This document shows positions 1 to 64,000 of a DNA stretch of 64,000 nt, piece after piece. How positions within the stretch are numbered: position 1 is the first letter of the stretch; each line of letters opens with the position of its first letter. Origin of the DNA: Campylobacterales bacterium (GTDB lineage: Bacteria > Campylobacterota > Campylobacteria > Campylobacterales > Sulfurimonadaceae); the NCBI GenBank assembly GCA_016938175.1, contig JAFGVE010000038.1, positions 1 to 64,000 on the forward strand. Direction: 5' to 3'. The notes under the pieces are model-generated. The model saw only the letters and a list, made by a program, of their open reading frames with translations, was not told where the DNA came from and made no database searches. Both the position numbers and the translations under genes were made by a program.

Positions 1-1215
1 AGAAACTAAACCGTTAAGTACCCATACAGTATCAGCTGTAAGTGTTGTATTAGTTGTAATCTCACCTGATAGGTCTGCTTTAGGAGTTTCACCTAAAGCA
101 ATTGCTAAATCAGTAATTGTAGTGTCATAAGAGTTTGCAATTGCAGTAGCAACAAGTTGATTTGTAATTGTTGTTGTATTAGCAATATCTGTAAGTGTAA
201 CGATATCTCCAAGTGCAAGTACAGTTGTGATTTGCGTTGATGTTGCATTTACACTTTCTAAGATTTGTGTAACAGTTAAGACTCTAGGATTGTCTTCTGC
301 TCCATCAGCAGCTGTTTGTGCTTCAGCTTCTGTTACTACACCAGAGTTTGTTGTAATAACTGCTTTAATCTCTTCTAGTTGAGATTCTGTTACGAGTGCT
401 AACTCTGAACCTGTTAAAGTTGAAGTAGTAATCGCATTTTCAATTACAGTAACAGTATCTGAAGATGATGCCGCACCACCAAGAAGTGTACCATCAGTTT
501 TTGCTTTTGCTACAACGCTTGTAAATGATTTTGTTGCACCTGCATCGTTAGAAACTGCAACTGTTGCATCTGCAATTTGAGAGTATACTGTGCTAAAAGC
601 TTCTGTATTTGAAGTAGAAGTTCCTGCTGCAACATTTGCTTGTGCGAGTAGTTCTACAGATTTTTGTACACTTAAAGCAGCTTTAGTAATTGTTGCTGTA
701 ACAACTGGGTCTTTTAAAACGTCATCTACTGGAATATTGAGTGCAGCAGCAACAGCAGCTTTTGCATCAGCCTCAGTCTCACCATTGTCAATAAGAGCTT
801 GAACCATAGTTGTTAATGGAGAAACAACGATTGCAGATGCTCCACTGTAAGGAGCTTTCATAGTTCCTGTATATGGTTTGTTTGTATCAATATCAGTACC
901 ACCGTAAACGATTACTGGAGCAACATCATAGTTAGCATGTGTTTGATGTGCAGCAGTTACGTTTAAAGAAAATGTACCAGTTCCACTAGTAGTTGTTGTT
1001 GGCTCGCTTGCACTTTGACATACACCATCAAGGCTTAAGTCTAAACAAGCAGTACCTCCTGAGATATAACCATCAGCAGCAGTACCGCTAGTAGTAATTG
1101 ATGAAAGTGGTGTAGCAGTTGGCGTTGTTGAATCTCCGCCGCCTCCACAGGCACTAAACGAGACTAGTAATGAAGCAGCAATTGCGCTAGGGATGATTTT
1201 TTTAATCAATTTCAT
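1..1215 (-). CDS. Surface/periplasmic lipoprotein, 5' part (C-terminus beyond window)
   Basis: An open minus-strand frame runs from an ATG at 1215 to the left edge without a stop, giving 405 codons of a longer protein. The N-terminus has Lys residues, a hydrophobic core and the lipobox-like LVSFSAC followed by four glycines, so it should be exported and lipidated. The next part (AADGYISGGTACLDL, then TSGTGTFSLNV) looks like the small beta-sandwich that opens many bacterial surface lipoproteins, and VSPLTTMVQALIDNG is the usual segment after it. The rest is Thr/Ala/Val-rich with no catalytic motif. A TATACT -10 candidate lies at 1246-1251 on the minus strand. The function is unknown; an adhesin or surface protein is possible. 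Confidence 0.8.
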   Translation of the reverse strand, partial: MKLIKKIIPSAIAASLLVSFSACGGGGDSTTPTATPLSSITTSGTAADGYISGGTACLDLSLDGVCQSASEPTTTTSGTGTFSLNVTAAHQTHANYDVAPVIVYGGTDIDTNKPYTGTMKAPYSGASAIVVSPLTTMVQALIDNGETEADAKAAVAAALNIPVDDVLKDPVVTATITKAALSVQKSVELLAQANVAAGTSTSNTEAFSTVYSQIADATVAVSNDAGATKSFTSVVAKAKTDGTLLGGAASSSDTVTVIENAITTSTLTGSELALVTESQLEEIKAVITTNSGVVTEAEAQTAADGAEDNPRVLTVTQILESVNATSTQITTVLALGDIVTLTDIANTTTITNQLVATAIANSYDTTITDLAIALGETPKADLSGEITTNTTLTADTVWVLNGLVS

Positions 1216-1330
1216 AGTAGAAAACTCCGAATTAAATTTGTTGCAAGTATAAGAGGAGTTCATTACCAGAAAATTTCGCTTGAGTGACAATATGGAAACA
1301 TTCCTTACTCTAGTTTCAGAGCTTTAGAGA

Positions 1331-1336
1331 TATAAT
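1331..1336 (+). promoter_or_regulatory. -10 box for the desaturase-kinase-regulator run
   Basis: TATAAT lies 23 bases upstream of the ATG at 1360. No convincing -35 hexamer is seen, which is normal for sigma-70 promoters of Campylobacterota. It would drive the desaturase, the sensor kinase and the regulator together. Confidence 0.5.
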
Positions 1337-1359
1337 TTCACAAAAATTTTAGGTTGACA

Positions 1360-2352
1360 ATGGCTGAATCGAATAGATATCCGGATATTTTTCATGAGTT
1401 AAAAGAGAGTGTACGCAGTGCGGGGCTTTTAGAGAGAGTGCCTATTCGAGGTTCTTTTGAAATGATAGGAATTATGGTGAGTCTATTCCTCTTTTATACT
1501 TTGGTATATTTTTTCTCGGTCACTGGTATAAATGCCATATGGACGAGCTTTTTTTTAGGAATTTTTTTAACTATTATCTTTACACGTGCAGTTTTTGTCT
1601 CACATGATATTTTACATCTGCAGTATTTTAAAAACAAGACACTTTCATTTCGTCTTTCCTATCCTTTTGCAGCAATTATTCTCTCCAACAGCTCTTCATG
1701 GTGGGATTTTAAACACAATATAAATCACCATACATGGTGTAATGTTCCACAAAAAGATGAGGATATTTTAGCTTTTGATGGAGCTTTTACAAATAAACAA
1801 AAGGGTGACAAAAAGTGGTTACGTTCTTCTAAGTATTTAATATTTTGGGGCGCAATGTTTTTTATGTACCCAGCCTTTATTGTGCAATCATATAGTTTTG
1901 TAATTAAACGAAAAAAATGGAGCGAACTTACTTTAATGCTTCTGCATTGGCCTTTAATATGGGGATTTGTATTCTATTTTTTACCTTTTGAAAATGCTCT
2001 CATTCTCTTTGCAACACTCTATTTTATCCTCTCACCATGGCTAGCTTTTGGATTTATTACAAATCATCTTGGGTGTGAAGTGTTTGAAAAGGAGATTGGT
2101 GAGAAACTCTCTTGGCTTGAGCTACAGATGCGTACTTCACGTTCACTCAAAGGCGGCTGGTTTGTTCACTGGTTTTATGGAGGGCTTAACACTCAGGTTG
2201 AACACCATCTTTTCCCAAAAGCACCACGTTTTAATCTCTTAAAAGTCCAAAAGTTGACACGCGAATTTGCACAAAAGCATCAGCTTGATTATTTTGAAAC
2301 AACCCCATTTCAGGCATATGTTCAGATAAACAATGTACTCAAAAGGTATTAG
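1360..2352 (+). CDS. Fatty acid desaturase (membrane diiron type)
   Basis: The 330-residue membrane protein has the three histidine clusters of membrane fatty acid desaturases: HDILH, then HNINHH, then QVEHHLFP. The last box, with Gln in place of the first His, is typical of front-end and acyl-lipid desaturases. Hydrophobic segments flank the boxes as expected for a four-helix membrane enzyme that inserts a double bond into acyl chains using O2 and a reductant. I chose the ATG at 1360 because AGG lies 6 bases upstream; a TTG at 1354 would add two residues. The stop is 3 bases before the sensor kinase gene, so membrane unsaturation may be under control of the linked two-component pair (inference). 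Regiospecificity cannot be read. Confidence 0.88.
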   Translation: MAESNRYPDIFHELKESVRSAGLLERVPIRGSFEMIGIMVSLFLFYTLVYFFSVTGINAIWTSFFLGIFLTIIFTRAVFVSHDILHLQYFKNKTLSFRLSYPFAAIILSNSSSWWDFKHNINHHTWCNVPQKDEDILAFDGAFTNKQKGDKKWLRSSKYLIFWGAMFFMYPAFIVQSYSFVIKRKKWSELTLMLLHWPLIWGFVFYFLPFENALILFATLYFILSPWLAFGFITNHLGCEVFEKEIGEKLSWLELQMRTSRSLKGGWFVHWFYGGLNTQVEHHLFPKAPRFNLLKVQKLTREFAQKHQLDYFETTPFQAYVQINNVLKRY

Positions 2353-2355
2353 GAG

Positions 2356-4182
2356 ATGCGTATTTTCTTTCTGCTGAGTGTTCTATTCCTTAATACAGTT
2401 TTTTCCCAAGAATTAGAGAAGGTTAGGGTACAGTTACAGTGGAAACATCAGTTTGAATTTGCTGGTTTTTATGCAGCAAAAGAGTTAGGGTACTATCAAG
2501 AAGTTGGTTTGGATGTAGAACTCATCGAGTATAGAAGTGATGAAGGGATTGTTCCTATAATTTTAAATAAAAAAGCCGAGTATGGTGTAGGATATTCGTC
2601 CGTAATTGCTGATTTTTGTAATGGCAAGCCTATAGTAATGCTTGCAAACTTTTTTAAGCACTCTCCACTTGTGTTGGTTGTTCAAAAAGAGATTACAACC
2701 CCTGCAGACCTAAAGGGAAAAACTATTATGGGGCTCTCAGATGGTATTGATGGAATTACGCTAATCAATATGTTAGGAAAGTTTGGAATTGATTCAAATG
2801 ATTATAAAAACATTCCTACGGACTTTAAAATAGAGAAGTTTGCAAAGAAAGAAGTCGATGCCATGAGTGTATTTACAACGAATGAAATCTATGAACTTGC
2901 TAAGGAAGGTATCGCTTATAATGTTTTTAATCCATCACTTTTTGGTCAGGAGTATTATGATTGTAATCTATTTACATCAAAAGAAGAAGTTTTAGCACAT
3001 CCGGCAAGAGCCAATGCTCTTAGACAAGCGACAATTAGAGGGTGGCAATATGCTATGAGTCACCAAGAAGAACTCACTGAACTTATAATGAAAAAGTACA
3101 ATACGCAGGCTAAGACAAAAGAGGCACTGCTTTTTGAAGCAAAACAGATTGAGAGTGTCTTGTTAGCAAACATATATCCTATAGGTTCTATAGATGCCCA
3201 GCGTTTAAGAATGATGGCGAATGAGTTTAAGCAGGCAGGTTTTATAAACTCAAATGTAGAGAAGGATATTTCAGAGTTTTTGTTTGAACCAACTCTTTTC
3301 TCTTTTGATACATCAGCTGCAAAAAGCTTTGTGCATTTAATAGATCCAAGTTATATCTGGCAGATCATTGCACTTTTAGCTATAGGTCTTGTTCTTGTTT
3401 TATGGAGAAATCATATAGCAAAGAAGTTAAACGTAGAGTTACAAGAGAAGATGAAAGTGGCACTTGAAGAAGCTAGAGAAAAAGATAAAATGCTTTTTCA
3501 TCAAAATAAACTTGCTTCTATGGGAGAGATGATGCAAAATATTGCGCATCAATGGCGACAACCGCTCTCAGAAGTAAACTCTGCCGTATTGGTTATTGAT
3601 GATATTCTTGAGAGTAAAGGCGTGAAGGATGAGATGCTAGAAGAGAAGCTGTTTGAAATAGAGAAGTTGACAAATTATATGTCTAAAACTATTTCTGATT
3701 TTAAAGAGTTTTACAGTCCCGGAAAATATAAAAAGCTTTTTATCCTACAAGAACTTATTCAAGAGGCACTGATAATTGTTCAAGGTACACTCAAAGAGAA
3801 AAATATCTTCGTTTTTTTTGAAGATAGACGACAGTTTAAATGTTATAGTTATAAAAATGAGCTACAACAGGTACTTGTGATTATTTTAAATAATGCTATT
3901 GAAGCATTTGAAAAAAGTAGAAAAAAAGAGAAGAATATTAGCATCAATATTGATGAAAGAAGTAGTGAATTTGTCATTAGTATATGTGATGAGGCTGGTG
4001 GTATAAACGAAGAAATTTTAGAGAAAATTTTTGAACCTTACTTTACGACAAAGCACATGGCACAAGGCACAGGTTTGGGACTTTATATTGCTAAACTTAT
4101 AGTCGAAGAGAGTGTTAAAGGAACTTTGGAAGTTAAAAATGTAGGTCAAGGTGCCTGCTTTAGTATTTATTTAAGGAAATAG
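2356..4182 (+). CDS. Sensor histidine kinase with NMT1/THI5-like periplasmic binding domain
   Basis: 608 residues. A signal peptide (about 1-17) is followed by an NMT1/SsuA-type substrate-binding domain (about 20-300) opening with VQLQWKHQFEFAGFYAAK, as in thiamine-precursor and sulfonate binding proteins. One membrane helix lies at about 334-351. The kinase core has the dimerisation motif MGEMMQNIAHQWRQPL with phospho-acceptor His398. The ATPase domain shows CDEAGG, IFEPYFTTK and GTGLGLY. A small ligand is probably sensed directly in the periplasm. AAAGG lies about 9 bases before the ATG. It forms an operon with the desaturase upstream and the regulator downstream. The ligand is unknown. Confidence 0.88.
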   Translation: MRIFFLLSVLFLNTVFSQELEKVRVQLQWKHQFEFAGFYAAKELGYYQEVGLDVELIEYRSDEGIVPIILNKKAEYGVGYSSVIADFCNGKPIVMLANFFKHSPLVLVVQKEITTPADLKGKTIMGLSDGIDGITLINMLGKFGIDSNDYKNIPTDFKIEKFAKKEVDAMSVFTTNEIYELAKEGIAYNVFNPSLFGQEYYDCNLFTSKEEVLAHPARANALRQATIRGWQYAMSHQEELTELIMKKYNTQAKTKEALLFEAKQIESVLLANIYPIGSIDAQRLRMMANEFKQAGFINSNVEKDISEFLFEPTLFSFDTSAAKSFVHLIDPSYIWQIIALLAIGLVLVLWRNHIAKKLNVELQEKMKVALEEAREKDKMLFHQNKLASMGEMMQNIAHQWRQPLSEVNSAVLVIDDILESKGVKDEMLEEKLFEIEKLTNYMSKTISDFKEFYSPGKYKKLFILQELIQEALIIVQGTLKEKNIFVFFEDRRQFKCYSYKNELQQVLVIILNNAIEAFEKSRKKEKNISINIDERSSEFVISICDEAGGINEEILEKIFEPYFTTKHMAQGTGLGLYIAKLIVEESVKGTLEVKNVGQGACFSIYLRK

Positions 4183-4184
4183 TT

Positions 4185-4874
4185 ATGCAGAGTGAAAAAC
4201 AGCCTTTTAAAATATTATATGTTGAAGATGAAGAAGCTATTCGAGAAAACTATACGCTCTATTTAAAAAAATATTTTGCACACGTTTATACAGCGGGTGA
4301 TGGTGAAGAAGCATATAAAGTGTACAGGGATAAAAAGCCTGAATTAATGCTTGTTGATATCAATATTCCTAAAATGAACGGTTTGGAATTAGTAAGAAAA
4401 ATACGTCAAAATGATAGAGCGACAAAAATTATTGTATTGACAGCACATGCTGACGTAAACTATCTTCTTGATGCGACAGAACTTATGCTTACAAAATATC
4501 TTGTCAAACCAATCACGAGAAGTGTATTAAAAGATGCACTTAATATTGCCATAGAAGATATGACAAACTTTAACGTCTCTTCAAACCTTATTATTCCTTT
4601 AAAAGAGAATTTTTCGTTCAACATTGAAACTCGTGAACTTTTCGCTTCTGGTGTAAAAATTACTCTGACAAACCAAGAGATGCAGATGCTTACACTTTTT
4701 TTACTTAATCAAAATCGTACAATGTCCTATGAAGAGATTATTTACGAACTTTGGGATGAGTATAGTGAGAGTAAAGTAAGCTCAATTAAGACTCTTATTA
4801 AAAAATTGAGACAGAAACTTCCACAGGGAACTATTGAGAATGTTTTTGCTGTGGGTTATAAGGTAAATGTATAA
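4185..4874 (+). CDS. OmpR-type response regulator
   Basis: 229 residues, starting 2 bases after the kinase stop. The receiver domain (about 8-125) has YVEDEE, the phospho-acceptor Asp58 in LVDINIPKMNG, and the conserved Lys in YLVKPI. The C-terminal part (about 135-229) is a winged-helix Trans_reg_C domain (KVSSIKTLIKKLRQKL, then a VGYKV ending). It is the evident partner of the SBP-domain kinase upstream. Targets cannot be read from sequence; the desaturase in the same run is a reasonable candidate. Confidence 0.88.
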   Translation: MQSEKQPFKILYVEDEEAIRENYTLYLKKYFAHVYTAGDGEEAYKVYRDKKPELMLVDINIPKMNGLELVRKIRQNDRATKIIVLTAHADVNYLLDATELMLTKYLVKPITRSVLKDALNIAIEDMTNFNVSSNLIIPLKENFSFNIETRELFASGVKITLTNQEMQMLTLFLLNQNRTMSYEEIIYELWDEYSESKVSSIKTLIKKLRQKLPQGTIENVFAVGYKVNV

Positions 4875-4938
4875 GAATTAATGCAATTTAAATAGCATTT
4901 TGGATAGAATGGCGACCATTATAACAACTGGAGAACTT

Positions 4939-5859
4939 ATGGACGCTGCCAAATATATTTGGATGAATGGAGAGTTTGTAGCTTGGGATGACGCTAAGGT
5001 ACATGTACTTTCACACACTATTCACTACGGAAACGGAGTAATAGAGGGAACAAAGGCGTATAAAACTGCAAAAGGGTACGCTATTTTTAGGCTGAATGAT
5101 CATACCAAAAGACTTAAAGAGTCTGGAAAAATGACCTTATTAAACATTCCGTATAGTGTAGAAGAGATGAATCAAGCACAGATTGATCTTATTAAGAAAA
5201 ATGAGTTTACAGGTGATAATGTTTACCTGAGACCGTTTGCATTTTTAGGTTATGGTGTTATGGGAGTGTATCACAAAAATGCTCCAGTTGAAACTGTAAT
5301 GGCTGCTTGGGAGTGGGGTGCATATCTTGGCGAAGAGGGATTACAAAAAGGTATAAAACTTAAAATTGCCTCTATGACAAGACCTGCAAATACTTCAAAC
5401 ATGGGTAAAGCAAAAGCTACTGCAAACTACCTAAACTCACAAATGGCAAAATATGAAGCTATTGACTGTGGGTATGATGAAGCGCTACTACTTGATGATC
5501 AAGGGTATGTTGCAGAAGCTTCAGGTGCAAGTTTTTTTATGGTTGCAAACGGAGTACTTGTAACACCTCCAAGTGACAATGCACTTGTGTCAATTACACA
5601 AAAAACAGTTATAGAAATAGCTGAAGATATGGGTATAAAGGTTGAACGTCGTCGTATCTCTCGTGAAGAGGTTTACATTGCTGATGAGGCATTTTTAACT
5701 GGAACAGCAGCAGAAATCACTCCTGTACGTATGGTTGATGCAAGAGAGATAGGCTGTGGTTCACGTGGAGAGATTACAGAAAAACTTCAAAGTACATACT
5801 TTGATATAGTTTTTGGTAGAAACCCAAAATATGAGCACTACTTAACATATATAGATTAA
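4939..5859 (+). CDS. ilvE: Branched-chain amino acid aminotransferase
   Basis: The PLP fold-type IV enzyme catalyses the last step of valine, leucine and isoleucine synthesis. KAKATANYLNSQ aligns with the PLP-lysine segment of IlvE, and GYVAEASGASFFMV matches the conserved cofactor-phosphate region. The N-terminal YIWMNGEFVAWDDAKVHVL and HYGNGVIEGTKAY are also typical. I chose the ATG at 4939, giving 306 residues (normal for IlvE), because GGAGA lies 4 bases upstream. A TTG at 4900 would add 13 residues with no homologous character. Confidence 0.93.
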   Translation: MDAAKYIWMNGEFVAWDDAKVHVLSHTIHYGNGVIEGTKAYKTAKGYAIFRLNDHTKRLKESGKMTLLNIPYSVEEMNQAQIDLIKKNEFTGDNVYLRPFAFLGYGVMGVYHKNAPVETVMAAWEWGAYLGEEGLQKGIKLKIASMTRPANTSNMGKAKATANYLNSQMAKYEAIDCGYDEALLLDDQGYVAEASGASFFMVANGVLVTPPSDNALVSITQKTVIEIAEDMGIKVERRRISREEVYIADEAFLTGTAAEITPVRMVDAREIGCGSRGEITEKLQSTYFDIVFGRNPKYEHYLTYID

Positions 5860-5885
5860 TAAAAAAAGAATAAGGACTAAAGATT

Positions 5886-6968
5886 ATGGCATCAGATATG
5901 AATGATTATTTCAACAAAAAAAAGAGTGAAAACGGTGGAGGGTATCAAAAACCTTCTGGCGGTTCAGGTGGACCAAAAGGACCTCAAATACCTAAGATAG
6001 AGTTTAACATGGGTGGAAAGTCTGGTTTTATTTATTTTATTGTTGCTGTAGTTATTCTACTTGTGCTAGCAAAACCTTTTACAATTATTGAAGAGGGGCA
6101 ACGTGGTATTTTAAGTACGAATGGTAAGTATCAAGACCAAGCATTACTTCCAGGTCTACACTTCATCATTCCACTTATTCAAAAAGTATATGTTGTAGAT
6201 ACGAAAGTTCGTATTATTAACTATGCGACACGTATAGAAGCAAATAGTGGAAGTTCAGGAATTTTAACAAAACCAGCTGTTACAGTTCTTGATAAGCGTT
6301 CACTTCCTGTTGGAATAGAACTTACTGTTCAATATAGATTGAACTCACAATTTGCGGCTCAAACAATTTCTAACTGGGGATTTAGTTGGGAAGATAAGAT
6401 TATTAACCCTGTTGTCCGTGATGTTGTTCGTAATGTAATCGGAAAGTACGATGCAGAAGCACTTACACAAATGCGTAATGAGTTAGGAAAAGAGATTGAA
6501 GCAGCTATTAGTGAAAAGGTAAATAATCTGAAAAATTCGCCTGCAGTACTACAGTCAGTGCAGCTTCGTGACATTATTTTACCTGCGAAAGTAAAAGAGC
6601 AAATTGAACGTGTTCAAATTGCCAAACAGGAAGTACAAAAAGCTGAACAAGATGTACAGCGTGTAAAACAAGAAGCACTTAAACGTGCAGCTGAGGCACA
6701 GGGTGTTGCAGAGCAAGCACGTATTGAAGCGCAAGGTAAAGCAGATGCCGTAACAATTGAGGCAAATGCACAAGCTAAAGCAAATATTTTGATAGCAAAA
6801 TCTTTGAGTGATAAACTTTTACAACTTGAGCAAATTAAGGTTCAAGGTCAGTTCAATGATGCACTTCGTGAGAATAAGGACGCAAAAATTTTCCTAACTC
6901 CTGGTGGTTCAACTCCAAATATTTGGGTTGATACGAAAGATATTAAAAAAAGAACTTCGGCTAACTAA
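5886..6968 (+). CDS. SPFH/band-7 (prohibitin-like) membrane protein
   Basis: 360 residues. A Gly/Pro/Lys-rich cytoplasmic N-terminus (1-45) is followed by one membrane helix (about 48-66), a band-7 domain opening with IEEGQRGILSTNGKY and PGLHFIIPLIQKV, and then a long Lys/Gln/Ala-rich coiled coil (about 235-300). This is the layout of prohibitins and HflK/HflC, which form large membrane-anchored rings and restrain proteases such as FtsH. No protease partner lies next to it. The TAA shares its last base with the ATG of hisIE. Confidence 0.85.
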   Translation: MASDMNDYFNKKKSENGGGYQKPSGGSGGPKGPQIPKIEFNMGGKSGFIYFIVAVVILLVLAKPFTIIEEGQRGILSTNGKYQDQALLPGLHFIIPLIQKVYVVDTKVRIINYATRIEANSGSSGILTKPAVTVLDKRSLPVGIELTVQYRLNSQFAAQTISNWGFSWEDKIINPVVRDVVRNVIGKYDAEALTQMRNELGKEIEAAISEKVNNLKNSPAVLQSVQLRDIILPAKVKEQIERVQIAKQEVQKAEQDVQRVKQEALKRAAEAQGVAEQARIEAQGKADAVTIEANAQAKANILIAKSLSDKLLQLEQIKVQGQFNDALRENKDAKIFLTPGGSTPNIWVDTKDIKKRTSAN

Positions 6969-7651
6969 TGAGCTTTGAAGCACTCAGTAGAGTAGATTGG
7001 GAGAAGTCTGAACTTCTTCCTGTAATTGTTCAAGAGGTAGGAACAAATGAGATTCTCATGATGGCCTACATGAACAAAGAAGCACTTCAGCTCTCTTTAG
7101 AGACAAAAATAGCACACTACTTCTCACGCTCTAAACAGCGCATATGGAAAAAGGGAGAGTCTAGTGGGCATACGCAAACTATTCACTCTTTTAATATTGA
7201 TTGCGATAACGACACGCTACTTATTAAAGTGACACAAGAGGGTGTGGCTTGCCATACTGGTAGAAAATCTTGTTTTTTTACAGAGCTTGAGAGTGGTGCT
7301 ACTACTAGCGATGTAGAAGTAGACACAACTGTTGCTTATGGTGTTATAGATACACTCTACCATACAATTCAAGAGCGTAAAAATGCTGATCCATCTTCTT
7401 CCTGGACAGCAAAGCTTATGAGTAAGGGTGAAAACACTATCTTAAAAAAAGTTGTCGAAGAGGCAGGGGAGTTTAGCTTTGCCTACAAAGATAATGATGA
7501 AGATGAGATGATATATGAAGCGGCTGATTTAACATACCACATGTTAGTAGCACTTGCTGTTAAAAACATCTCTCCAGATAGAATTAAACAAGAACTTGCA
7601 CGAAGATTTGGCATGAGCGGAATCGCAGAGAAAAACGCAAGAGAGAAGTAA
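6968..7651 (+). CDS. hisI: Bifunctional phosphoribosyl-AMP cyclohydrolase / phosphoribosyl-ATP pyrophosphatase
   Basis: HisIE fusion of 227 residues catalysing steps 2 and 3 of histidine synthesis. The HisI half (about 1-115) has MMAYMNKEALQLSLET, AHYFSRSK, KGESSGHTQ and the zinc/substrate residues in DCDNDTLL and CHTGRKSC. The HisE half (about 125-225) has the MazG-like helical motif KVVEEAGEFSFAYKD and EAADLTYHMLVAL. It overlaps the band-7 gene by one base and the next membrane-protein gene by one base, so the three are probably co-transcribed. No other his gene lies nearby. Confidence 0.95.
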   Translation: MSFEALSRVDWEKSELLPVIVQEVGTNEILMMAYMNKEALQLSLETKIAHYFSRSKQRIWKKGESSGHTQTIHSFNIDCDNDTLLIKVTQEGVACHTGRKSCFFTELESGATTSDVEVDTTVAYGVIDTLYHTIQERKNADPSSSWTAKLMSKGENTILKKVVEEAGEFSFAYKDNDEDEMIYEAADLTYHMLVALAVKNISPDRIKQELARRFGMSGIAEKNAREK

Positions 7652-8163
7652 TGAATGCAAAAATAGCCGCATTTATAGATGGACTCATAAGCTATGATTA
7701 CATTCTATTTATAGGCTCATTTGTTTTTTTTATACTATTTATTATTCTAACAATTCTTTTAAGAAAAAAAATCACACTTGCTTTACTTTTTTTATTCCTC
7801 GGATTCACTACACTTTTTTTAGGACCGACAGTAGGTTATGTAAAGATGCATAAATATCTTTTTAAAAATAGTGTTATTTTGGAGAGTCAGAAAAAACTCT
7901 CTTTTACTGAGACTGTAGTTGTGAAGGGACGTGTTATTAATGAATCAAACTATGATTTTAAAAACTGTAAAGTTACTGCAAGTGCTTATAAAGTTACAAA
8001 AAATGAGTATAAGAATTTTTTATTAAAATTAAAGCCATTTAAAAAAAGGTCGATGCTAACCACTGAGATACCAAAGGGTGGCTCATATGATTTTAAGCTC
8101 TTTATAGAGCCTTTTACTTATTCAAAAGAGTATAACATCTCATTGGAGGCGGACTGTCAATGA
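7651..8163 (+). CDS. DUF2393-like membrane protein, copy 1
   Basis: 170 residues with two N-terminal membrane helices (about 18-38 and 43-65) and a C-terminal extracytoplasmic beta domain (about 85-170) that includes VVVKGRVINESNYDFKNC. The layout fits the DUF2393 family of Campylobacterota, assigned from memory of the family rather than a search. Function is unknown. It is coupled to hisIE (TAATG) and overlaps the second copy by 4 bases. Confidence 0.6.
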   Translation: MNAKIAAFIDGLISYDYILFIGSFVFFILFIILTILLRKKITLALLFLFLGFTTLFLGPTVGYVKMHKYLFKNSVILESQKKLSFTETVVVKGRVINESNYDFKNCKVTASAYKVTKNEYKNFLLKLKPFKKRSMLTTEIPKGGSYDFKLFIEPFTYSKEYNISLEADCQ

Positions 8164-8705
8164 CACTTTTCAACTACTGGCATTATATTGTTTTCGGTGT
8201 AATTTTTCTTATCTTTTTAGGAGGAGTTTACAGTGCCTTTAGACAGCAGTCTACTAAGTTGCGTTATGGAACACTATTTAGTACCATACTTATTTCTGTT
8301 TTCTTAGCAGCTTTTTCTATTCTTGTCGTGGATAAATATACAAAGAAAGTTACTCTTTATAAAATGGAAAATAAACGAATTCTCTCTATAGAAAAGATTA
8401 TCTATACTGGTATAGTTAAAAATGAGGGAAAACATGAAATTGGCAAAGTAACATTTGAAATTAAACTTGTCAATCAAGGACATGCTACTGGGAATGTTAA
8501 AGGTGGTAGTTTTTATAAAGCAAGCGGTTTTTTGGATTTTTTTACGGGTGGATATAATTTAAATCTTAAGCCACAGTCTGTGACTAAAGAGTTTGTTGTT
8601 GCAAAAAATTTAAAGCCTGGCGAAGCAAAAGCATTCCGTGTTTACTTTGATTATCCACCATACTTTAGAAGTACCTCACAATTTGCTAAAGTATATGCTC
8701 ATTAA
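8160..8705 (+). CDS. DUF2393-like membrane protein, copy 2
   Basis: 181 residues with the same architecture as the preceding gene: two N-terminal membrane helices (about 8-25 and 38-58), then a beta-rich extracytoplasmic domain with YTGIVKNEGKHEIGKV in the place of the VKGRVINESNYDF segment of copy 1. The ATG lies inside the end of the upstream gene (ATGA overlap), so translation is coupled. The pair looks like a tandem duplication whose products may work together. Function is unknown. Confidence 0.6.
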   Translation: MTLFNYWHYIVFGVIFLIFLGGVYSAFRQQSTKLRYGTLFSTILISVFLAAFSILVVDKYTKKVTLYKMENKRILSIEKIIYTGIVKNEGKHEIGKVTFEIKLVNQGHATGNVKGGSFYKASGFLDFFTGGYNLNLKPQSVTKEFVVAKNLKPGEAKAFRVYFDYPPYFRSTSQFAKVYAH

Positions 8706-8720
8706 AAAAAAAGGACTTTC

Positions 8721-9368
8721 ATGCGTATTTTGATGCTTGAAGATGACCTTGTTTTAGCAGAGTTAGTAAGTAGTTTTTTACTCTTGCATCTTCGTATTGA
8801 TACAGTGAATACAATAGAAGAAGCACGATTACACTTAGAACAAGTACACTATGATGTTATTTTATTAGACAGAAATATTAATGGTGTAGATATAGGCCTT
8901 GAGCTTATCGAAGAGATTAAAACTAAAAACCCAATGACTGGCGTTATTGTTATTAGTGCTTATGATAGTATAAGTGACAAAATTGAGGGACTGAATCTTG
9001 GTGCAGATGATTATTTAGATAAGCCTTTTGATTATGATGAACTTCTTGCACGTATTTATGTACAAGCAAGAAAAAATAGAGGTCTTCCTCAGTTTAGTAT
9101 TGATGGACTGCTATGTAATACTATAGAGAAAAGTATCGTTTATAAGGAGGAAGAATTACATTTTTCCAAAAAAGAGTCAAATTTACTTTTTTATCTATTA
9201 CAAAAACGAGGCACTATTGTTTCAAAAGATGAGCTTTTAGATGCTCTATATATAAATCCTCAAAATATCTCTTCAAATACTATTGATGTGACAATTCGCA
9301 ACATAAGAAAAAAACTGCCAATTAATATTATTAAAACAATTAAAACAAGAGGGTATTTCATTGATTAA
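8721..9368 (+). CDS. OmpR-type response regulator
   Basis: 215 residues. Receiver domain with LEDD near the N-terminus, phospho-acceptor Asp50 in VILLDRNINGVD, and Lys in DDYLDKPFDYDELLAR. The C-terminal winged helix (about 125-215) has KKESNLLFYLLQKRGTIVS and SNTIDVTIRNIRKKL, then a TRGYF ending. AAAGGAC lies upstream of the ATG. The cognate kinase overlaps its 3' end by 8 bases. A multihaem cytochrome gene converges on the pair and could be a target (inference only). Confidence 0.9.
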   Translation: MRILMLEDDLVLAELVSSFLLLHLRIDTVNTIEEARLHLEQVHYDVILLDRNINGVDIGLELIEEIKTKNPMTGVIVISAYDSISDKIEGLNLGADDYLDKPFDYDELLARIYVQARKNRGLPQFSIDGLLCNTIEKSIVYKEEELHFSKKESNLLFYLLQKRGTIVSKDELLDALYINPQNISSNTIDVTIRNIRKKLPINIIKTIKTRGYFID

Positions 9369-10572
9369 TTATTCTCTACAAAGAAGTATTTTAATTTATA
9401 TGAGTGTCAGTTCTTTACTTATTGCGCTTTTTCTTTCATCTTTTGTTATCTCTGATCATAAACGATCTCTAGAGCATAGTATACTTGCAAAAATGCATCT
9501 TATAGCCAAAGATATTGTTGAACATGGATTATATTTGAGTGATGTTGATAGTTTGAAGGATATATATAATTTACATGAGTCATATCACAGTCCTGAGTAT
9601 CTTGAATCAATGCAACATATTAAGTTCGCTTATCATATTTCAAAACCAATTCCAAGTAATAATTTAGAAGTTATAGAAAAGCTTCCAAATGGAAAATATT
9701 TACTTGTTTGGTCTGACAGAAGATATATCAATGAGAATATTAATGCACTTTTATTAGAACTATTTTTTGCATTAATAGGTATTTTGAGTCTTATTATGGC
9801 AGTTTTTTACTTTTTTTTAAGGAAGTTACTTTATCCTCTAAAATGTTTAGTTAATTACTGTAACAGTAAAGTAAAAAGTAAAGATTCTCTACCGATTTGT
9901 AGTGGAAGCTATGAGGCAAATGCACTTAAAGAAGCAATCTTAAGTTTGGAACAGAGAAACCAAGTTCTTTGTAAAGAGAAGCAAAATATATTTAAAGAAG
10001 CTGCTCATGAAATAAAAACACCTATTGCAATCTTAAAGGCAAGAATAGATCTTTTTGCTAAAAGCAATATGGAAAAAGAGAAATTTATTAATGAAAGTAA
10101 AAGTGATATAGCTACAATTAGTAATAAGTTGAGAGAACTCATATTTTTAAAGGCAATTGAGTGGGATATTCAACAAGCAAAAGAGCGTGTAATGATGCAA
10201 AATCAATGTTCAATGATGCAACAACTTTTCAAGCCTATTTTAGAGAAAAAAAATATTAAAATGGTGTCTAATCTTCAAGAAGATTTTGCACTGTTTATTC
10301 ATAAAGAGGCAATTGGACGTGTCATGCAGGCAATTTTTGAAAATATATTTATGAATACAAAGAATGGTACAACAATCCAAACATATGTAGATGCACATAA
10401 TAGCAGATTAAAAATTGTTAATGAAGTGGATAAAAAAAGTGACGAAATCCTTTTTAGTTCACATATTGGTACAAAGCTTATAAAGCGTCTTGCAGATGAA
10501 TTAGAGTATAGCTATGAGACTTATGAGGAAGGAAAGTATTTTTATACAGAGATAACTTTCAAGGCACAGTAA
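9361..10572 (+). CDS. Sensor histidine kinase with degenerate ATP-binding domain
   Basis: 403 residues starting at a TTG with GAGGG 7 bases upstream, overlapping the regulator by 8 bases. Two membrane helices (about 10-29 and 133-152) flank a periplasmic domain of about 100 residues. The HisKA motif EAAHEIKTPIAILKAR carries His216. In the ATPase domain an N-box remnant (FENIFMNTKNGT) and a GTKLIKRLA segment remain. The G1 box (DxGxG) is replaced by NEVDKKSDE, so ATP binding may be altered. It is the partner of the regulator at 8721-9368. The signal is unknown. Confidence 0.82.
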   Translation: MINYSLQRSILIYMSVSSLLIALFLSSFVISDHKRSLEHSILAKMHLIAKDIVEHGLYLSDVDSLKDIYNLHESYHSPEYLESMQHIKFAYHISKPIPSNNLEVIEKLPNGKYLLVWSDRRYINENINALLLELFFALIGILSLIMAVFYFFLRKLLYPLKCLVNYCNSKVKSKDSLPICSGSYEANALKEAILSLEQRNQVLCKEKQNIFKEAAHEIKTPIAILKARIDLFAKSNMEKEKFINESKSDIATISNKLRELIFLKAIEWDIQQAKERVMMQNQCSMMQQLFKPILEKKNIKMVSNLQEDFALFIHKEAIGRVMQAIFENIFMNTKNGTTIQTYVDAHNSRLKIVNEVDKKSDEILFSSHIGTKLIKRLADELEYSYETYEEGKYFYTEITFKAQ

Positions 10573-10584
10573 TAGTCGATTCAA

Positions 10585-10605
10585 GACTTCCCCTTAGAGG
10601 AAGTC
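10585..10605. terminator. Hairpin between convergent genes
   Basis: A perfect 7-bp stem, GACTTCC (10585-10591) with GGAAGTC (10599-10605), encloses a 7-base loop. It sits between the stops of the plus-strand kinase and the minus-strand cytochrome gene, the expected place for a shared terminator. There is no strong T-tract on either side, so termination efficiency is uncertain. Confidence 0.5.
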
Positions 10606-10612
10606 CTAATCT

Positions 10613-13390
10613 TTATTGAACATCTATAGTTTTTGTAAATACTTGAGTAACTAAATGTTTTGCTGCATCACTAGCAGTTTGGTCTAAGAAGCCATTAGAT
10701 GCTTCGATAAACTGTCCATTTGCACCTTTTTGCATATAGTATACATCATAACGTGCAGTGACTCCTACAAGACCACTAATATCATATGTAAGTGTATACA
10801 TTTCTGTCTCATTTGGACTTAAACGAGTGTCACTTTCTACTTTGTTTGAATCAAAACCTGGACGTACAACAAATGTAGGAACACCTTCTATTGTATAGAT
10901 CTTACCTGTTTCATGTCCATAAATTCTAGTAAATTTTTGTGTTGCATTTGAGTCAACAATCGCTGCATTAAACACCAGTCCACTCGTAAGACCATTTGTA
11001 ATAGTTTGATTACTTAATGTTCCATCTGTTGCTGATATAGTTAATTTTCCGACACCACTGTCTGAATAAAATCTTTGGGAACCAACAATTGATCCATTTA
11101 AATCAGGAACTTTTCCTGTAAAATCGAGCGTATCACTTAAGTTGTTTTGAACACTTATTGTTGTTGCTTGAGAGGTTGCTAAAGTTTTACCTGTTAAGGT
11201 AGCCAATGTATTGGTTACATCATGAAATGCTGATTCACCAGTTATATTTGTAGGAGATAACATAGTACCATTCTCATCTGTAAGAATCAAACGAGTGAAA
11301 ACACGACGCATTGGATGTGCACCAGGGAACATATGTGCAGTTTTATTAGTTAAGGTTGTTGTAACGGTGAGTGTTGTCCCACTTAAACTAGTGGTTACAT
11401 CCGCACCAAATCCACTTTTAATTTTTGCAACTGCTGCAGTTTTATCTGTACCTGTTTTACTTGCACCTAAGAAGCCATGAGAGTTAAGCCATTTGGCTGC
11501 AACAGGATTGTCTGCACCGTATCCATCACTATCATCTGCATAGAAGTGAGGAGTTAGTAAAGATTTATCTGTAAAGAGTTTGTTTGGGCTTGCCCATTGG
11601 TGTAGTACTGTTCCTTCAATTCTTTCCATATGACATTTTTGACATTTTGGTGATGTATCAGTATCTTCATGGTTGTTATCTGAGCCTGTCGTAACAGCAT
11701 TCCATGTTGAACAAAGTTCCATGAATTCACCAGCAGTACCATCAAATGCTCCTGCTGAGCGCTGATGACAAGAAAGGCAGAGTGCTTTACCTTCATCTGC
11801 AAAGTGATTAAAGCCATTTGCTACATTGAAATGAGGATTTACTTGTGAAGAACGGTTTGTTTCATCATTTTCGTTTTCATTTCTAATACCAGTGACACCA
11901 AATGGTCCATAAAATGGTCCACCGGTATAGTGTACTTTTCCATTTGTACCATTAAGATCTTTTTGAGTCATGCTATAACGGCCATCTGCGGCTCTTCCCG
12001 TACTGTCTATATTAGCAGTTGTATTATAATCTGTTGGTTTTTCAGGTCCCCATAGTCTAAAAAATTTATTCATATCAGGATTTGTTGCATCTTCATTGTA
12101 TGTGAATGAAGATCCTGCTGCAGCTTTTACTGGTCCATGAGGTCCGACACGCATATCGCTTTTGAGTGTATAGCTTGTTTCATCACCTAGACCCATCAAT
12201 CTTGGTGTCTCTATACTATGACAAAATGCACAGTTGATGCCCTCTTGGTTTGCTTTATGCCCAATAGCAAATGTTGCTTTATATACGGCATTAGCCGGAG
12301 CATTAGCAGCAATTACAGCACTCTCTGTATTTGGGCTGTTTATTTCATGCTCCGCCTTGAGTGTTTCAAGCATAGTAGTATTTATATCCGTCGCATCGGC
12401 AATTTTACTTACTGTTACTTTGATATCCCCAGCATAGTAAGCACCTGGTGCATGGCATTTAATACATGTTTGTGCAGCACCACTAAACATGTTCTTTGTT
12501 CCAACTGCATCACCATCAATTATATCTTTTTGTTGATAGAGGACATCACTTGTCGTACCTATTTTAGAAAGCTGTATACGTAAAAAGTCCTGAAATTTTG
12601 ATTGGAAGATAGGGTCTGTCCATGATTTTCCATGCATTGAACCAGCCCATGTATCGTAAAGCTCATTATGACAGTGCTGACATTTTTGCTCAGATGAATC
12701 AAAAAGAGTATTACCAAAACCCACACCTGTATGGTACTCAGCTGTTGCAGCAGATATTGGAGCAGTTCTTACGGCATTTTTGTAGTCTACATAGTGAATT
12801 TTATCGCCTACAATTACCTGAGTTCCAAGTGATGATGTTGAACTTGAAGCAAGTTCTTCTTGAACTGTTGTTGCAACGTGTTCTTGAGCTTGAGTAAGTG
12901 TAACACTTTGTGTTTGTATTAATCCTGCATCAGCAAGTTTCTGCTCAAGTAAAGCGATATTTGCAAGCTTGTCATCACTTGCATTGATTTCAAGTGTTGC
13001 TTGTGTTTGTATCCACTCAGATACAGCTGTTTTAGCACTTTCTGTAATTTGAATACCGTTGCTTGGATCACCATCTTCATCAATTGATTGAAGTAGTGTT
13101 ATGACGCCATCGTTATTTTCAATAAATTTCTGTCCATTTTGAACACCGGCAAGTGTTCTTAGTTCAAGTTCACCTATTGAAAATGTAACGCTCTCTCCCT
13201 CCGCACAAACAAAGGAGCCATCAGCTCCAGTTAATCCTTCTCGACCACCAGATGTCGAGTAGTCAATATTTTGAACAGCAGAGTCTAAGTAGTACCCTGT
13301 AACAGTAGTAGAATCACTCTTACTACATGCACTAAATAGTGTTGCAAGTAGTGAGGCTAAGGCTATAGAACCTAAGGTTTTAACTTTCAT
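10613..13390 (-). CDS. Five-haem cytochrome c lipoprotein
   Basis: 925 residues. The N-terminus has a lipobox (LFSACSKS), so the protein should be anchored to the outer or inner membrane facing the periplasm or outside. Residues about 30-130 form a surface-lipoprotein type domain (GYYLDSAVQNIDY, GADGSFVCAEGE). Five CxxCH haem sites are seen: CQHCH near 237, CIKCH near 309, CAFCH near 387, CLSCH near 538 and CQKCH near 583. A beta-rich C-terminal part begins with TAHMFPGAHPMRR, a segment found in cytochrome c554-like multihaem proteins. AAGGGGG precedes the ATG. It probably carries electrons in respiration or to an extracellular acceptor; the substrate is not known. Confidence 0.88.
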   Translation of the reverse strand: MKVKTLGSIALASLLATLFSACSKSDSTTVTGYYLDSAVQNIDYSTSGGREGLTGADGSFVCAEGESVTFSIGELELRTLAGVQNGQKFIENNDGVITLLQSIDEDGDPSNGIQITESAKTAVSEWIQTQATLEINASDDKLANIALLEQKLADAGLIQTQSVTLTQAQEHVATTVQEELASSSTSSLGTQVIVGDKIHYVDYKNAVRTAPISAATAEYHTGVGFGNTLFDSSEQKCQHCHNELYDTWAGSMHGKSWTDPIFQSKFQDFLRIQLSKIGTTSDVLYQQKDIIDGDAVGTKNMFSGAAQTCIKCHAPGAYYAGDIKVTVSKIADATDINTTMLETLKAEHEINSPNTESAVIAANAPANAVYKATFAIGHKANQEGINCAFCHSIETPRLMGLGDETSYTLKSDMRVGPHGPVKAAAGSSFTYNEDATNPDMNKFFRLWGPEKPTDYNTTANIDSTGRAADGRYSMTQKDLNGTNGKVHYTGGPFYGPFGVTGIRNENENDETNRSSQVNPHFNVANGFNHFADEGKALCLSCHQRSAGAFDGTAGEFMELCSTWNAVTTGSDNNHEDTDTSPKCQKCHMERIEGTVLHQWASPNKLFTDKSLLTPHFYADDSDGYGADNPVAAKWLNSHGFLGASKTGTDKTAAVAKIKSGFGADVTTSLSGTTLTVTTTLTNKTAHMFPGAHPMRRVFTRLILTDENGTMLSPTNITGESAFHDVTNTLATLTGKTLATSQATTISVQNNLSDTLDFTGKVPDLNGSIVGSQRFYSDSGVGKLTISATDGTLSNQTITNGLTSGLVFNAAIVDSNATQKFTRIYGHETGKIYTIEGVPTFVVRPGFDSNKVESDTRLSPNETEMYTLTYDISGLVGVTARYDVYYMQKGANGQFIEASNGFLDQTASDAAKHLVTQVFTKTIDVQ

Positions 13391-13474
13391 ATATCCCCCT
13401 TAATTTTATAGAACAAGTCTATATTAAGAGTAATGCTACTTAGCTAGAATGAAAAAATCATGAAAAAATGTTTT

Positions 13475-14437
13475 TTAGTATTTGAGGTTTACTTTTTTAA
13501 GAGCTGCATTGATGTTTTTAATCTGTGCGTTCTTGTTTTTACACCATGCAGGGGAGAGTAGAGAATCATCGTCTATTCCAGCAGTAACTCTTTGAACGTG
13601 GACATTCTTTGGTTTCATTAAAATAGACTCGATAAGTACATCTAAGTATTCATTTTCACTAATTGGTGTAAATTCTCCTCGATTAAACTCATTTGCAAGT
13701 GCGGTACGTTTAACAACATAAAGAGGATGGTACTTTACAGAGTCAATTCCCCATTCATACGCTTTTTGTGCTGTTTCTAACATCATCTCTTTGTTCTCAC
13801 CAGGAAGTCCAAAAATAAGGTGTCCACATACATTTAAACCAGCAGCTTTAGATTTGAGTATCCACTCTTTGACATTTGCACTGTCATGACCACGATTTAT
13901 ACGTTCAAGCGTTTCATCATATATAGACTGAATACCAAATTCTATCCATATCTCCTTTTCATTTGAAAGCTCTTTGAGATAGGCAAGTGTTTCATCTGTT
14001 ATGGAGTCTGAACGTGTTCCAATACTTAGCCCTACTACATTAGGAAATGAGAGAGCTTTTTCATAAAGTGCTTTGAGTGTTTCAAAAGGGGCGTAAGTGT
14101 TTGTAAAAGATTGAAAGTAGACTAAAAACTTTTCTGCACCATATTCACGCATTTGGCGTTTGGAGATTGCATTAAATTGTTGTTCTAGTTGAGTGAGTTG
14201 TTTCTCTAAAAAAGGGTTCTCTTGAGAGTGTAGATTAAGATGAAACCCTTTTAGCTCTTGAACTGTATCTGTTGAGGCGGAAAAGGAATCATTTTCACAG
14301 AACGTACAACCACCTTTGGCAACTGTCCCATCAATATTTGGACAAGTAAAACCGGAAATATTAATTCCGACTTTATAAACCTTGACTCCAAATTTATCTT
14401 TTAGGTAGTTTCCATAAGTGTATATCTGTTCAAGCAA
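13475..14437 (-). CDS. Radical SAM protein, YhcC/TIGR01212 type
   Basis: 320 residues. The iron-sulfur/SAM motif has the extended spacing of the YhcC family: TCPNIDGTVAKGGCTFCEND. Other family features are YFQSFTNTYAP, GLSIGTRSDSI and VCGHLIFGLPGE. The start is a TTG with AAGGAG 5 bases upstream. The reaction is unknown; members resemble coproporphyrinogen-oxidase and tRNA-modifying radical SAM enzymes. It lies 17 bases downstream of purF on the same strand. Confidence 0.85.
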   Translation of the reverse strand: MLEQIYTYGNYLKDKFGVKVYKVGINISGFTCPNIDGTVAKGGCTFCENDSFSASTDTVQELKGFHLNLHSQENPFLEKQLTQLEQQFNAISKRQMREYGAEKFLVYFQSFTNTYAPFETLKALYEKALSFPNVVGLSIGTRSDSITDETLAYLKELSNEKEIWIEFGIQSIYDETLERINRGHDSANVKEWILKSKAAGLNVCGHLIFGLPGENKEMMLETAQKAYEWGIDSVKYHPLYVVKRTALANEFNRGEFTPISENEYLDVLIESILMKPKNVHVQRVTAGIDDDSLLSPAWCKNKNAQIKNINAALKKVNLKY

Positions 14438-14454
14438 AAAATCTCCTTCTCAAA

Positions 14455-15816
14455 TTAAACTATATATTTTCCAGTAAAACAAGCAGTACAATAGTTTTCA
14501 TTATCGTCTGTTGCGTTTACACTTTTGAGTAGAGCAGCTTCATCAAGATAACCAAGTGAATCTGCTTCTATATATTTACATATCTCATCAACTGTCATAT
14601 TTGCAGCAATAAGTTTCTCTTTAGTAGGTGTATCTACACCATAAAAACACGGGTCTGTTGTTGGTGGAGAAGAGACTCTCATATGTACTTCACTTGCACC
14701 TGCCTCTTTAAGCATTCTGATTATACGGCGTGATGTTGTTCCACGTACAATAGAGTCATCAACAACTACCACGCGTTTACCTTTAATAATCTCTTCCATA
14801 GGAGAGAGTTTCATTTTCACTTTTAAATCACGCATCTCTTGTGTTGGCTCAATAAATGTACGACCAACGTAGTGGTTTCTCATAATTCCCATTTCATATG
14901 GAATTCCACTCTCTTGAGAATAGCCGATTGCCGCTGGAACTCCGCCATCTGGAACGGGAATAACGACATCTGCCTCAACAGGAGACATTTTTGCAAGCTC
15001 TTTACCCATATTCTTACGAGTTTGGTATACAGACTGTCCAAAAACGTGAGAGTCTGGGCGTGCAAAGTAAACGTATTCAAAAATACAGTGTTTTGGCGTT
15101 GCCTCAAACACTTTAACACTTTGAGGTGCCTTGCCTTCTTCAAAAACAAGAAGTTCACCTGGTTCTACATCACGGATATATTTTGCACCAACAAGGTCAA
15201 AAGCACACGTTTCAGAAGCAACAATATAACCACCGTTTGAGAGACGTCCAAGACTTAAAGGACGAAATCCGTGACGGTCTCTCATAGCGAACATTTTAGT
15301 TCTACTTAAAAAAACTAATGAAAAAGCACCCTCAATTTTTTGTACAGCATCTATAATTCTGTCTTGAAGTTTCTCTTGTTGACTCTTCGCGATAAGGTGA
15401 ATAAGATTTTCTGTGTCCATAAATGTTTGGAAAATCGCACCCTGCTCAATGAGTTTACTACGAACTACTTCTGCGTTTGTAAGGTTACCGTTATGTACAA
15501 TTGCCATCTCACCAAGGTCATAACGTGCAAATACAGGTTGTGCATCTAAAATAGAGTCATCACCTGCTGTTGAGTAGCGAGTATGACCTACTGCTGAAGA
15601 GCCACTCAGTGTTGCGAGTTTCTCTTCGTTAAAAACGCGCATAACAAGTCCACGGTCTTTAATCGTATGAAGTTTTGTCCCGTCTGAAGAGCTAATTCCT
15701 GCAGCCTCCTGACCACGGTGTTGTAGAGAGTGTAGAGAGAAATAAGCAAGTTTAGAAGCCTCTTCATGACCAAAAATTCCAACAACGGCACATTTTTCAT
15801 TGATATTTTCGCGCAA
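14455..15816 (-). CDS. purF: Amidophosphoribosyltransferase
   Basis: 453 residues, catalysing the first committed step of purine synthesis (PRPP plus glutamine to phosphoribosylamine). The start is a TTG with AAGGA 6 bases upstream, giving an 8-residue leader before CAVVGIFGHEEA; Cys9 would be the N-terminal glutamine nucleophile after leader removal, as in the Bacillus-type enzyme. The PRPP motif is VVVVDDSIVRGTTSRR. Cys residues in HCIFEYVYFARPDS, DPCFYG and YCTACFTG match the four ligands of the Bacillus-type 4Fe-4S cluster. Confidence 0.95.
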   Translation of the reverse strand: MRENINEKCAVVGIFGHEEASKLAYFSLHSLQHRGQEAAGISSSDGTKLHTIKDRGLVMRVFNEEKLATLSGSSAVGHTRYSTAGDDSILDAQPVFARYDLGEMAIVHNGNLTNAEVVRSKLIEQGAIFQTFMDTENLIHLIAKSQQEKLQDRIIDAVQKIEGAFSLVFLSRTKMFAMRDRHGFRPLSLGRLSNGGYIVASETCAFDLVGAKYIRDVEPGELLVFEEGKAPQSVKVFEATPKHCIFEYVYFARPDSHVFGQSVYQTRKNMGKELAKMSPVEADVVIPVPDGGVPAAIGYSQESGIPYEMGIMRNHYVGRTFIEPTQEMRDLKVKMKLSPMEEIIKGKRVVVVDDSIVRGTTSRRIIRMLKEAGASEVHMRVSSPPTTDPCFYGVDTPTKEKLIAANMTVDEICKYIEADSLGYLDEAALLKSVNATDDNENYCTACFTGKYIV

Positions 15817-15855
15817 ATCTTATCCTTGTGAGCAGAGTAATTAATTAGTAATGCA

Positions 15856-15861
15856 ATTATA
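15856..15861 (-). promoter_or_regulatory. -10 box for purF
   Basis: TATAAT on the minus strand, about 40 bases upstream of the TTG start of purF. No clear -35 hexamer is present. Confidence 0.45.
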
Positions 15862-15938
15862 CTAAAAATATCTCAAACTAAGCTCAAAGCTATCTTAATT
15901 CCAAGGAGTAATCTCTTCATTATCGGAACACTATTTGC

Positions 15939-15944
15939 TATACT
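15939..15944 (+). promoter_or_regulatory. -10 box for the J-domain gene
   Basis: TATACT, 31 bases before the ATG at 15976, with a good ribosome-binding site (AGGTAGGG) between them. Only the -10 element is recognisable. Confidence 0.4.
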
Positions 15945-15975
15945 ATTCTAATTAATCTCTGATAAGGTAGGGCAG

Positions 15976-16779
15976 ATGAATATTGTACTTCGTAATAATC
16001 TAATCCTTATTACAACGGGATTTGAGACCTTAAATGCATCTTGGATGAAAGAGTTTTTAAACCATCATGTGAGGGGAATGCTCTTTTTACCAAAGGCAGT
16101 TTTAGTCTTTAGAAATGAGTCACTCAGTGATATACGCAAAGAGTTTTTAAAAGAGTTAAGTACCCACCATGCAAAAGTACATGATTTTGATCATGATTTT
16201 TTCTTACGAAGTATGTTAAAGTACGGTACACAGCCGATTAAAATAGAACTTGAGAAGGAAGAGGAGCCAGAGAGTGTAAAGGTCAACCTTTATGCGTATG
16301 ACAAAAATACGGTTCTTATAACTTTAGATAAGCCAAATGCTTGGGTGACAAATTATATGCGCTCACAGTTAGAAGTCTACATTGAACGAGGAACCGATGT
16401 TTCATTGGTGGTGGATGTTTCTGATTACAAAGCGAAATCACGTTTGGAGAGAGCTCTAAATAAACGTCATATACTTCATTATCAAATTCAATATACCTAT
16501 GATAACCATTTTATGTCAAAACTCTATTCGGATTTTGCAAGTTTTAGCTTTGGAGATTTGACAAAATATGATGAAAACAGTGAGAAAAAAGAGTTTTATA
16601 CTATCTTGGAATGCCCAATAGGTGCGAGTCAAGATGCCTTGAAAAAATCTTATAAAAAACTCACAAAAGTATATCACCCAGATAAAGTGTTTCATGAGAG
16701 TCCGCATATGGTTGCACACTATACACAGAAGTTTCAACTCCTACAAGAAGCGTATGAAGCTTTACGTATTGTGAGCTAA
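15976..16779 (+). CDS. Protein with C-terminal DnaJ domain
   Basis: 267 residues. The last 65 form a J-domain: EFYTILECPIGASQDALKKS, then KVYHPDK with the HPD triad that stimulates DnaK ATPase, then FQLLQEAYEAL. The first 200 residues match no family I recognise. They contain no G/F region, zinc fingers or membrane helix, so this is not canonical DnaJ. It is transcribed toward a minus-strand block that ends with dnaK, so DnaK is a likely partner. AGGTAGGG lies just before the ATG. Confidence 0.8.
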   Translation: MNIVLRNNLILITTGFETLNASWMKEFLNHHVRGMLFLPKAVLVFRNESLSDIRKEFLKELSTHHAKVHDFDHDFFLRSMLKYGTQPIKIELEKEEEPESVKVNLYAYDKNTVLITLDKPNAWVTNYMRSQLEVYIERGTDVSLVVDVSDYKAKSRLERALNKRHILHYQIQYTYDNHFMSKLYSDFASFSFGDLTKYDENSEKKEFYTILECPIGASQDALKKSYKKLTKVYHPDKVFHESPHMVAHYTQKFQLLQEAYEALRIVS

Positions 16780-16790
16780 GGAAAGCTGGT

Positions 16791-17732
16791 TTAACCAATA
16801 AAGTTTGGTATGAATTCACTCTTTGAACTATTTTTTACTAAAGCAGAAAAAGAGTCGCTACTATAGAGTGCAAGCTCTTTGCCTTCCATAGTTTTCAGTT
16901 CCTTTGAAAACCCTCGTTTTGAAAAAAGCACGATTTGTGTTGGTTCTATATCGAGCTTTTCACACTTCTCTTTTAACTTATGTAACTCTTTTTTATTAAT
17001 TTGATGATTTGTCCACTTACATTCACCAACATAGATATTTCCATTTTCTGTAATGGTTAAGATGTCAATTTCCAAATTTGCATCCCAATAACTTCCAGAG
17101 CTAATGATTTGCGAGTCTCTCAGATTATAGTTTAGAAGCATTTCACTCAACTCTTCAAAAACTAAGCTTGTATATGCACTCTGTTTTTTTGCGAACTCTT
17201 CGAGTACTTTATCATAGTTTTTTGCTTCAATATCTCGTATATTTGGAACTATAAAATAGAACCAAAATCTTACAAATGGATAGGTAAAGAGTACTTTGTG
17301 AGATATTCTATGACGAGATTCTCTACGTTTGAGTTTTCCATTTGGATTGTTGTCACGTGGATGCCTTTCTCGTGAATACTCCATTTGAATAAGTCCAGCT
17401 TCTTGTAGAAAATTAAGTGCTGCTCCACCATTTCCATTATTTAGTCCTGCTTTATTGAAAGCAGAAAAAATACGTCTATCACCAATCGCTAATGCTTTAA
17501 GAAGTCGACGATTATTAGGGTCATTAAGAGTGAGTTCTTTTATCTTCGCATCGAGTTGATGGAAGTTTTCAAAAATTTGTGTGCGGATAAGTGTTACGAT
17601 TGGTTGTGAGGTGTCAACACTCCATCCTAAACCGCCAAAGACGGCGAAATAGGAGATGAGTGTTTCCATATCATCTGGATAGTTTCTAAAATAAAAAGAG
17701 CGAAACTGCTCGAGAAGTTTGCTATTAGTCAT
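16791..17732 (-). CDS. DUF234-like protein with PD-(D/E)XK nuclease-type fold
   Basis: 313 residues. The middle (about 55-130) resembles the winged-helix region that follows the ATPase in Arch_ATPase/DUF234 proteins (DRRIFSAFNKAGLNNGNGG). The C-terminal half holds the PD-(D/E)XK-like pattern WDANLEIDILTI then IYVGECKWTN, where Asp, Glu and Lys have the right spacing for a metal-dependent nuclease fold. The usual N-terminal P-loop ATPase is absent. It lies 16 bases downstream of dnaK. No strong ribosome-binding site is seen. Function is unknown. Confidence 0.65.
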   Translation of the reverse strand: MTNSKLLEQFRSFYFRNYPDDMETLISYFAVFGGLGWSVDTSQPIVTLIRTQIFENFHQLDAKIKELTLNDPNNRRLLKALAIGDRRIFSAFNKAGLNNGNGGAALNFLQEAGLIQMEYSRERHPRDNNPNGKLKRRESRHRISHKVLFTYPFVRFWFYFIVPNIRDIEAKNYDKVLEEFAKKQSAYTSLVFEELSEMLLNYNLRDSQIISSGSYWDANLEIDILTITENGNIYVGECKWTNHQINKKELHKLKEKCEKLDIEPTQIVLFSKRGFSKELKTMEGKELALYSSDSFSALVKNSSKSEFIPNFIG

Positions 17733-17748
17733 GCCAGAGAGAGTAAGG

Positions 17749-19635
17749 CTACTCTATCTCTGCATCGATAACATCTTCGTCATCTTTTTTCTTTTTCGCA
17801 TCAGCTTGTCCAGCCGCTGGATCTTGTTCTTTTTTATACATCTCTTCAGCCATTTTGTGTGCTGCTTCTGTAAGTGCTTTTACTTTCTCTTCAATTTGCT
17901 CTTTAGTTGCATTTTCATCTTTAAGTACATCTTTGAGTTCAACTACAGCCGCTTCAATTTTTGCTTTTTCGTCAGCCTCAAGTTTGTCACCCATTTCAGT
18001 TACTGATTTTTCAGTCTGTACTATAAGTGCATCTGCTTGGTTTTTAAGATCAACAAGTGCTTTTCTTTCAGAGTCTGCCGCTTTGTTCTCTTCTGCATCT
18101 TGAATCATTTTGTTAATCTCTTCTTCACTCAGTCCAGAACTTCCTGAAATAGTGATAGATTGTGATTTACCTGTACCTTTATCAGTTGAACTTACAGTTA
18201 AAATACCGTTTGCATCAATGTCAAAAGTTACTTCAATCTGTGGTACACCACGAGGTGCTGCTGGGATGTCACCAAGTTCGAAAAGACCAAGTGATTTGTT
18301 ATCTCTAGCAAATTCACGCTCACCTTGTGCAACGTTGATAGAAACCGCTGGTTGGTTGTCTTCTGCCGTTGAGAAGATTTGAGATTTTTTAACAGGAATT
18401 GTAGTTCCTTTTTCAATAATCTTTGTCATAACTCCACCAAGAGTTTCAATCCCGAGTGAAAGAGGTGTTACGTCAAGAAGAAGAACGTCTTTTACATCTC
18501 CTCTTAAAACACCACCTTGAATAGCGGCACCCGCAGCAACAACTTCATCTGGATTAACACTTTTGTTGAGTGACTTACCACCGAAGAATTTAGAAACTGC
18601 TTCTTGTGCAGCTGGAACACGAGTCGAACCACCAACCATAATAATCTCTTTAATGTCAGAGTTGTCTAAGTCAGCTTCTTTCATTGCAGTCTTGATGTGT
18701 GCAATAGTCTCGTCAATAAGTGATGCAATCATACCCTCAAATTTTGCACGAGTAAGTTTAATAACTAAGTGTTGTGGACCAGCCTCTGTCATAGTGATAA
18801 ACGGAAGGTTAATCTCTGTTTCAGTTGAGCTTGAAAGCTCTTTTTTAGCATTTTCAGCAGCATCTTTTAGACGTTGTAGAGCCATTTTGTCATTTTTAAG
18901 CTCAATCCCGTGAGAGTTTTTAAATTCTGAGTTTAAAAAATCAACGATTTTATTATCAAAGTCATCTCCACCAAGGAATGCATTTCCGTCAGTTGAAAGT
19001 ACTTCAAATGTACCGTCTGAAATTTCTAATGTTGTAACGTCAAATGTACCACCACCAAGGTCATATACTAGTACATTTTCTTCACTTTTGCTCTCTAAAC
19101 CATATGCAAGTGCAGAAGCTGTTGGTTCATTGATGATACGAAGAACGTTAAGACCAGCAATAGTACCAGCATCTTTTGTCGCTTTACGTTGTGCATCATT
19201 AAAGTAAGCAGGAACTGTAATAACCGCATCAGTTACAGTTGAACCGATGTAAGCTTCTGCATCCTCTTTTAGTTTTGTAAGAATTTTTGCAGAAATCTCT
19301 TGCGGTGTATATACTTTACCAGCAACATCAACCGCTGCCATTCCGTCTTTATCTACGATTTTATATGTAACTTTATCGTGAGCCGCTTTAGCGTTCTCTT
19401 CGTTCATCATTAGACCCATAATTCTCTTAATAGAAGAGATTGTTTTTTCTGGGTTTGTAATAGCTTGACGTTTTGCAGGATCACCTACTAAAACTTCACC
19501 TTTGTCTGTAAATGCAACTACAGATGGAGTTGTGTTTTTTCCCTCTTTATTAGGGATGATTTTTGCCTCACCACCTTCATATACAGCTACACACGAGTTT
19601 GTTGTTCCTAAATCTATTCCAATTACTTTGCTCAT
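17749..19635 (-). CDS. dnaK: Chaperone DnaK (Hsp70)
   Basis: 628 residues with the nucleotide-binding domain signatures [27 protein letters not shown] and [11 protein letters not shown], a linker with [14 protein letters not shown], the substrate-binding domain and a Glu/Lys-rich lid. The C-terminus [11 protein letters not shown] is the acidic tail usual for bacterial DnaK. It follows grpE on the same strand and is probably transcribed from the strong promoter upstream of grpE. Confidence 0.98.
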
Positions 19636-19745
19636 TTTTTCTTTCCTTATTTTATTTCTATTTTTAAATTTGTAAATCTTTGTTTATAACGCTGTAATTA
19701 TAAAGCCTTATAAAATATTTTTCTGCCACTTAAGTAGCACTTTGT

Positions 19746-20300
19746 TTAATTCGCAACAATTACCATTGCTTCGCGAAGAGGTCTCTCTTTATATTTATAA
19801 CCTGTTTGAAAAGTCTGTACGATTTGACCAGATTCAACTTCATCACTATCTACAGCTTGCACTGCGTTATGAATATTTGGATCAAAAGGTTCATCATGAG
19901 ATACCATCGTTACACCATGTTTTTCTAATGATGTAAGAAACTGTTTATGTGTTAATTCAATTCCCTCTTTGAGTTTATCAAATAGTTCAGCCTTGTCAGC
20001 ATCCATATTTGCTGAATTGAGTGCACCTTGAAGTGAGTCAAGTACAGGAATCATATCTTTTGCAAATTTTTCATTTGCATACTCAACTGCAGTGTATTTT
20101 TCACGTTCTAAACGTTTTTTAATATTATCGAAGTCCGCATGAACACGAGCATATTTATCTTTTAGTTCTGTAAGCTCTGCTTGCAAAAGGTCAAATTCAT
20201 TCTCAACTGCTTCAGCCTCTGCCTCTGCTTCTTCAAGAACTTGCTCTAAATTTTCTTCTGTTGTCTCAGGGGATTCTTGTTCTAATTCTTCTTTAGACAT
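19746..20300 (-). CDS. grpE: Nucleotide exchange factor GrpE
   Basis: 184 residues. A Glu-rich coiled coil (about 1-75) is followed by the GrpE core: ARVHADFDNIKKRLEREK, AKDMIPVLDSLQGAL and the beta-domain motif EPFDPNIHNAVQ, ending with RPLREAMVIVAN. It releases ADP from DnaK. It lies 110 bases upstream of dnaK. In many relatives hrcA precedes grpE; here it does not. Confidence 0.95.
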   Translation of the reverse strand: MSKEELEQESPETTEENLEQVLEEAEAEAEAVENEFDLLQAELTELKDKYARVHADFDNIKKRLEREKYTAVEYANEKFAKDMIPVLDSLQGALNSANMDADKAELFDKLKEGIELTHKQFLTSLEKHGVTMVSHDEPFDPNIHNAVQAVDSDEVESGQIVQTFQTGYKYKERPLREAMVIVAN

Positions 20301-20335
20301 AGTTGTTTAATTGCTCCTTTTTTAAAGATTGCACA

Positions 20336-20364
20336 ATTATAACAATTGAGTGTAACAATGTCAA
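20336..20364 (-). promoter_or_regulatory. Consensus sigma-70 promoter for grpE-dnaK
   Basis: On the minus strand TTGACA (20359-20364) and TATAAT (20336-20341) are separated by exactly 17 bases, a perfect match to the general consensus. The -10 lies 35 bases upstream of the grpE ATG. Most promoters in this phylum lack a -35 box, so this should be unusually strong. No CIRCE (HrcA) palindrome is present around it. Confidence 0.75.
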
Positions 20365-20399
20365 GAATTACTTTAGTTTATTTTTTTAATTAAGTTGAG

Positions 20400-21326
20400 T
20401 CACTTTATATCAAGTGTATAAAATTCTAAATTATTTACTTGCTTTATTCTAACTTTTCCATTTTTGAGGAGTTCATTCAAACGCTCTATAGAAGAGGCAT
20501 CAAAGAGTAAAAGTATATCTTCATGAGTTAGTGGACGTTTGTCAAGTGTATTGCAAATTTCTTCTGTAGTATAAGAACTGTTATTTGGTTCAGCATGAAT
20601 TCGTGAAGCTATATGAATTGGTAAAGAGGCATGAAACTGTAGAGCTATAGTATAAAGCTCTTTATAGCTAATACCACTTACAGGGTAGGCAGGAGGTCTA
20701 TCTATTGTTCCTAGATCAATTCTGGTTGCATCTATTTGTAAAAGTACTTCATTGAGCTTGGCTACTTCAGCGTCAGTATCATTGAGTGTATGAACAAAAA
20801 GTATCTCTATAAAAAGTTTACCTTTATACTCTTTTGAAAACTCTATAACTTTTTGAACAACTTCATCTACGTTTATACTTTTATGCGGTCTATCTATTTT
20901 TTTAAATATTTCAGGTGTAATCGCATCAAGAGAGAGTTTAACCTGGTCTAATTTTAAAAGGGCATTATAGGTTTTTTTATCCGTAAGGGTTGCACTGTTT
21001 GTTAGAATGAGTGTCTCAGTTTTTCCTTTTATAGTATTAATGGCATCTATAAGTGTATCAAGCTCTGGATAGAGTGTTGGTTCACCATTAGCAGTGAGGG
21101 TTAATACATCTATTTTGTCGTGAAGATGTGGTGTGAGTGCTTCAATGATTTCATCTACGGTAATTGTAAGACTCTGTTTGTCAACAGTAGCCATTGGCGC
21201 AAGTTCACAGTAGAGACAGTCAAAGTTACACTGTTTAATTGCAGGGGAGAGGTCTATGCCTAAACTCATGCCAAAACGGCGCGAGTTTATAGGACCAAAT
21301 ATGATTTTATTTTTTTCCGCTGACAC
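20400..21326 (-). CDS. Radical SAM protein (COG0731-like)
   Basis: 308 residues. [19 protein letters not shown] followed by [11 protein letters not shown] gives the CxxxCxxC iron-sulfur motif and a family-typical opening. [14 protein letters not shown] and VKLSLDAI are further SAM-barrel segments. It resembles the uncharacterised radical SAM proteins of the TYW1-related COG0731 group. The C-terminal region is probably winged-helix. It overlaps the 3' end of hemE by 20 bases, so translation is probably coupled. The substrate is unknown. Confidence 0.82.
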
Positions 21327-22350
21327 GATGACATTCGTTTACGAAGTGAATCGCATTTTCAACAGGAACGTCTGGTAAAATACCATGACCTAGATTAAAG
21401 ATATGGCGTTTGCCTTGCATTGTCTCTTGAATAACTTCTACACATTTTGTAGTTGCCTCTTTTGAGTAAAGACGGCAAGGTTCCATATTTCCTTGAAGCA
21501 CATATCTATCTCCAAGTTTCTCTTTTGCATATGCCATTTTTGCAGACCAGTCAACACCAAATACATCAAAGTTACCATACACTTTATCGTAAAATGCTGG
21601 AATTCCTTTTGGAAACATAATAACAGGGATGTGTGGATATTTTTCTTTAATATATTCAGCAATTTCTACCATATATGACCAAGAGAATTCATCATACATA
21701 CCAGGTTCAATTGCAGCTGCCCAAGAGTCAAAAATCTGTACAACATCTACTCCAGCTTGAATCTGTTTTTCCAAATAAAGTTTTACAACTTCAGTTACCT
21801 TTTTGAGTATATTGTGGAGAAGCTCAGGATTTGAGTACATCATCTTTTTACAGATATTGTATGTTTTAGTACCTTGACCTTCTATCATGTAGGTTGCAAG
21901 TGTCCAAGGTGCTCCTGTAAATCCAATGAGTGCCTTTTCATCGCCACGTTTATCAAGCTCTTCTCTAAGAATCTTAATTGTTTCGTAAACGTAAGTTAGT
22001 TTAGATGCAGCTTCTTCACCACCAATGAGTCTGTCTAACTCTTTTTGCTCTCTAATTGGATCTGAAAACTTAGGTCCTTCACCTTTTATGAAAGAGAGGT
22101 CCATGCCCATTTCATCAGGTATAACAAGAATGTCACTAAATAAAATTGCAGCGTCAACACCAACAATATCTAAAGGCTGTAGTGTAACTTCAGCTGCTTT
22201 TTTTGGGTCATGGCAGAGATTTAAAAAGTTACCTGCCTCTTTACGAACTGCCATATATTCTGGAAGGTATCTTCCCGCTTGTCTCATCATCCAAACGGGA
22301 GTGTATGGAGTCTCTTTTCCAAAACATGCGTCTACAAATATTTTACTCAT
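21307..22350 (-). CDS. hemE: Uroporphyrinogen decarboxylase
   Basis: 347 residues. It converts uroporphyrinogen III to coproporphyrinogen III in haem synthesis, which fits the cytochrome demand seen in this window. Diagnostic segments are [49 protein letters not shown] and [12 protein letters not shown]. Length is normal. Confidence 0.97.
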
Positions 22351-22383
22351 TTTTTTCCTTACTTGATCTTCTGAAGAGATATA

Positions 22384-22899
22384 TTAATGTTTGCCAACTT
22401 TACCAAGAAAGTATAAACCAACAGCGACAGCAGTAATAGAAAGTGCAAGATATAGTAAATCTAAAGCTCCATTGTATGCAGTATGTCCAACTTTTTGAAA
22501 GAAACCAACGACAAGTACCATGACAATAACTTTTGAGATTTTATCTTTAAGTTGGTCAAGTGAGTGAATAGCAAGAAGTTGATTTTCTTTTCCATCTTTA
22601 TCTTTTGCTGGGTCTATTTCAGATATGAACAGCTCATATAAACCAAATGAGAATAGAAGCATAACAACACCGATGAGGTATAAATCGACTGCTCCAATAA
22701 TACCACCAACTACTTCATCATGAAAATGTTCAGGATGTGCATGTGTTATGTATGTGTTGAAAACATATTTTAATGTATCGTAAATATCAATACTTGCAAC
22801 AACAAAAAGTATAAGTGCACCAATAAGTCCAAAGATAACAGCTAAAATAATAACGAAACGTGAACTCCAGAGTGATTGCTCAAAGATTTTTTCAAACAT
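22384..22899 (-). CDS. YqhA/UPF0114 family membrane protein
   Basis: 171 residues with about four membrane helices (20-40, 67-90 with VDLYLIGVVMLLFSFGLYEL, 118-136 and 145-165). The opening FEKIFEQSLWSSRF is characteristic of the YqhA (UPF0114) family, whose function is unknown. It overlaps the end of asd by one base, so the two are coupled. Confidence 0.8.
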   Translation of the reverse strand: MFEKIFEQSLWSSRFVIILAVIFGLIGALILFVVASIDIYDTLKYVFNTYITHAHPEHFHDEVVGGIIGAVDLYLIGVVMLLFSFGLYELFISEIDPAKDKDGKENQLLAIHSLDQLKDKISKVIVMVLVVGFFQKVGHTAYNGALDLLYLALSITAVAVGLYFLGKVGKH

Positions 22900-23936
22900 T
22901 ACGCTTCTCCTTCCATTTCAATCCATTTTTGCGCAATTCTTACTGCATTTGTTGCTGCACCTACACGTAAGTTATCTGCAACAACAAAAAGATGTAAAAT
23001 ATTTTTTGAATATACATCATTTCTAATACGTCCCACAAAAGTCTCATTTTTGTCTACACATGTAGCAGGCATAGGGTAGAGGGCATCTTTTGGATTATCT
23101 AAAATAACAATGTTTGGTGCTTTACTAAGTACTTCTCTTGCTTCGTCAGCATTTACATCTGAATCAAATGTCAGTGTGAGTGATTCTGCATGTCCACGAA
23201 GAGTCGGAACACGAACACAAGTTGCACTTAAGTGAATGTCTTTATGCATGATTTTTACAGTCTCATTGACCATCTTCATCTCTTCTTTTGTGTATCCGTT
23301 ATCCATAAATACATCAATTTGAGGAATGACGTTGAGTGCAATCTGCTGATTAAAAGCTTTGTGCTCAGATTCATCAAGTTTAAATGCAAAGAAATCTTGC
23401 ATTTGTGTTACCAACTCTTCCATAGCACTTTTACCTGCTCCTGAAGTCGCCTGGTAAGTACTTGCATCTACACGAATAAGATCGTATGCTTCATCAAGTG
23501 GTTTAAGTGCTTGAACCATCTGTATAGTTGAACAGTTTGGATTGGCAATAATTCCACTTTCTTTCCACTTCGCAATATCCTGTGGATTTACTTCAGGTAC
23601 TACAAGTGGAATTTTTGGATCCATTCTAAAGTGCGAAGTGTTGTCAATAACAACTGCTCCAGCCTTAACTGCACTTGGTGCGAATTCCGCACTTACACTA
23701 CCACCTGCACTAAAAAGTGCGATTTCTACTTCATGCTCATCAAATACAGTATGAGTTAATTCAATAATTGGTAGCTCTTGACCTGCAAACTCTACTGTTT
23801 TACCAAGGCTTCTTGCACTAGCTAGTGGTACAAGTTTATTTAATGGAAAGTCTATCTCTTGAAGAAGTGTTAAAATTTCCTCACCAACGGCGCCATTTGC
23901 ACCAACTACGGCAACATTGTATTTTTTTTCGCTCAT
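22899..23936 (-). CDS. asd: Aspartate-semialdehyde dehydrogenase
   Basis: 345 residues. The enzyme reduces aspartyl phosphate to the semialdehyde for lysine, threonine, methionine and diaminopimelate synthesis. The N-terminal NADP-binding motif is VAVVGANGAVGEEIL. The catalytic Cys is in IANPNCSTIQM. TYQATSGAGKSAMEEL and the His in VPTLRGHAESLTL complete the site. It sits directly downstream of flgR, as asd (Cj1023c) does in C. jejuni. Confidence 0.96.
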   Translation of the reverse strand: MSEKKYNVAVVGANGAVGEEILTLLQEIDFPLNKLVPLASARSLGKTVEFAGQELPIIELTHTVFDEHEVEIALFSAGGSVSAEFAPSAVKAGAVVIDNTSHFRMDPKIPLVVPEVNPQDIAKWKESGIIANPNCSTIQMVQALKPLDEAYDLIRVDASTYQATSGAGKSAMEELVTQMQDFFAFKLDESEHKAFNQQIALNVIPQIDVFMDNGYTKEEMKMVNETVKIMHKDIHLSATCVRVPTLRGHAESLTLTFDSDVNADEAREVLSKAPNIVILDNPKDALYPMPATCVDKNETFVGRIRNDVYSKNILHLFVVADNLRVGAATNAVRIAQKWIEMEGEA

Positions 23937-23964
23937 TATATTTTTCCTTTGTCCTATATAAGTT

Positions 23965-25107
23965 TTATTTTCGAACGTCTAAATAGAGTTCCTCTTTTTG
24001 AATTTCATCGCCTTCACTTAGTATGACTGAACGTTCTACTACAGATATGAGTTCACGAATATTTCCAGGCCAGTTGTACTCTAAGAGTTCACTTTTAGCA
24101 CCAGGTGAGAACTGTTTTTTTTCAAAGCCATACTTTTGTACATTCTGTTCACAAACGGCTTCTGCTATACATAGTATCTCATCTTTACGCTCTCGTAAAG
24201 GTGGAATATTTAGTGGAATTGTATTTAATCTATAGTAAAGATCCTCTCTAAACTCTCCCTCTTGTATCTTTTGAGCAAGATTTGCATTAGTTGCAGATAC
24301 AACACGTATATCGATTTTGATACTTTTTGCAGACCCAAGCCTACGTACTTCTTTTTCTTGAAGTGCTCGTAAAAGTTTTGCTTGGAGAGAATAAGGCATT
24401 TCGCCTATCTCATCTAAAAAGAGTGTCCCTCCATTGGCAAGTTCAAATTGTCCCGCTTTTGCTTCATTTGCATCCGTAAATGCACCTTTTTCAAATCCAA
24501 AGAGTTCACTTTCAATAAGATTGTCAGGTATAGCTGCCATATTGATAGCAACAAAAGGTTTCTTGCATCGTGGTGAGTTTTTATGGATATAAGAGGCAAA
24601 TACCTCTTTACCTACACCACTCTCTCCCATGAGCAAAACTGTAGCATCGGTTTTTGCTGCTTTATCCGCAATTGAGAGTGTTTTTTCCAAAGCTTTTGAT
24701 GAGCCCAAGAACTCTTTGGAATTCTGATTTTTTGTCTTAGGTACCTGTTTTGTTACTTGTTGTATTTTATCTTCACGCTTTATTGCTGCAATAAGATGAT
24801 CAACATCAAAAGGTTTGAGTAAAAAATCTTTGACACCAAGATGGATGGATTCTATTGCACGCTGTAGCGTTGCATTTCCAGACATAATGATAACCTGAAA
24901 TCTTCCACCAAGCTCTTTTACAAATTCTATACCATCCATACCGGGCATATTGATATCTGTAATAACTAGGTTATAACTTTCATCAAGGTTCTTAAGAGCA
25001 TCTTTGGCATTTTTAAAAGTTTTAACTTCAAACTCTTTGTAGTCGCCCATAGCGATTTCAAGAGACTTACGCATATTTATATCGTCTTCAACAATCGCTA
25101 TTTTCAC
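23965..25107 (-). CDS. flgR: Sigma-54-associated flagellar response regulator FlgR
   Basis: 380 residues. The receiver domain opens with [17 protein letters not shown], nearly identical to Helicobacter pylori FlgR, with the phospho-acceptor in [13 protein letters not shown]. The AAA+ sigma-54 activation domain has [12 protein letters not shown] (Walker A), the GAFTDA loop that contacts sigma-54, and [11 protein letters not shown] (Walker B). The protein stops right after the AAA+ domain ([16 protein letters not shown]) with no Fis-type helix-turn-helix, as in H. pylori FlgR (381 residues). It should activate rod-hook genes with RpoN and the kinase FlgS. Confidence 0.93.
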
Positions 25108-25130
25108 TCACGCTCCTTTAAGATTTTAAC

Positions 25131-25544
25131 CTATTTTAAGGCTGAAATTTTAACAAGTGTATCATTAAAATCGACTTTGAAGCAGCGAGTCCGTAATGTA
25201 AGGTGTGTAATAGAGTTGTTTTGATAATTATTTGTCTCTTCTCTGTGTTCAACTAAAAGACCTATTGAGTGCAAAAACTCAATAAAATTTTCTCTATTCG
25301 TTTCTATAACTTCATATAAATTATTTGAGTCATTGCCTGGAAATATTATTGAGTTGCTCAGAGTGCCTTTACAGGTTTGCATACTCTTAGAAATATCAAG
25401 TTGTTCGTTGTATAAAATTGCGTTTTTGACGCTGTAGTTATATGAAATAAGATACTCACCCGCATGTAAAGCAAGTGAGTTAAAGAGAAATATTATTGCG
25501 GAAATTGAGAGTGTGAAAGAGTGATTTCCATCTCTACTTCGCAT
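25131..25544 (-). CDS. flgQ: Flagellar motility protein FlgQ (by position)
   Basis: 137 residues with an N-terminal signal peptide (hydrophobic SISAIIFLFNSLALHA). The start ATG at 25544 has AGAGGG upstream and lies within the 3' end of flgP (52-base overlap), so the two are coupled. The call rests on synteny: in C. jejuni flgQ (Cj1025c) lies between flgP and flgR and is needed for motility and for FlgP level or localisation. I recognise no domain in the sequence itself. It is probably periplasmic or outer-membrane associated. Confidence 0.68.
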   Translation of the reverse strand: MRSRDGNHSFTLSISAIIFLFNSLALHAGEYLISYNYSVKNAILYNEQLDISKSMQTCKGTLSNSIIFPGNDSNNLYEVIETNRENFIEFLHSIGLLVEHREETNNYQNNSITHLTLRTRCFKVDFNDTLVKISALK

Positions 25545-26023
25545 AATCCCTCTTTAAATGTTGTCTCAACTACAGCCGCATTTTTTACCATTGCAGTCAC
25601 CGATGTTCTTACTGATGAGCGTTTAACCATCATATTTTGAATAAGGTCTTGACCTTCAACTCTGACACCTTTTACTTTTTCAGCTATGAGTCTGTATGCA
25701 TCTGCTGTTGCAGCACGTTTTGCTAGAGCATAAGCCTGTGCAGGAGATGTCGTATTCATCGGTGCTACACCTTGACCTACAACACTGATAAGGAGAGAGT
25801 TGTCTCTCTCTAATACATCACCTTCTTCTATTTGAGGTGCATCAACTTTCTTTGTAACATGTTCTTTTGGACATTCTTGTGTAGGGCATGAAACATTTAT
25901 TGTTGAAGTTGTTGGTGTTGGCGTCACAACATCCATTGTTTTCTCCGCTGGAGCTTGTGTATTAGCAGGCTCTGCTGAGGCAAGTGTAGCGAGTAATGAG
26001 AGTAATACTAAAGAGTATTTCAT
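25493..26023 (-). CDS. flgP: Flagellar basal disk protein FlgP (LPP20 family)
   Basis: 176 residues. A signal peptide (KYSLVLLSLLATLASA) is followed by a Pro/Thr-rich linker and an LPP20-like domain (QAYALAKRAATADAYRLIAEKVKGVRVEG). Gene order (gyrA-flgP-flgQ-flgR-asd) matches C. jejuni, where FlgP builds the large outer-membrane-associated basal disk needed for motility. No lipobox Cys follows the signal peptide here, so cleavage by signal peptidase I is predicted rather than lipidation. Confidence 0.82.
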   Translation of the reverse strand: MKYSLVLLSLLATLASAEPANTQAPAEKTMDVVTPTPTTSTINVSCPTQECPKEHVTKKVDAPQIEEGDVLERDNSLLISVVGQGVAPMNTTSPAQAYALAKRAATADAYRLIAEKVKGVRVEGQDLIQNMMVKRSSVRTSVTAMVKNAAVVETTFKEGLCEVEMEITLSHSQFPQ

Positions 26024-26075
26024 AGAGTATCCTTGTTTGGAGTATTGATTACCCCAGATTTGTCACTTAAGGAAC

Positions 26076-26092
26076 AGCAAAAACTATTCCAA
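26076..26092 (-). promoter_or_regulatory. Weak sigma-54-like element upstream of flgP
   Basis: On the minus strand TTGGAATAGTTTTTGCT has GG and GC dinucleotides with the required 10-base spacing and TTGC at -12, but the -24 half (TGGAAT) departs from TGGCAC. It overlaps the 3' end of gyrA and ends about 53 bases before the flgP ATG. In C. jejuni flgP expression is reported as not largely sigma-54 dependent, so this may be chance. Confidence 0.25.
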
Positions 26093-28576
26093 ATCTAAAG
26101 TTCCTTGTGCTTCTTCACTCTCTTCATTATCATCGTCATCCTCAGGCTCTTCTTTTGGACAGCGTGAAATTGAAGCAACATCATCGCCTTTTACAATGTA
26201 AACACCAGATGTATTTCTACTCGATTTTGAAATTGTTTGCATATCTACGCGAATCATTTTACCGGCTTTTGTAAGTGCCATCATATCCATAGCTTCGTCA
26301 ACCATGAGACATCCGATGATGTTTTCACCAGTTTTTGCAGTCATTTTCATCGCAATTACACCAGAGCCACCACGGTTAGTAAGTCTATACTCACCTGCAT
26401 CTGTTCGTTTGCCAATTCCTTTTTCCGCAACCATAAGAATCTCTTGTTCATCACTTGCTATGATGTTTGCATCCACAACTTCATCACCTTCACGTTTGAA
26501 CTTAATACCTCTTACACCACGAGTGCTTCTTCCTTGCTCACGTGTTTTTTCTATTTCAAACTTAATACACTGTGCAAGTTTTGTAACGATAAAGAGATAC
26601 TTAATACTTCTGTCAGCAATCTTTGCAGTGATGAGTGCATCGTCATCATCTAAAACGATTGCACGAACTCCATTGCTTCGTATATTTGAGAATTCACTGA
26701 GGTTTGTACGTTTGACAACACCTTGTTGTGTGAAGAATACAAGGCTTTTCTCTTCACTAAAGTCAGTTGTTGGAATAATTGAACGGATTCTCTCATCAGC
26801 AACAAGATTGAGAAGATTAACAACCGCTTTTCCTTTAGCTATACGTGTTCCTTCTGGAATTCTATATACTTTGAGCCAGTGGAGTTGTCCTCTGTCTGTA
26901 ACGAAAAGAAGTGTATCATGCGTATTACATGTAAAGAATCTTTCAATAAAGTCATCTTCGTATGTAGTAACAGCAGTTTTTCCTTTTCCTCCACGTTTTT
27001 GTTTTTCGTAGTTTGCAAGAGGAACACGTTTAATATAGCCTCTATGTGTAATTGTCACAACCATTGGTTCATTTGGAATGAGGTCTTCAATATCTATGTC
27101 ATCATAGTCATCTTCAATATCTGTACGACGTTTGTCAGTATACGTAGCTGCAATTTCATCGAACTCTTCGCCGATAATACCTTTAAGAACATCTTCACTT
27201 TTTAAAATAGACTCTAAATATTCTATCTGTTTGAGTAACTCGGCAAGTTCATTTTCGATTTTTTCGATTTCAAGTCCCGTTAAACGACCCAATCTCATAG
27301 CAACAATGCTTGCTGCTTGAATTTCTGAGAAATCAAACTCTGAAACAAGATTATTTTTAGCATCTTCTTCATTTCCTGAGGCACGGATAACACGAATGAC
27401 ATCATCAATGATCTCTATAGCTTTTTTAAGACCTTCCAAGATATGTGCACGAGCTTTTGCTTTTTCAAGATCAAAAATAGTACGGCGGATAATAACTGTT
27501 TTTCTATGGTTAATAAAATGTTTAAGAATATCAATGATACCAAAAATTCTTGGTTCTTGGTTTAATATTGAGAGCATGATAATACCAAAAGTAGTTTGCA
27601 TTGCAGTCTGCTTAAAGAGATTGTTGAGAACGATTTCGCTCATTGCATCACGTTTAAGTTCTATAACAATACGCATACCATCTCTGTCAGATTCATCTCT
27701 AATGACTGAAACACCATCAATCTGCTTATCTTTTACTAAGTTTGCGATATTTTCAATTAAGCGAGCTTTATTTACTTGGTATGGCAACTCATCTACAACG
27801 ATAATCTCTTTTTTTGCACTCTGTTCTATATGTGTTTTTGCACGAACTTTAATACGTCCTCTTCCCGTTTCATATGCTTCTGTAATACCTTTTTTACCAA
27901 AAATAATACCACCTGTTGGAAAGTCAGGCGCTTGAATATATTCCATAAGCTCACCAAGTGATATGTTTGGATTGTCAAGAACGGCTTTTAATCCACTCAT
28001 AATTTCAGCAGGGTTGTGAGGGGGAATGTTGGTCGCCATACCAACAGCAATACCTGAAGAACCATTAATAAGAAGATTTGGAACACGCGTAGGCATAACA
28101 TCGGGCTCTTTTGTTGTACCGTCATAGTTGTCAATCATATTAACAGTGTTTTTTTCTAGGTCTTTGAGAAGTTCTCCTGCGTATTTGGTCATACGTGCTT
28201 CGGTATATCTCATCGCTGCAGCTGAATCACCATCTACAGAACCGAAGTTTCCTTGACCGTCAACAAGTTGCATTCTCATTGAGAAATCTTGTGCCATACG
28301 AACAAGAGCATCGTAAACTGCTGTGTCACCGTGTGGATGGTACTGACCAATTACGTCTCCGACGATACGAGCAGATTTTTTAAACTTAGAGCCATGTGAT
28401 AGGCTGAGTTTATCCATAGCATAAAGTATACGTCTATGAACTGGCTTGAGTCCATCTCTTACATCTGGTAGCGCACGTCCTACAATGACACTCATAGAGT
28501 AATCAAGGTAGCTGTTTTGCAGTGTTTCTTCTATATTTATAGTCTGTATATCGTCGTTATTTAACAAATCGCCCAT
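26084..28576 (-). CDS. gyrA: DNA gyrase subunit A
   Basis: 830 residues. The breakage-reunion domain has the catalytic Tyr124 in [11 protein letters not shown]. The quinolone region reads [19 protein letters not shown] with Thr85 and Asp89, the wild-type residues at the two main resistance sites of Campylobacter GyrA. The C-terminal DNA-wrapping domain holds the GyrA box in [12 protein letters not shown] and ends in a Glu/Asp-rich tail. It is followed on the same strand by flgP-flgQ-flgR-asd. Confidence 0.97.
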
Positions 28577-28766
28577 TCAAACACCCTAGTATCTAAAAAT
28601 TAAAATTTGCCTATATTAGCTAAAACTGTCTTAAGAATAGATATAACTCATTTTTGAGATGGGAAAGATAAACCCTATATATAATGTTTGTAAATATTAG
28701 TGCTCATTTAAAGAGTTTGATGATGATTAAAAATTAATCAATAAATTGATAAATAGGATTTCTATC

Positions 28767-28772
28767 TATAAT
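28767..28772 (+). promoter_or_regulatory. -10 box for the first amt gene
   Basis: TATAAT, 36 bases before the ATG at 28809; a loose -35 (TTGATA, 28746-28751) is 15 bases upstream. The 232-base gyrA-amt gap holds nothing else that I can recognise apart from AT-rich sequence. Confidence 0.45.
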
Positions 28773-28808
28773 ATACTTTGCATTGAAAATAAACACAAAA
28801 GGATTCAC

Positions 28809-30119
28809 ATGAAGAAATGGTTACTAGCATTGCTATTTGCTTTACCGACTTTGGTGCTCGCGGAAGATGCACCAACACTTGACACTGGAGATACAGCGTG
28901 GATGATGATTTCAACTGCTCTTGTATTCTTAATGACACCGGCTGGTCTTGCACTGTTCTATGCAGGTATGACAAGAAGTAAAAATGTACTTAACACTTAT
29001 GCAATGGTTTTTGGTGCGTTTGTTGTTGGGTTTGTTGTTTGGATTATCGCAGGATACTCTATAGCGTTTGGAACAGCTGAGTCAGCTGCACTTCAAAATG
29101 TAATCGGTGGTTTTGGAAATGTTATGCTTAGCGGTATTAACTGGACAGACTTAAGCGGAACATACCCAACATACGTATTTGTTGTATTTCAAGGTACTTT
29201 TGCTGCAATTACTGTTGCAATCGCTTCTGGTTCTGTAATTGAGCGTATGAAGTTTTCAACTTGGATTATCTTTGTGGCTATTTGGGGAGTTGTAGTATAT
29301 GCTCCAATTACACACATGGTATGGGGTGGAGACGGTGCACTTCTGTTTGATGCTGGTGCTTTAGACTTCGCTGGTGGTACAGTTGTACACATGAATGGTG
29401 GTTTAGCTGGTCTTGTTCTAGCTATCTTAGTTGGTAAACGTGCTGGTTATCCTAAAGCTGCTATGAAGCCTGCTTCTGTAATGTTAACAGCTCTTGGTGC
29501 TGCAATCCTATGGTTTGGTTGGTATGGATTCAATGGTGGTTCTGCATTCGGTGCAAATGCTATCGCTGGTCTAGCTTTCTTAACTACAACGCTTGCTACT
29601 GCAATCGCTGCAATTACTTGGATGCTTGCTGAATGGGTTGTGTACAAAAAACCAACACTTTTAGGTCTTGCTTCTGGTGCTGTAGCTGGTCTAGTTGCAA
29701 TTACTCCAGCAGCAGGTTTTGTTGATGTAAGCGGTGCTTTAATCTTAGGTGTTGTTGGTGCTCTTTTCGCTTTCTGGGGTGTTACTGTACTTAAGAAAAA
29801 ACTTGGTTACGATGACTCTTTAGATGCATTTGGTATTCACTTCTTAGCAGGTCTTTACGGTGCTCTTGCTACTGCATTCTTAGCGGTAAACGATCAAGAT
29901 CTTCTTTGGGATGGTCCACTTAAAGCTGCGGGTGACAGAATGGGACAATTCATGGTTCAACTTGAATCAGTTGTAGTAGTCGGTCTGTTCACACTCATCG
30001 GTACGGTAATTGTTTACTACATCGCAACTGCGTTAACTGGCGGATCACGTGTAGATGAAGATCAAGAGTCAATGGGACTTGATGAATCAATTCATGGTGA
30101 GAAATACATCAACTCTTAA
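28809..30119 (+). CDS. amt: Ammonium transporter (Amt), with signal peptide
   Basis: 436 residues. A cleavable signal peptide (KKWLLALLFALPTLVLA) precedes about 11 membrane helices, as in E. coli AmtB. Family segments are LALFYAGMTRSKNVLN, GFVVWIIAGYSIAFG, VVHMNGGLAGLVLA (first pore His) and LDAFGIHFLAGLYGAL (second pore His). I chose the ATG at 28809 with AAAGGA upstream; a TTG at 28746 lies in the promoter. The gene pairs with the PII gene 45 bases downstream, whose product should block the channel when nitrogen is plentiful. Confidence 0.93.
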   Translation: MKKWLLALLFALPTLVLAEDAPTLDTGDTAWMMISTALVFLMTPAGLALFYAGMTRSKNVLNTYAMVFGAFVVGFVVWIIAGYSIAFGTAESAALQNVIGGFGNVMLSGINWTDLSGTYPTYVFVVFQGTFAAITVAIASGSVIERMKFSTWIIFVAIWGVVVYAPITHMVWGGDGALLFDAGALDFAGGTVVHMNGGLAGLVLAILVGKRAGYPKAAMKPASVMLTALGAAILWFGWYGFNGGSAFGANAIAGLAFLTTTLATAIAAITWMLAEWVVYKKPTLLGLASGAVAGLVAITPAAGFVDVSGALILGVVGALFAFWGVTVLKKKLGYDDSLDAFGIHFLAGLYGALATAFLAVNDQDLLWDGPLKAAGDRMGQFMVQLESVVVVGLFTLIGTVIVYYIATALTGGSRVDEDQESMGLDESIHGEKYINS

Positions 30120-30127
30120 GGAGTTGG

Positions 30128-30136
30128 TGCTATAAT
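30128..30136 (+). promoter_or_regulatory. Extended -10 promoter of the PII gene
   Basis: TGCTATAAT (TG-N-TATAAT) begins 8 bases after the amt stop and ends 28 bases before the PII ATG. It suggests that PII can be made separately from amt. Confidence 0.55.
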
Positions 30137-30146
30137 TAAAAAATAA

Positions 30147-30503
<357 letters not shown>

Positions 30504-30524
30504 GCTTTACACTCTCTCCTCTTT

Positions 30525-30546
30525 GCACACATATTTATGTGTGCAT
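30525..30546. terminator. 9-bp hairpin between PII gene and second amt
   Basis: TGCACACAT (30525-30533) and ATGTGTGCA (30538-30546) form a perfect stem with a 4-base loop, 22 bases after the PII stop. No long T-run follows, so it could be a weak terminator, a processing site or a protein-binding palindrome. Confidence 0.5.
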
Positions 30547-30630
30547 AAACAATCAATTCTCTTAATTTAATATCTTCTATATATAGAATTCGTTAAAATT
30601 CTCTAATTTTTTAAAAAGGGAATTCTCATA

Positions 30631-31803
30631 ATGGAAGCTAACTTTTCTTATGTTATAGACACACTTTTCGCACTTTTTGCAATGGTTCTTATAATTTTCA
30701 TGGTTCCTGGGTTTGCAATGCTTGAAGCAGGCTTGGTACGTACAAAAAACGTTTCAGCTGTACTTACAACAAATATAATGATTTATGCAGTTGCTTCTTT
30801 GGCATTTTTACTCATTGGTTACACTATTGCATTTGGTTCTTGGGAAAATACTGCAATGAGTGTATATGCTGCATTTTTGTTTCAAATGGCATTTGTCGGT
30901 AAAACAGTAAATATTATGAGTGGTGGTGTGAGTGAACGTGTAAGGATTATTCCTTTAACCATTTTTGCACTTATAATGAGTAGTGTTATCTACCCAACAG
31001 TTGTAAACGTTAGTTGGGGTGCCGATTTTTTAGAAGGTACATTACTAAATATTGAGCTATACGATTTAGCAGGCTCAACAGTTATTCACTCAACTGGAGG
31101 TTGGGCACTTCTTGCAGCTATACTTATTATGGGACCACGTAAAGGACGTTATAAAGATGGACAGATTCGTGTAATTCCCGCTTCAAATATTCCACTAGTT
31201 GTTCTTGGAGCTTTACTGTTATGGATAGGTTGGTTTGGTTTTAATGGAGGAAGTGTAGGTTCAATAGCAACTCCAGAAGCTGCTGATACTGTTGCAAAGA
31301 CTATAATGAATACAAATACAGGTGGTCTTGCCGGTGCGATTATAGCGGGTGTTATCATGTATATTCGTTATAAACTTTTTGATATTACTATGATATTAAA
31401 TGGGGCACTTGGAGGACTTGTCGCAGTTACTGCAGGTCCGGACCTTTATAGCATGTATGTTCCAATCTTGGTTGGTGGTATTGGCGGTGCACTTGTAGTG
31501 TTTGCTGTTCCACTCTTTGATAAATTAGAGCTTGATGATCCTGTTGGTGCACTTTCTGTTCACCTTGTGAATGGAATTTGGGGTACATTGGCTGTTGCAC
31601 TTTTTAGTTCTGAAGTCTCTTTTCTCGCACAACTAAAAGGTATAGTGCTAATTGGTCTGTTTGTGTTTGTGAGTTCGTACCTTGTTTTAAGTGTTATTAA
31701 TAAGTTTATTCCCTTTAGAGCAAATGATGATATGCAGATTGAAGGTCTTGATGTCAATGAAATTGGTGTAGAAGCATATCCTGAGTTTAAGCGAGCCATA
31801 TAG
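30631..31803 (+). CDS. Ammonium transporter, second copy, without signal peptide
   Basis: 390 residues and about 11 membrane helices. FAMLEAGLVRTKNVSAVL and the pore histidines in STVIHSTGGWALLAA and LSVHLVNGIWGTLA identify an Amt/Rh channel. It differs clearly from the first copy: it is shorter and lacks a signal peptide. It probably belongs to a separate Amt subgroup and not to a recent duplication. The short cytoplasmic tail reads RANDDMQIEGLDVNEIG. It could have a different affinity or act as a sensor. Confidence 0.9.
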   Translation: MEANFSYVIDTLFALFAMVLIIFMVPGFAMLEAGLVRTKNVSAVLTTNIMIYAVASLAFLLIGYTIAFGSWENTAMSVYAAFLFQMAFVGKTVNIMSGGVSERVRIIPLTIFALIMSSVIYPTVVNVSWGADFLEGTLLNIELYDLAGSTVIHSTGGWALLAAILIMGPRKGRYKDGQIRVIPASNIPLVVLGALLLWIGWFGFNGGSVGSIATPEAADTVAKTIMNTNTGGLAGAIIAGVIMYIRYKLFDITMILNGALGGLVAVTAGPDLYSMYVPILVGGIGGALVVFAVPLFDKLELDDPVGALSVHLVNGIWGTLAVALFSSEVSFLAQLKGIVLIGLFVFVSSYLVLSVINKFIPFRANDDMQIEGLDVNEIGVEAYPEFKRAI

Positions 31804-31809
31804 AGTACC

Positions 31810-32556
31810 GTGAGACACTCCCGCTCCTTTTTACTCTCCTTAATAGTCCACTTTATACTGCTTGGACTGCTTTTTATTAGTTATAAAAAGTTTATTAGTA
31901 CACAAGAGAGTATACAAGAGAGTCGGATATTAGTCCCTCTTTGTTGCTTATCAACTCCCAAAGAGTCTCAAGTTGTAGAAAAAGTAGTGGCAAAAAAACA
32001 AGAACAGACAAAGTCTGTAGAGAAAAAAATTGTTTCAAAATCCCCTCTAAAGTTGAAAGAACCTCCTGTCAAAGAAATATTCAATCAGCAAAAACAAGAG
32101 CTTACAAAGAGTCTGGATAAGCCTGTAGAAGAAGAAATTTTAGAAAGAAGTGACCAAGATACAGTTATAGAGGATATTGAAAAGATTGCCGACGAAGAGC
32201 CAGAAACTCTACCAGTATCTAAAGCTTCACCAATTGAAGAAAAAAAACTGACTCAACCTCGAAAAACAGCGCAAGAGCTCTATATTGATGAGAATTTGGC
32301 AGAAATTACAAAGCTCTTACAAGAACATCTTTACTATCCTAGAAGTGCACGTAAACGTGGCATAGAAGGGGAGGTGTTAGTGAAATTTTTCTTGTCCAAG
32401 AGTGCAGAAGTGAAGGGTATCGAAGTTCTCTCATCTCAACATAGTATTCTCTCAAAAGGTGCAATTGAAACTATAGAATCACTCTCTGGAGTTTTTCCTA
32501 TGCCTAAAGAAGCACTAGAATTGACGATACCTATTAATTATTCGTTAAAAAGATAG
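31810..32556 (+). CDS. TonB-like energy transducer
   Basis: 248 residues from a GTG start 6 bases after the second amt. One N-terminal membrane helix (about 8-26), a long Lys/Glu/Pro-rich periplasmic linker (about 45-155), then a TonB C-terminal fold (YYPRSARKRGIEGEVLVKFF and FPMPKEALELTIPINYSL). It would transmit proton-motive force to an outer-membrane receptor. No exbB/exbD or receptor gene is adjacent. It converges on dnaX with a one-base gap. Confidence 0.75.
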   Translation: MRHSRSFLLSLIVHFILLGLLFISYKKFISTQESIQESRILVPLCCLSTPKESQVVEKVVAKKQEQTKSVEKKIVSKSPLKLKEPPVKEIFNQQKQELTKSLDKPVEEEILERSDQDTVIEDIEKIADEEPETLPVSKASPIEEKKLTQPRKTAQELYIDENLAEITKLLQEHLYYPRSARKRGIEGEVLVKFFLSKSAEVKGIEVLSSQHSILSKGAIETIESLSGVFPMPKEALELTIPINYSLKR

Positions 32557-32557
32557 T

Positions 32558-34324
32558 TTAGATTTTTGACTGTACAGTAATCTTTTTTGCTTCAAACATC
32601 TCTATAGCTTTTTGTACCATTGGCTCTTGTGTAATGTCTGTACCATTTTGTTTTTCTATTGGTGTCTGTTCTGCACAGTTTGTTACACAACTACCAATTC
32701 CAGTCTCAGCTTCTTCTATCATAGTAGTAGCTTGTGGTTGTAGTTCTGTTTGCGTCTGCACAGGTGTCTCTGCTATAGTCGTTGGCGATTCTTGTTCGGA
32801 TATTTGTAATTCCTCTGGTTCATCATTAGAGTCTGTTTTTGAGCAGACCACACCTTTTATTTTTGTTTCAAAACTAAAAATTTCACGTACAAGTTGTTTA
32901 ATGACTCCATAGCCGTGTTTTAAGGCTTTTTTGCACTCTTCATCGGCACAGCTTTCCCAAGTGAGTGTTTCATTTTCATAAGATACATATGAGATATTGT
33001 TTGCAAAACACTCTCCAAGTTGAGCATTTCTGTCACCTATTTTTGCGACTAGGTGCTCAAATTTTTTTAAATAAGGATCAATAGGCTTGATAGGAGTTAG
33101 TTCTTCTTCTACTGGAGTATGAGAAGGAGTCTCTTTTGGTGCCATCTCAGGAGTTGTAGAGTGTATTTTTACTTTTGGAGGAGTTATTTTATTCTCCTGC
33201 GGACTCTCTTGAATGAGAGGTTTTGAGCTCTGTAGTGTCTGTATATCAGTATGTTCTACCTCTTTTTGTAAAGACTCTATCATCTGGTCTATTTCACGAA
33301 CTTTTAGAGCTTCGACCATTTTAAAAAATATAAGAGAGAGGACAAAAGAGCCATCTGCATTTACACTAAAAAGATATTTTGCATCACTTAAAATTCTAAA
33401 GAAACGTTCAAGTACCAGTGTCGAGAAGAGAGCATCTTGGTTATACATACGCTCTTTAAGATAGGCGATAAGCTCATCAACAACCATTTCACTTTCATAA
33501 TCTTCAAGCTCTTTTGTATATGCGACAATTTGCGCATAATCTTTTGCAAAAACTGCATTAAAGATATTTGCTAAAAATTGTGGGTCAACGAGTCCAAGCA
33601 TATCAGTAACAGTACGGACATCTACATGATTTTTAGAGTATATAATGGCTTGGTCAAGTAGAGTAAGTGTATCACGAAGACTTCCACTCCCGCTACGTGC
33701 AAGTATTTCAAGTGCTTCATGCTCGTACTCAATTCCTTCTAAATGTAAAATGTGCATAAGGTGTTCAACGATTTTGTTTGGCGCAATACTCTTAAAACGA
33801 AAGTGCTGTGTACGACTCAGTATTGTTGCTGGAAGTTTTAGGGGATCTGTGGTTGCTAAAATAAATTTAACATATTCAGGTGGCTCTTCAAGAGTTTTAA
33901 GCAGCGCATTAAATGCTTCTTTCGTAAGCATGTGCACTTCATCAATAATGAAGATTTTATAGCGTGCAACTGCAGGCTTGTATTTTGTCTGCTCTACTAA
34001 GTCTCTAATGTCATCAATCTTACGGCTACTTGCACCATCCATCTCAATAATGTCCATATGACGACCTTCAATCGCCATAGTACAGTTAGAGCAGACTCCA
34101 CAAGGTTGGTGACTCATTCCCTCTTCACAGATAAGTGCTTTTGCAAAAATACGTGCAGTTGAAGTTTTACCACTTCCACGAAGACCAGAAAAAAGGTAAG
34201 CGTGAGAGAGTCTGTTTGCATCTAAAGCAAGAGAGAGAGTCTGGGCAATAGTCTCTTGACCTATAAGCTCATCAAAATTTTTAGGACGGTATTTTCTTGC
34301 CAGTACTTCTGATGATGCTTTCAA
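32558..34324 (-). CDS. dnaX: DNA polymerase III subunits gamma/tau
   Basis: 588 residues from the TTG at 34324, preferred because GGGAG lies 6 bases upstream and the family core (EVLARKYRPKNFDELIGQE) starts at once. An ATG at 34360 would add 12 residues but has no ribosome-binding site. The clamp-loader ATPase has Walker A GLRGSGKTSTARI, a zinc module with Cys in CEEGMSHQPCGVCSNC, and the Walker B segment IFIIDEVHML. The C-terminal third is Glu/Thr/Pro-rich. No obvious frameshift signal for a separate gamma form was identified. Confidence 0.93.
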   Translation of the reverse strand: MKASSEVLARKYRPKNFDELIGQETIAQTLSLALDANRLSHAYLFSGLRGSGKTSTARIFAKALICEEGMSHQPCGVCSNCTMAIEGRHMDIIEMDGASSRKIDDIRDLVEQTKYKPAVARYKIFIIDEVHMLTKEAFNALLKTLEEPPEYVKFILATTDPLKLPATILSRTQHFRFKSIAPNKIVEHLMHILHLEGIEYEHEALEILARSGSGSLRDTLTLLDQAIIYSKNHVDVRTVTDMLGLVDPQFLANIFNAVFAKDYAQIVAYTKELEDYESEMVVDELIAYLKERMYNQDALFSTLVLERFFRILSDAKYLFSVNADGSFVLSLIFFKMVEALKVREIDQMIESLQKEVEHTDIQTLQSSKPLIQESPQENKITPPKVKIHSTTPEMAPKETPSHTPVEEELTPIKPIDPYLKKFEHLVAKIGDRNAQLGECFANNISYVSYENETLTWESCADEECKKALKHGYGVIKQLVREIFSFETKIKGVVCSKTDSNDEPEELQISEQESPTTIAETPVQTQTELQPQATTMIEEAETGIGSCVTNCAEQTPIEKQNGTDITQEPMVQKAIEMFEAKKITVQSKI

Positions 34325-34379
34325 AATTGACTCCCACGTGAATTGGAGCCATTGTAGCATTTAAAGCGTTAAAAGATTA

Positions 34380-35585
34380 TTAGAGTTTTTGAATAGCTTC
34401 TTTGAAAATATTGCCTCTTTGGGCATAAGAGCTGAACTCATCAAGGGAAGCGGCTGCAGGTGAAAGTAGCGCAACTTCATCATCTTTTAAATTAATACTT
34501 ATACGCTTTACGGCATCTTCTAAATTTAGACACTTAATGAACTCAATATTATATTGCCCTGCGAGTGAAACAAGTTTCTCTTTATTTGAGCCAATAGTGT
34601 AGAGAGTGAGTTTACATGATTGGAGATACTCAAAGAGTTCACTGAGATCTACCCCTTTATCATCTCCGCCTAAAATAAGGTGAATATATGATTCTTTATA
34701 GCGTTTTAGAGCAGCTATTGTTGCATCAAGATTTGTTGCTTTTGTGTCATTTACCCAGAGTCTATTTTTTGTATCTCTAAGTTCTTCTTGACGGTGTGGA
34801 TCAAGTTCAAAGGAGTTTATTTGCTCATAAGAGACTCTATCAAAGAGGAGTTTGTCAACAGCCATTGCTAAGAGAGCATCAAGTAAAAAAGCTCCTTTAA
34901 ATTTCACCTGTTCTATCTCTATACCAAAGAGTTTCGCAAGGTCTTGCTCATCTTTGTATGTTATGAGTTTTGCTTCTGTTGGAGTCTCTTTGTAGGCATC
35001 TGGAATAATAGCAGTGTCAGAACTTTTCATAAATTTTAGAGGTTTTAGTTTGTCAGCGATGTAGGCTTGCATATCTCCATGCCAGCTTAAGTGGTCAGGA
35101 CTCAAAGGTAGTAAAGCATATATATTGGGTTTGGCAATATTAGTATAGTGCATAGTAAAAGAGCTGGTTTCTAAAATCCAGATAGGTGCACTTTGGTCTA
35201 AATCTGCAAGAGGAGTACCGATATTTCCACCTGCTATGCTTCCTTTGTCTTGTAAAAGGTGTTGCATCATCTGTGTAGTTGTTGTTTTACCATTTGTACC
35301 GCTAATCCAAATCTTTAGATTCATCACGTTTGCAAAAAAATCATATTCACTTATGAGATTTTTTGCTTTTTGAATGAGTGGATTTGATGGTGGAATACCA
35401 GGAGAAGTTATCTCTAAGTCTGAGTGCTGAGCTTGAAACTCATGGGATGGTCTTACAAAAGAGCCATTTTCACCACCATAAGGCTCAGTACACTTATCAT
35501 CGTAAAAGACTGCATTTTCAATGTGTTTACTTAATGGTTTTGTTGTTGTCCCATAACCAAAAATAGATATACGTTTATTTTTCAT
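34380..35585 (-). CDS. murD: UDP-N-acetylmuramoylalanine--D-glutamate ligase
   Basis: About 401 residues. It adds D-glutamate to the peptidoglycan precursor. The ATP site is IWISGTNGKTTTTQMM, followed by a Mur ligase central domain (LLPLSPDHLSWHG) and a C-terminal domain (DPHRQEELRD, NDTKATNLDATIAAL). The ATG at 35585 is used; an ATG at 35597 would add four residues, and neither has a clear ribosome-binding site. It overlaps the end of murI, whose product supplies its D-glutamate. Confidence 0.93.
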   Translation of the reverse strand: MKNKRISIFGYGTTTKPLSKHIENAVFYDDKCTEPYGGENGSFVRPSHEFQAQHSDLEITSPGIPPSNPLIQKAKNLISEYDFFANVMNLKIWISGTNGKTTTTQMMQHLLQDKGSIAGGNIGTPLADLDQSAPIWILETSSFTMHYTNIAKPNIYALLPLSPDHLSWHGDMQAYIADKLKPLKFMKSSDTAIIPDAYKETPTEAKLITYKDEQDLAKLFGIEIEQVKFKGAFLLDALLAMAVDKLLFDRVSYEQINSFELDPHRQEELRDTKNRLWVNDTKATNLDATIAALKRYKESYIHLILGGDDKGVDLSELFEYLQSCKLTLYTIGSNKEKLVSLAGQYNIEFIKCLNLEDAVKRISINLKDDEVALLSPAAASLDEFSSYAQRGNIFKEAIQKL

Positions 35586-36321
35586 AGAGCCACTCATTTG
35601 CTATTTTACGAAGTGCATCAGGATTCTCGGAGGCAAAAAACTTGAGTATAGGTTCTTTGAATTTTTCTGCGAAACTAAACTCACGCTCCAGGTGTTCAAC
35701 TATAGCATCGCCTGAGTGAATTAAGAGTGTTTCTTCTCCGAAGTAGTTACGTAAGGCGTCACTTAAAAGTGGAAAATGAGTACAGCCTAAAATCACAGCT
35801 TCCGGATGTGCTAGGCCTTCAAAATAGTATTCAAACGTAGCCTCTAAAATTTTGCCTTTATAGATTTCCTCTTCAACGAGTTGTACAAAAAGAGGAGTGG
35901 CTTTGGCATTTAGGTTTGTAAAGCTCAATTTTTTAAGAGAGTTTTCATAAGCCTTGGAATTAACAGTTGCTTTTGTTCCGATAATAAGTACATTTGCCTC
36001 TTTGTTTGATAATGCATTTGCAGTAGCCAGCACTCCTGCTTCAACAACACCAATAACTGGTACACTTGCACTTTCACGCATCTCTTCAAGAGCGTAAGCA
36101 CTTACCGTGTTACAGGCAACAATAATCATATCGAGTTCAAAGTTTTTAAAAAATTCGACAGCTTCTATGGCATAGCGGATTATTGTATTTTTATCCTTAC
36201 TTCCGTAAGGGACACGTGCTGTATCACCGAAGTAGATGATTTCAGAGAAGAGTTGATGTTCAAGCAGAGATTTAACAACCGTTAAACCTCCAATTCCTGA
36301 GTCAAAGACTCCTACTTTCAT
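35575..36321 (-). CDS. murI: Glutamate racemase
   Basis: 248 residues. It makes D-glutamate for cell wall synthesis. Both catalytic Cys are present, in VACNTVSAYAL and LGCTHFPLLSD. The N-terminal GVFDSGIGGLTVV and FGDTARVPYGSK are diagnostic. It overlaps murD and lies 4 bases after rho, so rho-murI-murD look co-transcribed. Confidence 0.96.
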   Translation of the reverse strand: MKVGVFDSGIGGLTVVKSLLEHQLFSEIIYFGDTARVPYGSKDKNTIIRYAIEAVEFFKNFELDMIIVACNTVSAYALEEMRESASVPVIGVVEAGVLATANALSNKEANVLIIGTKATVNSKAYENSLKKLSFTNLNAKATPLFVQLVEEEIYKGKILEATFEYYFEGLAHPEAVILGCTHFPLLSDALRNYFGEETLLIHSGDAIVEHLEREFSFAEKFKEPILKFFASENPDALRKIANEWLYEK

Positions 36322-36325
36322 AGTT

Positions 36326-37666
36326 TTATTTATCCGTATTCATGCTATCAAGGAACTCTTGATTGGTTGCTTTTTTACCCATAGTTGTATAGACAAACTT
36401 GAGTGCTTCTATTTCGTTGTCTTGTTTGTGAATCATTTGGCGAAGAATAAATACTTTTTGTAAATCCTCTTTATTAATAAGAAGGTCATCTTTACGAGTT
36501 CCAGATTTAAGAATGTCAATTGCAGGGAAGATTCTTCTATCTGCGATTTTTCTATCGAGTACAACTTCCATATTACCAGTACCTTTGAACTCTTCAAAGA
36601 TAACTTCATCCATTCTACTTCCAGTATCAATAAGTGCTGTTGCAATAATTGTTAAGCTTCCACCTTTTTCAATGTTACGTGCAGCTCCAAAGAAGCGTTT
36701 AGGTTTGTGCAGAGCATTTGCATCCACACCACCTGAAAGTACTTTACCACTCGATGGAGTTACAGTATTGTACGCACGTGCAAGACGAGTAATAGAGTCA
36801 AGGAGAATGACAACATCACGTCCCATCTCAACACGACGTTTAGCTTTTTCTATAACCATCTCAGCAACTTTCACATGGTTTTTTGCAGGCATGTCAAAAG
36901 TTGAACTGTATACTTCACCTTTAACACTTCTCTCCATATCTGTAACCTCTTCAGGTCTCTCATCTACGAGTAATACCATAAGGTCTACCTCTGCATGATT
37001 TGCTGAAATACCGTGTGCTATCTCTTTTAAAAGTTCTGTTTTACCTGAACGTGGTGGTGCAACAATAAGACCACGTTGTCCTTTTCCAATAGGTGAAAAA
37101 AGGTCAAGCATACGTCCAGTTAAGCCTTTTTCAATGTATTCAAGTTTAATTTGTTCTTGTGGATAAAGTGGAGTAAGATTTTCAAAAAGAGGGCGCTTTT
37201 TACTTGCTTCTGGCGGGAGACCGTTTACGGCTTCAATTTTAATAAGAGCGTAATAACGTTCTTGGTCTTTTGGAGGACGAACTTGACCAGTTACAACATC
37301 TCCATTTCTAAGTGCAAAGCGTTTAATCTGGGTATTAGATACATAAGCATCATTAATTGATTCATTAAAACTTTTGTCAATTGAACGTATAAAGCCGTAT
37401 CCATCTTGCATTATCTCAAGTATTCCACTAAAGAGAATGAACCCACCCTGTTCAGTCTGTGCTTTTAAAATTTCAAAGATGACATCTTGACGCTTGAGCT
37501 CTTGTGGATGTTCAACATTGAGTTCTTCTGCTATAGCAATTAACTCTTCAATAGTTTTTGTACGAAGGTCATCAATACTAGAACCTTTAACTGGAGTATG
37601 TGTACGGGACTTTGAATTGGGTTTTTTAGAAGTGTTGCGAGGTTGTTGAGAACTGTTTTCGCTCAT
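36326..37666 (-). CDS. rho: Transcription termination factor Rho
   Basis: 446 residues. An Asn/Ser/Lys-rich start (1-25) precedes the N-terminal helix bundle ([17 protein letters not shown]), the RNA-binding cold-shock-like domain ([20 protein letters not shown]) and the helicase core with Walker [29 protein letters not shown] and [10 protein letters not shown]. It ends transcription by unwinding RNA-DNA hybrids. Confidence 0.97.
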
Positions 37667-37747
37667 AGAATGACTACCTTAGTTTTTTGTGATTTGTTTT
37701 TGTAGGAGAGATTTAAAATACTTTGCATATTTTTTTTTGTTACCCGA

Positions 37748-37777
37748 ATTTTACACTATATGCAAAGAGATTGTCAA
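37748..37777 (-). promoter_or_regulatory. Candidate promoter for rho-murI-murD
   Basis: On the minus strand TTGACA (37772-37777) and TAAAAT (37748-37753) are 18 bases apart. The -10 lies about 80 bases upstream of the rho ATG. The -35 begins only a few bases after the stop of the chemoreceptor-like gene, so rho would be transcribed independently of it. Confidence 0.5.
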
Positions 37778-37779
37778 GT

Positions 37780-38907
37780 TTACTCCGTTTTAAGGGATGC
37801 AATAGCATCTACTATGGCGGAGATTTCGAGTTTAGCATCTCCTAAACTTTTCTGAGTTCTTTCTGCGAGTTTTCTCACTTCATCTGCAACAACAGCAAAA
37901 CCACGTCCATGCTCTCCTGCACGAGCAGCTTCAATCGCAGCATTAAGTGCAAGTAGGTTTGTTTGGTCTGCAATGTCTGAAATAGTTTCTAAAACTGTAT
38001 ACATCTCTTTCGTTTGTATTGCAACACTCTCAAAATGTTCATCAAAGTGTTGATTTTTTTGCTCAGATGTTTCACAGCAGATTCGAATTCTTATTAACTC
38101 CTCTTCGAGTGATTGCAGTTCTGTTTTCATGCGTTTGATTTCAATTTCAGCTTTTTCTTGTGTTGTTTGAAGTAATTCTTTTTGATGCTCAAGACTCTCT
38201 TGAAACTCACGCTCTTGAGTCTCTTGCTGTGTACTCTGTTTTGCAATACTGCTTTTTAGGGTATCACACTCATCTTCTCTCCCTTTAAGTTCATTTTTGA
38301 GTCTATCAAGCTCTTGTACTATTTGTTCTTTTTCTTCTAAGACTTCTTTGTGTATAGAGAGTTCCACACTTTGTGGTGTTTTACCCTTACGTAAGAGCAG
38401 AAAAACTATTATACAGCCAGCTCCAAACCCAAGAATAAAGGCGAAAATGCTAAAAGTAAGGTTGCTTTTTTCTTTTTGTACAATTCTGTCTTTATAGACA
38501 ATTTTTTCTTTATAAATTATTTGAGGCTCTTGAAGTTTTGGTGAAGTGTTTTGTTTCTTTTCTTCTATCATTTCATAAAAAGTGTTTAACATATTTGTAT
38601 AGGCATTGTTAAGGCTTGTGAGTTCATCTTCTTTAAGTTGTGGATTCTTTTCGCGTAGTAGAGAAAGGGTTTGAATAGTTTTTTGGCGAATGGACTCTAG
38701 CTCCACTTGTGAATCTACATCAAATGCTAATGAGAGGAGTAATTGCTCATGTGTAGACATAGTAAGGTAACAGAGTGCCACACGTTCTTCAGGAAGCATC
38801 TTTCCTGAAAGTAAAGCTATGGTATCGTTTAGTTTTTTATATTTCTTTTCAAGTGCATTTGCAAAAAGAGATAGGCTAAGTATGAGTATAATAAAAAGGT
38901 ATTTCAT
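37780..38907 (-). CDS. Chemoreceptor-like protein with very short signalling hairpin
   Basis: 375 residues. Signal peptide (about 1-18), periplasmic domain to about 148, one membrane helix (about 151-172), a charged coiled coil (about 180-285), then the conserved chemoreceptor tip ([19 protein letters not shown], then [13 protein letters not shown]). Only about 43 residues follow the tip, so the hairpin arms are short and the usual methylation helices are missing. It may join or modulate receptor arrays, or signal on its own to CheA/CheW encoded elsewhere in this window. Confidence 0.8.
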
Positions 38908-39015
38908 AATTAATTTAAAGCATTTTTTATACCATGATAGTATTTTTACATTTCTTTAAGTATAGTGGAATATTTAATGTGATAATCTATTTATAATTGA
39001 TTTTAAGGTATTAAA

Positions 39016-40257
39016 ATGTTTGAAGAAAAGTACAATATTTTAATCATTGATGATAATCCAAAAAACATCCAACTTGCTGCGAATGTGCTTCGTTCAAGTA
39101 GTCGCTATAAAATCTTCTTTGCTACTGATGGAAAGAGCGGAATAGCACAGTTGGGCATACGAGATTATGCACTGATACTCTTAGACATTAACATGCCAGA
39201 ATTGAGTGGTTACGAAACTGCTGATTTTATAAAAAAAGATCCAAAGTTTAAAAAAATTCCCATTATTTTTCTCTCTGCGAACGCTGATAAAGAGAGTATC
39301 CGTAAAGGTTTTGAACATGGTGGAGAAGATTATATTACCAAACCTTTCGATGAGTTAGAACTCCTCCATAGAGTTAAAACACATGTAGAACTTTTTTTAG
39401 CAAAAGAGAAACTGCAAGCTGAAGTTGATGAAACAAAAGTGCTGCTAGAGCAGTACAAAGTGGCTGTTGACAGTACGTCATTGGTTTCAAAAACAGATAA
39501 GTATGGAATTATAACTTATGTGAATGATGAATTTTGTCGAATTTCAGGATACACAAGAGAAGAGTTGATAAGGCATAGTCATAATATGATTCGTAGCCCA
39601 AATATGAAATCTCTTTTTTTTAAAGAGCTATGGGAAACTATATCTAGTAAAAAAATCTGGCGTGGACTTATAGAAAACCGTACAAAAGATGGTCATCCAT
39701 ATTTTGTAGATACTACGATTTTACCAATTCTTGATATTAATAATGAGATTTTGGAATACATTAGCATACGAACAAATATAACTTCTGAAGTACAACTCAG
39801 AGAAGATGTTGTATCAACACAAAAAGAGATTCTCCATACTTTTGGTGAACTTGGGGAGTGGCGTTCTCAAGAGACAGGAGAACATGTAAATAGAGTTTCA
39901 CTTTTTTCAGAAGTTTTGGCTCGTGCATATGGTTGGAAAATTTTTCATCAATCTAAACATGCACTTTTACAGGCTGCAGCAACTATTTCTCATGAACATC
40001 ATGAAAAATGGGATGGAACAGGGTATCCAAGAGGCTTGTCAGGAGAGCAAATACACATATATGGAAGAATAACAGCAATATGTGATGTATTTGATGCATT
40101 GAGCCATGATAGGGTGTATAAGAAAGCATGGAGTGTAGAGGAGACAATAGCTTTTTTACAAGCAGAACGAGGAAAAGCATTTGAACCTAAGCTTGTTGAT
40201 CTCTTCATAGAAAATTTAGACGAAATTTTAGAGATTAAGCGTCAACATCAAAACTGA
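39016..40257 (+). CDS. Response regulator with PAS and degenerate HD-GYP domain
   Basis: 413 residues. Receiver (about 5-120, Asp57 in LILLDINMPELSG), PAS domain (about 145-255, ISGYTREELI), and an HD-GYP-type C-terminus. The last part keeps His290 (GEHVNRV), HEHHEKWDGTGYPRG (His328, His329) and ICDVFDAL. It lacks the whole segment that carries the HD dyad: only 38 residues separate His290 from His328, against 85 in the intact HD-GYP protein at 49170-50666. It probably cannot hydrolyse c-di-GMP but might bind a nucleotide or a partner. It is coupled to the SCO gene by TGATG. Confidence 0.85.
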   Translation: MFEEKYNILIIDDNPKNIQLAANVLRSSSRYKIFFATDGKSGIAQLGIRDYALILLDINMPELSGYETADFIKKDPKFKKIPIIFLSANADKESIRKGFEHGGEDYITKPFDELELLHRVKTHVELFLAKEKLQAEVDETKVLLEQYKVAVDSTSLVSKTDKYGIITYVNDEFCRISGYTREELIRHSHNMIRSPNMKSLFFKELWETISSKKIWRGLIENRTKDGHPYFVDTTILPILDINNEILEYISIRTNITSEVQLREDVVSTQKEILHTFGELGEWRSQETGEHVNRVSLFSEVLARAYGWKIFHQSKHALLQAAATISHEHHEKWDGTGYPRGLSGEQIHIYGRITAICDVFDALSHDRVYKKAWSVEETIAFLQAERGKAFEPKLVDLFIENLDEILEIKRQHQN

Positions 40258-40826
40258 TGCGACAAAAATTAGTAGCATGGTTATTATTCACTATTATTAT
40301 TCTTGTTTCAGTGGGCGTAATGGTCTTGCCGACACTCTTTACAAAAGGAGTTTCTCGTATGGAGCTTGCGAAGCCTTTATCATTGGAACTACTTAAACAG
40401 CAGGATAAGAGTGTACTTTTACTCTTTTTTGGATACTCAGGATGTGTTGATGTATGTATTCCTCGGCTCACATCCTTGGCACAGTTTTATGAGACCTCTG
40501 AGAGTGCTACCCAAAAAGCTTTAGGAGTTGTTTTTATGGATATATCTCTACCAAAAGATGAAACTCTTTCACAAAGATTTGCAGAGTTTTTTCACAAAAG
40601 TTTTGTTGGGATACAACTTACGAAGCAACAGTTAAGAGAGTATACAAAGCCATTTGATGTCTCATTCGCACCTTCACTGATGCAAGAGGGGGAGTATGAA
40701 CACTCTGCAAATCTTTATCTCTTAAAACAAGACGGTAAAACGCAGGAGTTACGGTATGTTTATACTGCATATCCTTATGATTTTGAGCAGATAAGAGCTG
40801 ATATAAAGGAGCTTATGAATGAATAG
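40257..40826 (+). CDS. SCO1/SenC family copper protein
   Basis: 189 residues. One N-terminal membrane helix (about 5-25) anchors a periplasmic thioredoxin-like domain with the copper motif [14 protein letters not shown] (Cys63, Cys67) and the distal ligand His149 in [14 protein letters not shown] proteins deliver copper to cytochrome oxidase or act as thiol redox proteins. No oxidase gene is adjacent. It is translationally coupled on both sides (TGATG upstream, 8-base overlap downstream) to signalling genes, which suggests a sensory or redox role here (inference). Confidence 0.8.
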
Positions 40827-42876
40827 TTTTTTAAAAAGATTACTTTTAAACAATGCGCTTACAATCGATCCAAAAAGTCGTATAGCACATGCCGATAAGT
40901 TTATGTTACAACTTGTTTTTGTGCATTGGGTTCTCTGTGCAACAGTTGTCGCTTATATATTTCACTCCTTTTACCTTGGGTTTGTAGGTGGTGCTATTTT
41001 ATTTGCCATTACAGCTTTTACATATAAGTACTTTAAAGGTTCACAGACATTTAGAGATGTTATAGCTTTAGTACTATTAACGTTCTCAGTGATTATGATA
41101 CAGCAGAGTTTGGGAAGAATAGAGATGCACTTTCACATTTTTGGGGCGCTTGCATTTTTAGTCATCTATAAAAATATGCGTACAATTGCTATAGGGGCAA
41201 TTTTTATTATAGTACATCATCTTATATTTAATTATCTTCAAGAGTTTAATATATCCTTTTTAAATACACCAATAGTCGTGTTTAATTATGGATGTGGATT
41301 TGATGTAGTGGTTCTTCATGCTGCTTTTGTCCTATTTCAGTGGTTTGTACTCTCCGTAATCATAATGAATATGGGAAAAACGGAAAAAGAGATGCAAAGA
41401 AGTAAAGAGGCATTAGAATCCCTCAATAAAAATCTTGAGTCGCTCGTTGAGATACGAACTGTTGAACTTCAACAAGCAACTGATGAGGCTAATTTCGCAA
41501 ACAAAATGAAATCGGAATTTTTGGCAAATATGTCTCATGAAATACGTACACCTATGAATGCTATTATCGGCTTTACAGATTTACTAGAGAAACATGTTGA
41601 AGATGAAGTAAGTAAAAATTACGCAAAATCTGTGCAGGACAGCTCAAAAGTTCTTTTAGGAATTATCAACGATATTTTAGATATCTCAAAAGTGGAAGCT
41701 GGAAAACTACAGCTTGAATATATGCCTACAGATATTCGAATGATTGCAAAAGAGATTCAAACCATATTTACACATAAGGCAAAATCTAAGGCACTTGCAC
41801 TCAATGTAAATGTAGATAGTGATGTTCCTCAAACTATAATCATAGATGAGATTCGTACTCGTCAAATAATTTTTAACCTTTTAAGTAATGCTATAAAATT
41901 TACACCTGAGGGGGAAGTGAATCTTTCCATAAGTTCTTTAGAACATGAAGATAAAAAACACTTTACACTTCTCATAGAGGTTAAAGATACTGGAATAGGT
42001 ATAGCTCCAGAAGAGCAAGAAAGGATGTTTGAGACCTTTACGCAACATTCAAATCAGAGCAATAAAATTTATGGCGGTACAGGGCTTGGATTAGCTATTG
42101 TTAAACAGCTTGTTGTGTTGATGGGCGGAACTGTAAGTGTGGAAAGTAAGCAAGATGTTGGAACAAGATTTTTTATCTCTATACCTGATGTGGCTGTGAG
42201 TGATGCAGTTGTAGATATGCATGAGAGCGAGGCAGCATCTTACATTTTTGCAAAAGCAAAAATCCTTGTAGTTGATGACATAGACTTGAATCGTGAACTT
42301 GTAGTGGAGTATCTTAAAGAGAGTGTTATGGAGGTAAGTGAGGCAAAAGATGGTCAAGAGGCAGTTGATATGGCTAAAACTGAGGAATATGATCTTATTT
42401 TTATGGATTTGAAAATGCCTAATAAAGATGGATACGAGGCAACAAATGAGATAAAAAGTTTTTCTAATGTACCTATTGTCGCTTTGACAGCTTCTGTGAT
42501 TTTCTCTCATGAAAATGATGAAAATAGCATCTTTGATGCCTTTTTAACGAAACCGATACAGTATGAAAAACTTGTAGGGGTTATGAGTGAGTATTTACCA
42601 TATGAGAAAAAAGAGCTTTTTGAAGAAGAATTAGTGATGCAAGAGCCCCAGTTTTTTTCTCTTCGTGATTATCCCGAACTTATAACTTTACTAGATGCGG
42701 CAAAAAATAAAGGCGATATAACACTTATAGAAGAGTTTGCAAAGAGACTACAGAGTGATGTAAATGAGTCTGATAGAGAGTATTTTACAAAAATAGCAAC
42801 AGATATAAATAGTGCAGCAATGAGTTTTGATATTGGAGAGTGTCTCTATTTACTAAGTAAGTTTAATAAAGAGTAA
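40819..42876 (+). CDS. Hybrid histidine kinase with histidine-rich membrane sensor domain
   Basis: 685 residues. The N-terminal 190 form about six membrane helices with conserved-looking His residues: [26 protein letters not shown] and [12 protein letters not shown], a pattern I also associate with some chemoreceptors and cyclases. A coiled coil leads to HisKA ([14 protein letters not shown], His240) and an ATPase domain ([16 protein letters not shown]). A receiver follows (Asp530 in [14 protein letters not shown]), then a tail of about 90 residues. The ATG lies within the end of the SCO gene. Confidence 0.88.
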
Positions 42877-42890
42877 ATTTCTTAGAGACA

Positions 42891-43442
42891 TTAGGCATAG
42901 AGCATCTTATTAAACGTATCAAACTCTTCAAGAGTTTTTTCTAAAAGTTTTTGGCTTTCATTAAATATTTTTTCTATCATCTCTTGTGGTGAGAGTTGTT
43001 TGGGGGCTTCAAATTCACTTAGAGCTTTGTCAAAGAGTTTTACTATATTTGCTTTGACACTCTCCTTTTCCGCAGGTTCACGTTCTTTACTTGGTTCAAA
43101 TACTGAGGCGATGTCACGTGCAACCTTGCCTACTGGAGAGTTCTGTGAATCACTACCAAGCCCTTCTAAGAAGTTGTCAATATATGGTTGTGCTATCTCC
43201 ATGAAAGCATCTATCTCTTTTTGATCTTGTGTATCTAAACCGTTGCCTCGCATAGAGAATGAAAAAGCCTGCATACTACTAAACTTCATAAAGTTTTGTG
43301 ATCCATTATCGCTTTGCATCTGCCTTATCGAAGTTGAAGTTTCATTTGAAAAATCCATAGTGATTAGATCTCCGCTGGATGTTTTCATCGAGATATTTAA
43401 CTCATGCGAACGGTAGTTATCAAGTGCATAGTTTGTGTTCAT
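42891..43442 (-). CDS. Conserved-looking protein of unknown function
   Basis: 183 residues, acidic, no signal peptide or membrane helix. The N-terminal half is Ser/Asn/Met-rich (TSSGDLITMDFS, MKFSSMQAFSFSMRG). The C-terminal half is helical (LSPQEMIEKIFNESQKL). It is a single minus-strand gene among plus-strand signalling genes, convergent with the hybrid kinase. I do not recognise the family; a cytoplasmic or secreted helical protein is equally possible. Confidence 0.65.
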   Translation of the reverse strand: MNTNYALDNYRSHELNISMKTSSGDLITMDFSNETSTSIRQMQSDNGSQNFMKFSSMQAFSFSMRGNGLDTQDQKEIDAFMEIAQPYIDNFLEGLGSDSQNSPVGKVARDIASVFEPSKEREPAEKESVKANIVKLFDKALSEFEAPKQLSPQEMIEKIFNESQKLLEKTLEEFDTFNKMLYA

Positions 43443-43574
43443 CTTCTCTTCTCATAGATATGTTGCATCTATATCGACAAGAATAGTGAAGAATTAAGAC
43501 AAATCCTGTCACACACTTTATGTAGAGTTTCATACAATACAAGTTACACTTATGTGAGCAAAAAAGGATGAGAG

Positions 43575-44363
43575 ATGAGAAACATATACTTAATCATAGC
43601 AAAACAGATTGTAGAAGAGGCGGGGCGTATAATTCGTGAAGCTCGAGAGACAAACACTTTTAGTTTTGATTTTAAATCAGACGATACGCCTGTAAGCAAT
43701 ATAGATCAACAAGTACAAGATTACATGACAAAACGTCTCAAGGACAGCTTTGATATTCAGGTAATGGGCGAGGAAAATTGTGATGCCATTGATGAAGCAA
43801 AACCTTACTGGGCAATTGACCCAATAGATGGTACATGGGCTTTTATTACACATGAAAACACCTCTGCGATTAATCTCTCTCTTATTGATAACAAAGAGGT
43901 TATCTTGGGTATAGTCTATAACCCATTTACACATGAGTTCTTTCAAACAGAAAAGGGTGCTATGTCTTATATTGGAATGCTTACTTTGCCCCTAAGACAA
44001 AATCCTCATGTAGCTGTTGTAAATTTTAGACCAGAACGTTCTCATCCAATTGTTGGTACCCTTAACCAACTTTTTAAGGAGGAGAAAATTAAAAAACTCA
44101 CCTCTATCGGCGGCAGCATTACGTACTCTATGTGTATGGTTGCCAAAGGGGCATTTAGTAACTATATAGTCTATTTTGAATCGCCTGCAAATGCGTGGGA
44201 TCTCTCTGCTGCGTATTTGATTATAAAAAATAGTGGGGGATTTGTGACAGACTTAACAGGTAAAGAGATAGATCCTATCCATCATAAAGGTTACATTATT
44301 GCCAGTGCAAATGCACAAGCAAGAGATCAGTTTTTAGCTATGGTAAATCCTCTTATCAAGTAA
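43575..44363 (+). CDS. Inositol monophosphatase family phosphatase
   Basis: 262 residues. The metal-binding motifs are present: GEEN near 65-68, WAIDPIDGTWAF (Asp82, Asp85) and a C-terminal ANAWDLSAAYLI. This Mg-dependent family includes SuhB, CysQ and histidinol-phosphate phosphatase (HisN); the substrate cannot be decided from sequence. GGATGAGAG precedes the ATG. It lies 83 bases upstream of the receiver-PilZ cluster. Confidence 0.85.
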   Translation: MRNIYLIIAKQIVEEAGRIIREARETNTFSFDFKSDDTPVSNIDQQVQDYMTKRLKDSFDIQVMGEENCDAIDEAKPYWAIDPIDGTWAFITHENTSAINLSLIDNKEVILGIVYNPFTHEFFQTEKGAMSYIGMLTLPLRQNPHVAVVNFRPERSHPIVGTLNQLFKEEKIKKLTSIGGSITYSMCMVAKGAFSNYIVYFESPANAWDLSAAYLIIKNSGGFVTDLTGKEIDPIHHKGYIIASANAQARDQFLAMVNPLIK

Positions 44364-44375
44364 TTTAAAGTTTTT

Positions 44376-44426
44376 TCTTCTCAAGCTATGGTAGAGTATT
44401 ATCTACAAGAGTATTAGATGAGAAGA
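44376..44426. repeat. Nested inverted repeat and paired direct repeat in front of the ODP cluster
   Basis: TCTTCTCA (44376-44383) and TGAGAAGA (44419-44426) form an 8-bp outer stem. Inside it GTAGA and TCTAC form a 5-bp hairpin (44391-44406). The 9-mer AGAGTATTA occurs at 44393-44401 and again at 44408-44416, 15 bases apart. It ends 20 bases before the ATG at 44447. It could be a leader structure or a tandem regulator site; neither is proven. Confidence 0.45.
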
Positions 44427-44446
44427 CAAAAGGGATTAGTATATTC

Positions 44447-45946
44447 ATGGGTGACTTAAAAAAGCTTCAAGAGAGTGCAAAAGATTTACATGTTTTGTAT
44501 GTTGAGGATAATGATGCCTTACGTTTAAATGCTACGAAATTATTTCAGAAGTTTTTTGAGAATCTTAATATAGCAGCGAATGGAGAAGAAGCTTTAGAAC
44601 TTTATAAAAAAAATAGAGCTGATATTCTTATTACAGATATAAAAATGCCTCGTATGGATGGATTAACTTTGAGTGAGAAGGTTAAATCTATAGATCCTAG
44701 AACACGGGTAATCATAATGTCTGCTTTTGACGATAAGGAGTTTTTACTTCGTGCCATAAGGGATGGGGTTTTTAGTTATCTAAAGAAGCCGGTAAACGTC
44801 ACTGAATTAACCGATACACTTTTTAAAGCAGTAGAAGAGATACGTAAGGAGAGGGAGAATCAACTTTTTTTTATGCATCTTAAAAGTATTTTTAACTATC
44901 AAAGTTCTATGGTTTTAATGATGTATAAAAATAAACCTACACTTGCTAATCAACTCTTTTTAGATTATTTTGAAGTTGAAACTCTTGAAGAGTTTATAAA
45001 CGAATATGAAGATTTAACCTACGAATTTTTACCTCATGATGGTTTTTTGTATCAACATGGAGAGATTAATGTGTATGATGTCTTTGAAAATAATGAACAG
45101 AAACTTTTTCATGTGAAAATGCAAAATCCTAAAGCTGAACTTCGTCATTTTATTGCAAAATATCAGACTATACCTGAGCAAAAAGGATATGCAATAATCT
45201 CTTTTGATGATGTTACCGAACTTAATCTATTGAGACTGTTTGATGAAAAGCAAAGTCTACAGGATCTAAGGGAAGAGGAGTCTAAGGCACTTTATAATCT
45301 TTTAGAGGTTTTACAACGTAACAATGCACAGATAGAAGTACATAATTTTTATAAGGGTTTAAGTATAACTAACAATGCGCTCATAAATAATGTATCCAAA
45401 GAATCACTTTTTCTCAAAACAACATACCTACAATTAAAATCGCTACAGTTTGAACAAAAAACACTGCTTGTTTCAAATGCACTTCCTCGTCATCTTGAGT
45501 GTAGTAGTGTCAAACGAATCAGTTTTGAACAACAAGAGTGTGAATTACAAGGACTCCATTTTGTACGCCACTCTGCTATTGAGCGTAAAACTATTCGTGT
45601 TGTACCGGAGGAGAAGCATACTGTTTCGCTTTTTATTCGAGAAGGGAAGTTTCATGGTGATGTATTTATTGAAGATATTTCACTTGATGCTATTAAGTTG
45701 AATCTTAACGCTTTTCCTGCAGGTCTAGAAGATAATGAGGAAGTTATTTTAGACATTGTTTTAGAACTAGATAGAAAACCTTTTATTATAAATACACGAG
45801 CTAGTTTTTATTATATGAGTGAATCTAAACATAGTTTTAGTCTTGTATTTTTATTTATCAATACTGAAAAAACTAATTTACTTAAATATATAACAAAACG
45901 TCAGATGGCTATAATTAGAGAGTTTAAAGGATTGCAAAATGGCTGA
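44447..45946 (+). CDS. Response regulator with PilZ-like C-terminal domain
   Basis: 499 residues. Receiver (about 12-130, Asp64 in ILITDIKMPRMDG, Lys in YLKKPV). A PAS-like middle part (about 145-260) and a coiled coil lead into a YcgR-N-like region (about 310-370). The C-terminal PilZ-like domain (about 375-490) has HSAIERKTIRVVPEE and VFIEDISLDAIKL. These correspond to RxxxR and (D/N)xSxxG, with Ala for the final Gly. It probably couples phosphorylation to c-di-GMP binding, but binding needs proof. It overlaps the ODP gene by 8 bases. Confidence 0.8.
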   Translation: MGDLKKLQESAKDLHVLYVEDNDALRLNATKLFQKFFENLNIAANGEEALELYKKNRADILITDIKMPRMDGLTLSEKVKSIDPRTRVIIMSAFDDKEFLLRAIRDGVFSYLKKPVNVTELTDTLFKAVEEIRKERENQLFFMHLKSIFNYQSSMVLMMYKNKPTLANQLFLDYFEVETLEEFINEYEDLTYEFLPHDGFLYQHGEINVYDVFENNEQKLFHVKMQNPKAELRHFIAKYQTIPEQKGYAIISFDDVTELNLLRLFDEKQSLQDLREEESKALYNLLEVLQRNNAQIEVHNFYKGLSITNNALINNVSKESLFLKTTYLQLKSLQFEQKTLLVSNALPRHLECSSVKRISFEQQECELQGLHFVRHSAIERKTIRVVPEEKHTVSLFIREGKFHGDVFIEDISLDAIKLNLNAFPAGLEDNEEVILDIVLELDRKPFIINTRASFYYMSESKHSFSLVFLFINTEKTNLLKYITKRQMAIIREFKGLQNG

Positions 45947-46697
45947 AAACGAGAAAGTATTATATGATAATGGCATTCACAAGTGTGTGATGTTTAGTTT
46001 TGATGATGAGCAACAAGAAGATGCCTTCCTTTCTGTAAATCAGTATCTCATAGTTCATAAAGATTCCGCGGTTTTGATAGATCCGGGTAGTGAAGCTATT
46101 TTTGATGAACTATATGAAGCAATTTCAAAATATATTGATCCTCAAAAAATTAAATTTATTTTTTTCTCCCATCAAGACCCCGATGTTTCTGGTTCTATAG
46201 CCCAGTGGGCAATTACTACACAAGCAAAGTTTATTATGAGTTCGTTGTGGGTACGTTTCATGAGTCATTATGGACTTATGGAAATGAGTCGTATAATGGC
46301 TCTTGCGGATCATGGAGCTAAAATTGGATTTGGAAAGGAGTTTTTAAAGTTTATTCCAGCACATTTTTTACACTCTCCAGGAAATTTTTCACTTTATGAT
46401 TCTCAGTCAAAAATTCTTTTTTCTGGTGATATTGGAGCGGCAATAGTACACTCTAAAGAAAACTATAAACAAGTAGATAAATTTGAAGAACATTTAAAGC
46501 ATATAGAAGTGTTTCATAAACGCTACATGGCATCTAATAAGTTATGTCGTGCTTGGGTTAGTCAGGTTGATGGTTTGGATGTTGAAATTATAGCTCCACA
46601 ACATGGTTTTATATTTGCAGCAGATAATGTAAAAGCTTTTTTAGAATGGTTTTACAAACTTGAATGCGGAAGTGATCTTTTAGAGGAATTGTATTAA
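45939..46697 (+). CDS. Diiron ODP-type protein (metallo-beta-lactamase fold)
   Basis: 252 residues. The fold and motifs match the oxygen-binding diiron proteins (ODP) related to flavodiiron proteins: SHQDPDVSGS (His78, Asp80, Asp82), FLHSPGNFSLYD (His145), FSGDIGAA (Asp164) and APQHGF (His222). The flavodoxin domain of flavodiiron enzymes is absent, so it is more likely a sensor than an NO/O2 reductase. ODP of Treponema denticola is known to report O2 to a chemotaxis kinase. Here it sits between a receiver-PilZ-like protein and a histidine kinase, coupled to both. Confidence 0.82.
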   Translation: MAENEKVLYDNGIHKCVMFSFDDEQQEDAFLSVNQYLIVHKDSAVLIDPGSEAIFDELYEAISKYIDPQKIKFIFFSHQDPDVSGSIAQWAITTQAKFIMSSLWVRFMSHYGLMEMSRIMALADHGAKIGFGKEFLKFIPAHFLHSPGNFSLYDSQSKILFSGDIGAAIVHSKENYKQVDKFEEHLKHIEVFHKRYMASNKLCRAWVSQVDGLDVEIIAPQHGFIFAADNVKAFLEWFYKLECGSDLLEELY

Positions 46698-46699
46698 TT

Positions 46700-49177
46700 A
46701 TGGAGAAGTTAAAAGCATTAGGCTCAGAGTTATTATTCAAAAGGTTTATAGCTTATATAGTAGTTGCTACCTTTATACTTTCTACGTTTATAGCTATTGC
46801 AGTTTCGATGGCCACAGAAGCGGTTCAAAAAGAGGAAGAACGGATTTATTATGAAAACTTGGATAAAAGCACTCGACATATTATTAAGCACTATTTAAAT
46901 GAGTATGAATATAAACTCAAAAGGTTAATCCAGACCACAAACTTAGTTCCATTGTTAGAAAAAGGCGATAGAGAAGCTATGTATGCTCTTTTAAAACCTA
47001 AATTTGATATTTTTAGACGAGAAGCACCAAATTTTCAAGTCATGCACGTTCATTTAGCTAATGGAAACTCATTCCTTCGTGTTCATCAACCTATGTTTTA
47101 TGGCGATGATATAGCATCCATTCGACCAATGTTGCAAGAGATACATAAAAAACATACTTTCATAAGTGGATATGAGACAGGTGTTTATGCTAACGTTTAT
47201 AGAATAATGGGGCCTATTTTTAATCAAGAGGGAAAATACATTGGAGCACTTGAAATAGGTTTAAATCCTAATTTTATAGTTGATAAAATTGAGGAGATTA
47301 ATGGATATAGAGGTGTTTATTTTGTAAAAGAGTATATGCCTCATCTTTATGATGATGCAAATAATTATGTTATTGGAGAGTATAGACTTCATGCTCAAAA
47401 ACCAGAAGATGTGGAGAGAGTCTCTCAAATGCTCTCTTCACAAACAAGTTTAAAAAATTATGAAGAAGTTATTTACAAAAATAAACGCTATGTTACTCAT
47501 GTACTTCCTCTAAAAGATTTTAATGGTGAGAATATTATCAAACTTGTTTTCTTTCAAGAAATAGTGAAGAAAAATCTTTTTTTCACACTTTATCAAATCG
47601 TTCTTTATGTCTTAATTGTATTAATGCTCATATTTTTTATTCTACTAATATATAAACGTATCCAAACATATCAAAAGCTTGTAAGTGAAATTTATCTTGA
47701 AAAATTAGAGATAATTAAAAAGAATGAGACAGCGATAGAAAAAGTTTCAGAACGTCTTGAAATGGCAGTTAGTGGAACGAAAGACGGTCTTTGGGATTGG
47801 AATTTACAAACAAATGAAGTTTACTTTTCGCCACGTTGGAAATCTATGTTAGGGTTTACTCATGAAGAGTTGCTAGATAGCTTTGAAACATGGGAAGAAC
47901 GCGTTCATCCAGAGGACTTACAAAAAACTATAGATGCTATAAAAAAGAGTCAGGAAAAAGAAGGTTTAATATACAACAGTGTACATAGACTACGTCATAA
48001 AGATGGGCATTGGGTTTGGATTTTAGATAGAGGAAAAACATTTTTTGATTCAGATGGAAAGCCTGTAAGAATGGTTGGTTTTCACACAGATATTTCTGAA
48101 TATAAAGAGTTAGAATCAAAATTAAAAGATGCAAAAAATGAGTTTGAGATGTTTATGACTCATATTCCCTATCTTGTGCGTATAGTGGATGAGAATTTAG
48201 AACTTGTGTATGAAAATAGAGCTGCAACAGAGTTTTATGTTGAGTTAGAAGCATGGGTAAAAGATGAGATAATGAGCCTAAATAAGAAAGCTTATAATGA
48301 AGGCGTTGCAGAAGAGATTTTAGAGTTTATAGGTCTCAAAGAAGAAATTTTTAGAGCACTTTTTTTTCGTATAATGCATGATAATGGGGAAATTTCAATA
48401 GGTCAGGTGTATATAAATATTACAAAACAGAAGGTTTTAGCAAAAGAGTTACAGGTTAAAAATGACTTGATGATAGCACAGTCGCGTTATGCCGAGATGG
48501 GAGAGATGATTAGTATGATAGCTCATCAATGGAGACAACCTTTAAGTGTTATAACAATGAATGTCAACAATGTTTTAGTAGATATTGAATTGGATAACTT
48601 TGATATTAATTCTCTCAAAGAAAGTTTGGTAGATATAAATGCGCAGGCCTTACACCTTTCAAAGACTATAGATGATTTTAGAAACTTTTTTAGACCTGAT
48701 AAAGTGAAAGAGATTATTGGACTTGAAGAGGTATTTTGGCAAGCTTATGGTGTTATAAGAAAAAGTTTGGAGAGCCATAATATTGAGATTGAAACTGATT
48801 TTAGGAATGTTACGAAGGTCCAAGTATTTACTCGTGAACTACAACAGGTGTTTATCAATCTTTTAAAAAATGCTAAAGAAGCGATGGAGTCTAACAAAAC
48901 GCAAAGCAAAAAAATTACCGTGAAAATATTTCAAGACACTGGGTCAGTATTTTTAGAAATGTGTGATAATGGAGGTGGTGTACCACAGGGTGTTATTGAA
49001 AAAATATTTGAACCATACTTTAGCACTAAAGATGAAAAAAATGGTACGGGACTCGGGCTTTATATGAGTAAGATGATTGTAGAGAAGCATCTTCAAGGTA
49101 CTCTGAGTGTAGAAAATAGTCTTGAGGGAAGTTGTTTTAGGATTCAACTTCCAGGATGTGAGATAGAAAATGAGTAG
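46700..49177 (+). CDS. Cache- and PAS-domain sensor histidine kinase
   Basis: 825 residues. Two membrane helices (about 14-36 and 292-315) flank a periplasmic Cache-type domain (FLRVHQPMFYGDDIASIRP, then GYETGVYANVYRIMGPI). PAS domains follow at about 350-475 (DGLWDWNLQTNEVYFSPRW) and about 485-580. The kinase core has MGEMISMIAHQWRQPL (His609), CDNGGGVP, IFEPYFSTKD and GTGLGLYMSK. It starts 2 bases after the ODP gene and overlaps the HD-GYP gene by 8 bases. Partners are likely the receivers encoded on either side. Confidence 0.9.
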   Translation: MEKLKALGSELLFKRFIAYIVVATFILSTFIAIAVSMATEAVQKEEERIYYENLDKSTRHIIKHYLNEYEYKLKRLIQTTNLVPLLEKGDREAMYALLKPKFDIFRREAPNFQVMHVHLANGNSFLRVHQPMFYGDDIASIRPMLQEIHKKHTFISGYETGVYANVYRIMGPIFNQEGKYIGALEIGLNPNFIVDKIEEINGYRGVYFVKEYMPHLYDDANNYVIGEYRLHAQKPEDVERVSQMLSSQTSLKNYEEVIYKNKRYVTHVLPLKDFNGENIIKLVFFQEIVKKNLFFTLYQIVLYVLIVLMLIFFILLIYKRIQTYQKLVSEIYLEKLEIIKKNETAIEKVSERLEMAVSGTKDGLWDWNLQTNEVYFSPRWKSMLGFTHEELLDSFETWEERVHPEDLQKTIDAIKKSQEKEGLIYNSVHRLRHKDGHWVWILDRGKTFFDSDGKPVRMVGFHTDISEYKELESKLKDAKNEFEMFMTHIPYLVRIVDENLELVYENRAATEFYVELEAWVKDEIMSLNKKAYNEGVAEEILEFIGLKEEIFRALFFRIMHDNGEISIGQVYINITKQKVLAKELQVKNDLMIAQSRYAEMGEMISMIAHQWRQPLSVITMNVNNVLVDIELDNFDINSLKESLVDINAQALHLSKTIDDFRNFFRPDKVKEIIGLEEVFWQAYGVIRKSLESHNIEIETDFRNVTKVQVFTRELQQVFINLLKNAKEAMESNKTQSKKITVKIFQDTGSVFLEMCDNGGGVPQGVIEKIFEPYFSTKDEKNGTGLGLYMSKMIVEKHLQGTLSVENSLEGSCFRIQLPGCEIENE

Positions 49178-50666
49178 TATAGTGGAGCTTAGAGAGTATG
49201 CTCAGACCCTCTCTGTATTATATGTTGAAGATGATAGCGTTATTAGTACTTCAATGGGAGAGTATTTAAGAAAGTTTTTTAAGGAAGTGTATGTCGCTGT
49301 AGATGGAGAAGAGGGGCTTAAAGAGTATAAAAGAAGAGTCTATGATCTCATTATAAGTGATATATCTTTGCCAAAGTTAAATGGCTTGGATATGGTTAAA
49401 GAAATTAAAGATATAAAGGCTTCACAGTTTATTCTCATAACAAGTGCCCATAGTGATGCAGAGTATTTTGTAGATGCAATTAAAATAGGCGTAGATGGGT
49501 ATATCATTAAACCGTTTAATTTGGAACAGCTTAATGAAGAGCTTATTAAAATTGCAAAAAGCATTTTTATGTCCAGGGAGAATGAACAGTATAAGACGAG
49601 TTTAGAGCAGATGGTAGCTTTAAAAAATAAAGAGCTAAAAAATTTACTTGAATTTGAAAATAAAAACTATGAACAAACGCTTTACTCAATGGTGGATATG
49701 ATAGAAGCCCGTGACACATATACAGCAGGACATTCACGTCGTGTTGCGGAGTATTCAAAAATGATTGCTGAGGCTATGGGGTATACACAAGAAGATACAG
49801 ACAAGATTTATCAAGCTGGTTTTTTACACGATATAGGTAAAGTAGCTACTCCTGATATGGTACTTCTAAATCCAAAAAAACTTAATAGTTTAGAGTATGA
49901 ACTCATACAAGAACATGTGAATGTCGGTTATCAGCTTTTGAGTCATGTACCTATGTTTGAAGCACTCTCAGAAATTATACAGTCACATCATGAGCGTTAT
50001 GATGGAACAGGATATCCACGTGGAATTAAAGGTGAGGAAATTCCAAGACTCTCGCATATCATGATAGTTGCGGATGCATTTGATGCAATGACTACTAACA
50101 GAATATATAAGGCGAGAAAATCAATCCATGAAGCACTTGAAGAGTTACGTTTACTCAGTGAAAAGCAGTTTCATCCTGAGGTTGTAACTGCTGCTTTAGA
50201 GGTGTTGCAAAAAATTTATATAGATGAAAATATCTCACAAGTACCTAGCACTCCAATTGAAAAAGCACGTTTTGCTTACTTTTATAAAGACCCAATGAGC
50301 GATGCATATAATCAAAACTATCTAGATATTACTCTTGCAAAAAATAGACAAACACAACTCTATAACTCTTTAGATGTTTTTTTACTTGAGGAGTTTTCTT
50401 ATTACAATAAAGAGCACGGCTGGGAAGAAGGGAATAAGCTTCTGGCACAAATTGCAAATCTGTTGATTGCGTGTTTTGATAACTCTTTAGTTTTTAGAAT
50501 TTTTGGTGATGATTTTGCTGTGTTGAGTTCAGAAGAGATAGATGTTCAAAAAGCCTTAAATGCTATAGAGAGTCTTTTAGATTCTCATAAAGTCTCTGTG
50601 CAGTATAAACACCTTCATTTAACTGATGAAGCTATTAATTTACTTGAAGCAATAGAAAGATTTTAG
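49170..50666 (+). CDS. Response regulator with HD-GYP and degenerate GGDEF domain
   Basis: 498 residues. Receiver (about 10-125, Asp64 in LIISDISLPKLNG). An intact HD-GYP c-di-GMP phosphodiesterase domain (about 165-350) has AGHSRRV (His188), LHDIGK (His220, Asp221), SHHERYDGTGYPRG and VADAFDAMTTNR. The last 120 residues resemble a shrunken GGDEF domain (KEHGWEEGNKLLAQIANLL, RIFGDDFAVL), with FGDDF at 445-449 in place of GGDEF, so cyclase activity is unlikely. Phosphorylation by the coupled kinase should control c-di-GMP breakdown. Confidence 0.88.
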   Translation: MSSIVELREYAQTLSVLYVEDDSVISTSMGEYLRKFFKEVYVAVDGEEGLKEYKRRVYDLIISDISLPKLNGLDMVKEIKDIKASQFILITSAHSDAEYFVDAIKIGVDGYIIKPFNLEQLNEELIKIAKSIFMSRENEQYKTSLEQMVALKNKELKNLLEFENKNYEQTLYSMVDMIEARDTYTAGHSRRVAEYSKMIAEAMGYTQEDTDKIYQAGFLHDIGKVATPDMVLLNPKKLNSLEYELIQEHVNVGYQLLSHVPMFEALSEIIQSHHERYDGTGYPRGIKGEEIPRLSHIMIVADAFDAMTTNRIYKARKSIHEALEELRLLSEKQFHPEVVTAALEVLQKIYIDENISQVPSTPIEKARFAYFYKDPMSDAYNQNYLDITLAKNRQTQLYNSLDVFLLEEFSYYNKEHGWEEGNKLLAQIANLLIACFDNSLVFRIFGDDFAVLSSEEIDVQKALNAIESLLDSHKVSVQYKHLHLTDEAINLLEAIERF

Positions 50667-50699
50667 ACTCTCGTTGGAAAAATGAGCTAAAATACGACT

Positions 50700-51494
50700 A
50701 TGAATAAAAAGTACACAATTTTAGTAACAAATGATGATGGATATGAGGCAAAGGGTTTGCTCGCTTTAGTTGAAGCACTAAGAGAGCTAGAGGATGTAAG
50801 TGTAACAGTAGTTGCACCGGCAAATGAAAAATCTGCTTGTGGACACTCATTAACACTTACACGACCACTTCGTTTTGTCAGTGTAGAGGATGATTTTTAT
50901 AAACTTGATGACGGTACACCTACGGACTGCGTTTATCTTTCACTCAGTACGATGTTTGAAGAGCAAAAACCTGACTTACTTGTGAGTGGTATAAATCGTG
51001 GTTCAAATATGGGTGAGGATATTACTTATTCTGGAACTGCAGCGGGTGCTATGGAAGGAGTCCTTCATAACATTCCCTCTATAGCAATCAGTCAGGTGAT
51101 GGACTTCACAAATCCAGATGGTGATTTTTCTTTGGCACAAAGAACTATTAAGAAGCTGGTAACAAAAATTCGTCAAGGTGCATTTCCACTTCCTTCAAGA
51201 GAGTTTTTAAATGTAAATATCCCTTCTGATGTTCATGAAACTCAAATGAAAGTAACCTATGCAGGTTATAGACACTATGCAAACGATTCACATCTCCATA
51301 GAAATCCTCGTGGTGAAGAGTATCATTGGCTTGGACTTCATCCGCTGAACTTTTCCACACGTAGCAGTAGAGAAGAGCATGAACATATGAGTGATTATGA
51401 AGCGATAGAAGCAGGTTATATCTCTATCACCCCGATCATGCTTGACCTTTCAGCCTATGAAAGCATGAAAAAACTTTCAGAATGGGTAGAGTAG
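50700..51494 (+). CDS. surE: 5'/3'-nucleotidase SurE
   Basis: 264 residues. The metal site is VTNDDGYEAKGL, with further family motifs VVAPANEKSACGHSLT, VSGINRGSNMGED and YSGTAAGAMEG. It dephosphorylates nucleoside monophosphates and is linked to stationary-phase survival. It starts 33 bases after the HD-GYP gene and may share its transcript; it lies one base before tcdA. Confidence 0.95.
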   Translation: MNKKYTILVTNDDGYEAKGLLALVEALRELEDVSVTVVAPANEKSACGHSLTLTRPLRFVSVEDDFYKLDDGTPTDCVYLSLSTMFEEQKPDLLVSGINRGSNMGEDITYSGTAAGAMEGVLHNIPSIAISQVMDFTNPDGDFSLAQRTIKKLVTKIRQGAFPLPSREFLNVNIPSDVHETQMKVTYAGYRHYANDSHLHRNPRGEEYHWLGLHPLNFSTRSSREEHEHMSDYEAIEAGYISITPIMLDLSAYESMKKLSEWVE

Positions 51495-51495
51495 T

Positions 51496-52140
51496 TTGGA
51501 GCGTTATCAGCGTATAGAGATGCTGCTTGGCAGCAGCTTTGAAAACTTGCAAAATGCTAGAGTTATACTTTTAGGTGTTGGTGGTGTTGGTAGTTTTTGT
51601 TTGGATTGTCTCTACAGAAGCGGTGTTACAAAAATTACAATAGTTGATTTTGACACGTATGATAAAACAAATCAAAATCGTCAGATGTGGTCTGAACTCC
51701 ATGAGGGAGAAACAAAGGTTGAAGCACTTAAAGAACACTATCCAGAATTAGAGATAATCACAACTCGTATAGATGAGCAGTGGGTATGGGATTTTGATTT
51801 TGAACCATATGACTTGGTACTTGATGCTATTGACGATAGGGGTGCAAAACTCGCACTTGCACAAAAGTGTTATAAAAAGCTTATTAGCTCTTTTGGAAGT
51901 GCGAAACGTATGGATCCAACGCAGATCAAAGTTGATGACGTTTGGAAGAGTTATGGAGATAAGTTTGGTGCAAAAATTCGTTATGAGTTAAAGAAACGAG
52001 GTTTTAAGAAAAAATATAAAGTAATTTTCTCCAGTGAAGAAGCGAATATTAAAGCTAAAGGGAGCTTTATGGGAGTAACCGCATCTTTTGGGCTTACTAT
52101 GTGTGCTGAAGCAATTAAGAAACTGACAAAGGAAAGATAG
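51496..52140 (+). CDS. tcdA: tRNA threonylcarbamoyladenosine dehydratase
   Basis: 214 residues from a TTG start, needed to include the family opening ERYQRIEMLLG. The E1-like nucleotide site is VILLGVGGVGSFCLD, followed by DFDTYDKTNQNRQMW, VLDAIDDRGAKLALAQK and SFGSAKRMDPTQIKVDD. It cyclises t6A37 of ANN-decoding tRNAs. It is shorter than the E. coli enzyme (268) and ends soon after the ATPase core. Confidence 0.88.
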   Translation: MERYQRIEMLLGSSFENLQNARVILLGVGGVGSFCLDCLYRSGVTKITIVDFDTYDKTNQNRQMWSELHEGETKVEALKEHYPELEIITTRIDEQWVWDFDFEPYDLVLDAIDDRGAKLALAQKCYKKLISSFGSAKRMDPTQIKVDDVWKSYGDKFGAKIRYELKKRGFKKKYKVIFSSEEANIKAKGSFMGVTASFGLTMCAEAIKKLTKER

Positions 52141-52521
52141 GTGTTTGACTTTTTAGAGAGTGACTGGTTTATTATAACTTTGGAGATTTTTTTTCTAGCA
52201 CTTATAGTTTATGATGTTAGAAAATATATTCAAGAGAAAAAACGTGAGTATATTTTTAATATTGTGCTTACAGTAGGGTTTGCAATTTGGGCACTTTATC
52301 CATTTTATACAAGTTACTTTGGGTGGGAAGAGGCACAAAAAGTAGAACTCTTAAATCATTGTGATGAAGAGAAGAAATCGCAACTGTGTAAATGCCTTGA
52401 TGAAGCCATTTTTAAAAAGTACACATATAAAGAGTATATAGCTTTAGATAAAAATGCTACTGGGTTTGTTGAATTTGTCAAAGAGGCAAAAGAAGAGTGT
52501 AATGATAGTGGATGGTTTTGA
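52141..52521 (+). CDS. Small membrane protein of unknown function
   Basis: 126 residues from a GTG directly after the tcdA stop, with AAGGAAAG upstream. Two membrane helices (about 10-28 and 38-56) are followed by a soluble part with four Cys (HCDEEKKSQLCKCLDEA and EECNDSG). I recognise no family. A Cys-rich tail could bind metal or form disulfides. Confidence 0.6.
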   Translation: MFDFLESDWFIITLEIFFLALIVYDVRKYIQEKKREYIFNIVLTVGFAIWALYPFYTSYFGWEEAQKVELLNHCDEEKKSQLCKCLDEAIFKKYTYKEYIALDKNATGFVEFVKEAKEECNDSGWF

Positions 52522-52753
52522 TCTCTCTTCCCCTTTAGTCTGTGAAGGTATTGTTGGTGACGGCTGCGGAGGCGGTAGAGTCTTTTATATAGAAGATAGA
52601 TCTCTTTACGCTTATGACCCCTATTCAAAATCAAACTTACGATTAGCAGATGGATTTAACAATGCACTCAGTATAGAGAAAAAAGCTTGTAAAGTTTTTA
52701 TTACTCTTAGTGGTGGAGATGTAGTAGTTTTTGATCTTTCACAGATGGCCTGA
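52502..52753 (+). CDS. Small protein of unknown function
   Basis: 83 residues from the ATG at 52502, inside the end of the preceding gene (20-base overlap) with GAAGAG upstream. It is Gly-rich at the start (CEGIVGDGCGGGRVFYIEDR) with a beta-strand pattern (LYAYDPYSKS, KVFITLSGGDVVVFDL). A start at 52454 is open but would deepen the overlap. The sequence looks protein-like rather than random, but I cannot name a family. Confidence 0.55.
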   Translation: MIVDGFDLSSPLVCEGIVGDGCGGGRVFYIEDRSLYAYDPYSKSNLRLADGFNNALSIEKKACKVFITLSGGDVVVFDLSQMA

Positions 52754-52761
52754 ATTAGTTG

Positions 52762-52770
52762 TGATATAAT
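52762..52770 (+). promoter_or_regulatory. Extended -10 promoter for the diguanylate cyclase
   Basis: TGATATAAT (TG-N-TATAAT), 36 bases before the ATG at 52807, with GAGAGGG as ribosome-binding site in between. No -35 hexamer is needed with an extended -10. Confidence 0.55.
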
Positions 52771-52806
52771 AATTTATTATAAACTATTAGACTAGAGAGG
52801 GTCAGC

Positions 52807-55089
52807 ATGTATGGCTTTTTACGACTCTTTATTTTTACTATTTTTCTTAGTCTATCTCTATCCGCACAAGAGTTGGAGCAGGTTTCTTTACAACTTGCAT
52901 GGAAGCATCAGTTTCAATTTGCCGGCTATTATATGGCAAAAGAAAAGGGTTTTTACGAAGACGCCGGTTTTGATGTAGATATAAGAGAGTTTTCGGGACT
53001 CGATACAATTGAAGAGGTCTTAAGTGGAAGAGCTACTTATGGTATAGGACGCTCTTCTCTTATCATAGACATCGCAAGAGGTAAAGAGTTGCAGATGTTG
53101 GCCGCAATTTTTCAGTCTTCTCCATCCGTTTTTATTGCTCTTAGTGACTCCGGCATTTACTCCATAAAAGATTTTAAAAATAAAAAAATTATGGTGACCC
53201 AAGATATGTCTAATGCAGTTTCATTGCAAAGTATGTTAAAAAAACATCATTTAAGCAGTGAAGATATGCATTTGCAAAAGCACTCATACAGCGTAGATAG
53301 TCTTTTAAATGGTGAGACTGATATTATGGCTGCTTACATCAGTAATGAGCCTTTTTTACTCAAAGAAAAAAACAGAGAAATACGAGTCTTCAGAGCTCAA
53401 AATGAAGGTTTTGATTTTTATGATGACATTTTATTTACGAGCTCTTTTAATGTTCAAAAGAGCATGAAAAGAGTTGGTGATTTTAGAGATGCTTCATTAA
53501 AAGGATGGGAATATGCTTTTGCTCATATTGATGAAACAGTAGATGTAATAGCTAAAAAATATAATACGCAAAAAAAATCTAAAAATGCGCTTCGTTTTGA
53601 AGGTGAAGAACTGAAAAAATTGGCATACGAGCAGGGACATCAACTGGGTGAGATTGACTCCAATAAAATACAAAGAGCTTATGATGTCTATAATGTTATG
53701 GGACTGATTCAAAACAATATCGATATTCATAGTTTTATTTTTAAATATGCGCACAGTTTCTTAACACTCAAAGAGAAAAAGTATCTTGTAAATAAAAAGA
53801 TGATTAAAGTGTGTATAGATCCTGACTGGATGCCTTATGAGAAGATAGAAAAAGGAAAATATATAGGGATAAGTGCAGACTATTTTCAACTTATACAACA
53901 AAGACTTAAAACGAAAATAGAACTTATAAAAACAGAGAGCTGGAACGAAAGTCTTGAGTTTGCTAAAGCACGTAAGTGTGACATACTCTCTTTGGCAATG
54001 AAGACACCAAGTAGAGAGAAGTATTTAAACTTTACAGAACCTTATATTCAACTTTCATTAGTACTTGCGACAAAAATGAATGTACCTTTTATAGATAATT
54101 TTAAAATATTAAAAGAGAAAAAAATTGGGGCTACAAAAGGATTTGCGTTTATTGAACTTTTGCAAAATAAGTATCCAAATCTTGATATTGTTGAGGTGAA
54201 AAACAGTGAAGAGGGACTGATGAAGGTAGTTAATGGAGAATTGTTTGGATATGTAGGGAGTCTCGCCGATATTAGTCATCTTTTTCAAAAAGAGTATATG
54301 GGAGACTTGAAAATTTCAGGAAAATTTGAGAGTAGTTGGGCACACTCTATAGCTGTTAGAAATGATGATATGTTACTTCTGGAAATCATGAAAAAAGCTC
54401 TGCAAAGTATCAATTTTCAAGAACGAAAAACAATAGAAAATAGATGGATTTCCATAGAGTACGATGAACGTAGGGACTACACGCTATTTTGGTGGGCATT
54501 TGGTATATTGGCACTTGGATTGAGTATCTCACTTATTCTTTTTTCAAAGCAAAGAGAAATAAATAAAATTATGCAAGATCAAGCAGCACGTGATTATATG
54601 ACACAGCTTTACAATAGACGATATTTTATGACAACTTCTGGGTATATATTAGATTTAGCAAGAAGAAACAATACCCAAATAAGCCTAATGATGCTTGACA
54701 TAGATAACTTTAAACACATTAATGATACTTATGGGCATCAAATAGGTGATGAGACGATAATAGCTATTGCAAATCTAATGAAAAGTAAGAGCCGAAAAAG
54801 TGATGTTATTACTAGGTGGGGAGGCGAAGAGTTTTTGATACTACTCCCAGAAACGGATATTGAAGGGGCAAAAATTATTGCAGAGAAGATTCGTATGGGA
54901 ATTCTAGAAATAGAAATTGAAGTGGATAAAGGGGAATATATCCATGTCAGCGTAAGTATTGGTGTTGCAGAGGTAAATATTGAAAATGAAATAAATTTTG
55001 AGATGGCAATTAACAGGGCGGATGAAGCCTTATATGAAGCCAAAGAGAGTGGTAAAAACAGAGTCTGTGTCAAGCGAGAGGAATTTTGA
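52807..55089 (+). CDS. Diguanylate cyclase with two periplasmic binding-protein domains
   Basis: 760 residues. A signal peptide (about 1-20) is followed by an NMT1/THI5-like domain (about 22-300, VSLQLAWKHQFQFAGYYMAK) and a SBP_bac_3-type domain (about 330-555, KVCIDPDWMPYEKIEKGKY). One membrane helix lies at about 565-583. The GGDEF domain has LDIDNFKHINDTYGH, an intact RWGGEEF (672-676) and the inhibitory RxxD site (RKSD, 663-666), so it should make c-di-GMP with product inhibition. It probably reads one or two small ligands. Confidence 0.92.
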   Translation: MYGFLRLFIFTIFLSLSLSAQELEQVSLQLAWKHQFQFAGYYMAKEKGFYEDAGFDVDIREFSGLDTIEEVLSGRATYGIGRSSLIIDIARGKELQMLAAIFQSSPSVFIALSDSGIYSIKDFKNKKIMVTQDMSNAVSLQSMLKKHHLSSEDMHLQKHSYSVDSLLNGETDIMAAYISNEPFLLKEKNREIRVFRAQNEGFDFYDDILFTSSFNVQKSMKRVGDFRDASLKGWEYAFAHIDETVDVIAKKYNTQKKSKNALRFEGEELKKLAYEQGHQLGEIDSNKIQRAYDVYNVMGLIQNNIDIHSFIFKYAHSFLTLKEKKYLVNKKMIKVCIDPDWMPYEKIEKGKYIGISADYFQLIQQRLKTKIELIKTESWNESLEFAKARKCDILSLAMKTPSREKYLNFTEPYIQLSLVLATKMNVPFIDNFKILKEKKIGATKGFAFIELLQNKYPNLDIVEVKNSEEGLMKVVNGELFGYVGSLADISHLFQKEYMGDLKISGKFESSWAHSIAVRNDDMLLLEIMKKALQSINFQERKTIENRWISIEYDERRDYTLFWWAFGILALGLSISLILFSKQREINKIMQDQAARDYMTQLYNRRYFMTTSGYILDLARRNNTQISLMMLDIDNFKHINDTYGHQIGDETIIAIANLMKSKSRKSDVITRWGGEEFLILLPETDIEGAKIIAEKIRMGILEIEIEVDKGEYIHVSVSIGVAEVNIENEINFEMAINRADEALYEAKESGKNRVCVKREEF

Positions 55090-55095
55090 TATAAT
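55087..55095 (+). promoter_or_regulatory. Extended -10 promoter for greA
   Basis: TGATATAAT overlaps the stop of the preceding cyclase gene and ends 38 bases before the greA ATG. It is the same 9-mer as in front of the cyclase gene. Confidence 0.55.
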
Positions 55096-55133
55096 CACAA
55101 TTAGTAAAATATAAATATTATAAGAGAACGATA

Positions 55134-55631
55134 ATGCAAAAAATAGAACCTATGACACTTTTTGGGTATAACAAATTACAAGCTGAAGTAAAAGACTTAA
55201 AAGAGGTAAAACGTCCTGCTTGTGTGAAAGCAATTGAAGAAGCTTTAGAACATGGGGACTTAAAGGAAAATGCAGAGTATCATGCTGCAAAAGAGATGCA
55301 AAAAAATATTGATACAAGACTTGGGGAACTTCAAGATATTTTAGGAAATGCCCAAATTGTTGATCCAAGTGAGCTTGAACATGCAAAGGTAAGTTTTGGC
55401 TCGACAGTTGTGATGACAGACCTAGAAACAGATGAGGAAGTTGTATACACAATCGTTGGTGGATGTGAATCAAACCCGGATATGGGGCTTATCTCCTTTG
55501 CTTCTCCTCTTGCAAAGCAGTTACTAGGCTGTGAAGAGGGTGACGAAATAAAAGTGAAACTTCCAGGTGGAGAAAAAGAGTTTGAAATTGAAGAAGTGAA
55601 ATATCAGGAGATTGTTTTTGATGCACATTAA
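55134..55631 (+). CDS. greA: Transcription elongation factor GreA
   Basis: 165 residues. An N-terminal coiled coil (FGYNKLQAEVKDLKEVKRP, EALEHGDLKENAEYHAAKE) with the acidic tip that reaches the RNA polymerase active site, and a C-terminal globular domain (ISFASPLAKQLLGCEEGDE). It rescues backtracked polymerase. AGAGAACG lies upstream of the ATG. Its last 11 bases overlap argC. Confidence 0.96.
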   Translation: MQKIEPMTLFGYNKLQAEVKDLKEVKRPACVKAIEEALEHGDLKENAEYHAAKEMQKNIDTRLGELQDILGNAQIVDPSELEHAKVSFGSTVVMTDLETDEEVVYTIVGGCESNPDMGLISFASPLAKQLLGCEEGDEIKVKLPGGEKEFEIEEVKYQEIVFDAH

Positions 55632-56631
55632 TGTAGGTGTAATTGGGGCTAGTGGATATACAGGATTAGAACTTATTAAAATTCTAGTCAATCATCCAAT
55701 TTTTCAAATAAGTTATGTTGCTACAAGTGAAGGTGGTGTTGAGTTAGATCAACTTCATTCATCTATGAAAGATATTTTTACATGTAGTGTTGAAAAAGCT
55801 GATGTAGAAGAGATTTCAAAAAGATGTGAACTTGTGTTCTTAGCATTACCACATCAGGCTTCTATGGGCTTTGCAAAGGGTTTGATTGAAGCAGGTATAA
55901 AAATAGTAGACCTTTCAGCCGATTACAGATTAGAGCTTGAAACATATGAAAAGTATTATTGCCCACATGAAGATAAAGAACATCTTTTACAAGCCGTATA
56001 TGGGCTTCCAGAGCTTTATAGAGAAGAGATTAAAAAAAGTTCTTTAGTAGCAAATCCTGGCTGTTATCCTACTGCTACAATACTTGGATTAATTCCTTTT
56101 ACACAGTATATTGATGAAAATTTTCCTATTTTCATTGATGCAAAAAGTGGTGTTAGCGGTGCGGGAAAAAAGTGTACTGAGACGACACACTTTATAAGTA
56201 TAAATGAAAATATTTTTCCATATAAGGTGCTAAGTCATAGACATGAACCTGAAATTCAGGAAAAACTGTTCAAGCAAAGCGGTAAAGAGTTTGATGTAAA
56301 CTTTGTTCCTCACCTTATTCCTGCAACAAGAGGAGAACTTATTGATGCTTATATGCTTATCAATGAAGATATTGATCCTCTCAGTATTCTCAAAGAGTTT
56401 TACAAAGATGAACCTTTTGTGAGAATTTTTGATAAACCGGTAGATATAAAGTCATGTTCTGGAACTAACTTTTGTGACATTTATGCACAAAAAAAAGGGA
56501 ATAAACTTTATGTAAATAGTGCGGTTGATAATATCCTCCGCGGTTCATCTTCACAGGCAGTCGCAAATGCTAATCTTATGTGTGGACTAGATGAAAATTT
56601 AGCACTACCAATCATTGCATATGTCCCATAA
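55621..56631 (+). CDS. argC: N-acetyl-gamma-glutamyl-phosphate reductase
   Basis: 336 residues from the ATG at 55621, with AGGAG 10 bases upstream. It performs the third step of arginine synthesis. VGVIGASGYTGLELIKIL is the NADP site and VANPGCYPTATILG holds the catalytic Cys. SGVSGAGKK and the His in SHRHEPEIQ are also conserved. TTG codons at 55612 and 55618 lie in frame but are less likely starts. Confidence 0.95.
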   Translation: MHINVGVIGASGYTGLELIKILVNHPIFQISYVATSEGGVELDQLHSSMKDIFTCSVEKADVEEISKRCELVFLALPHQASMGFAKGLIEAGIKIVDLSADYRLELETYEKYYCPHEDKEHLLQAVYGLPELYREEIKKSSLVANPGCYPTATILGLIPFTQYIDENFPIFIDAKSGVSGAGKKCTETTHFISINENIFPYKVLSHRHEPEIQEKLFKQSGKEFDVNFVPHLIPATRGELIDAYMLINEDIDPLSILKEFYKDEPFVRIFDKPVDIKSCSGTNFCDIYAQKKGNKLYVNSAVDNILRGSSSQAVANANLMCGLDENLALPIIAYVP

Positions 56632-57352
56632 AAATTTCTCTCTTAAAGAGGGCGCATACTTGGTATGCGACGCCCACTATTCAAACCTTCGTCCTGAACT
56701 TCTTGGCTTAATAGAAGCTATTCACTCTAAAACTTTACACCCTACACAACTGATTCTCATGGGAGATGTATTTGATGCTCTTTTTGGTGGCGTTTCATAT
56801 ACTGAGATGCAAAACCGAAAAATTATTAGACTTATAAATGAAATTGCACGTTTTATTGAAGTTATCTATTTGGAAGGAAATCATGACTTTCTTTTAAAAG
56901 AGTACTTTCCAAAGATAAAAGTGTTTCCAATGCAGATGCAACCAGTGAGTTTCTCTTTTGGTAAAAAAAAGATAGTGTTGGCACATGGTGATTTTAATGG
57001 AAGTTGGAGTTACAGAGTTTATTCTAAACTGATAAGAAATAGAAAAATTGTTCGCGTTTTAACTCTCATAGACACCTTGTTCGGACATAAAATATTGAAA
57101 AAACTTGATGCATATCTGGCGCAAAAAAATGATTGCAAAGAGTTCGAGGATTTTAAAAGATTTGTTGAGTCGCGTAAACTTCATGAGTATGAAAGTGATG
57201 TATTTATTGAAGGGCACTATCATCAAAATAGAAGCTTTAAATTTGAAGATTTTACCTATATTAACTTAGGGGCTTTTGCTTGCAATCAAAGATACTTTGT
57301 TGTAAAATCAATCCAAGACAAAGAACTCTTAGAAGAGAGAAACTTCTTATAA
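56621..57352 (+). CDS. Metallophosphoesterase, LpxH-like
   Basis: About 243 residues from the ATG at 56621, 11 bases inside argC. The calcineurin-like metal motifs are in order: CDAHYSN (D-x-H), MGDVFDALFGG, EGNHDFLL, AHGDFNG and EGHYHQN. The family best fits UDP-2,3-diacylglucosamine pyrophosphohydrolase (LpxH), which makes lipid X for lipid A; the substrate is not proven. No good ribosome-binding site is seen, so it depends on coupling to argC. Confidence 0.75.
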   Translation: MSHKNFSLKEGAYLVCDAHYSNLRPELLGLIEAIHSKTLHPTQLILMGDVFDALFGGVSYTEMQNRKIIRLINEIARFIEVIYLEGNHDFLLKEYFPKIKVFPMQMQPVSFSFGKKKIVLAHGDFNGSWSYRVYSKLIRNRKIVRVLTLIDTLFGHKILKKLDAYLAQKNDCKEFEDFKRFVESRKLHEYESDVFIEGHYHQNRSFKFEDFTYINLGAFACNQRYFVVKSIQDKELLEERNFL

Positions 57353-57365
57353 GGAGATAGAATAT

Positions 57366-58304
57366 ATGACTGACAACTCCCTGAAAGTGGGTTCAAATGA
57401 GATGGAGCTTGTTGATTTTCGAATTTTAAAGCAAGATGGCGATGATATTTATGAAGGTATCTACGGTATCAATGTTTCTAAAGTTCGTGAAATTATAAGA
57501 GTACCTTCTTTAACTGAATTACCCGGTACCCCAGAATTTATAGAGGGTATTTTTGACTTGCGTGATGTTGTGATACCTGTTGTAAACCTTGCAAAGTGGA
57601 TGGGTATCGTTGAACCTGAAGAGGCACAAAAAAACTCTAGAGTTATCATTACCGAGTTTAACAATGTACTTATAGGTTTTATTGTTCATGAAGCGAAAAG
57701 AATTCGTAGAATTAACTGGAGTGAAATAGAGCCTGCAAGTTTTGTCAGTGCACCTGCAGGTATGGACTCAAGTAAAATTACAGGTGTTACTAAAATTGAA
57801 GATGACAATGTACTTCTAATTTTAGATTTGGAGTCTGTTGTACAAGATCTTGGATTATATGAACCAGAGACAAAACATACCATTGGTAACATGGAACAGT
57901 TTAATGGTTTTGCACTTATCTTAGATGATAGCTCTACAGCAAGAAAAATCGTTAAAGATGCGCTTCTTAAAATGGGATTTGAAGTTATTGAAGCAATAGA
58001 TGGAGACGATGGCCTGAAAAAGCTTATAAGTCTTTATGAGACTTATGGTGAAAATCTATCTGAACATTTAAAAATAATTATTTCAGATGTAGAGATGCCA
58101 AGAATGGATGGTTTTCACTTCTCCGCACAGGTCAAAGCAGATGAACGGTTTAAAAATATACCTATCGTGTTTAATTCATCTATTAGTGACCATTTTAGTG
58201 AAGGAAGAGGTATTCAGGCTGGAGGAGAGGCTTATCTAGTTAAGTTTCAGGCAGATGAATTTTATGAAGAAGTAGCGCGTATTGTTCATGCGCATATGAA
58301 TTAG
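57366..58304 (+). CDS. cheV: Chemotaxis protein CheV
   Basis: 312 residues. CheW-like domain (about 10-165, GINVSKVREIIRVPSLTELP, GIFDLRDVVIPVVNL) followed by a receiver (about 180-305) with the phospho-acceptor Asp241 in IIISDVEMPRMDGF. It links chemoreceptors to CheA and adjusts signalling by phosphorylation. AAGGAGA precedes the ATG. It is the first gene of the cheV-cheA-cheW run. Confidence 0.94.
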   Translation: MTDNSLKVGSNEMELVDFRILKQDGDDIYEGIYGINVSKVREIIRVPSLTELPGTPEFIEGIFDLRDVVIPVVNLAKWMGIVEPEEAQKNSRVIITEFNNVLIGFIVHEAKRIRRINWSEIEPASFVSAPAGMDSSKITGVTKIEDDNVLLILDLESVVQDLGLYEPETKHTIGNMEQFNGFALILDDSSTARKIVKDALLKMGFEVIEAIDGDDGLKKLISLYETYGENLSEHLKIIISDVEMPRMDGFHFSAQVKADERFKNIPIVFNSSISDHFSEGRGIQAGGEAYLVKFQADEFYEEVARIVHAHMN

Positions 58305-58314
58305 GAGTATAAAT

Positions 58315-60729
58315 ATGGATGAATTTCAAGAGATATTACAAGATTTTTTAGTCGAGTCATTTGAACTTGTTGAGAAGTTAGATGAGGATTTAGTTGAACT
58401 CGAGAGTAATCCTGAGGACTTAGACCTTTTAAATGGAATTTTCCGTGTTGCACATACTATTAAAGGTGCTTCTTCATTTTTAAACTTCGATATTCTGACG
58501 CATCTTACACACCATATGGAAGATGTTTTAAATAAGGCAAGACATGGAGAACTTGTCATTACTCCTGATATTATGGATGTCGTTTTAGAATCTATAGATT
58601 TAATGAAAGCACTCTTAGAGACAATTCGTGATACAAGTGAAGATGCAGGAATTGACGTTTCAAGTTGTGTTGCTAGACTAGATAAGGTTTCCGGAGGAGA
58701 CGGTAATGTAGAGTCTCCTGTAAGTGAAGCGAGTTCAACTACTCAAAACGTAGTAGAAGAAGAGCCTGTAGAAGAGACTCCTGCAGAAGAGCCTGATTAT
58801 GAAAATATGGATGAGAGTGAAATTGAGGATGAAATTGAAAGACTCCTCAAAATGAGACAGGCAGAAGATAAGGCGAAACGTGATGCAAAAATAGCTGCTG
58901 GAGAAAAAGTGCTCTCTGCGCCTCCAGAGCCTGAAGAAGATGAAGAAGAACCAGAACCGGCGAAAGAAGAACCAGTTAAAAAAGAGACGCTAGCTGCTCC
59001 TAAACCTGTAGCTAAACCTACAGTAGATGCTTCTAAGGAAGATGAGGAAGACCCAAAAGCCGCGGCACCTGCTAAACGTGCACCTGCAGCGGTTGAACAG
59101 ACTATTCGTGTAGATGTAAAAAGACTTGATCACTTAATGAACCTTATCGGAGAGCTTGTTCTTGCAAAGAATAGACTCATGAAAATCAATGAAGAGGTTG
59201 AAGAGCGTTATGAGGGTGAAGAGTTCCTAGAAGAGCTTAATCAAGTAGTTTCTATTGTTTCTCTTGTAACGACGGACTTACAAATTGCCGTTATGAAAAC
59301 GAGAATGTTGCCAATTGGAAAAGTTTTCAATAAGTTCCCAAGAATGATACGTGACCTCTCTCGTGAGCTCAATAAAAAAATCGAACTTGTGCTAGCTGGT
59401 GAAGATACTGAGCTAGATAAGTCGATTGTTGAAGAGATTGGAGACCCCTTAGTACACATTATCCGTAATTCGTGTGATCATGGAATTGAAACACCACAAG
59501 ACCGTATAGCTAAAGGAAAAGAAGAGGTAGGAACTATAGGTTTAAAAGCCTATAATGAAGGAAATCAGATTGTCATTCAAATAGATGATGATGGTAAAGG
59601 ACTTGATGCAGCAATGCTCAAAAACAAGTCCCTTGAAAAAGGTATTATCAGTGAAAAAGAAGCTGATAATATGAGTGACAAAGAGGCATTTGGACTGATT
59701 TTCAAGCCTGGTTTTTCAACAGCAGCGGCAGTAACAAGTGTTTCTGGACGTGGTGTTGGTATGGATGTTGTGAAAACAAACATAGAAAAACTCAACGGGA
59801 TTATAGATATAGATTCTGAAGTTGGTGTTGGAACTTCTATGAAGCTCAAAATCCCACTTACTTTGGCAATTATCCAAGCACTTTTAGTAGGAGTTCAAGA
59901 GGAATATTATGCTATTCCTTTAGCATCTGTACTTGAAACTGTACGTATTTCGAAAGATGAAATTTATACAGTGGAAGGTCGTTCTGTTATGAGGCTCCGT
60001 GATGACGTACTTTCATTAGTTCATATTGGCGATATTTTTGAAGTAGAACGTATTTTAGATGCGAGTGATCACGCTTATGTTGTTGTGCTTGGTTTAGGCA
60101 CAAGTAAGTTAGGTCTTATTGTTGATACACTTGTTGGACAAGAAGAGATTGTTATTAAGTCACTTGGCGATTATCTTAAAGGCATTGATGGTATTGCTGG
60201 AGCAACAATTAGAGGTGATGGTGGTGTTACACTGATTGTTGATGTTGTAGCACTTATGCAGATGGCAAGAGATGTGAAATCTACAGCAATGATAGACGCT
60301 TCATCAGAGGGTGCATCTGCACATGAGAAGACAAAAGCAAGTGACTATACAGTGATGATAGTTGATGACTCTAAGACAGATAGAATGATTATGCGTAAAG
60401 CACTTGAGCCTTTAGGTATGACATTGATTGAAGCTGGAGATGGTCAGGAAGCCCTTAATATTTTAAAATCAGGTGAGCATAACTTTGATGCAATGCTTGT
60501 AGATATTGAGATGCCAAGAATGGATGGGTACTCTTTAGCATCTGAAATTAAGAAGTACAATAAGTACAAAAATCTTCCTCTCATCGCAGTTACATCACGT
60601 ACTGGTAAGTCTGATAGAATGCGTGGTGTTGAGTCTGGAATGGTTGAGTATATTACAAAACCATACTCTTCAGACTATTTGGCAAGCGTTGTTCAAAGAA
60701 ATGTTAATTTTAAAGCGGAGTTTTTATAA
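58315..60729 (+). CDS. cheA: Chemotaxis kinase CheA with fused receiver (CheAY)
   Basis: 804 residues. HPt domain with His47 in RVAHTIKGASSF, a long Glu/Pro/Ala-rich linker (about 130-260), dimerisation and ATPase domains (HIIRNSCDHGIE, IDDDGKGLD, SGRGVGMDVV), CheW-like domain (LLVGVQEEYYAIPL), and a C-terminal receiver (about 680-800, Asp730 in AMLVDIEMPRMDGY). The fused receiver is the rule in Campylobacterota and probably acts as a phosphate sink. It overlaps cheW by one base. Confidence 0.97.
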   Translation: MDEFQEILQDFLVESFELVEKLDEDLVELESNPEDLDLLNGIFRVAHTIKGASSFLNFDILTHLTHHMEDVLNKARHGELVITPDIMDVVLESIDLMKALLETIRDTSEDAGIDVSSCVARLDKVSGGDGNVESPVSEASSTTQNVVEEEPVEETPAEEPDYENMDESEIEDEIERLLKMRQAEDKAKRDAKIAAGEKVLSAPPEPEEDEEEPEPAKEEPVKKETLAAPKPVAKPTVDASKEDEEDPKAAAPAKRAPAAVEQTIRVDVKRLDHLMNLIGELVLAKNRLMKINEEVEERYEGEEFLEELNQVVSIVSLVTTDLQIAVMKTRMLPIGKVFNKFPRMIRDLSRELNKKIELVLAGEDTELDKSIVEEIGDPLVHIIRNSCDHGIETPQDRIAKGKEEVGTIGLKAYNEGNQIVIQIDDDGKGLDAAMLKNKSLEKGIISEKEADNMSDKEAFGLIFKPGFSTAAAVTSVSGRGVGMDVVKTNIEKLNGIIDIDSEVGVGTSMKLKIPLTLAIIQALLVGVQEEYYAIPLASVLETVRISKDEIYTVEGRSVMRLRDDVLSLVHIGDIFEVERILDASDHAYVVVLGLGTSKLGLIVDTLVGQEEIVIKSLGDYLKGIDGIAGATIRGDGGVTLIVDVVALMQMARDVKSTAMIDASSEGASAHEKTKASDYTVMIVDDSKTDRMIMRKALEPLGMTLIEAGDGQEALNILKSGEHNFDAMLVDIEMPRMDGYSLASEIKKYNKYKNLPLIAVTSRTGKSDRMRGVESGMVEYITKPYSSDYLASVVQRNVNFKAEFL

Positions 60730-61223
60730 TGAGTGATAAATTAAAAAATATAATTAACAAGCAAAGTGCACAGCAGGAGTCTGCTGTTACACAAAGCGAC
60801 AACGTTGTTCAACTTGTTGGATTTGTTATAGGGGATGAAGAGTACGCAGTACCTATTTTAGCGATTCAGGAGATTATAAAACCTTTTGACTGGACACGTG
60901 TTCCTCAGGTACCAAAGTATGTGCTTGGTGTTTTTAATCTTCGTGGTGCTGTTATTCCTTTAATAGACTTACGAACAAAGTTTGGTCTTAAACCAAAAAA
61001 ACACTCTGAGGAGACACGTTTTATAGTAATGAGACATGGAGATGATGTTGCTGGCTTTGTCATTGATAGACTGACTATGGCTATACGCATTAAAAAAGAG
61101 AACATCGGACCTGCACCAGATACTGTAAATGGTGATGAGACAATTATCGACGGTGTTGGAAAACAAGAAGATAAAATTATTACTATCCTAAAAGTAAATA
61201 AACTACTAGAGAGAGATTTTTAG
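60729..61223 (+). CDS. cheW: Chemotaxis coupling protein CheW
   Basis: 164 residues, a single CheW domain: VGFVIGDEEYAVPILAIQEI, RVPQVPKYVLGVFNLRGAV and DRLTMAIRI. It bridges chemoreceptors and CheA. The ATG overlaps the cheA stop (TAATG). The mla genes begin 11 bases later. Confidence 0.96.
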   Translation: MSDKLKNIINKQSAQQESAVTQSDNVVQLVGFVIGDEEYAVPILAIQEIIKPFDWTRVPQVPKYVLGVFNLRGAVIPLIDLRTKFGLKPKKHSEETRFIVMRHGDDVAGFVIDRLTMAIRIKKENIGPAPDTVNGDETIIDGVGKQEDKIITILKVNKLLERDF

Positions 61224-61234
61224 TAGCTATTCAT

Positions 61235-62356
61235 ATGGACAACTTACTCCGCATCGAGACAAATAATGGGATTAACTCACTCAATTTTTTTGGTGAGTTG
61301 ACTCTCTATACAATAACGCAATACGACAAAACACTTACAACTCACTCCTTTGAACAAGAGAACAAAAAATTTGTATTTGATTTAAATGGGCTTAGCTTTT
61401 TAGATACAGCTGGAGCCCTCTTTTTAGAAGAGAAAATAACACACTATAAAAGTCTTGGTTTTATGTGTACTATAGATACAGACAAGGAGCAGTTTTTACA
61501 AACTCTTGCACTCGTACAAAAATGGTCAAATAGAGAGGAATCTTTTCCTAAACCAGTACAGCCTAGCTTTTTAGAGAGAGTAGGTGAACTTTTTGTCTCT
61601 TATTATGTAGGTTTTATGGGTTTTATGTCTTTTTTTGGACAGCTTGTATTTACAAAGATGCACTATCTAAAGTCCCTAAAAAATATTCGCTATAAAGAGA
61701 TTGCTTTTGAGATAAATGAGGGGAGTATAAAGGCACTTGGAATTATCTCTTTAACAAGCTTTTTAATTGGTCTTGTTGTCGCCTATCAATCAGCTTATCA
61801 GCTAAAAATATATGGAGCCAATATATTTATAGTAGATATGCTTGGACTCTCAATTTTACGTGAACTAGCTCCATTAATGACTGCTATAGTCATTGCCGGA
61901 CGAAGTGGTTCTGCATTTACCGCACAAATTGGTGCAATGAAAATTACACAAGAGCTTGATGCAATGCGTACAATGGGTTTTGATCCCTACATCTTTCTTG
62001 TTATGCCAAGAATAATTGCCCTCATGCTTATGATGCCTATTTTAATTTTTATTGCGGATATTATGGGACTATTGGGTGGGATGATTATTGCAAGTATTGA
62101 TTTGAATATTACCATTGATTTGTTCTTAGATAGGTTTCGTGAGGTCATTGCTGCAAAACACTTTTTTATAGGACTGGTGAAGGGACCATTTTTTGCATTT
62201 TTAATTGCAAGTATTGCTATATATAGAGGCTTGCAAGTCAAAGATGATACACAAAGTATCGGTTTTAACACGACTAAAAGTGTTGTCGAGTCTATATTTG
62301 CGGTCATTGTATGTGATGCTGTTTTTTCGATTATATTTACGAACTTGGGAATATAG
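61235..62356 (+). CDS. Mla-type lipid ABC permease with N-terminal STAS domain
   Basis: 373 residues. A STAS domain (about 1-95, FVFDLNGLSFLDTAGALFLE), which is a separate protein (MlaB) in E. coli, is fused to a MlaE permease (about 130-373) with about five membrane helices. GLVVAYQSAYQLKIYGANIF, RELAPLMTAIVIAGRSGSAF and QELDAMRTMGFDP are diagnostic. It moves phospholipids between inner and outer membrane with the ATPase and MCE protein that follow. Confidence 0.9.
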   Translation: MDNLLRIETNNGINSLNFFGELTLYTITQYDKTLTTHSFEQENKKFVFDLNGLSFLDTAGALFLEEKITHYKSLGFMCTIDTDKEQFLQTLALVQKWSNREESFPKPVQPSFLERVGELFVSYYVGFMGFMSFFGQLVFTKMHYLKSLKNIRYKEIAFEINEGSIKALGIISLTSFLIGLVVAYQSAYQLKIYGANIFIVDMLGLSILRELAPLMTAIVIAGRSGSAFTAQIGAMKITQELDAMRTMGFDPYIFLVMPRIIALMLMMPILIFIADIMGLLGGMIIASIDLNITIDLFLDRFREVIAAKHFFIGLVKGPFFAFLIASIAIYRGLQVKDDTQSIGFNTTKSVVESIFAVIVCDAVFSIIFTNLGI

Positions 62357-62358
62357 TC

Positions 62359-63099
62359 ATGAAAAAAGTAATAGAAGTAGATGAGATAAGAACAGTTTTT
62401 GGTACCAAGGTTGTACACGATGGAGTAAGCTTAAGTATAAGCGAGGGTGAAATTTATGGTCTTTTAGGGCCTAGTGGCTGTGGAAAAACTACTTTAATGC
62501 GTGAGATGGTTATGTTACAGGAGTTTCAAAGTGGTAGTATAAAGGTACTTGGAAAAAAAGTAAATACTATTTCGCATGCAGAGGCACAAAAACTTCGTAA
62601 AGAGTGGGGAGTTCTATTTCAAGCAGGAGCACTTTTTTCTTCATTGAGTATTTATGAAAACATAGCACTCCCTTTAATAGAATACACAGACCTTTCAGAA
62701 AAAATGATTGAAGAGATTGTACGTTTTAAAATAGATCTTGTTGGATTAAAGAGCAGTGATGCATATCTCTATCCTTCACAAATTAGTGGGGGGATGAAAA
62801 AAAAAGCTGGGCTAGCACGTGCTTTAGCTATGGATCCGAAACTGCTTTTTCTAGATGAACCTACAAGTGGACTCGACCCAATTTCCGCAAGAGAGTTCGA
62901 TAAACTCATTTTAAATCTGCGTTCAATGCTTGGATTGACAATAGTTATGGTCTCACATGATTTACAATCGATTTATGATACTTTAGATAAAGTAGCAATT
63001 ATAGATAATAAAAAGATAGCTTATGAGGGAACGCTTGCTGAGGTAACTTCGGTAAAGAGTGAGTTTATAGAGAACTTTTTTGGGGAGGAGCAAGTATGA
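62359..63099 (+). CDS. mlaF: Mla-type ABC transporter ATPase
   Basis: 246 residues. Walker A GLLGPSGCGKTTLMREM, Q-loop WGVLFQAGALFSSL, signature ISGGMKKKAGLARALAMDP (SGGMKK is typical of MlaF), Walker B LLFLDEPTSGLDP and switch His in MVSHDL. It starts 2 bases after the permease stop and overlaps the MCE gene by 4 bases. Confidence 0.93.
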   Translation: MKKVIEVDEIRTVFGTKVVHDGVSLSISEGEIYGLLGPSGCGKTTLMREMVMLQEFQSGSIKVLGKKVNTISHAEAQKLRKEWGVLFQAGALFSSLSIYENIALPLIEYTDLSEKMIEEIVRFKIDLVGLKSSDAYLYPSQISGGMKKKAGLARALAMDPKLLFLDEPTSGLDPISAREFDKLILNLRSMLGLTIVMVSHDLQSIYDTLDKVAIIDNKKIAYEGTLAEVTSVKSEFIENFFGEEQV

Positions 63100-64000
63100 A
63101 TAATAGAGTAAACTATACGCTTGTCGGAGTTTTAGTGCTTATAGGTACTTTTTTTATGATTGCTTTTGCCTATTGGATGCTGAAGCCTTCAGAGCATGTG
63201 GATACGAAAGTGTATGGTATAGATTTTGATGAATCTGTACTTGGATTAAATCTTGATGCACCAGTTAAATACAAAGGAATTAGTGTTGGAAAGGTGACAT
63301 CCATAAGTATTAATGAGAAAAATGCACAGCAGGTCAGAGTGCTGGTCTCTATTTTAAAAAGTACCCCTATAAAAAGTGACACGGTAGCAAAATTAACTGC
63401 ACAAGGAATTACCGGTTTATCATACATCAATTTAAGTATGGGGTCTAATAGTGCGCCGATACTCGAAAAAGAAGAGAACGCAAAGTATCCAATTATCAAA
63501 ACAGCTCCCTCTTTTTTGACAAATATTGAAGAGTCTTTTAGCAGCGTTTCGACAAGACTCTCTTCTACTTTAGGAAGAACCGAAGAGCTTCTTGGAGAAG
63601 AGAATCAAGAACAACTCTCCGCACTTTTGAAAAAGAGTGCTAGCTTTATGGATAAAATGGATAAGCTCTTAGATGACAAAACAATCGCGCATATACAATC
63701 AAGTGCGAAAAACCTTGATGAGTTTTCCCAAAAATTAAATACAGTGCTACCAAACGTAGAACGTTTTATAGTAAAAAGTGAAGAGTGGGAAGATAAGATT
63801 TCTAACTCATTTAACTCGATTATGACGAGTTACTTGGGGATTAAAGCTTCAATGAATGAGATAAAACGTGCCGTTTCTAGTGGAGAGTTTAATATAAAAG
63901 AGATTAGTGCAGAGATAGTCCCTACTATGAATGCAACCTTCTTAGATATGCAAGAGCTTATGATTAAATTTGAGAGTGCCTTAGAAGAGTATAAAGAGAG
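63096..64000 (+). CDS. MCE/MlaD-like protein, 5' part
   Basis: The frame opens at the ATG at 63096 (ATGA overlap with mlaF, GGGGAGGAG upstream) and is still open at the right edge after 301 complete codons. One membrane helix (about 8-27) is followed by an MCE domain (about 40-125: VLGLNLDAPVKYKGISVGKV, LTAQGITGLSYINL), then a long helical region that may form a tube or needle across the periplasm. It is the lipid-binding component of the Mla system. Confidence 0.88.
   Translation, partial: MNNRVNYTLVGVLVLIGTFFMIAFAYWMLKPSEHVDTKVYGIDFDESVLGLNLDAPVKYKGISVGKVTSISINEKNAQQVRVLVSILKSTPIKSDTVAKLTAQGITGLSYINLSMGSNSAPILEKEENAKYPIIKTAPSFLTNIEESFSSVSTRLSSTLGRTEELLGEENQEQLSALLKKSASFMDKMDKLLDDKTIAHIQSSAKNLDEFSQKLNTVLPNVERFIVKSEEWEDKISNSFNSIMTSYLGIKASMNEIKRAVSSGEFNIKEISAEIVPTMNATFLDMQELMIKFESALEEYKE

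Follow-up and report, generated by a model that had tools for sequence, protein, structure and literature searches.

A diiron ODP protein encoded with a receiver/YcgR-type protein in Sulfurimonas and other Campylobacterota suggests an oxygen input into c-di-GMP signalling

The window, which is the whole stretch of 64,000 nt of DNA analysed here, contains four tightly packed open reading frames on the forward strand (44447-50666; Table 1). Named relatives place it in Sulfurimonas. A comparison with related genomes showed that the constant unit of this cluster is the gene of a protein of the oxygen-binding diiron protein (ODP) family together with the gene of a receiver-PAS-YcgR protein, while the histidine kinase and the HD-GYP protein encoded downstream come and go. 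We lean towards the view that the cluster represents a two-component module, where a diiron sensor of O2 conditions a YcgR-type brake that is gated by phosphorylation and, in many cases, the breakdown of c-di-GMP as well.

The Pfam search assigned REC to the first product, ODP to the second one, dCache_3, PAS_3, HisKA and HATPase_c to the third one, and REC, HD_5 and a weak GGDEF to the fourth one. The first two genes share an 8-base overlap (ATGGCTGA), a gap of 2 bases separates the end of the ODP gene from the start of the kinase gene, and the kinase and REC-HD-GYP genes share a second 8-base overlap (ATGAGTAG). These junctions had been given exactly in the initial annotation, but the ODP gene had been listed first, and the ORF coordinates place it second, after the receiver/YcgR-PilZ gene. 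None of the genes of the cluster encodes an MCP, according to the ORFs and the Pfam assignments. The treatment of the four genes as one fixed operon was dropped, since only the first two are constant members. Family searches in the genome yielded 43 GGDEF matches and 9 HD-GYP matches, as well as FliM, so both c-di-GMP and flagella are available.

Table 1. Genes and predicted functional elements of the cluster, with positions in the window
Feature	Position	Strand	Evidence
Response regulator REC-PAS-like-YcgR-N-PilZ, 499 aa, predicted phosphorylation-gated YcgR-type c-di-GMP receptor	44447..45946	+	ORF list; REC Pfam 4.9e-24
REC domain, residues 16-124, phospho-acceptor Asp64	44492..44818	+	Pfam; Asp64 invariant, 31 orthologues
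PAS-like middle domain, residues about 153-255, topology bb-aaaa-bbb	44903..45211	+	Model secondary structure, topology only
YcgR-N-like domain, residues about 295-373	45329..45565	+	Two-domain alignment to YcgR, MotI/DgrA, MrkH, PP4397
RxxxR c-di-GMP motif, R380-R384, start of PilZ domain	45584..45598	+	Both Arg invariant, 31 sequences
[DN]xSxxA motif DISLDA, residues 410-415, second PilZ motif with Ala for Gly	45674..45691	+	
8-base overlap, receiver/PilZ gene to ODP gene	45939..45946	+	Identical 8-base length in most orthologues
ODP, single domain, 252 aa	45939..46697	+	ORF list; PF19583 4.7e-76
HQDPDV, predicted diiron ligands His78, Asp80, Asp82	46170..46187	+	Invariant, 15 orthologues; identical in 6qrq, 6qnm
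Predicted ligand His145	46371..46373	+	Invariant
Predicted bridging ligand Asp164	46428..46430	+	Invariant
Predicted ligand His222	46602..46604	+	Invariant
Membrane histidine kinase dCache_3-PAS_3-HisKA-HATPase_c, 825 aa, two predicted TM segments	46700..49177	+	ORF list; Pfam
Response regulator REC-HD-GYP-degenerate GGDEF, 498 aa, predicted c-di-GMP phosphodiesterase	49170..50666	+	ORF list; Pfam

ODPs are mainly known as O2 sensors of chemotaxis, in one spirochaete. The match of the window protein to PF19583 covers positions 2-194 of the 194 of the profile, and the comparison with solved chains revealed the Treponema denticola ODP (6qrq, 4.5e-76) and a second ODP chain (6qnm, 7.7e-71). The HQDPDV, AHFLHS, SGDIGAA and APQHG motifs are all identical in 6qrq. 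Judged by its sequence, the protein is a true member of the ODP family; the PF19583 match and the ligand motifs, as in 6qrq and 6qnm, bear out the earlier reading of a diiron ODP with HxDxD, His, Asp and His ligands. By analogy with ODPs of the 6qrq type, it would bind metal and O2. It is unlikely that this ODP is instead an enzyme with a protective role in the cell, either a scavenger of O2 or NO or a metallo-hydrolase, whose gene is merely co-transcribed with signalling genes. The ODP fold is indeed that of the diiron core in flavodiiron NO/O2 reductases (matches to 1vme and 1e5d), but the window protein is a single domain without a flavodoxin domain, and neither such a domain nor an electron donor is fused or adjacent to it. 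Besides, a separate full flavodiiron protein is encoded in the genome (contig C13), the ligand His of the HxHxDH-type hydrolases is replaced in HQDPDV, and signalling genes are the constant partners of ODPs in many phyla.

The C-terminal half of the first product was brought out only by fold comparison and by a Pfam scan of each orthologue. The AlphaFold2 model of the full protein had a pLDDT of 86.7, but the fold comparison made with it ranked only receiver domains by Z, and the C-terminal half was therefore modelled separately (pLDDT 90.9). The top structural match of this half was Escherichia coli YcgR with c-di-GMP (5y6f, Z 14.0 over 189 residues), along with MrkH (Z 13.8) and MotI/DgrA (Z 13.6); the large overall rmsd of the two-domain match is presumably due to a differing orientation of the domains. 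Taken alone, the PilZ domain gave Z 13.2 with rmsd 2.4 over 114 residues, and the YcgR-N domain gave Z 7.8 with 5y6h. At the sequence level, the profile of the YcgR-like half had zero matches among PDB sequences at E 10, and the Pfam PilZ search of the entire genome had zero matches at E 1, a test that alone would reject PilZ. Pfam PilZ (PF07238) matched 29 of the 31 members of the receiver/YcgR family, the best at 4e-6, while the window's own domain scored only 0.1. Ser412 of the DISLDA motif is invariant among the 31 orthologues, Asp410 and Ala415 are conserved at 90% or more, and the Gly of [DN]xSxxG is Ala in nearly all of them. According to the models, the C-terminal half has the fold of a YcgR-type c-di-GMP receptor, and the effector initially described as PilZ-like appears to comprise a complete YcgR-N plus PilZ fold with an invariant RxxxR. 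No Pfam match was found for the middle, PAS-like domain.

The kinase has predicted TM segments at about residues 17 and 300 and an H-box, AHQWRQ, at 608; its Pfam domains agree with the Cache/PAS kinase proposed initially. In the fourth product (HD_5 5.2e-40, REC 1.2e-23), the HD, HHxxxxGxGYP and downstream catalytic residues are intact, and the HD, HHE and GYP residues are invariant in 12 orthologues. The receiver with an intact phosphodiesterase was thus recognised properly in the initial annotation, from which the degenerate C-terminal GGDEF was missing. The latter was rejected as a diguanylate cyclase: FGDDF replaces the GG[DE]EF loop, and the GGDEF match is weak (1.6e-9).

The survey of 135 Sulfurimonas genomes found 33 orthologues of the ODP, of which 31 have upstream sequence and the remaining two sit at contig ends. 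In all 31 testable cases the receiver/YcgR gene lies directly 5' of the ODP gene on the same strand, usually with the same overlap, which implies translational coupling; three genes are inserted between the two in one genome. The pair was also found in 19 of 20 Campylobacterota loci outside Sulfurimonas. Conservation of the four-gene order is strict for this pair and looser for the kinase (about 20 of the 33 loci) and the HD-GYP protein (11 of 33). The coupling of the ODP to a c-di-GMP receptor and a phosphodiesterase is conserved, although the latter and the kinase are not constant members, and the initial proposal thus withstood the check that it would fail if no relative kept the gene order. 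The receiver/YcgR gene occurs without an ODP in three genomes (G062, G082 and G096), so the core protein does not need the ODP. It is very unlikely that the four genes serve separate pathways and lie together by chance or through a loose tendency of signalling genes to cluster. Cache kinase and HD-GYP genes are missing from many loci of the pair and are also found elsewhere; however, the pair is near universal with its overlap conserved, and the HD-GYP count at ODP loci compares with about 0.03 expected for random positions, kinship being ignored, a hundreds-fold excess. Moreover, a different HD-GYP occupies the ODP locus in divergent lineages (L048, L135 and L136). The HD-GYP protein is no dedicated ODP partner; its relatives number about 70 in 56 Sulfurimonas genomes, and most of them do not adjoin an ODP.

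The sensor part of the kinase varies between ODP loci and is sometimes missing. Several kinases at the equivalent position are soluble, and some lack any TM segment or Cache sensor; a periplasmic cue, suggested initially as a second input, is therefore not general. The kinase may itself be the target of the ODP, although this seems doubtful: the O2-bound form would alter the PAS/AHQWRQ kinase in its autokinase or phosphatase activity, and the two receivers would simply follow. Fusions of ODP to AHQWRQ-class histidine kinases exist in several genomes of the genus and the order, such kinases adjoin the ODP in the proportion of clusters given above, including those without TM or Cache sensor, and there is a parallel in T. 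denticola, where the ODP destabilises phosphorylated CheA. Several of the pairs (G009, G035 and G083), however, have no kinase nearby, and the receiver/YcgR gene is always present.

Links between ODPs and c-di-GMP proteins were also found beyond this subfamily. A second Sulfurimonas ODP subfamily adjoins HD-GYP or GGDEF-EAL genes, ten Oceanospirillales-type loci have an ODP-ODP-HD-GYP arrangement, and a spirochaete has HD-GYP-ODP-MCP; ODP-MCP pairs are present in other phyla. ODP-GGDEF fusions exist as well, one beside a kinase and a REC-HD-GYP protein homologous to those of the window. As related in the TREND paper (PMC7319448), the original ODP study already reported operons that combine ODP genes with other genes of signal transduction, as well as ODPs fused to signalling domains, and the initial statement that no such system had been described was, on that account, too strong. 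ODPs in signalling operons thus appear to have been known before; no description of the ODP-receiver/YcgR pairing, of ODPs with c-di-GMP or with HD-GYP, or of PilZ response regulators in Sulfurimonas was found in the open-access full texts searched.

As a two-component signalling module, the cluster would integrate two inputs, with c-di-GMP and motility as its output. The dCache-PAS membrane kinase would phosphorylate both receivers encoded alongside. As one of the receivers is joined to a YcgR-type c-di-GMP receptor, the action of this flagellar-brake-like protein on its target, most probably the flagellar motor, would depend jointly on phosphorylation and c-di-GMP; the second receiver would control the HD-GYP phosphodiesterase and so lower c-di-GMP. 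The diiron site of the ODP would bind O2 (or NO), and the ODP may act on the receiver-PAS-YcgR protein from the overlapping gene, changing its phosphorylation or activity, so that the oxygen state gates the output. The contact with the receiver/YcgR protein is presumed from the gene neighbourhood, which also fits the kinase or the phosphodiesterase as target, and the phosphotransfer pairs, the flagellar target and the sign of the effect are likewise putative. In its most specific form, the proposal is tentative: the diiron ODP might directly gate the phosphorylation-controlled YcgR-type brake by protein-protein contact, without chemoreceptors or CheA, with the HD-GYP protein adjusting the c-di-GMP that the brake reads.

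The Shewanella H-NOX/HnoK network comprises a gas sensor, a kinase and several response regulators, including one of the HD-GYP type; it shares with the window the combination of sensor, kinase and HD-GYP regulators but uses a haem sensor in place of the diiron ODP and has no receiver-YcgR protein. The ODP of T. denticola is homologous over its full length and has the same ligand motifs, and its gene is likewise coupled to that of a cytoplasmic signalling partner (PMC7666581); there the partner is the soluble chemoreceptor TDE2496, which feeds CheA, whereas in the window it is the receiver-PAS-YcgR protein with the kinase and the HD-GYP protein. The hemerythrin-GGDEF protein of Vibrio cholerae (Bhr-DGC) and the hemerythrin-HD-GYP protein of Ferrovum (PMC9388753) also tie non-haem diiron O2/redox sensing to c-di-GMP synthesis or breakdown. 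Their diiron fold is unrelated and the sensor is fused to the enzyme, in contrast to the metallo-beta-lactamase-fold ODP, proposed to act in trans beside a two-component system. The flagellar brakes YcgR and MotI(DgrA) have YcgR-N plus PilZ with RxxxR, as in the window protein, where receiver and PAS-like domains precede, an ODP is co-encoded and motor contact is only putative. PixA of Myxococcus xanthus (PMC8316039) similarly joins PilZ to a receiver, combining phosphorylation and c-di-GMP in one protein with a role in motility, but it has a single PilZ domain before the receiver, no YcgR-N and no neighbouring kinase or ODP.

If the ODP does gate the brake, this would be a route from oxygen to the motor apart from classical aerotaxis. 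The pairing in Campylobacterota, together with the repeated association between ODPs and proteins of the HD-GYP and GGDEF types in other lineages, suggests that the ODP is a general input of c-di-GMP signalling. The conserved pairing suggests that an oxygen-responsive switch controls swimming or settling in this marine sulfur bacterium; in microaerophilic sulfur oxidisers, Sulfurimonas among them, it would offer a concrete, testable path from oxygen to the decision to swim or settle.

The four genes of the cluster are coupled as the initial annotation had described: the receiver/YcgR and ODP (oxygen-binding diiron protein) genes overlap by 8 bases (ATGGCTGA), a 2-base gap separates the ODP gene from the kinase gene, and the kinase and HD-GYP genes overlap by 8 bases (ATGAGTAG). 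The order proposed there, with the ODP first, is reversed, as the receiver/PilZ gene comes first and the ODP gene second. What looks by eye like an inositol-monophosphatase-type gene lies 83 bases upstream of the cluster, and an apparent surE-type gene, recognised in the same way, 33 bases downstream. The genome comprises about 2.26 Mb in 44 contigs, and those relatives of the ODP locus that bear names are mostly Sulfurimonas.

Features of the window and of retrieved loci (L, gene neighbourhoods; G, individual same-genus genomes)
Feature	Source	Positions	Strand	Pfam
Receiver/YcgR gene	window	44447-45946	+	REC
ODP gene	window	45939-46697	+	PF19583, 4.7e-76
Histidine kinase gene	window	46700-49177	+	dCache_3-PAS_3-HisKA-HATPase_c
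REC-HD-GYP gene	window	49170-50666	+	REC-HD_5 + weak GGDEF
REC-PAS-HD-GYP protein	window	39016-40257		
ODP-GGDEF fusion locus	L058 (G009)	7210-13373		
Locus with ODP missing	L138 (G082)	4355-9198		
dCache-PAS membrane protein	L115 (G097)	8741-10531		
Gene between ODP and kinase	L127	7134-7940		none
REC-PAS-GGDEF protein	L230	2988-4949		
Tandem ODP-ODP-HD-GYP loci	L196, L200, L201, L207, L214-L216, L218, L223, L224			

Along its entire length, the window ODP matches the solved ODPs 6qrq (4.5e-76) and 6qnm (7.7e-71), and it shares with 6qrq the motifs HQDPDV, AHFLHS, SGDIGAA and APQHG. Its predicted ligands, His78, Asp80, Asp82, His145, Asp164 and His222, are invariant in 15 orthologues. Since the sole other ODP-like match in the genome is a full flavodiiron protein on a different contig, the window ODP is a stand-alone copy of the sensor type; from family membership, we infer that it contains metal and binds gas.

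Pfam reports REC alone in the receiver/YcgR protein of the window, and PilZ (PF07238) was found in 29 of 31 orthologues (best 4e-6). AlphaFold2 modelled the full-length protein with a pLDDT of 86.7, and residues 291-499, taken separately, with 90.9. The model of this C-terminal half aligned through both domains with E. coli YcgR bound to c-di-GMP (Z 14.0, 189 residues), MrkH (Z 13.8) and MotI/DgrA (Z 13.6), the large rmsd of these two-domain alignments presumably reflecting a differing domain orientation; the PilZ domain alone matched that of YcgR with Z 13.2 (rmsd 2.4, 114 residues). Arg380 and Arg384 of the RxxxR motif and Ser412 are invariant across orthologues, and the final Gly of the second PilZ motif is replaced by Ala. 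A PAS-like domain is judged, from predicted secondary structure, to lie between the receiver and YcgR-N. Taken together, the Pfam, fold and motif results give the predicted architecture REC-PAS-like-YcgR-N-PilZ. The whole genome yields no Pfam PilZ match at E 1, versus 43 GGDEF and 9 HD-GYP, and divergent PilZ domains of this type may therefore be systematically overlooked in Campylobacterota.

The kinase has two predicted transmembrane segments flanking dCache and the phospho-acceptor box AHQWRQ. In the HD-GYP protein, the HD, HHE and GYP residues are kept in 12 orthologues and the C-terminal GGDEF-like domain carries a degenerate FGDDF, so its sequence predicts an active phosphodiesterase with an inactive cyclase-like domain. 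Another HD-GYP protein of the window (REC-PAS-HD-GYP), whose match begins at profile position 93 of 170, retains HHExxxGTGYP; it is probably an inactive phosphodiesterase, because the HD metal-binding segment is seemingly lost in frame.

The receiver/YcgR, ODP and HD-GYP proteins were searched against 135 same-genus genomes, and about 40 gene neighbourhoods were retrieved. The receiver/YcgR gene lies upstream on the same strand in 31 of the 33 loci with stand-alone ODP orthologues (58-100% identity), the remaining two being at contig ends. The 8-base overlap is usual, and three genes intervene in G030. The pair is kept at 19 of 20 loci from Campylobacterota other than Sulfurimonas, among them Sulfuricurvum and an Arcobacter MAG. 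In about 20 of the 33 loci, the ODP gene is followed by one for an AHQWRQ-class kinase, whose sensor part is variously dCache, other membrane domains or absent; soluble forms of about 380-410 aa occur in G084, G150, G103 and G128. REC-HD-GYP is present at 11 of the 33, against about 0.03 HD-GYP neighbours expected at a random position; the accompanying binomial probability was calculated for 12 and takes no account of shared ancestry. This HD-GYP family is common in the genus, mostly away from ODPs. A CBS-PAS-GGDEF-EAL protein takes the place of REC-HD-GYP in L113 and L114 (Pfam was run on L113 only), and a different HD-GYP protein adjoins the pair in the divergent G030/G070/G148 group.

Several loci deviate individually. 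In L138, receiver/YcgR, kinase and HD-GYP genes follow in order with a 75-base gap where the ODP is missing, an apparent natural loss that makes a useful comparison. The gene after the ODP in L115 encodes 596 aa and no kinase domain. The L127 gene, with similar ones in L190-L192 (about 260-300 aa), has one predicted N-terminal transmembrane segment and may provide the kinase with an additional sensor. The L230 protein (Helicobacteraceae MAG), encoded upstream of an ODP, weakly matches the YcgR-like part and would combine a cyclase with the receiver/YcgR type.

Links between ODPs and c-di-GMP proteins recur elsewhere. The ODP-ODP-HD-GYP arrangement was found in 10 of 10 such loci retrieved from Oceanospirillum, Marinospirillum, Allopseudospirillum and a Pseudomonadaceae MAG; neither a kinase nor a receiver/YcgR gene was seen next to it. 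A spirochaete has HD-GYP-ODP-MCP (L198). Sulfurimonas also has another ODP subfamily (35-37% identity), whose genes lie upstream of HD-GYP (L148) or GGDEF-EAL (L149-L151). ODP-GGDEF fusions occur in L050, L054-L056 and L058, the last of which neighbours homologues of the window's dCache kinase and REC-HD-GYP; the receiver/YcgR-ODP pair of that genome, G009, stands alone, far from the fusion. The classical pair of ODP and soluble MCP occupies many loci from other phyla, and in T. denticola the ODP senses O2, is coupled to a soluble chemoreceptor and influences how CheA is ordered within the array (PMC7666581).

According to the TREND paper (PMC7319448), the original ODP study found that ODPs share operons with various signal-transduction genes and also occur as fusions to signalling domains, so by that account the general idea is not new. 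Diiron sensing in c-di-GMP turnover is known from hemerythrin-type proteins (PMC9388753), and M. xanthus PixA is a known PilZ response regulator (PMC8316039). Searches of open-access text turned up no published description of the pairing between ODP and receiver-YcgR protein.

The earlier interpretation, in which gas bound by the ODP and a periplasmic cue control c-di-GMP, is supported and sharpened as regards the conserved link of the ODP to c-di-GMP proteins, but the kinase proves variable and HD-GYP optional. The module has a constant part, the ODP with receiver-PAS-YcgR, a variable front end, the kinase, and an optional back end, the c-di-GMP enzyme. In a rival reading, the ODP would act on the kinase, as fusions of ODP to histidine kinase (L051-L053, L057, L060) suggest; this is compatible with action on the receiver-YcgR protein, and both may be true. 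In the simplest reading, the ODP would report the oxygen (or NO) state to the receiver-YcgR protein, which would also integrate kinase input and c-di-GMP and act on motility, while HD-GYP, governed by the same kinase, would adjust c-di-GMP.
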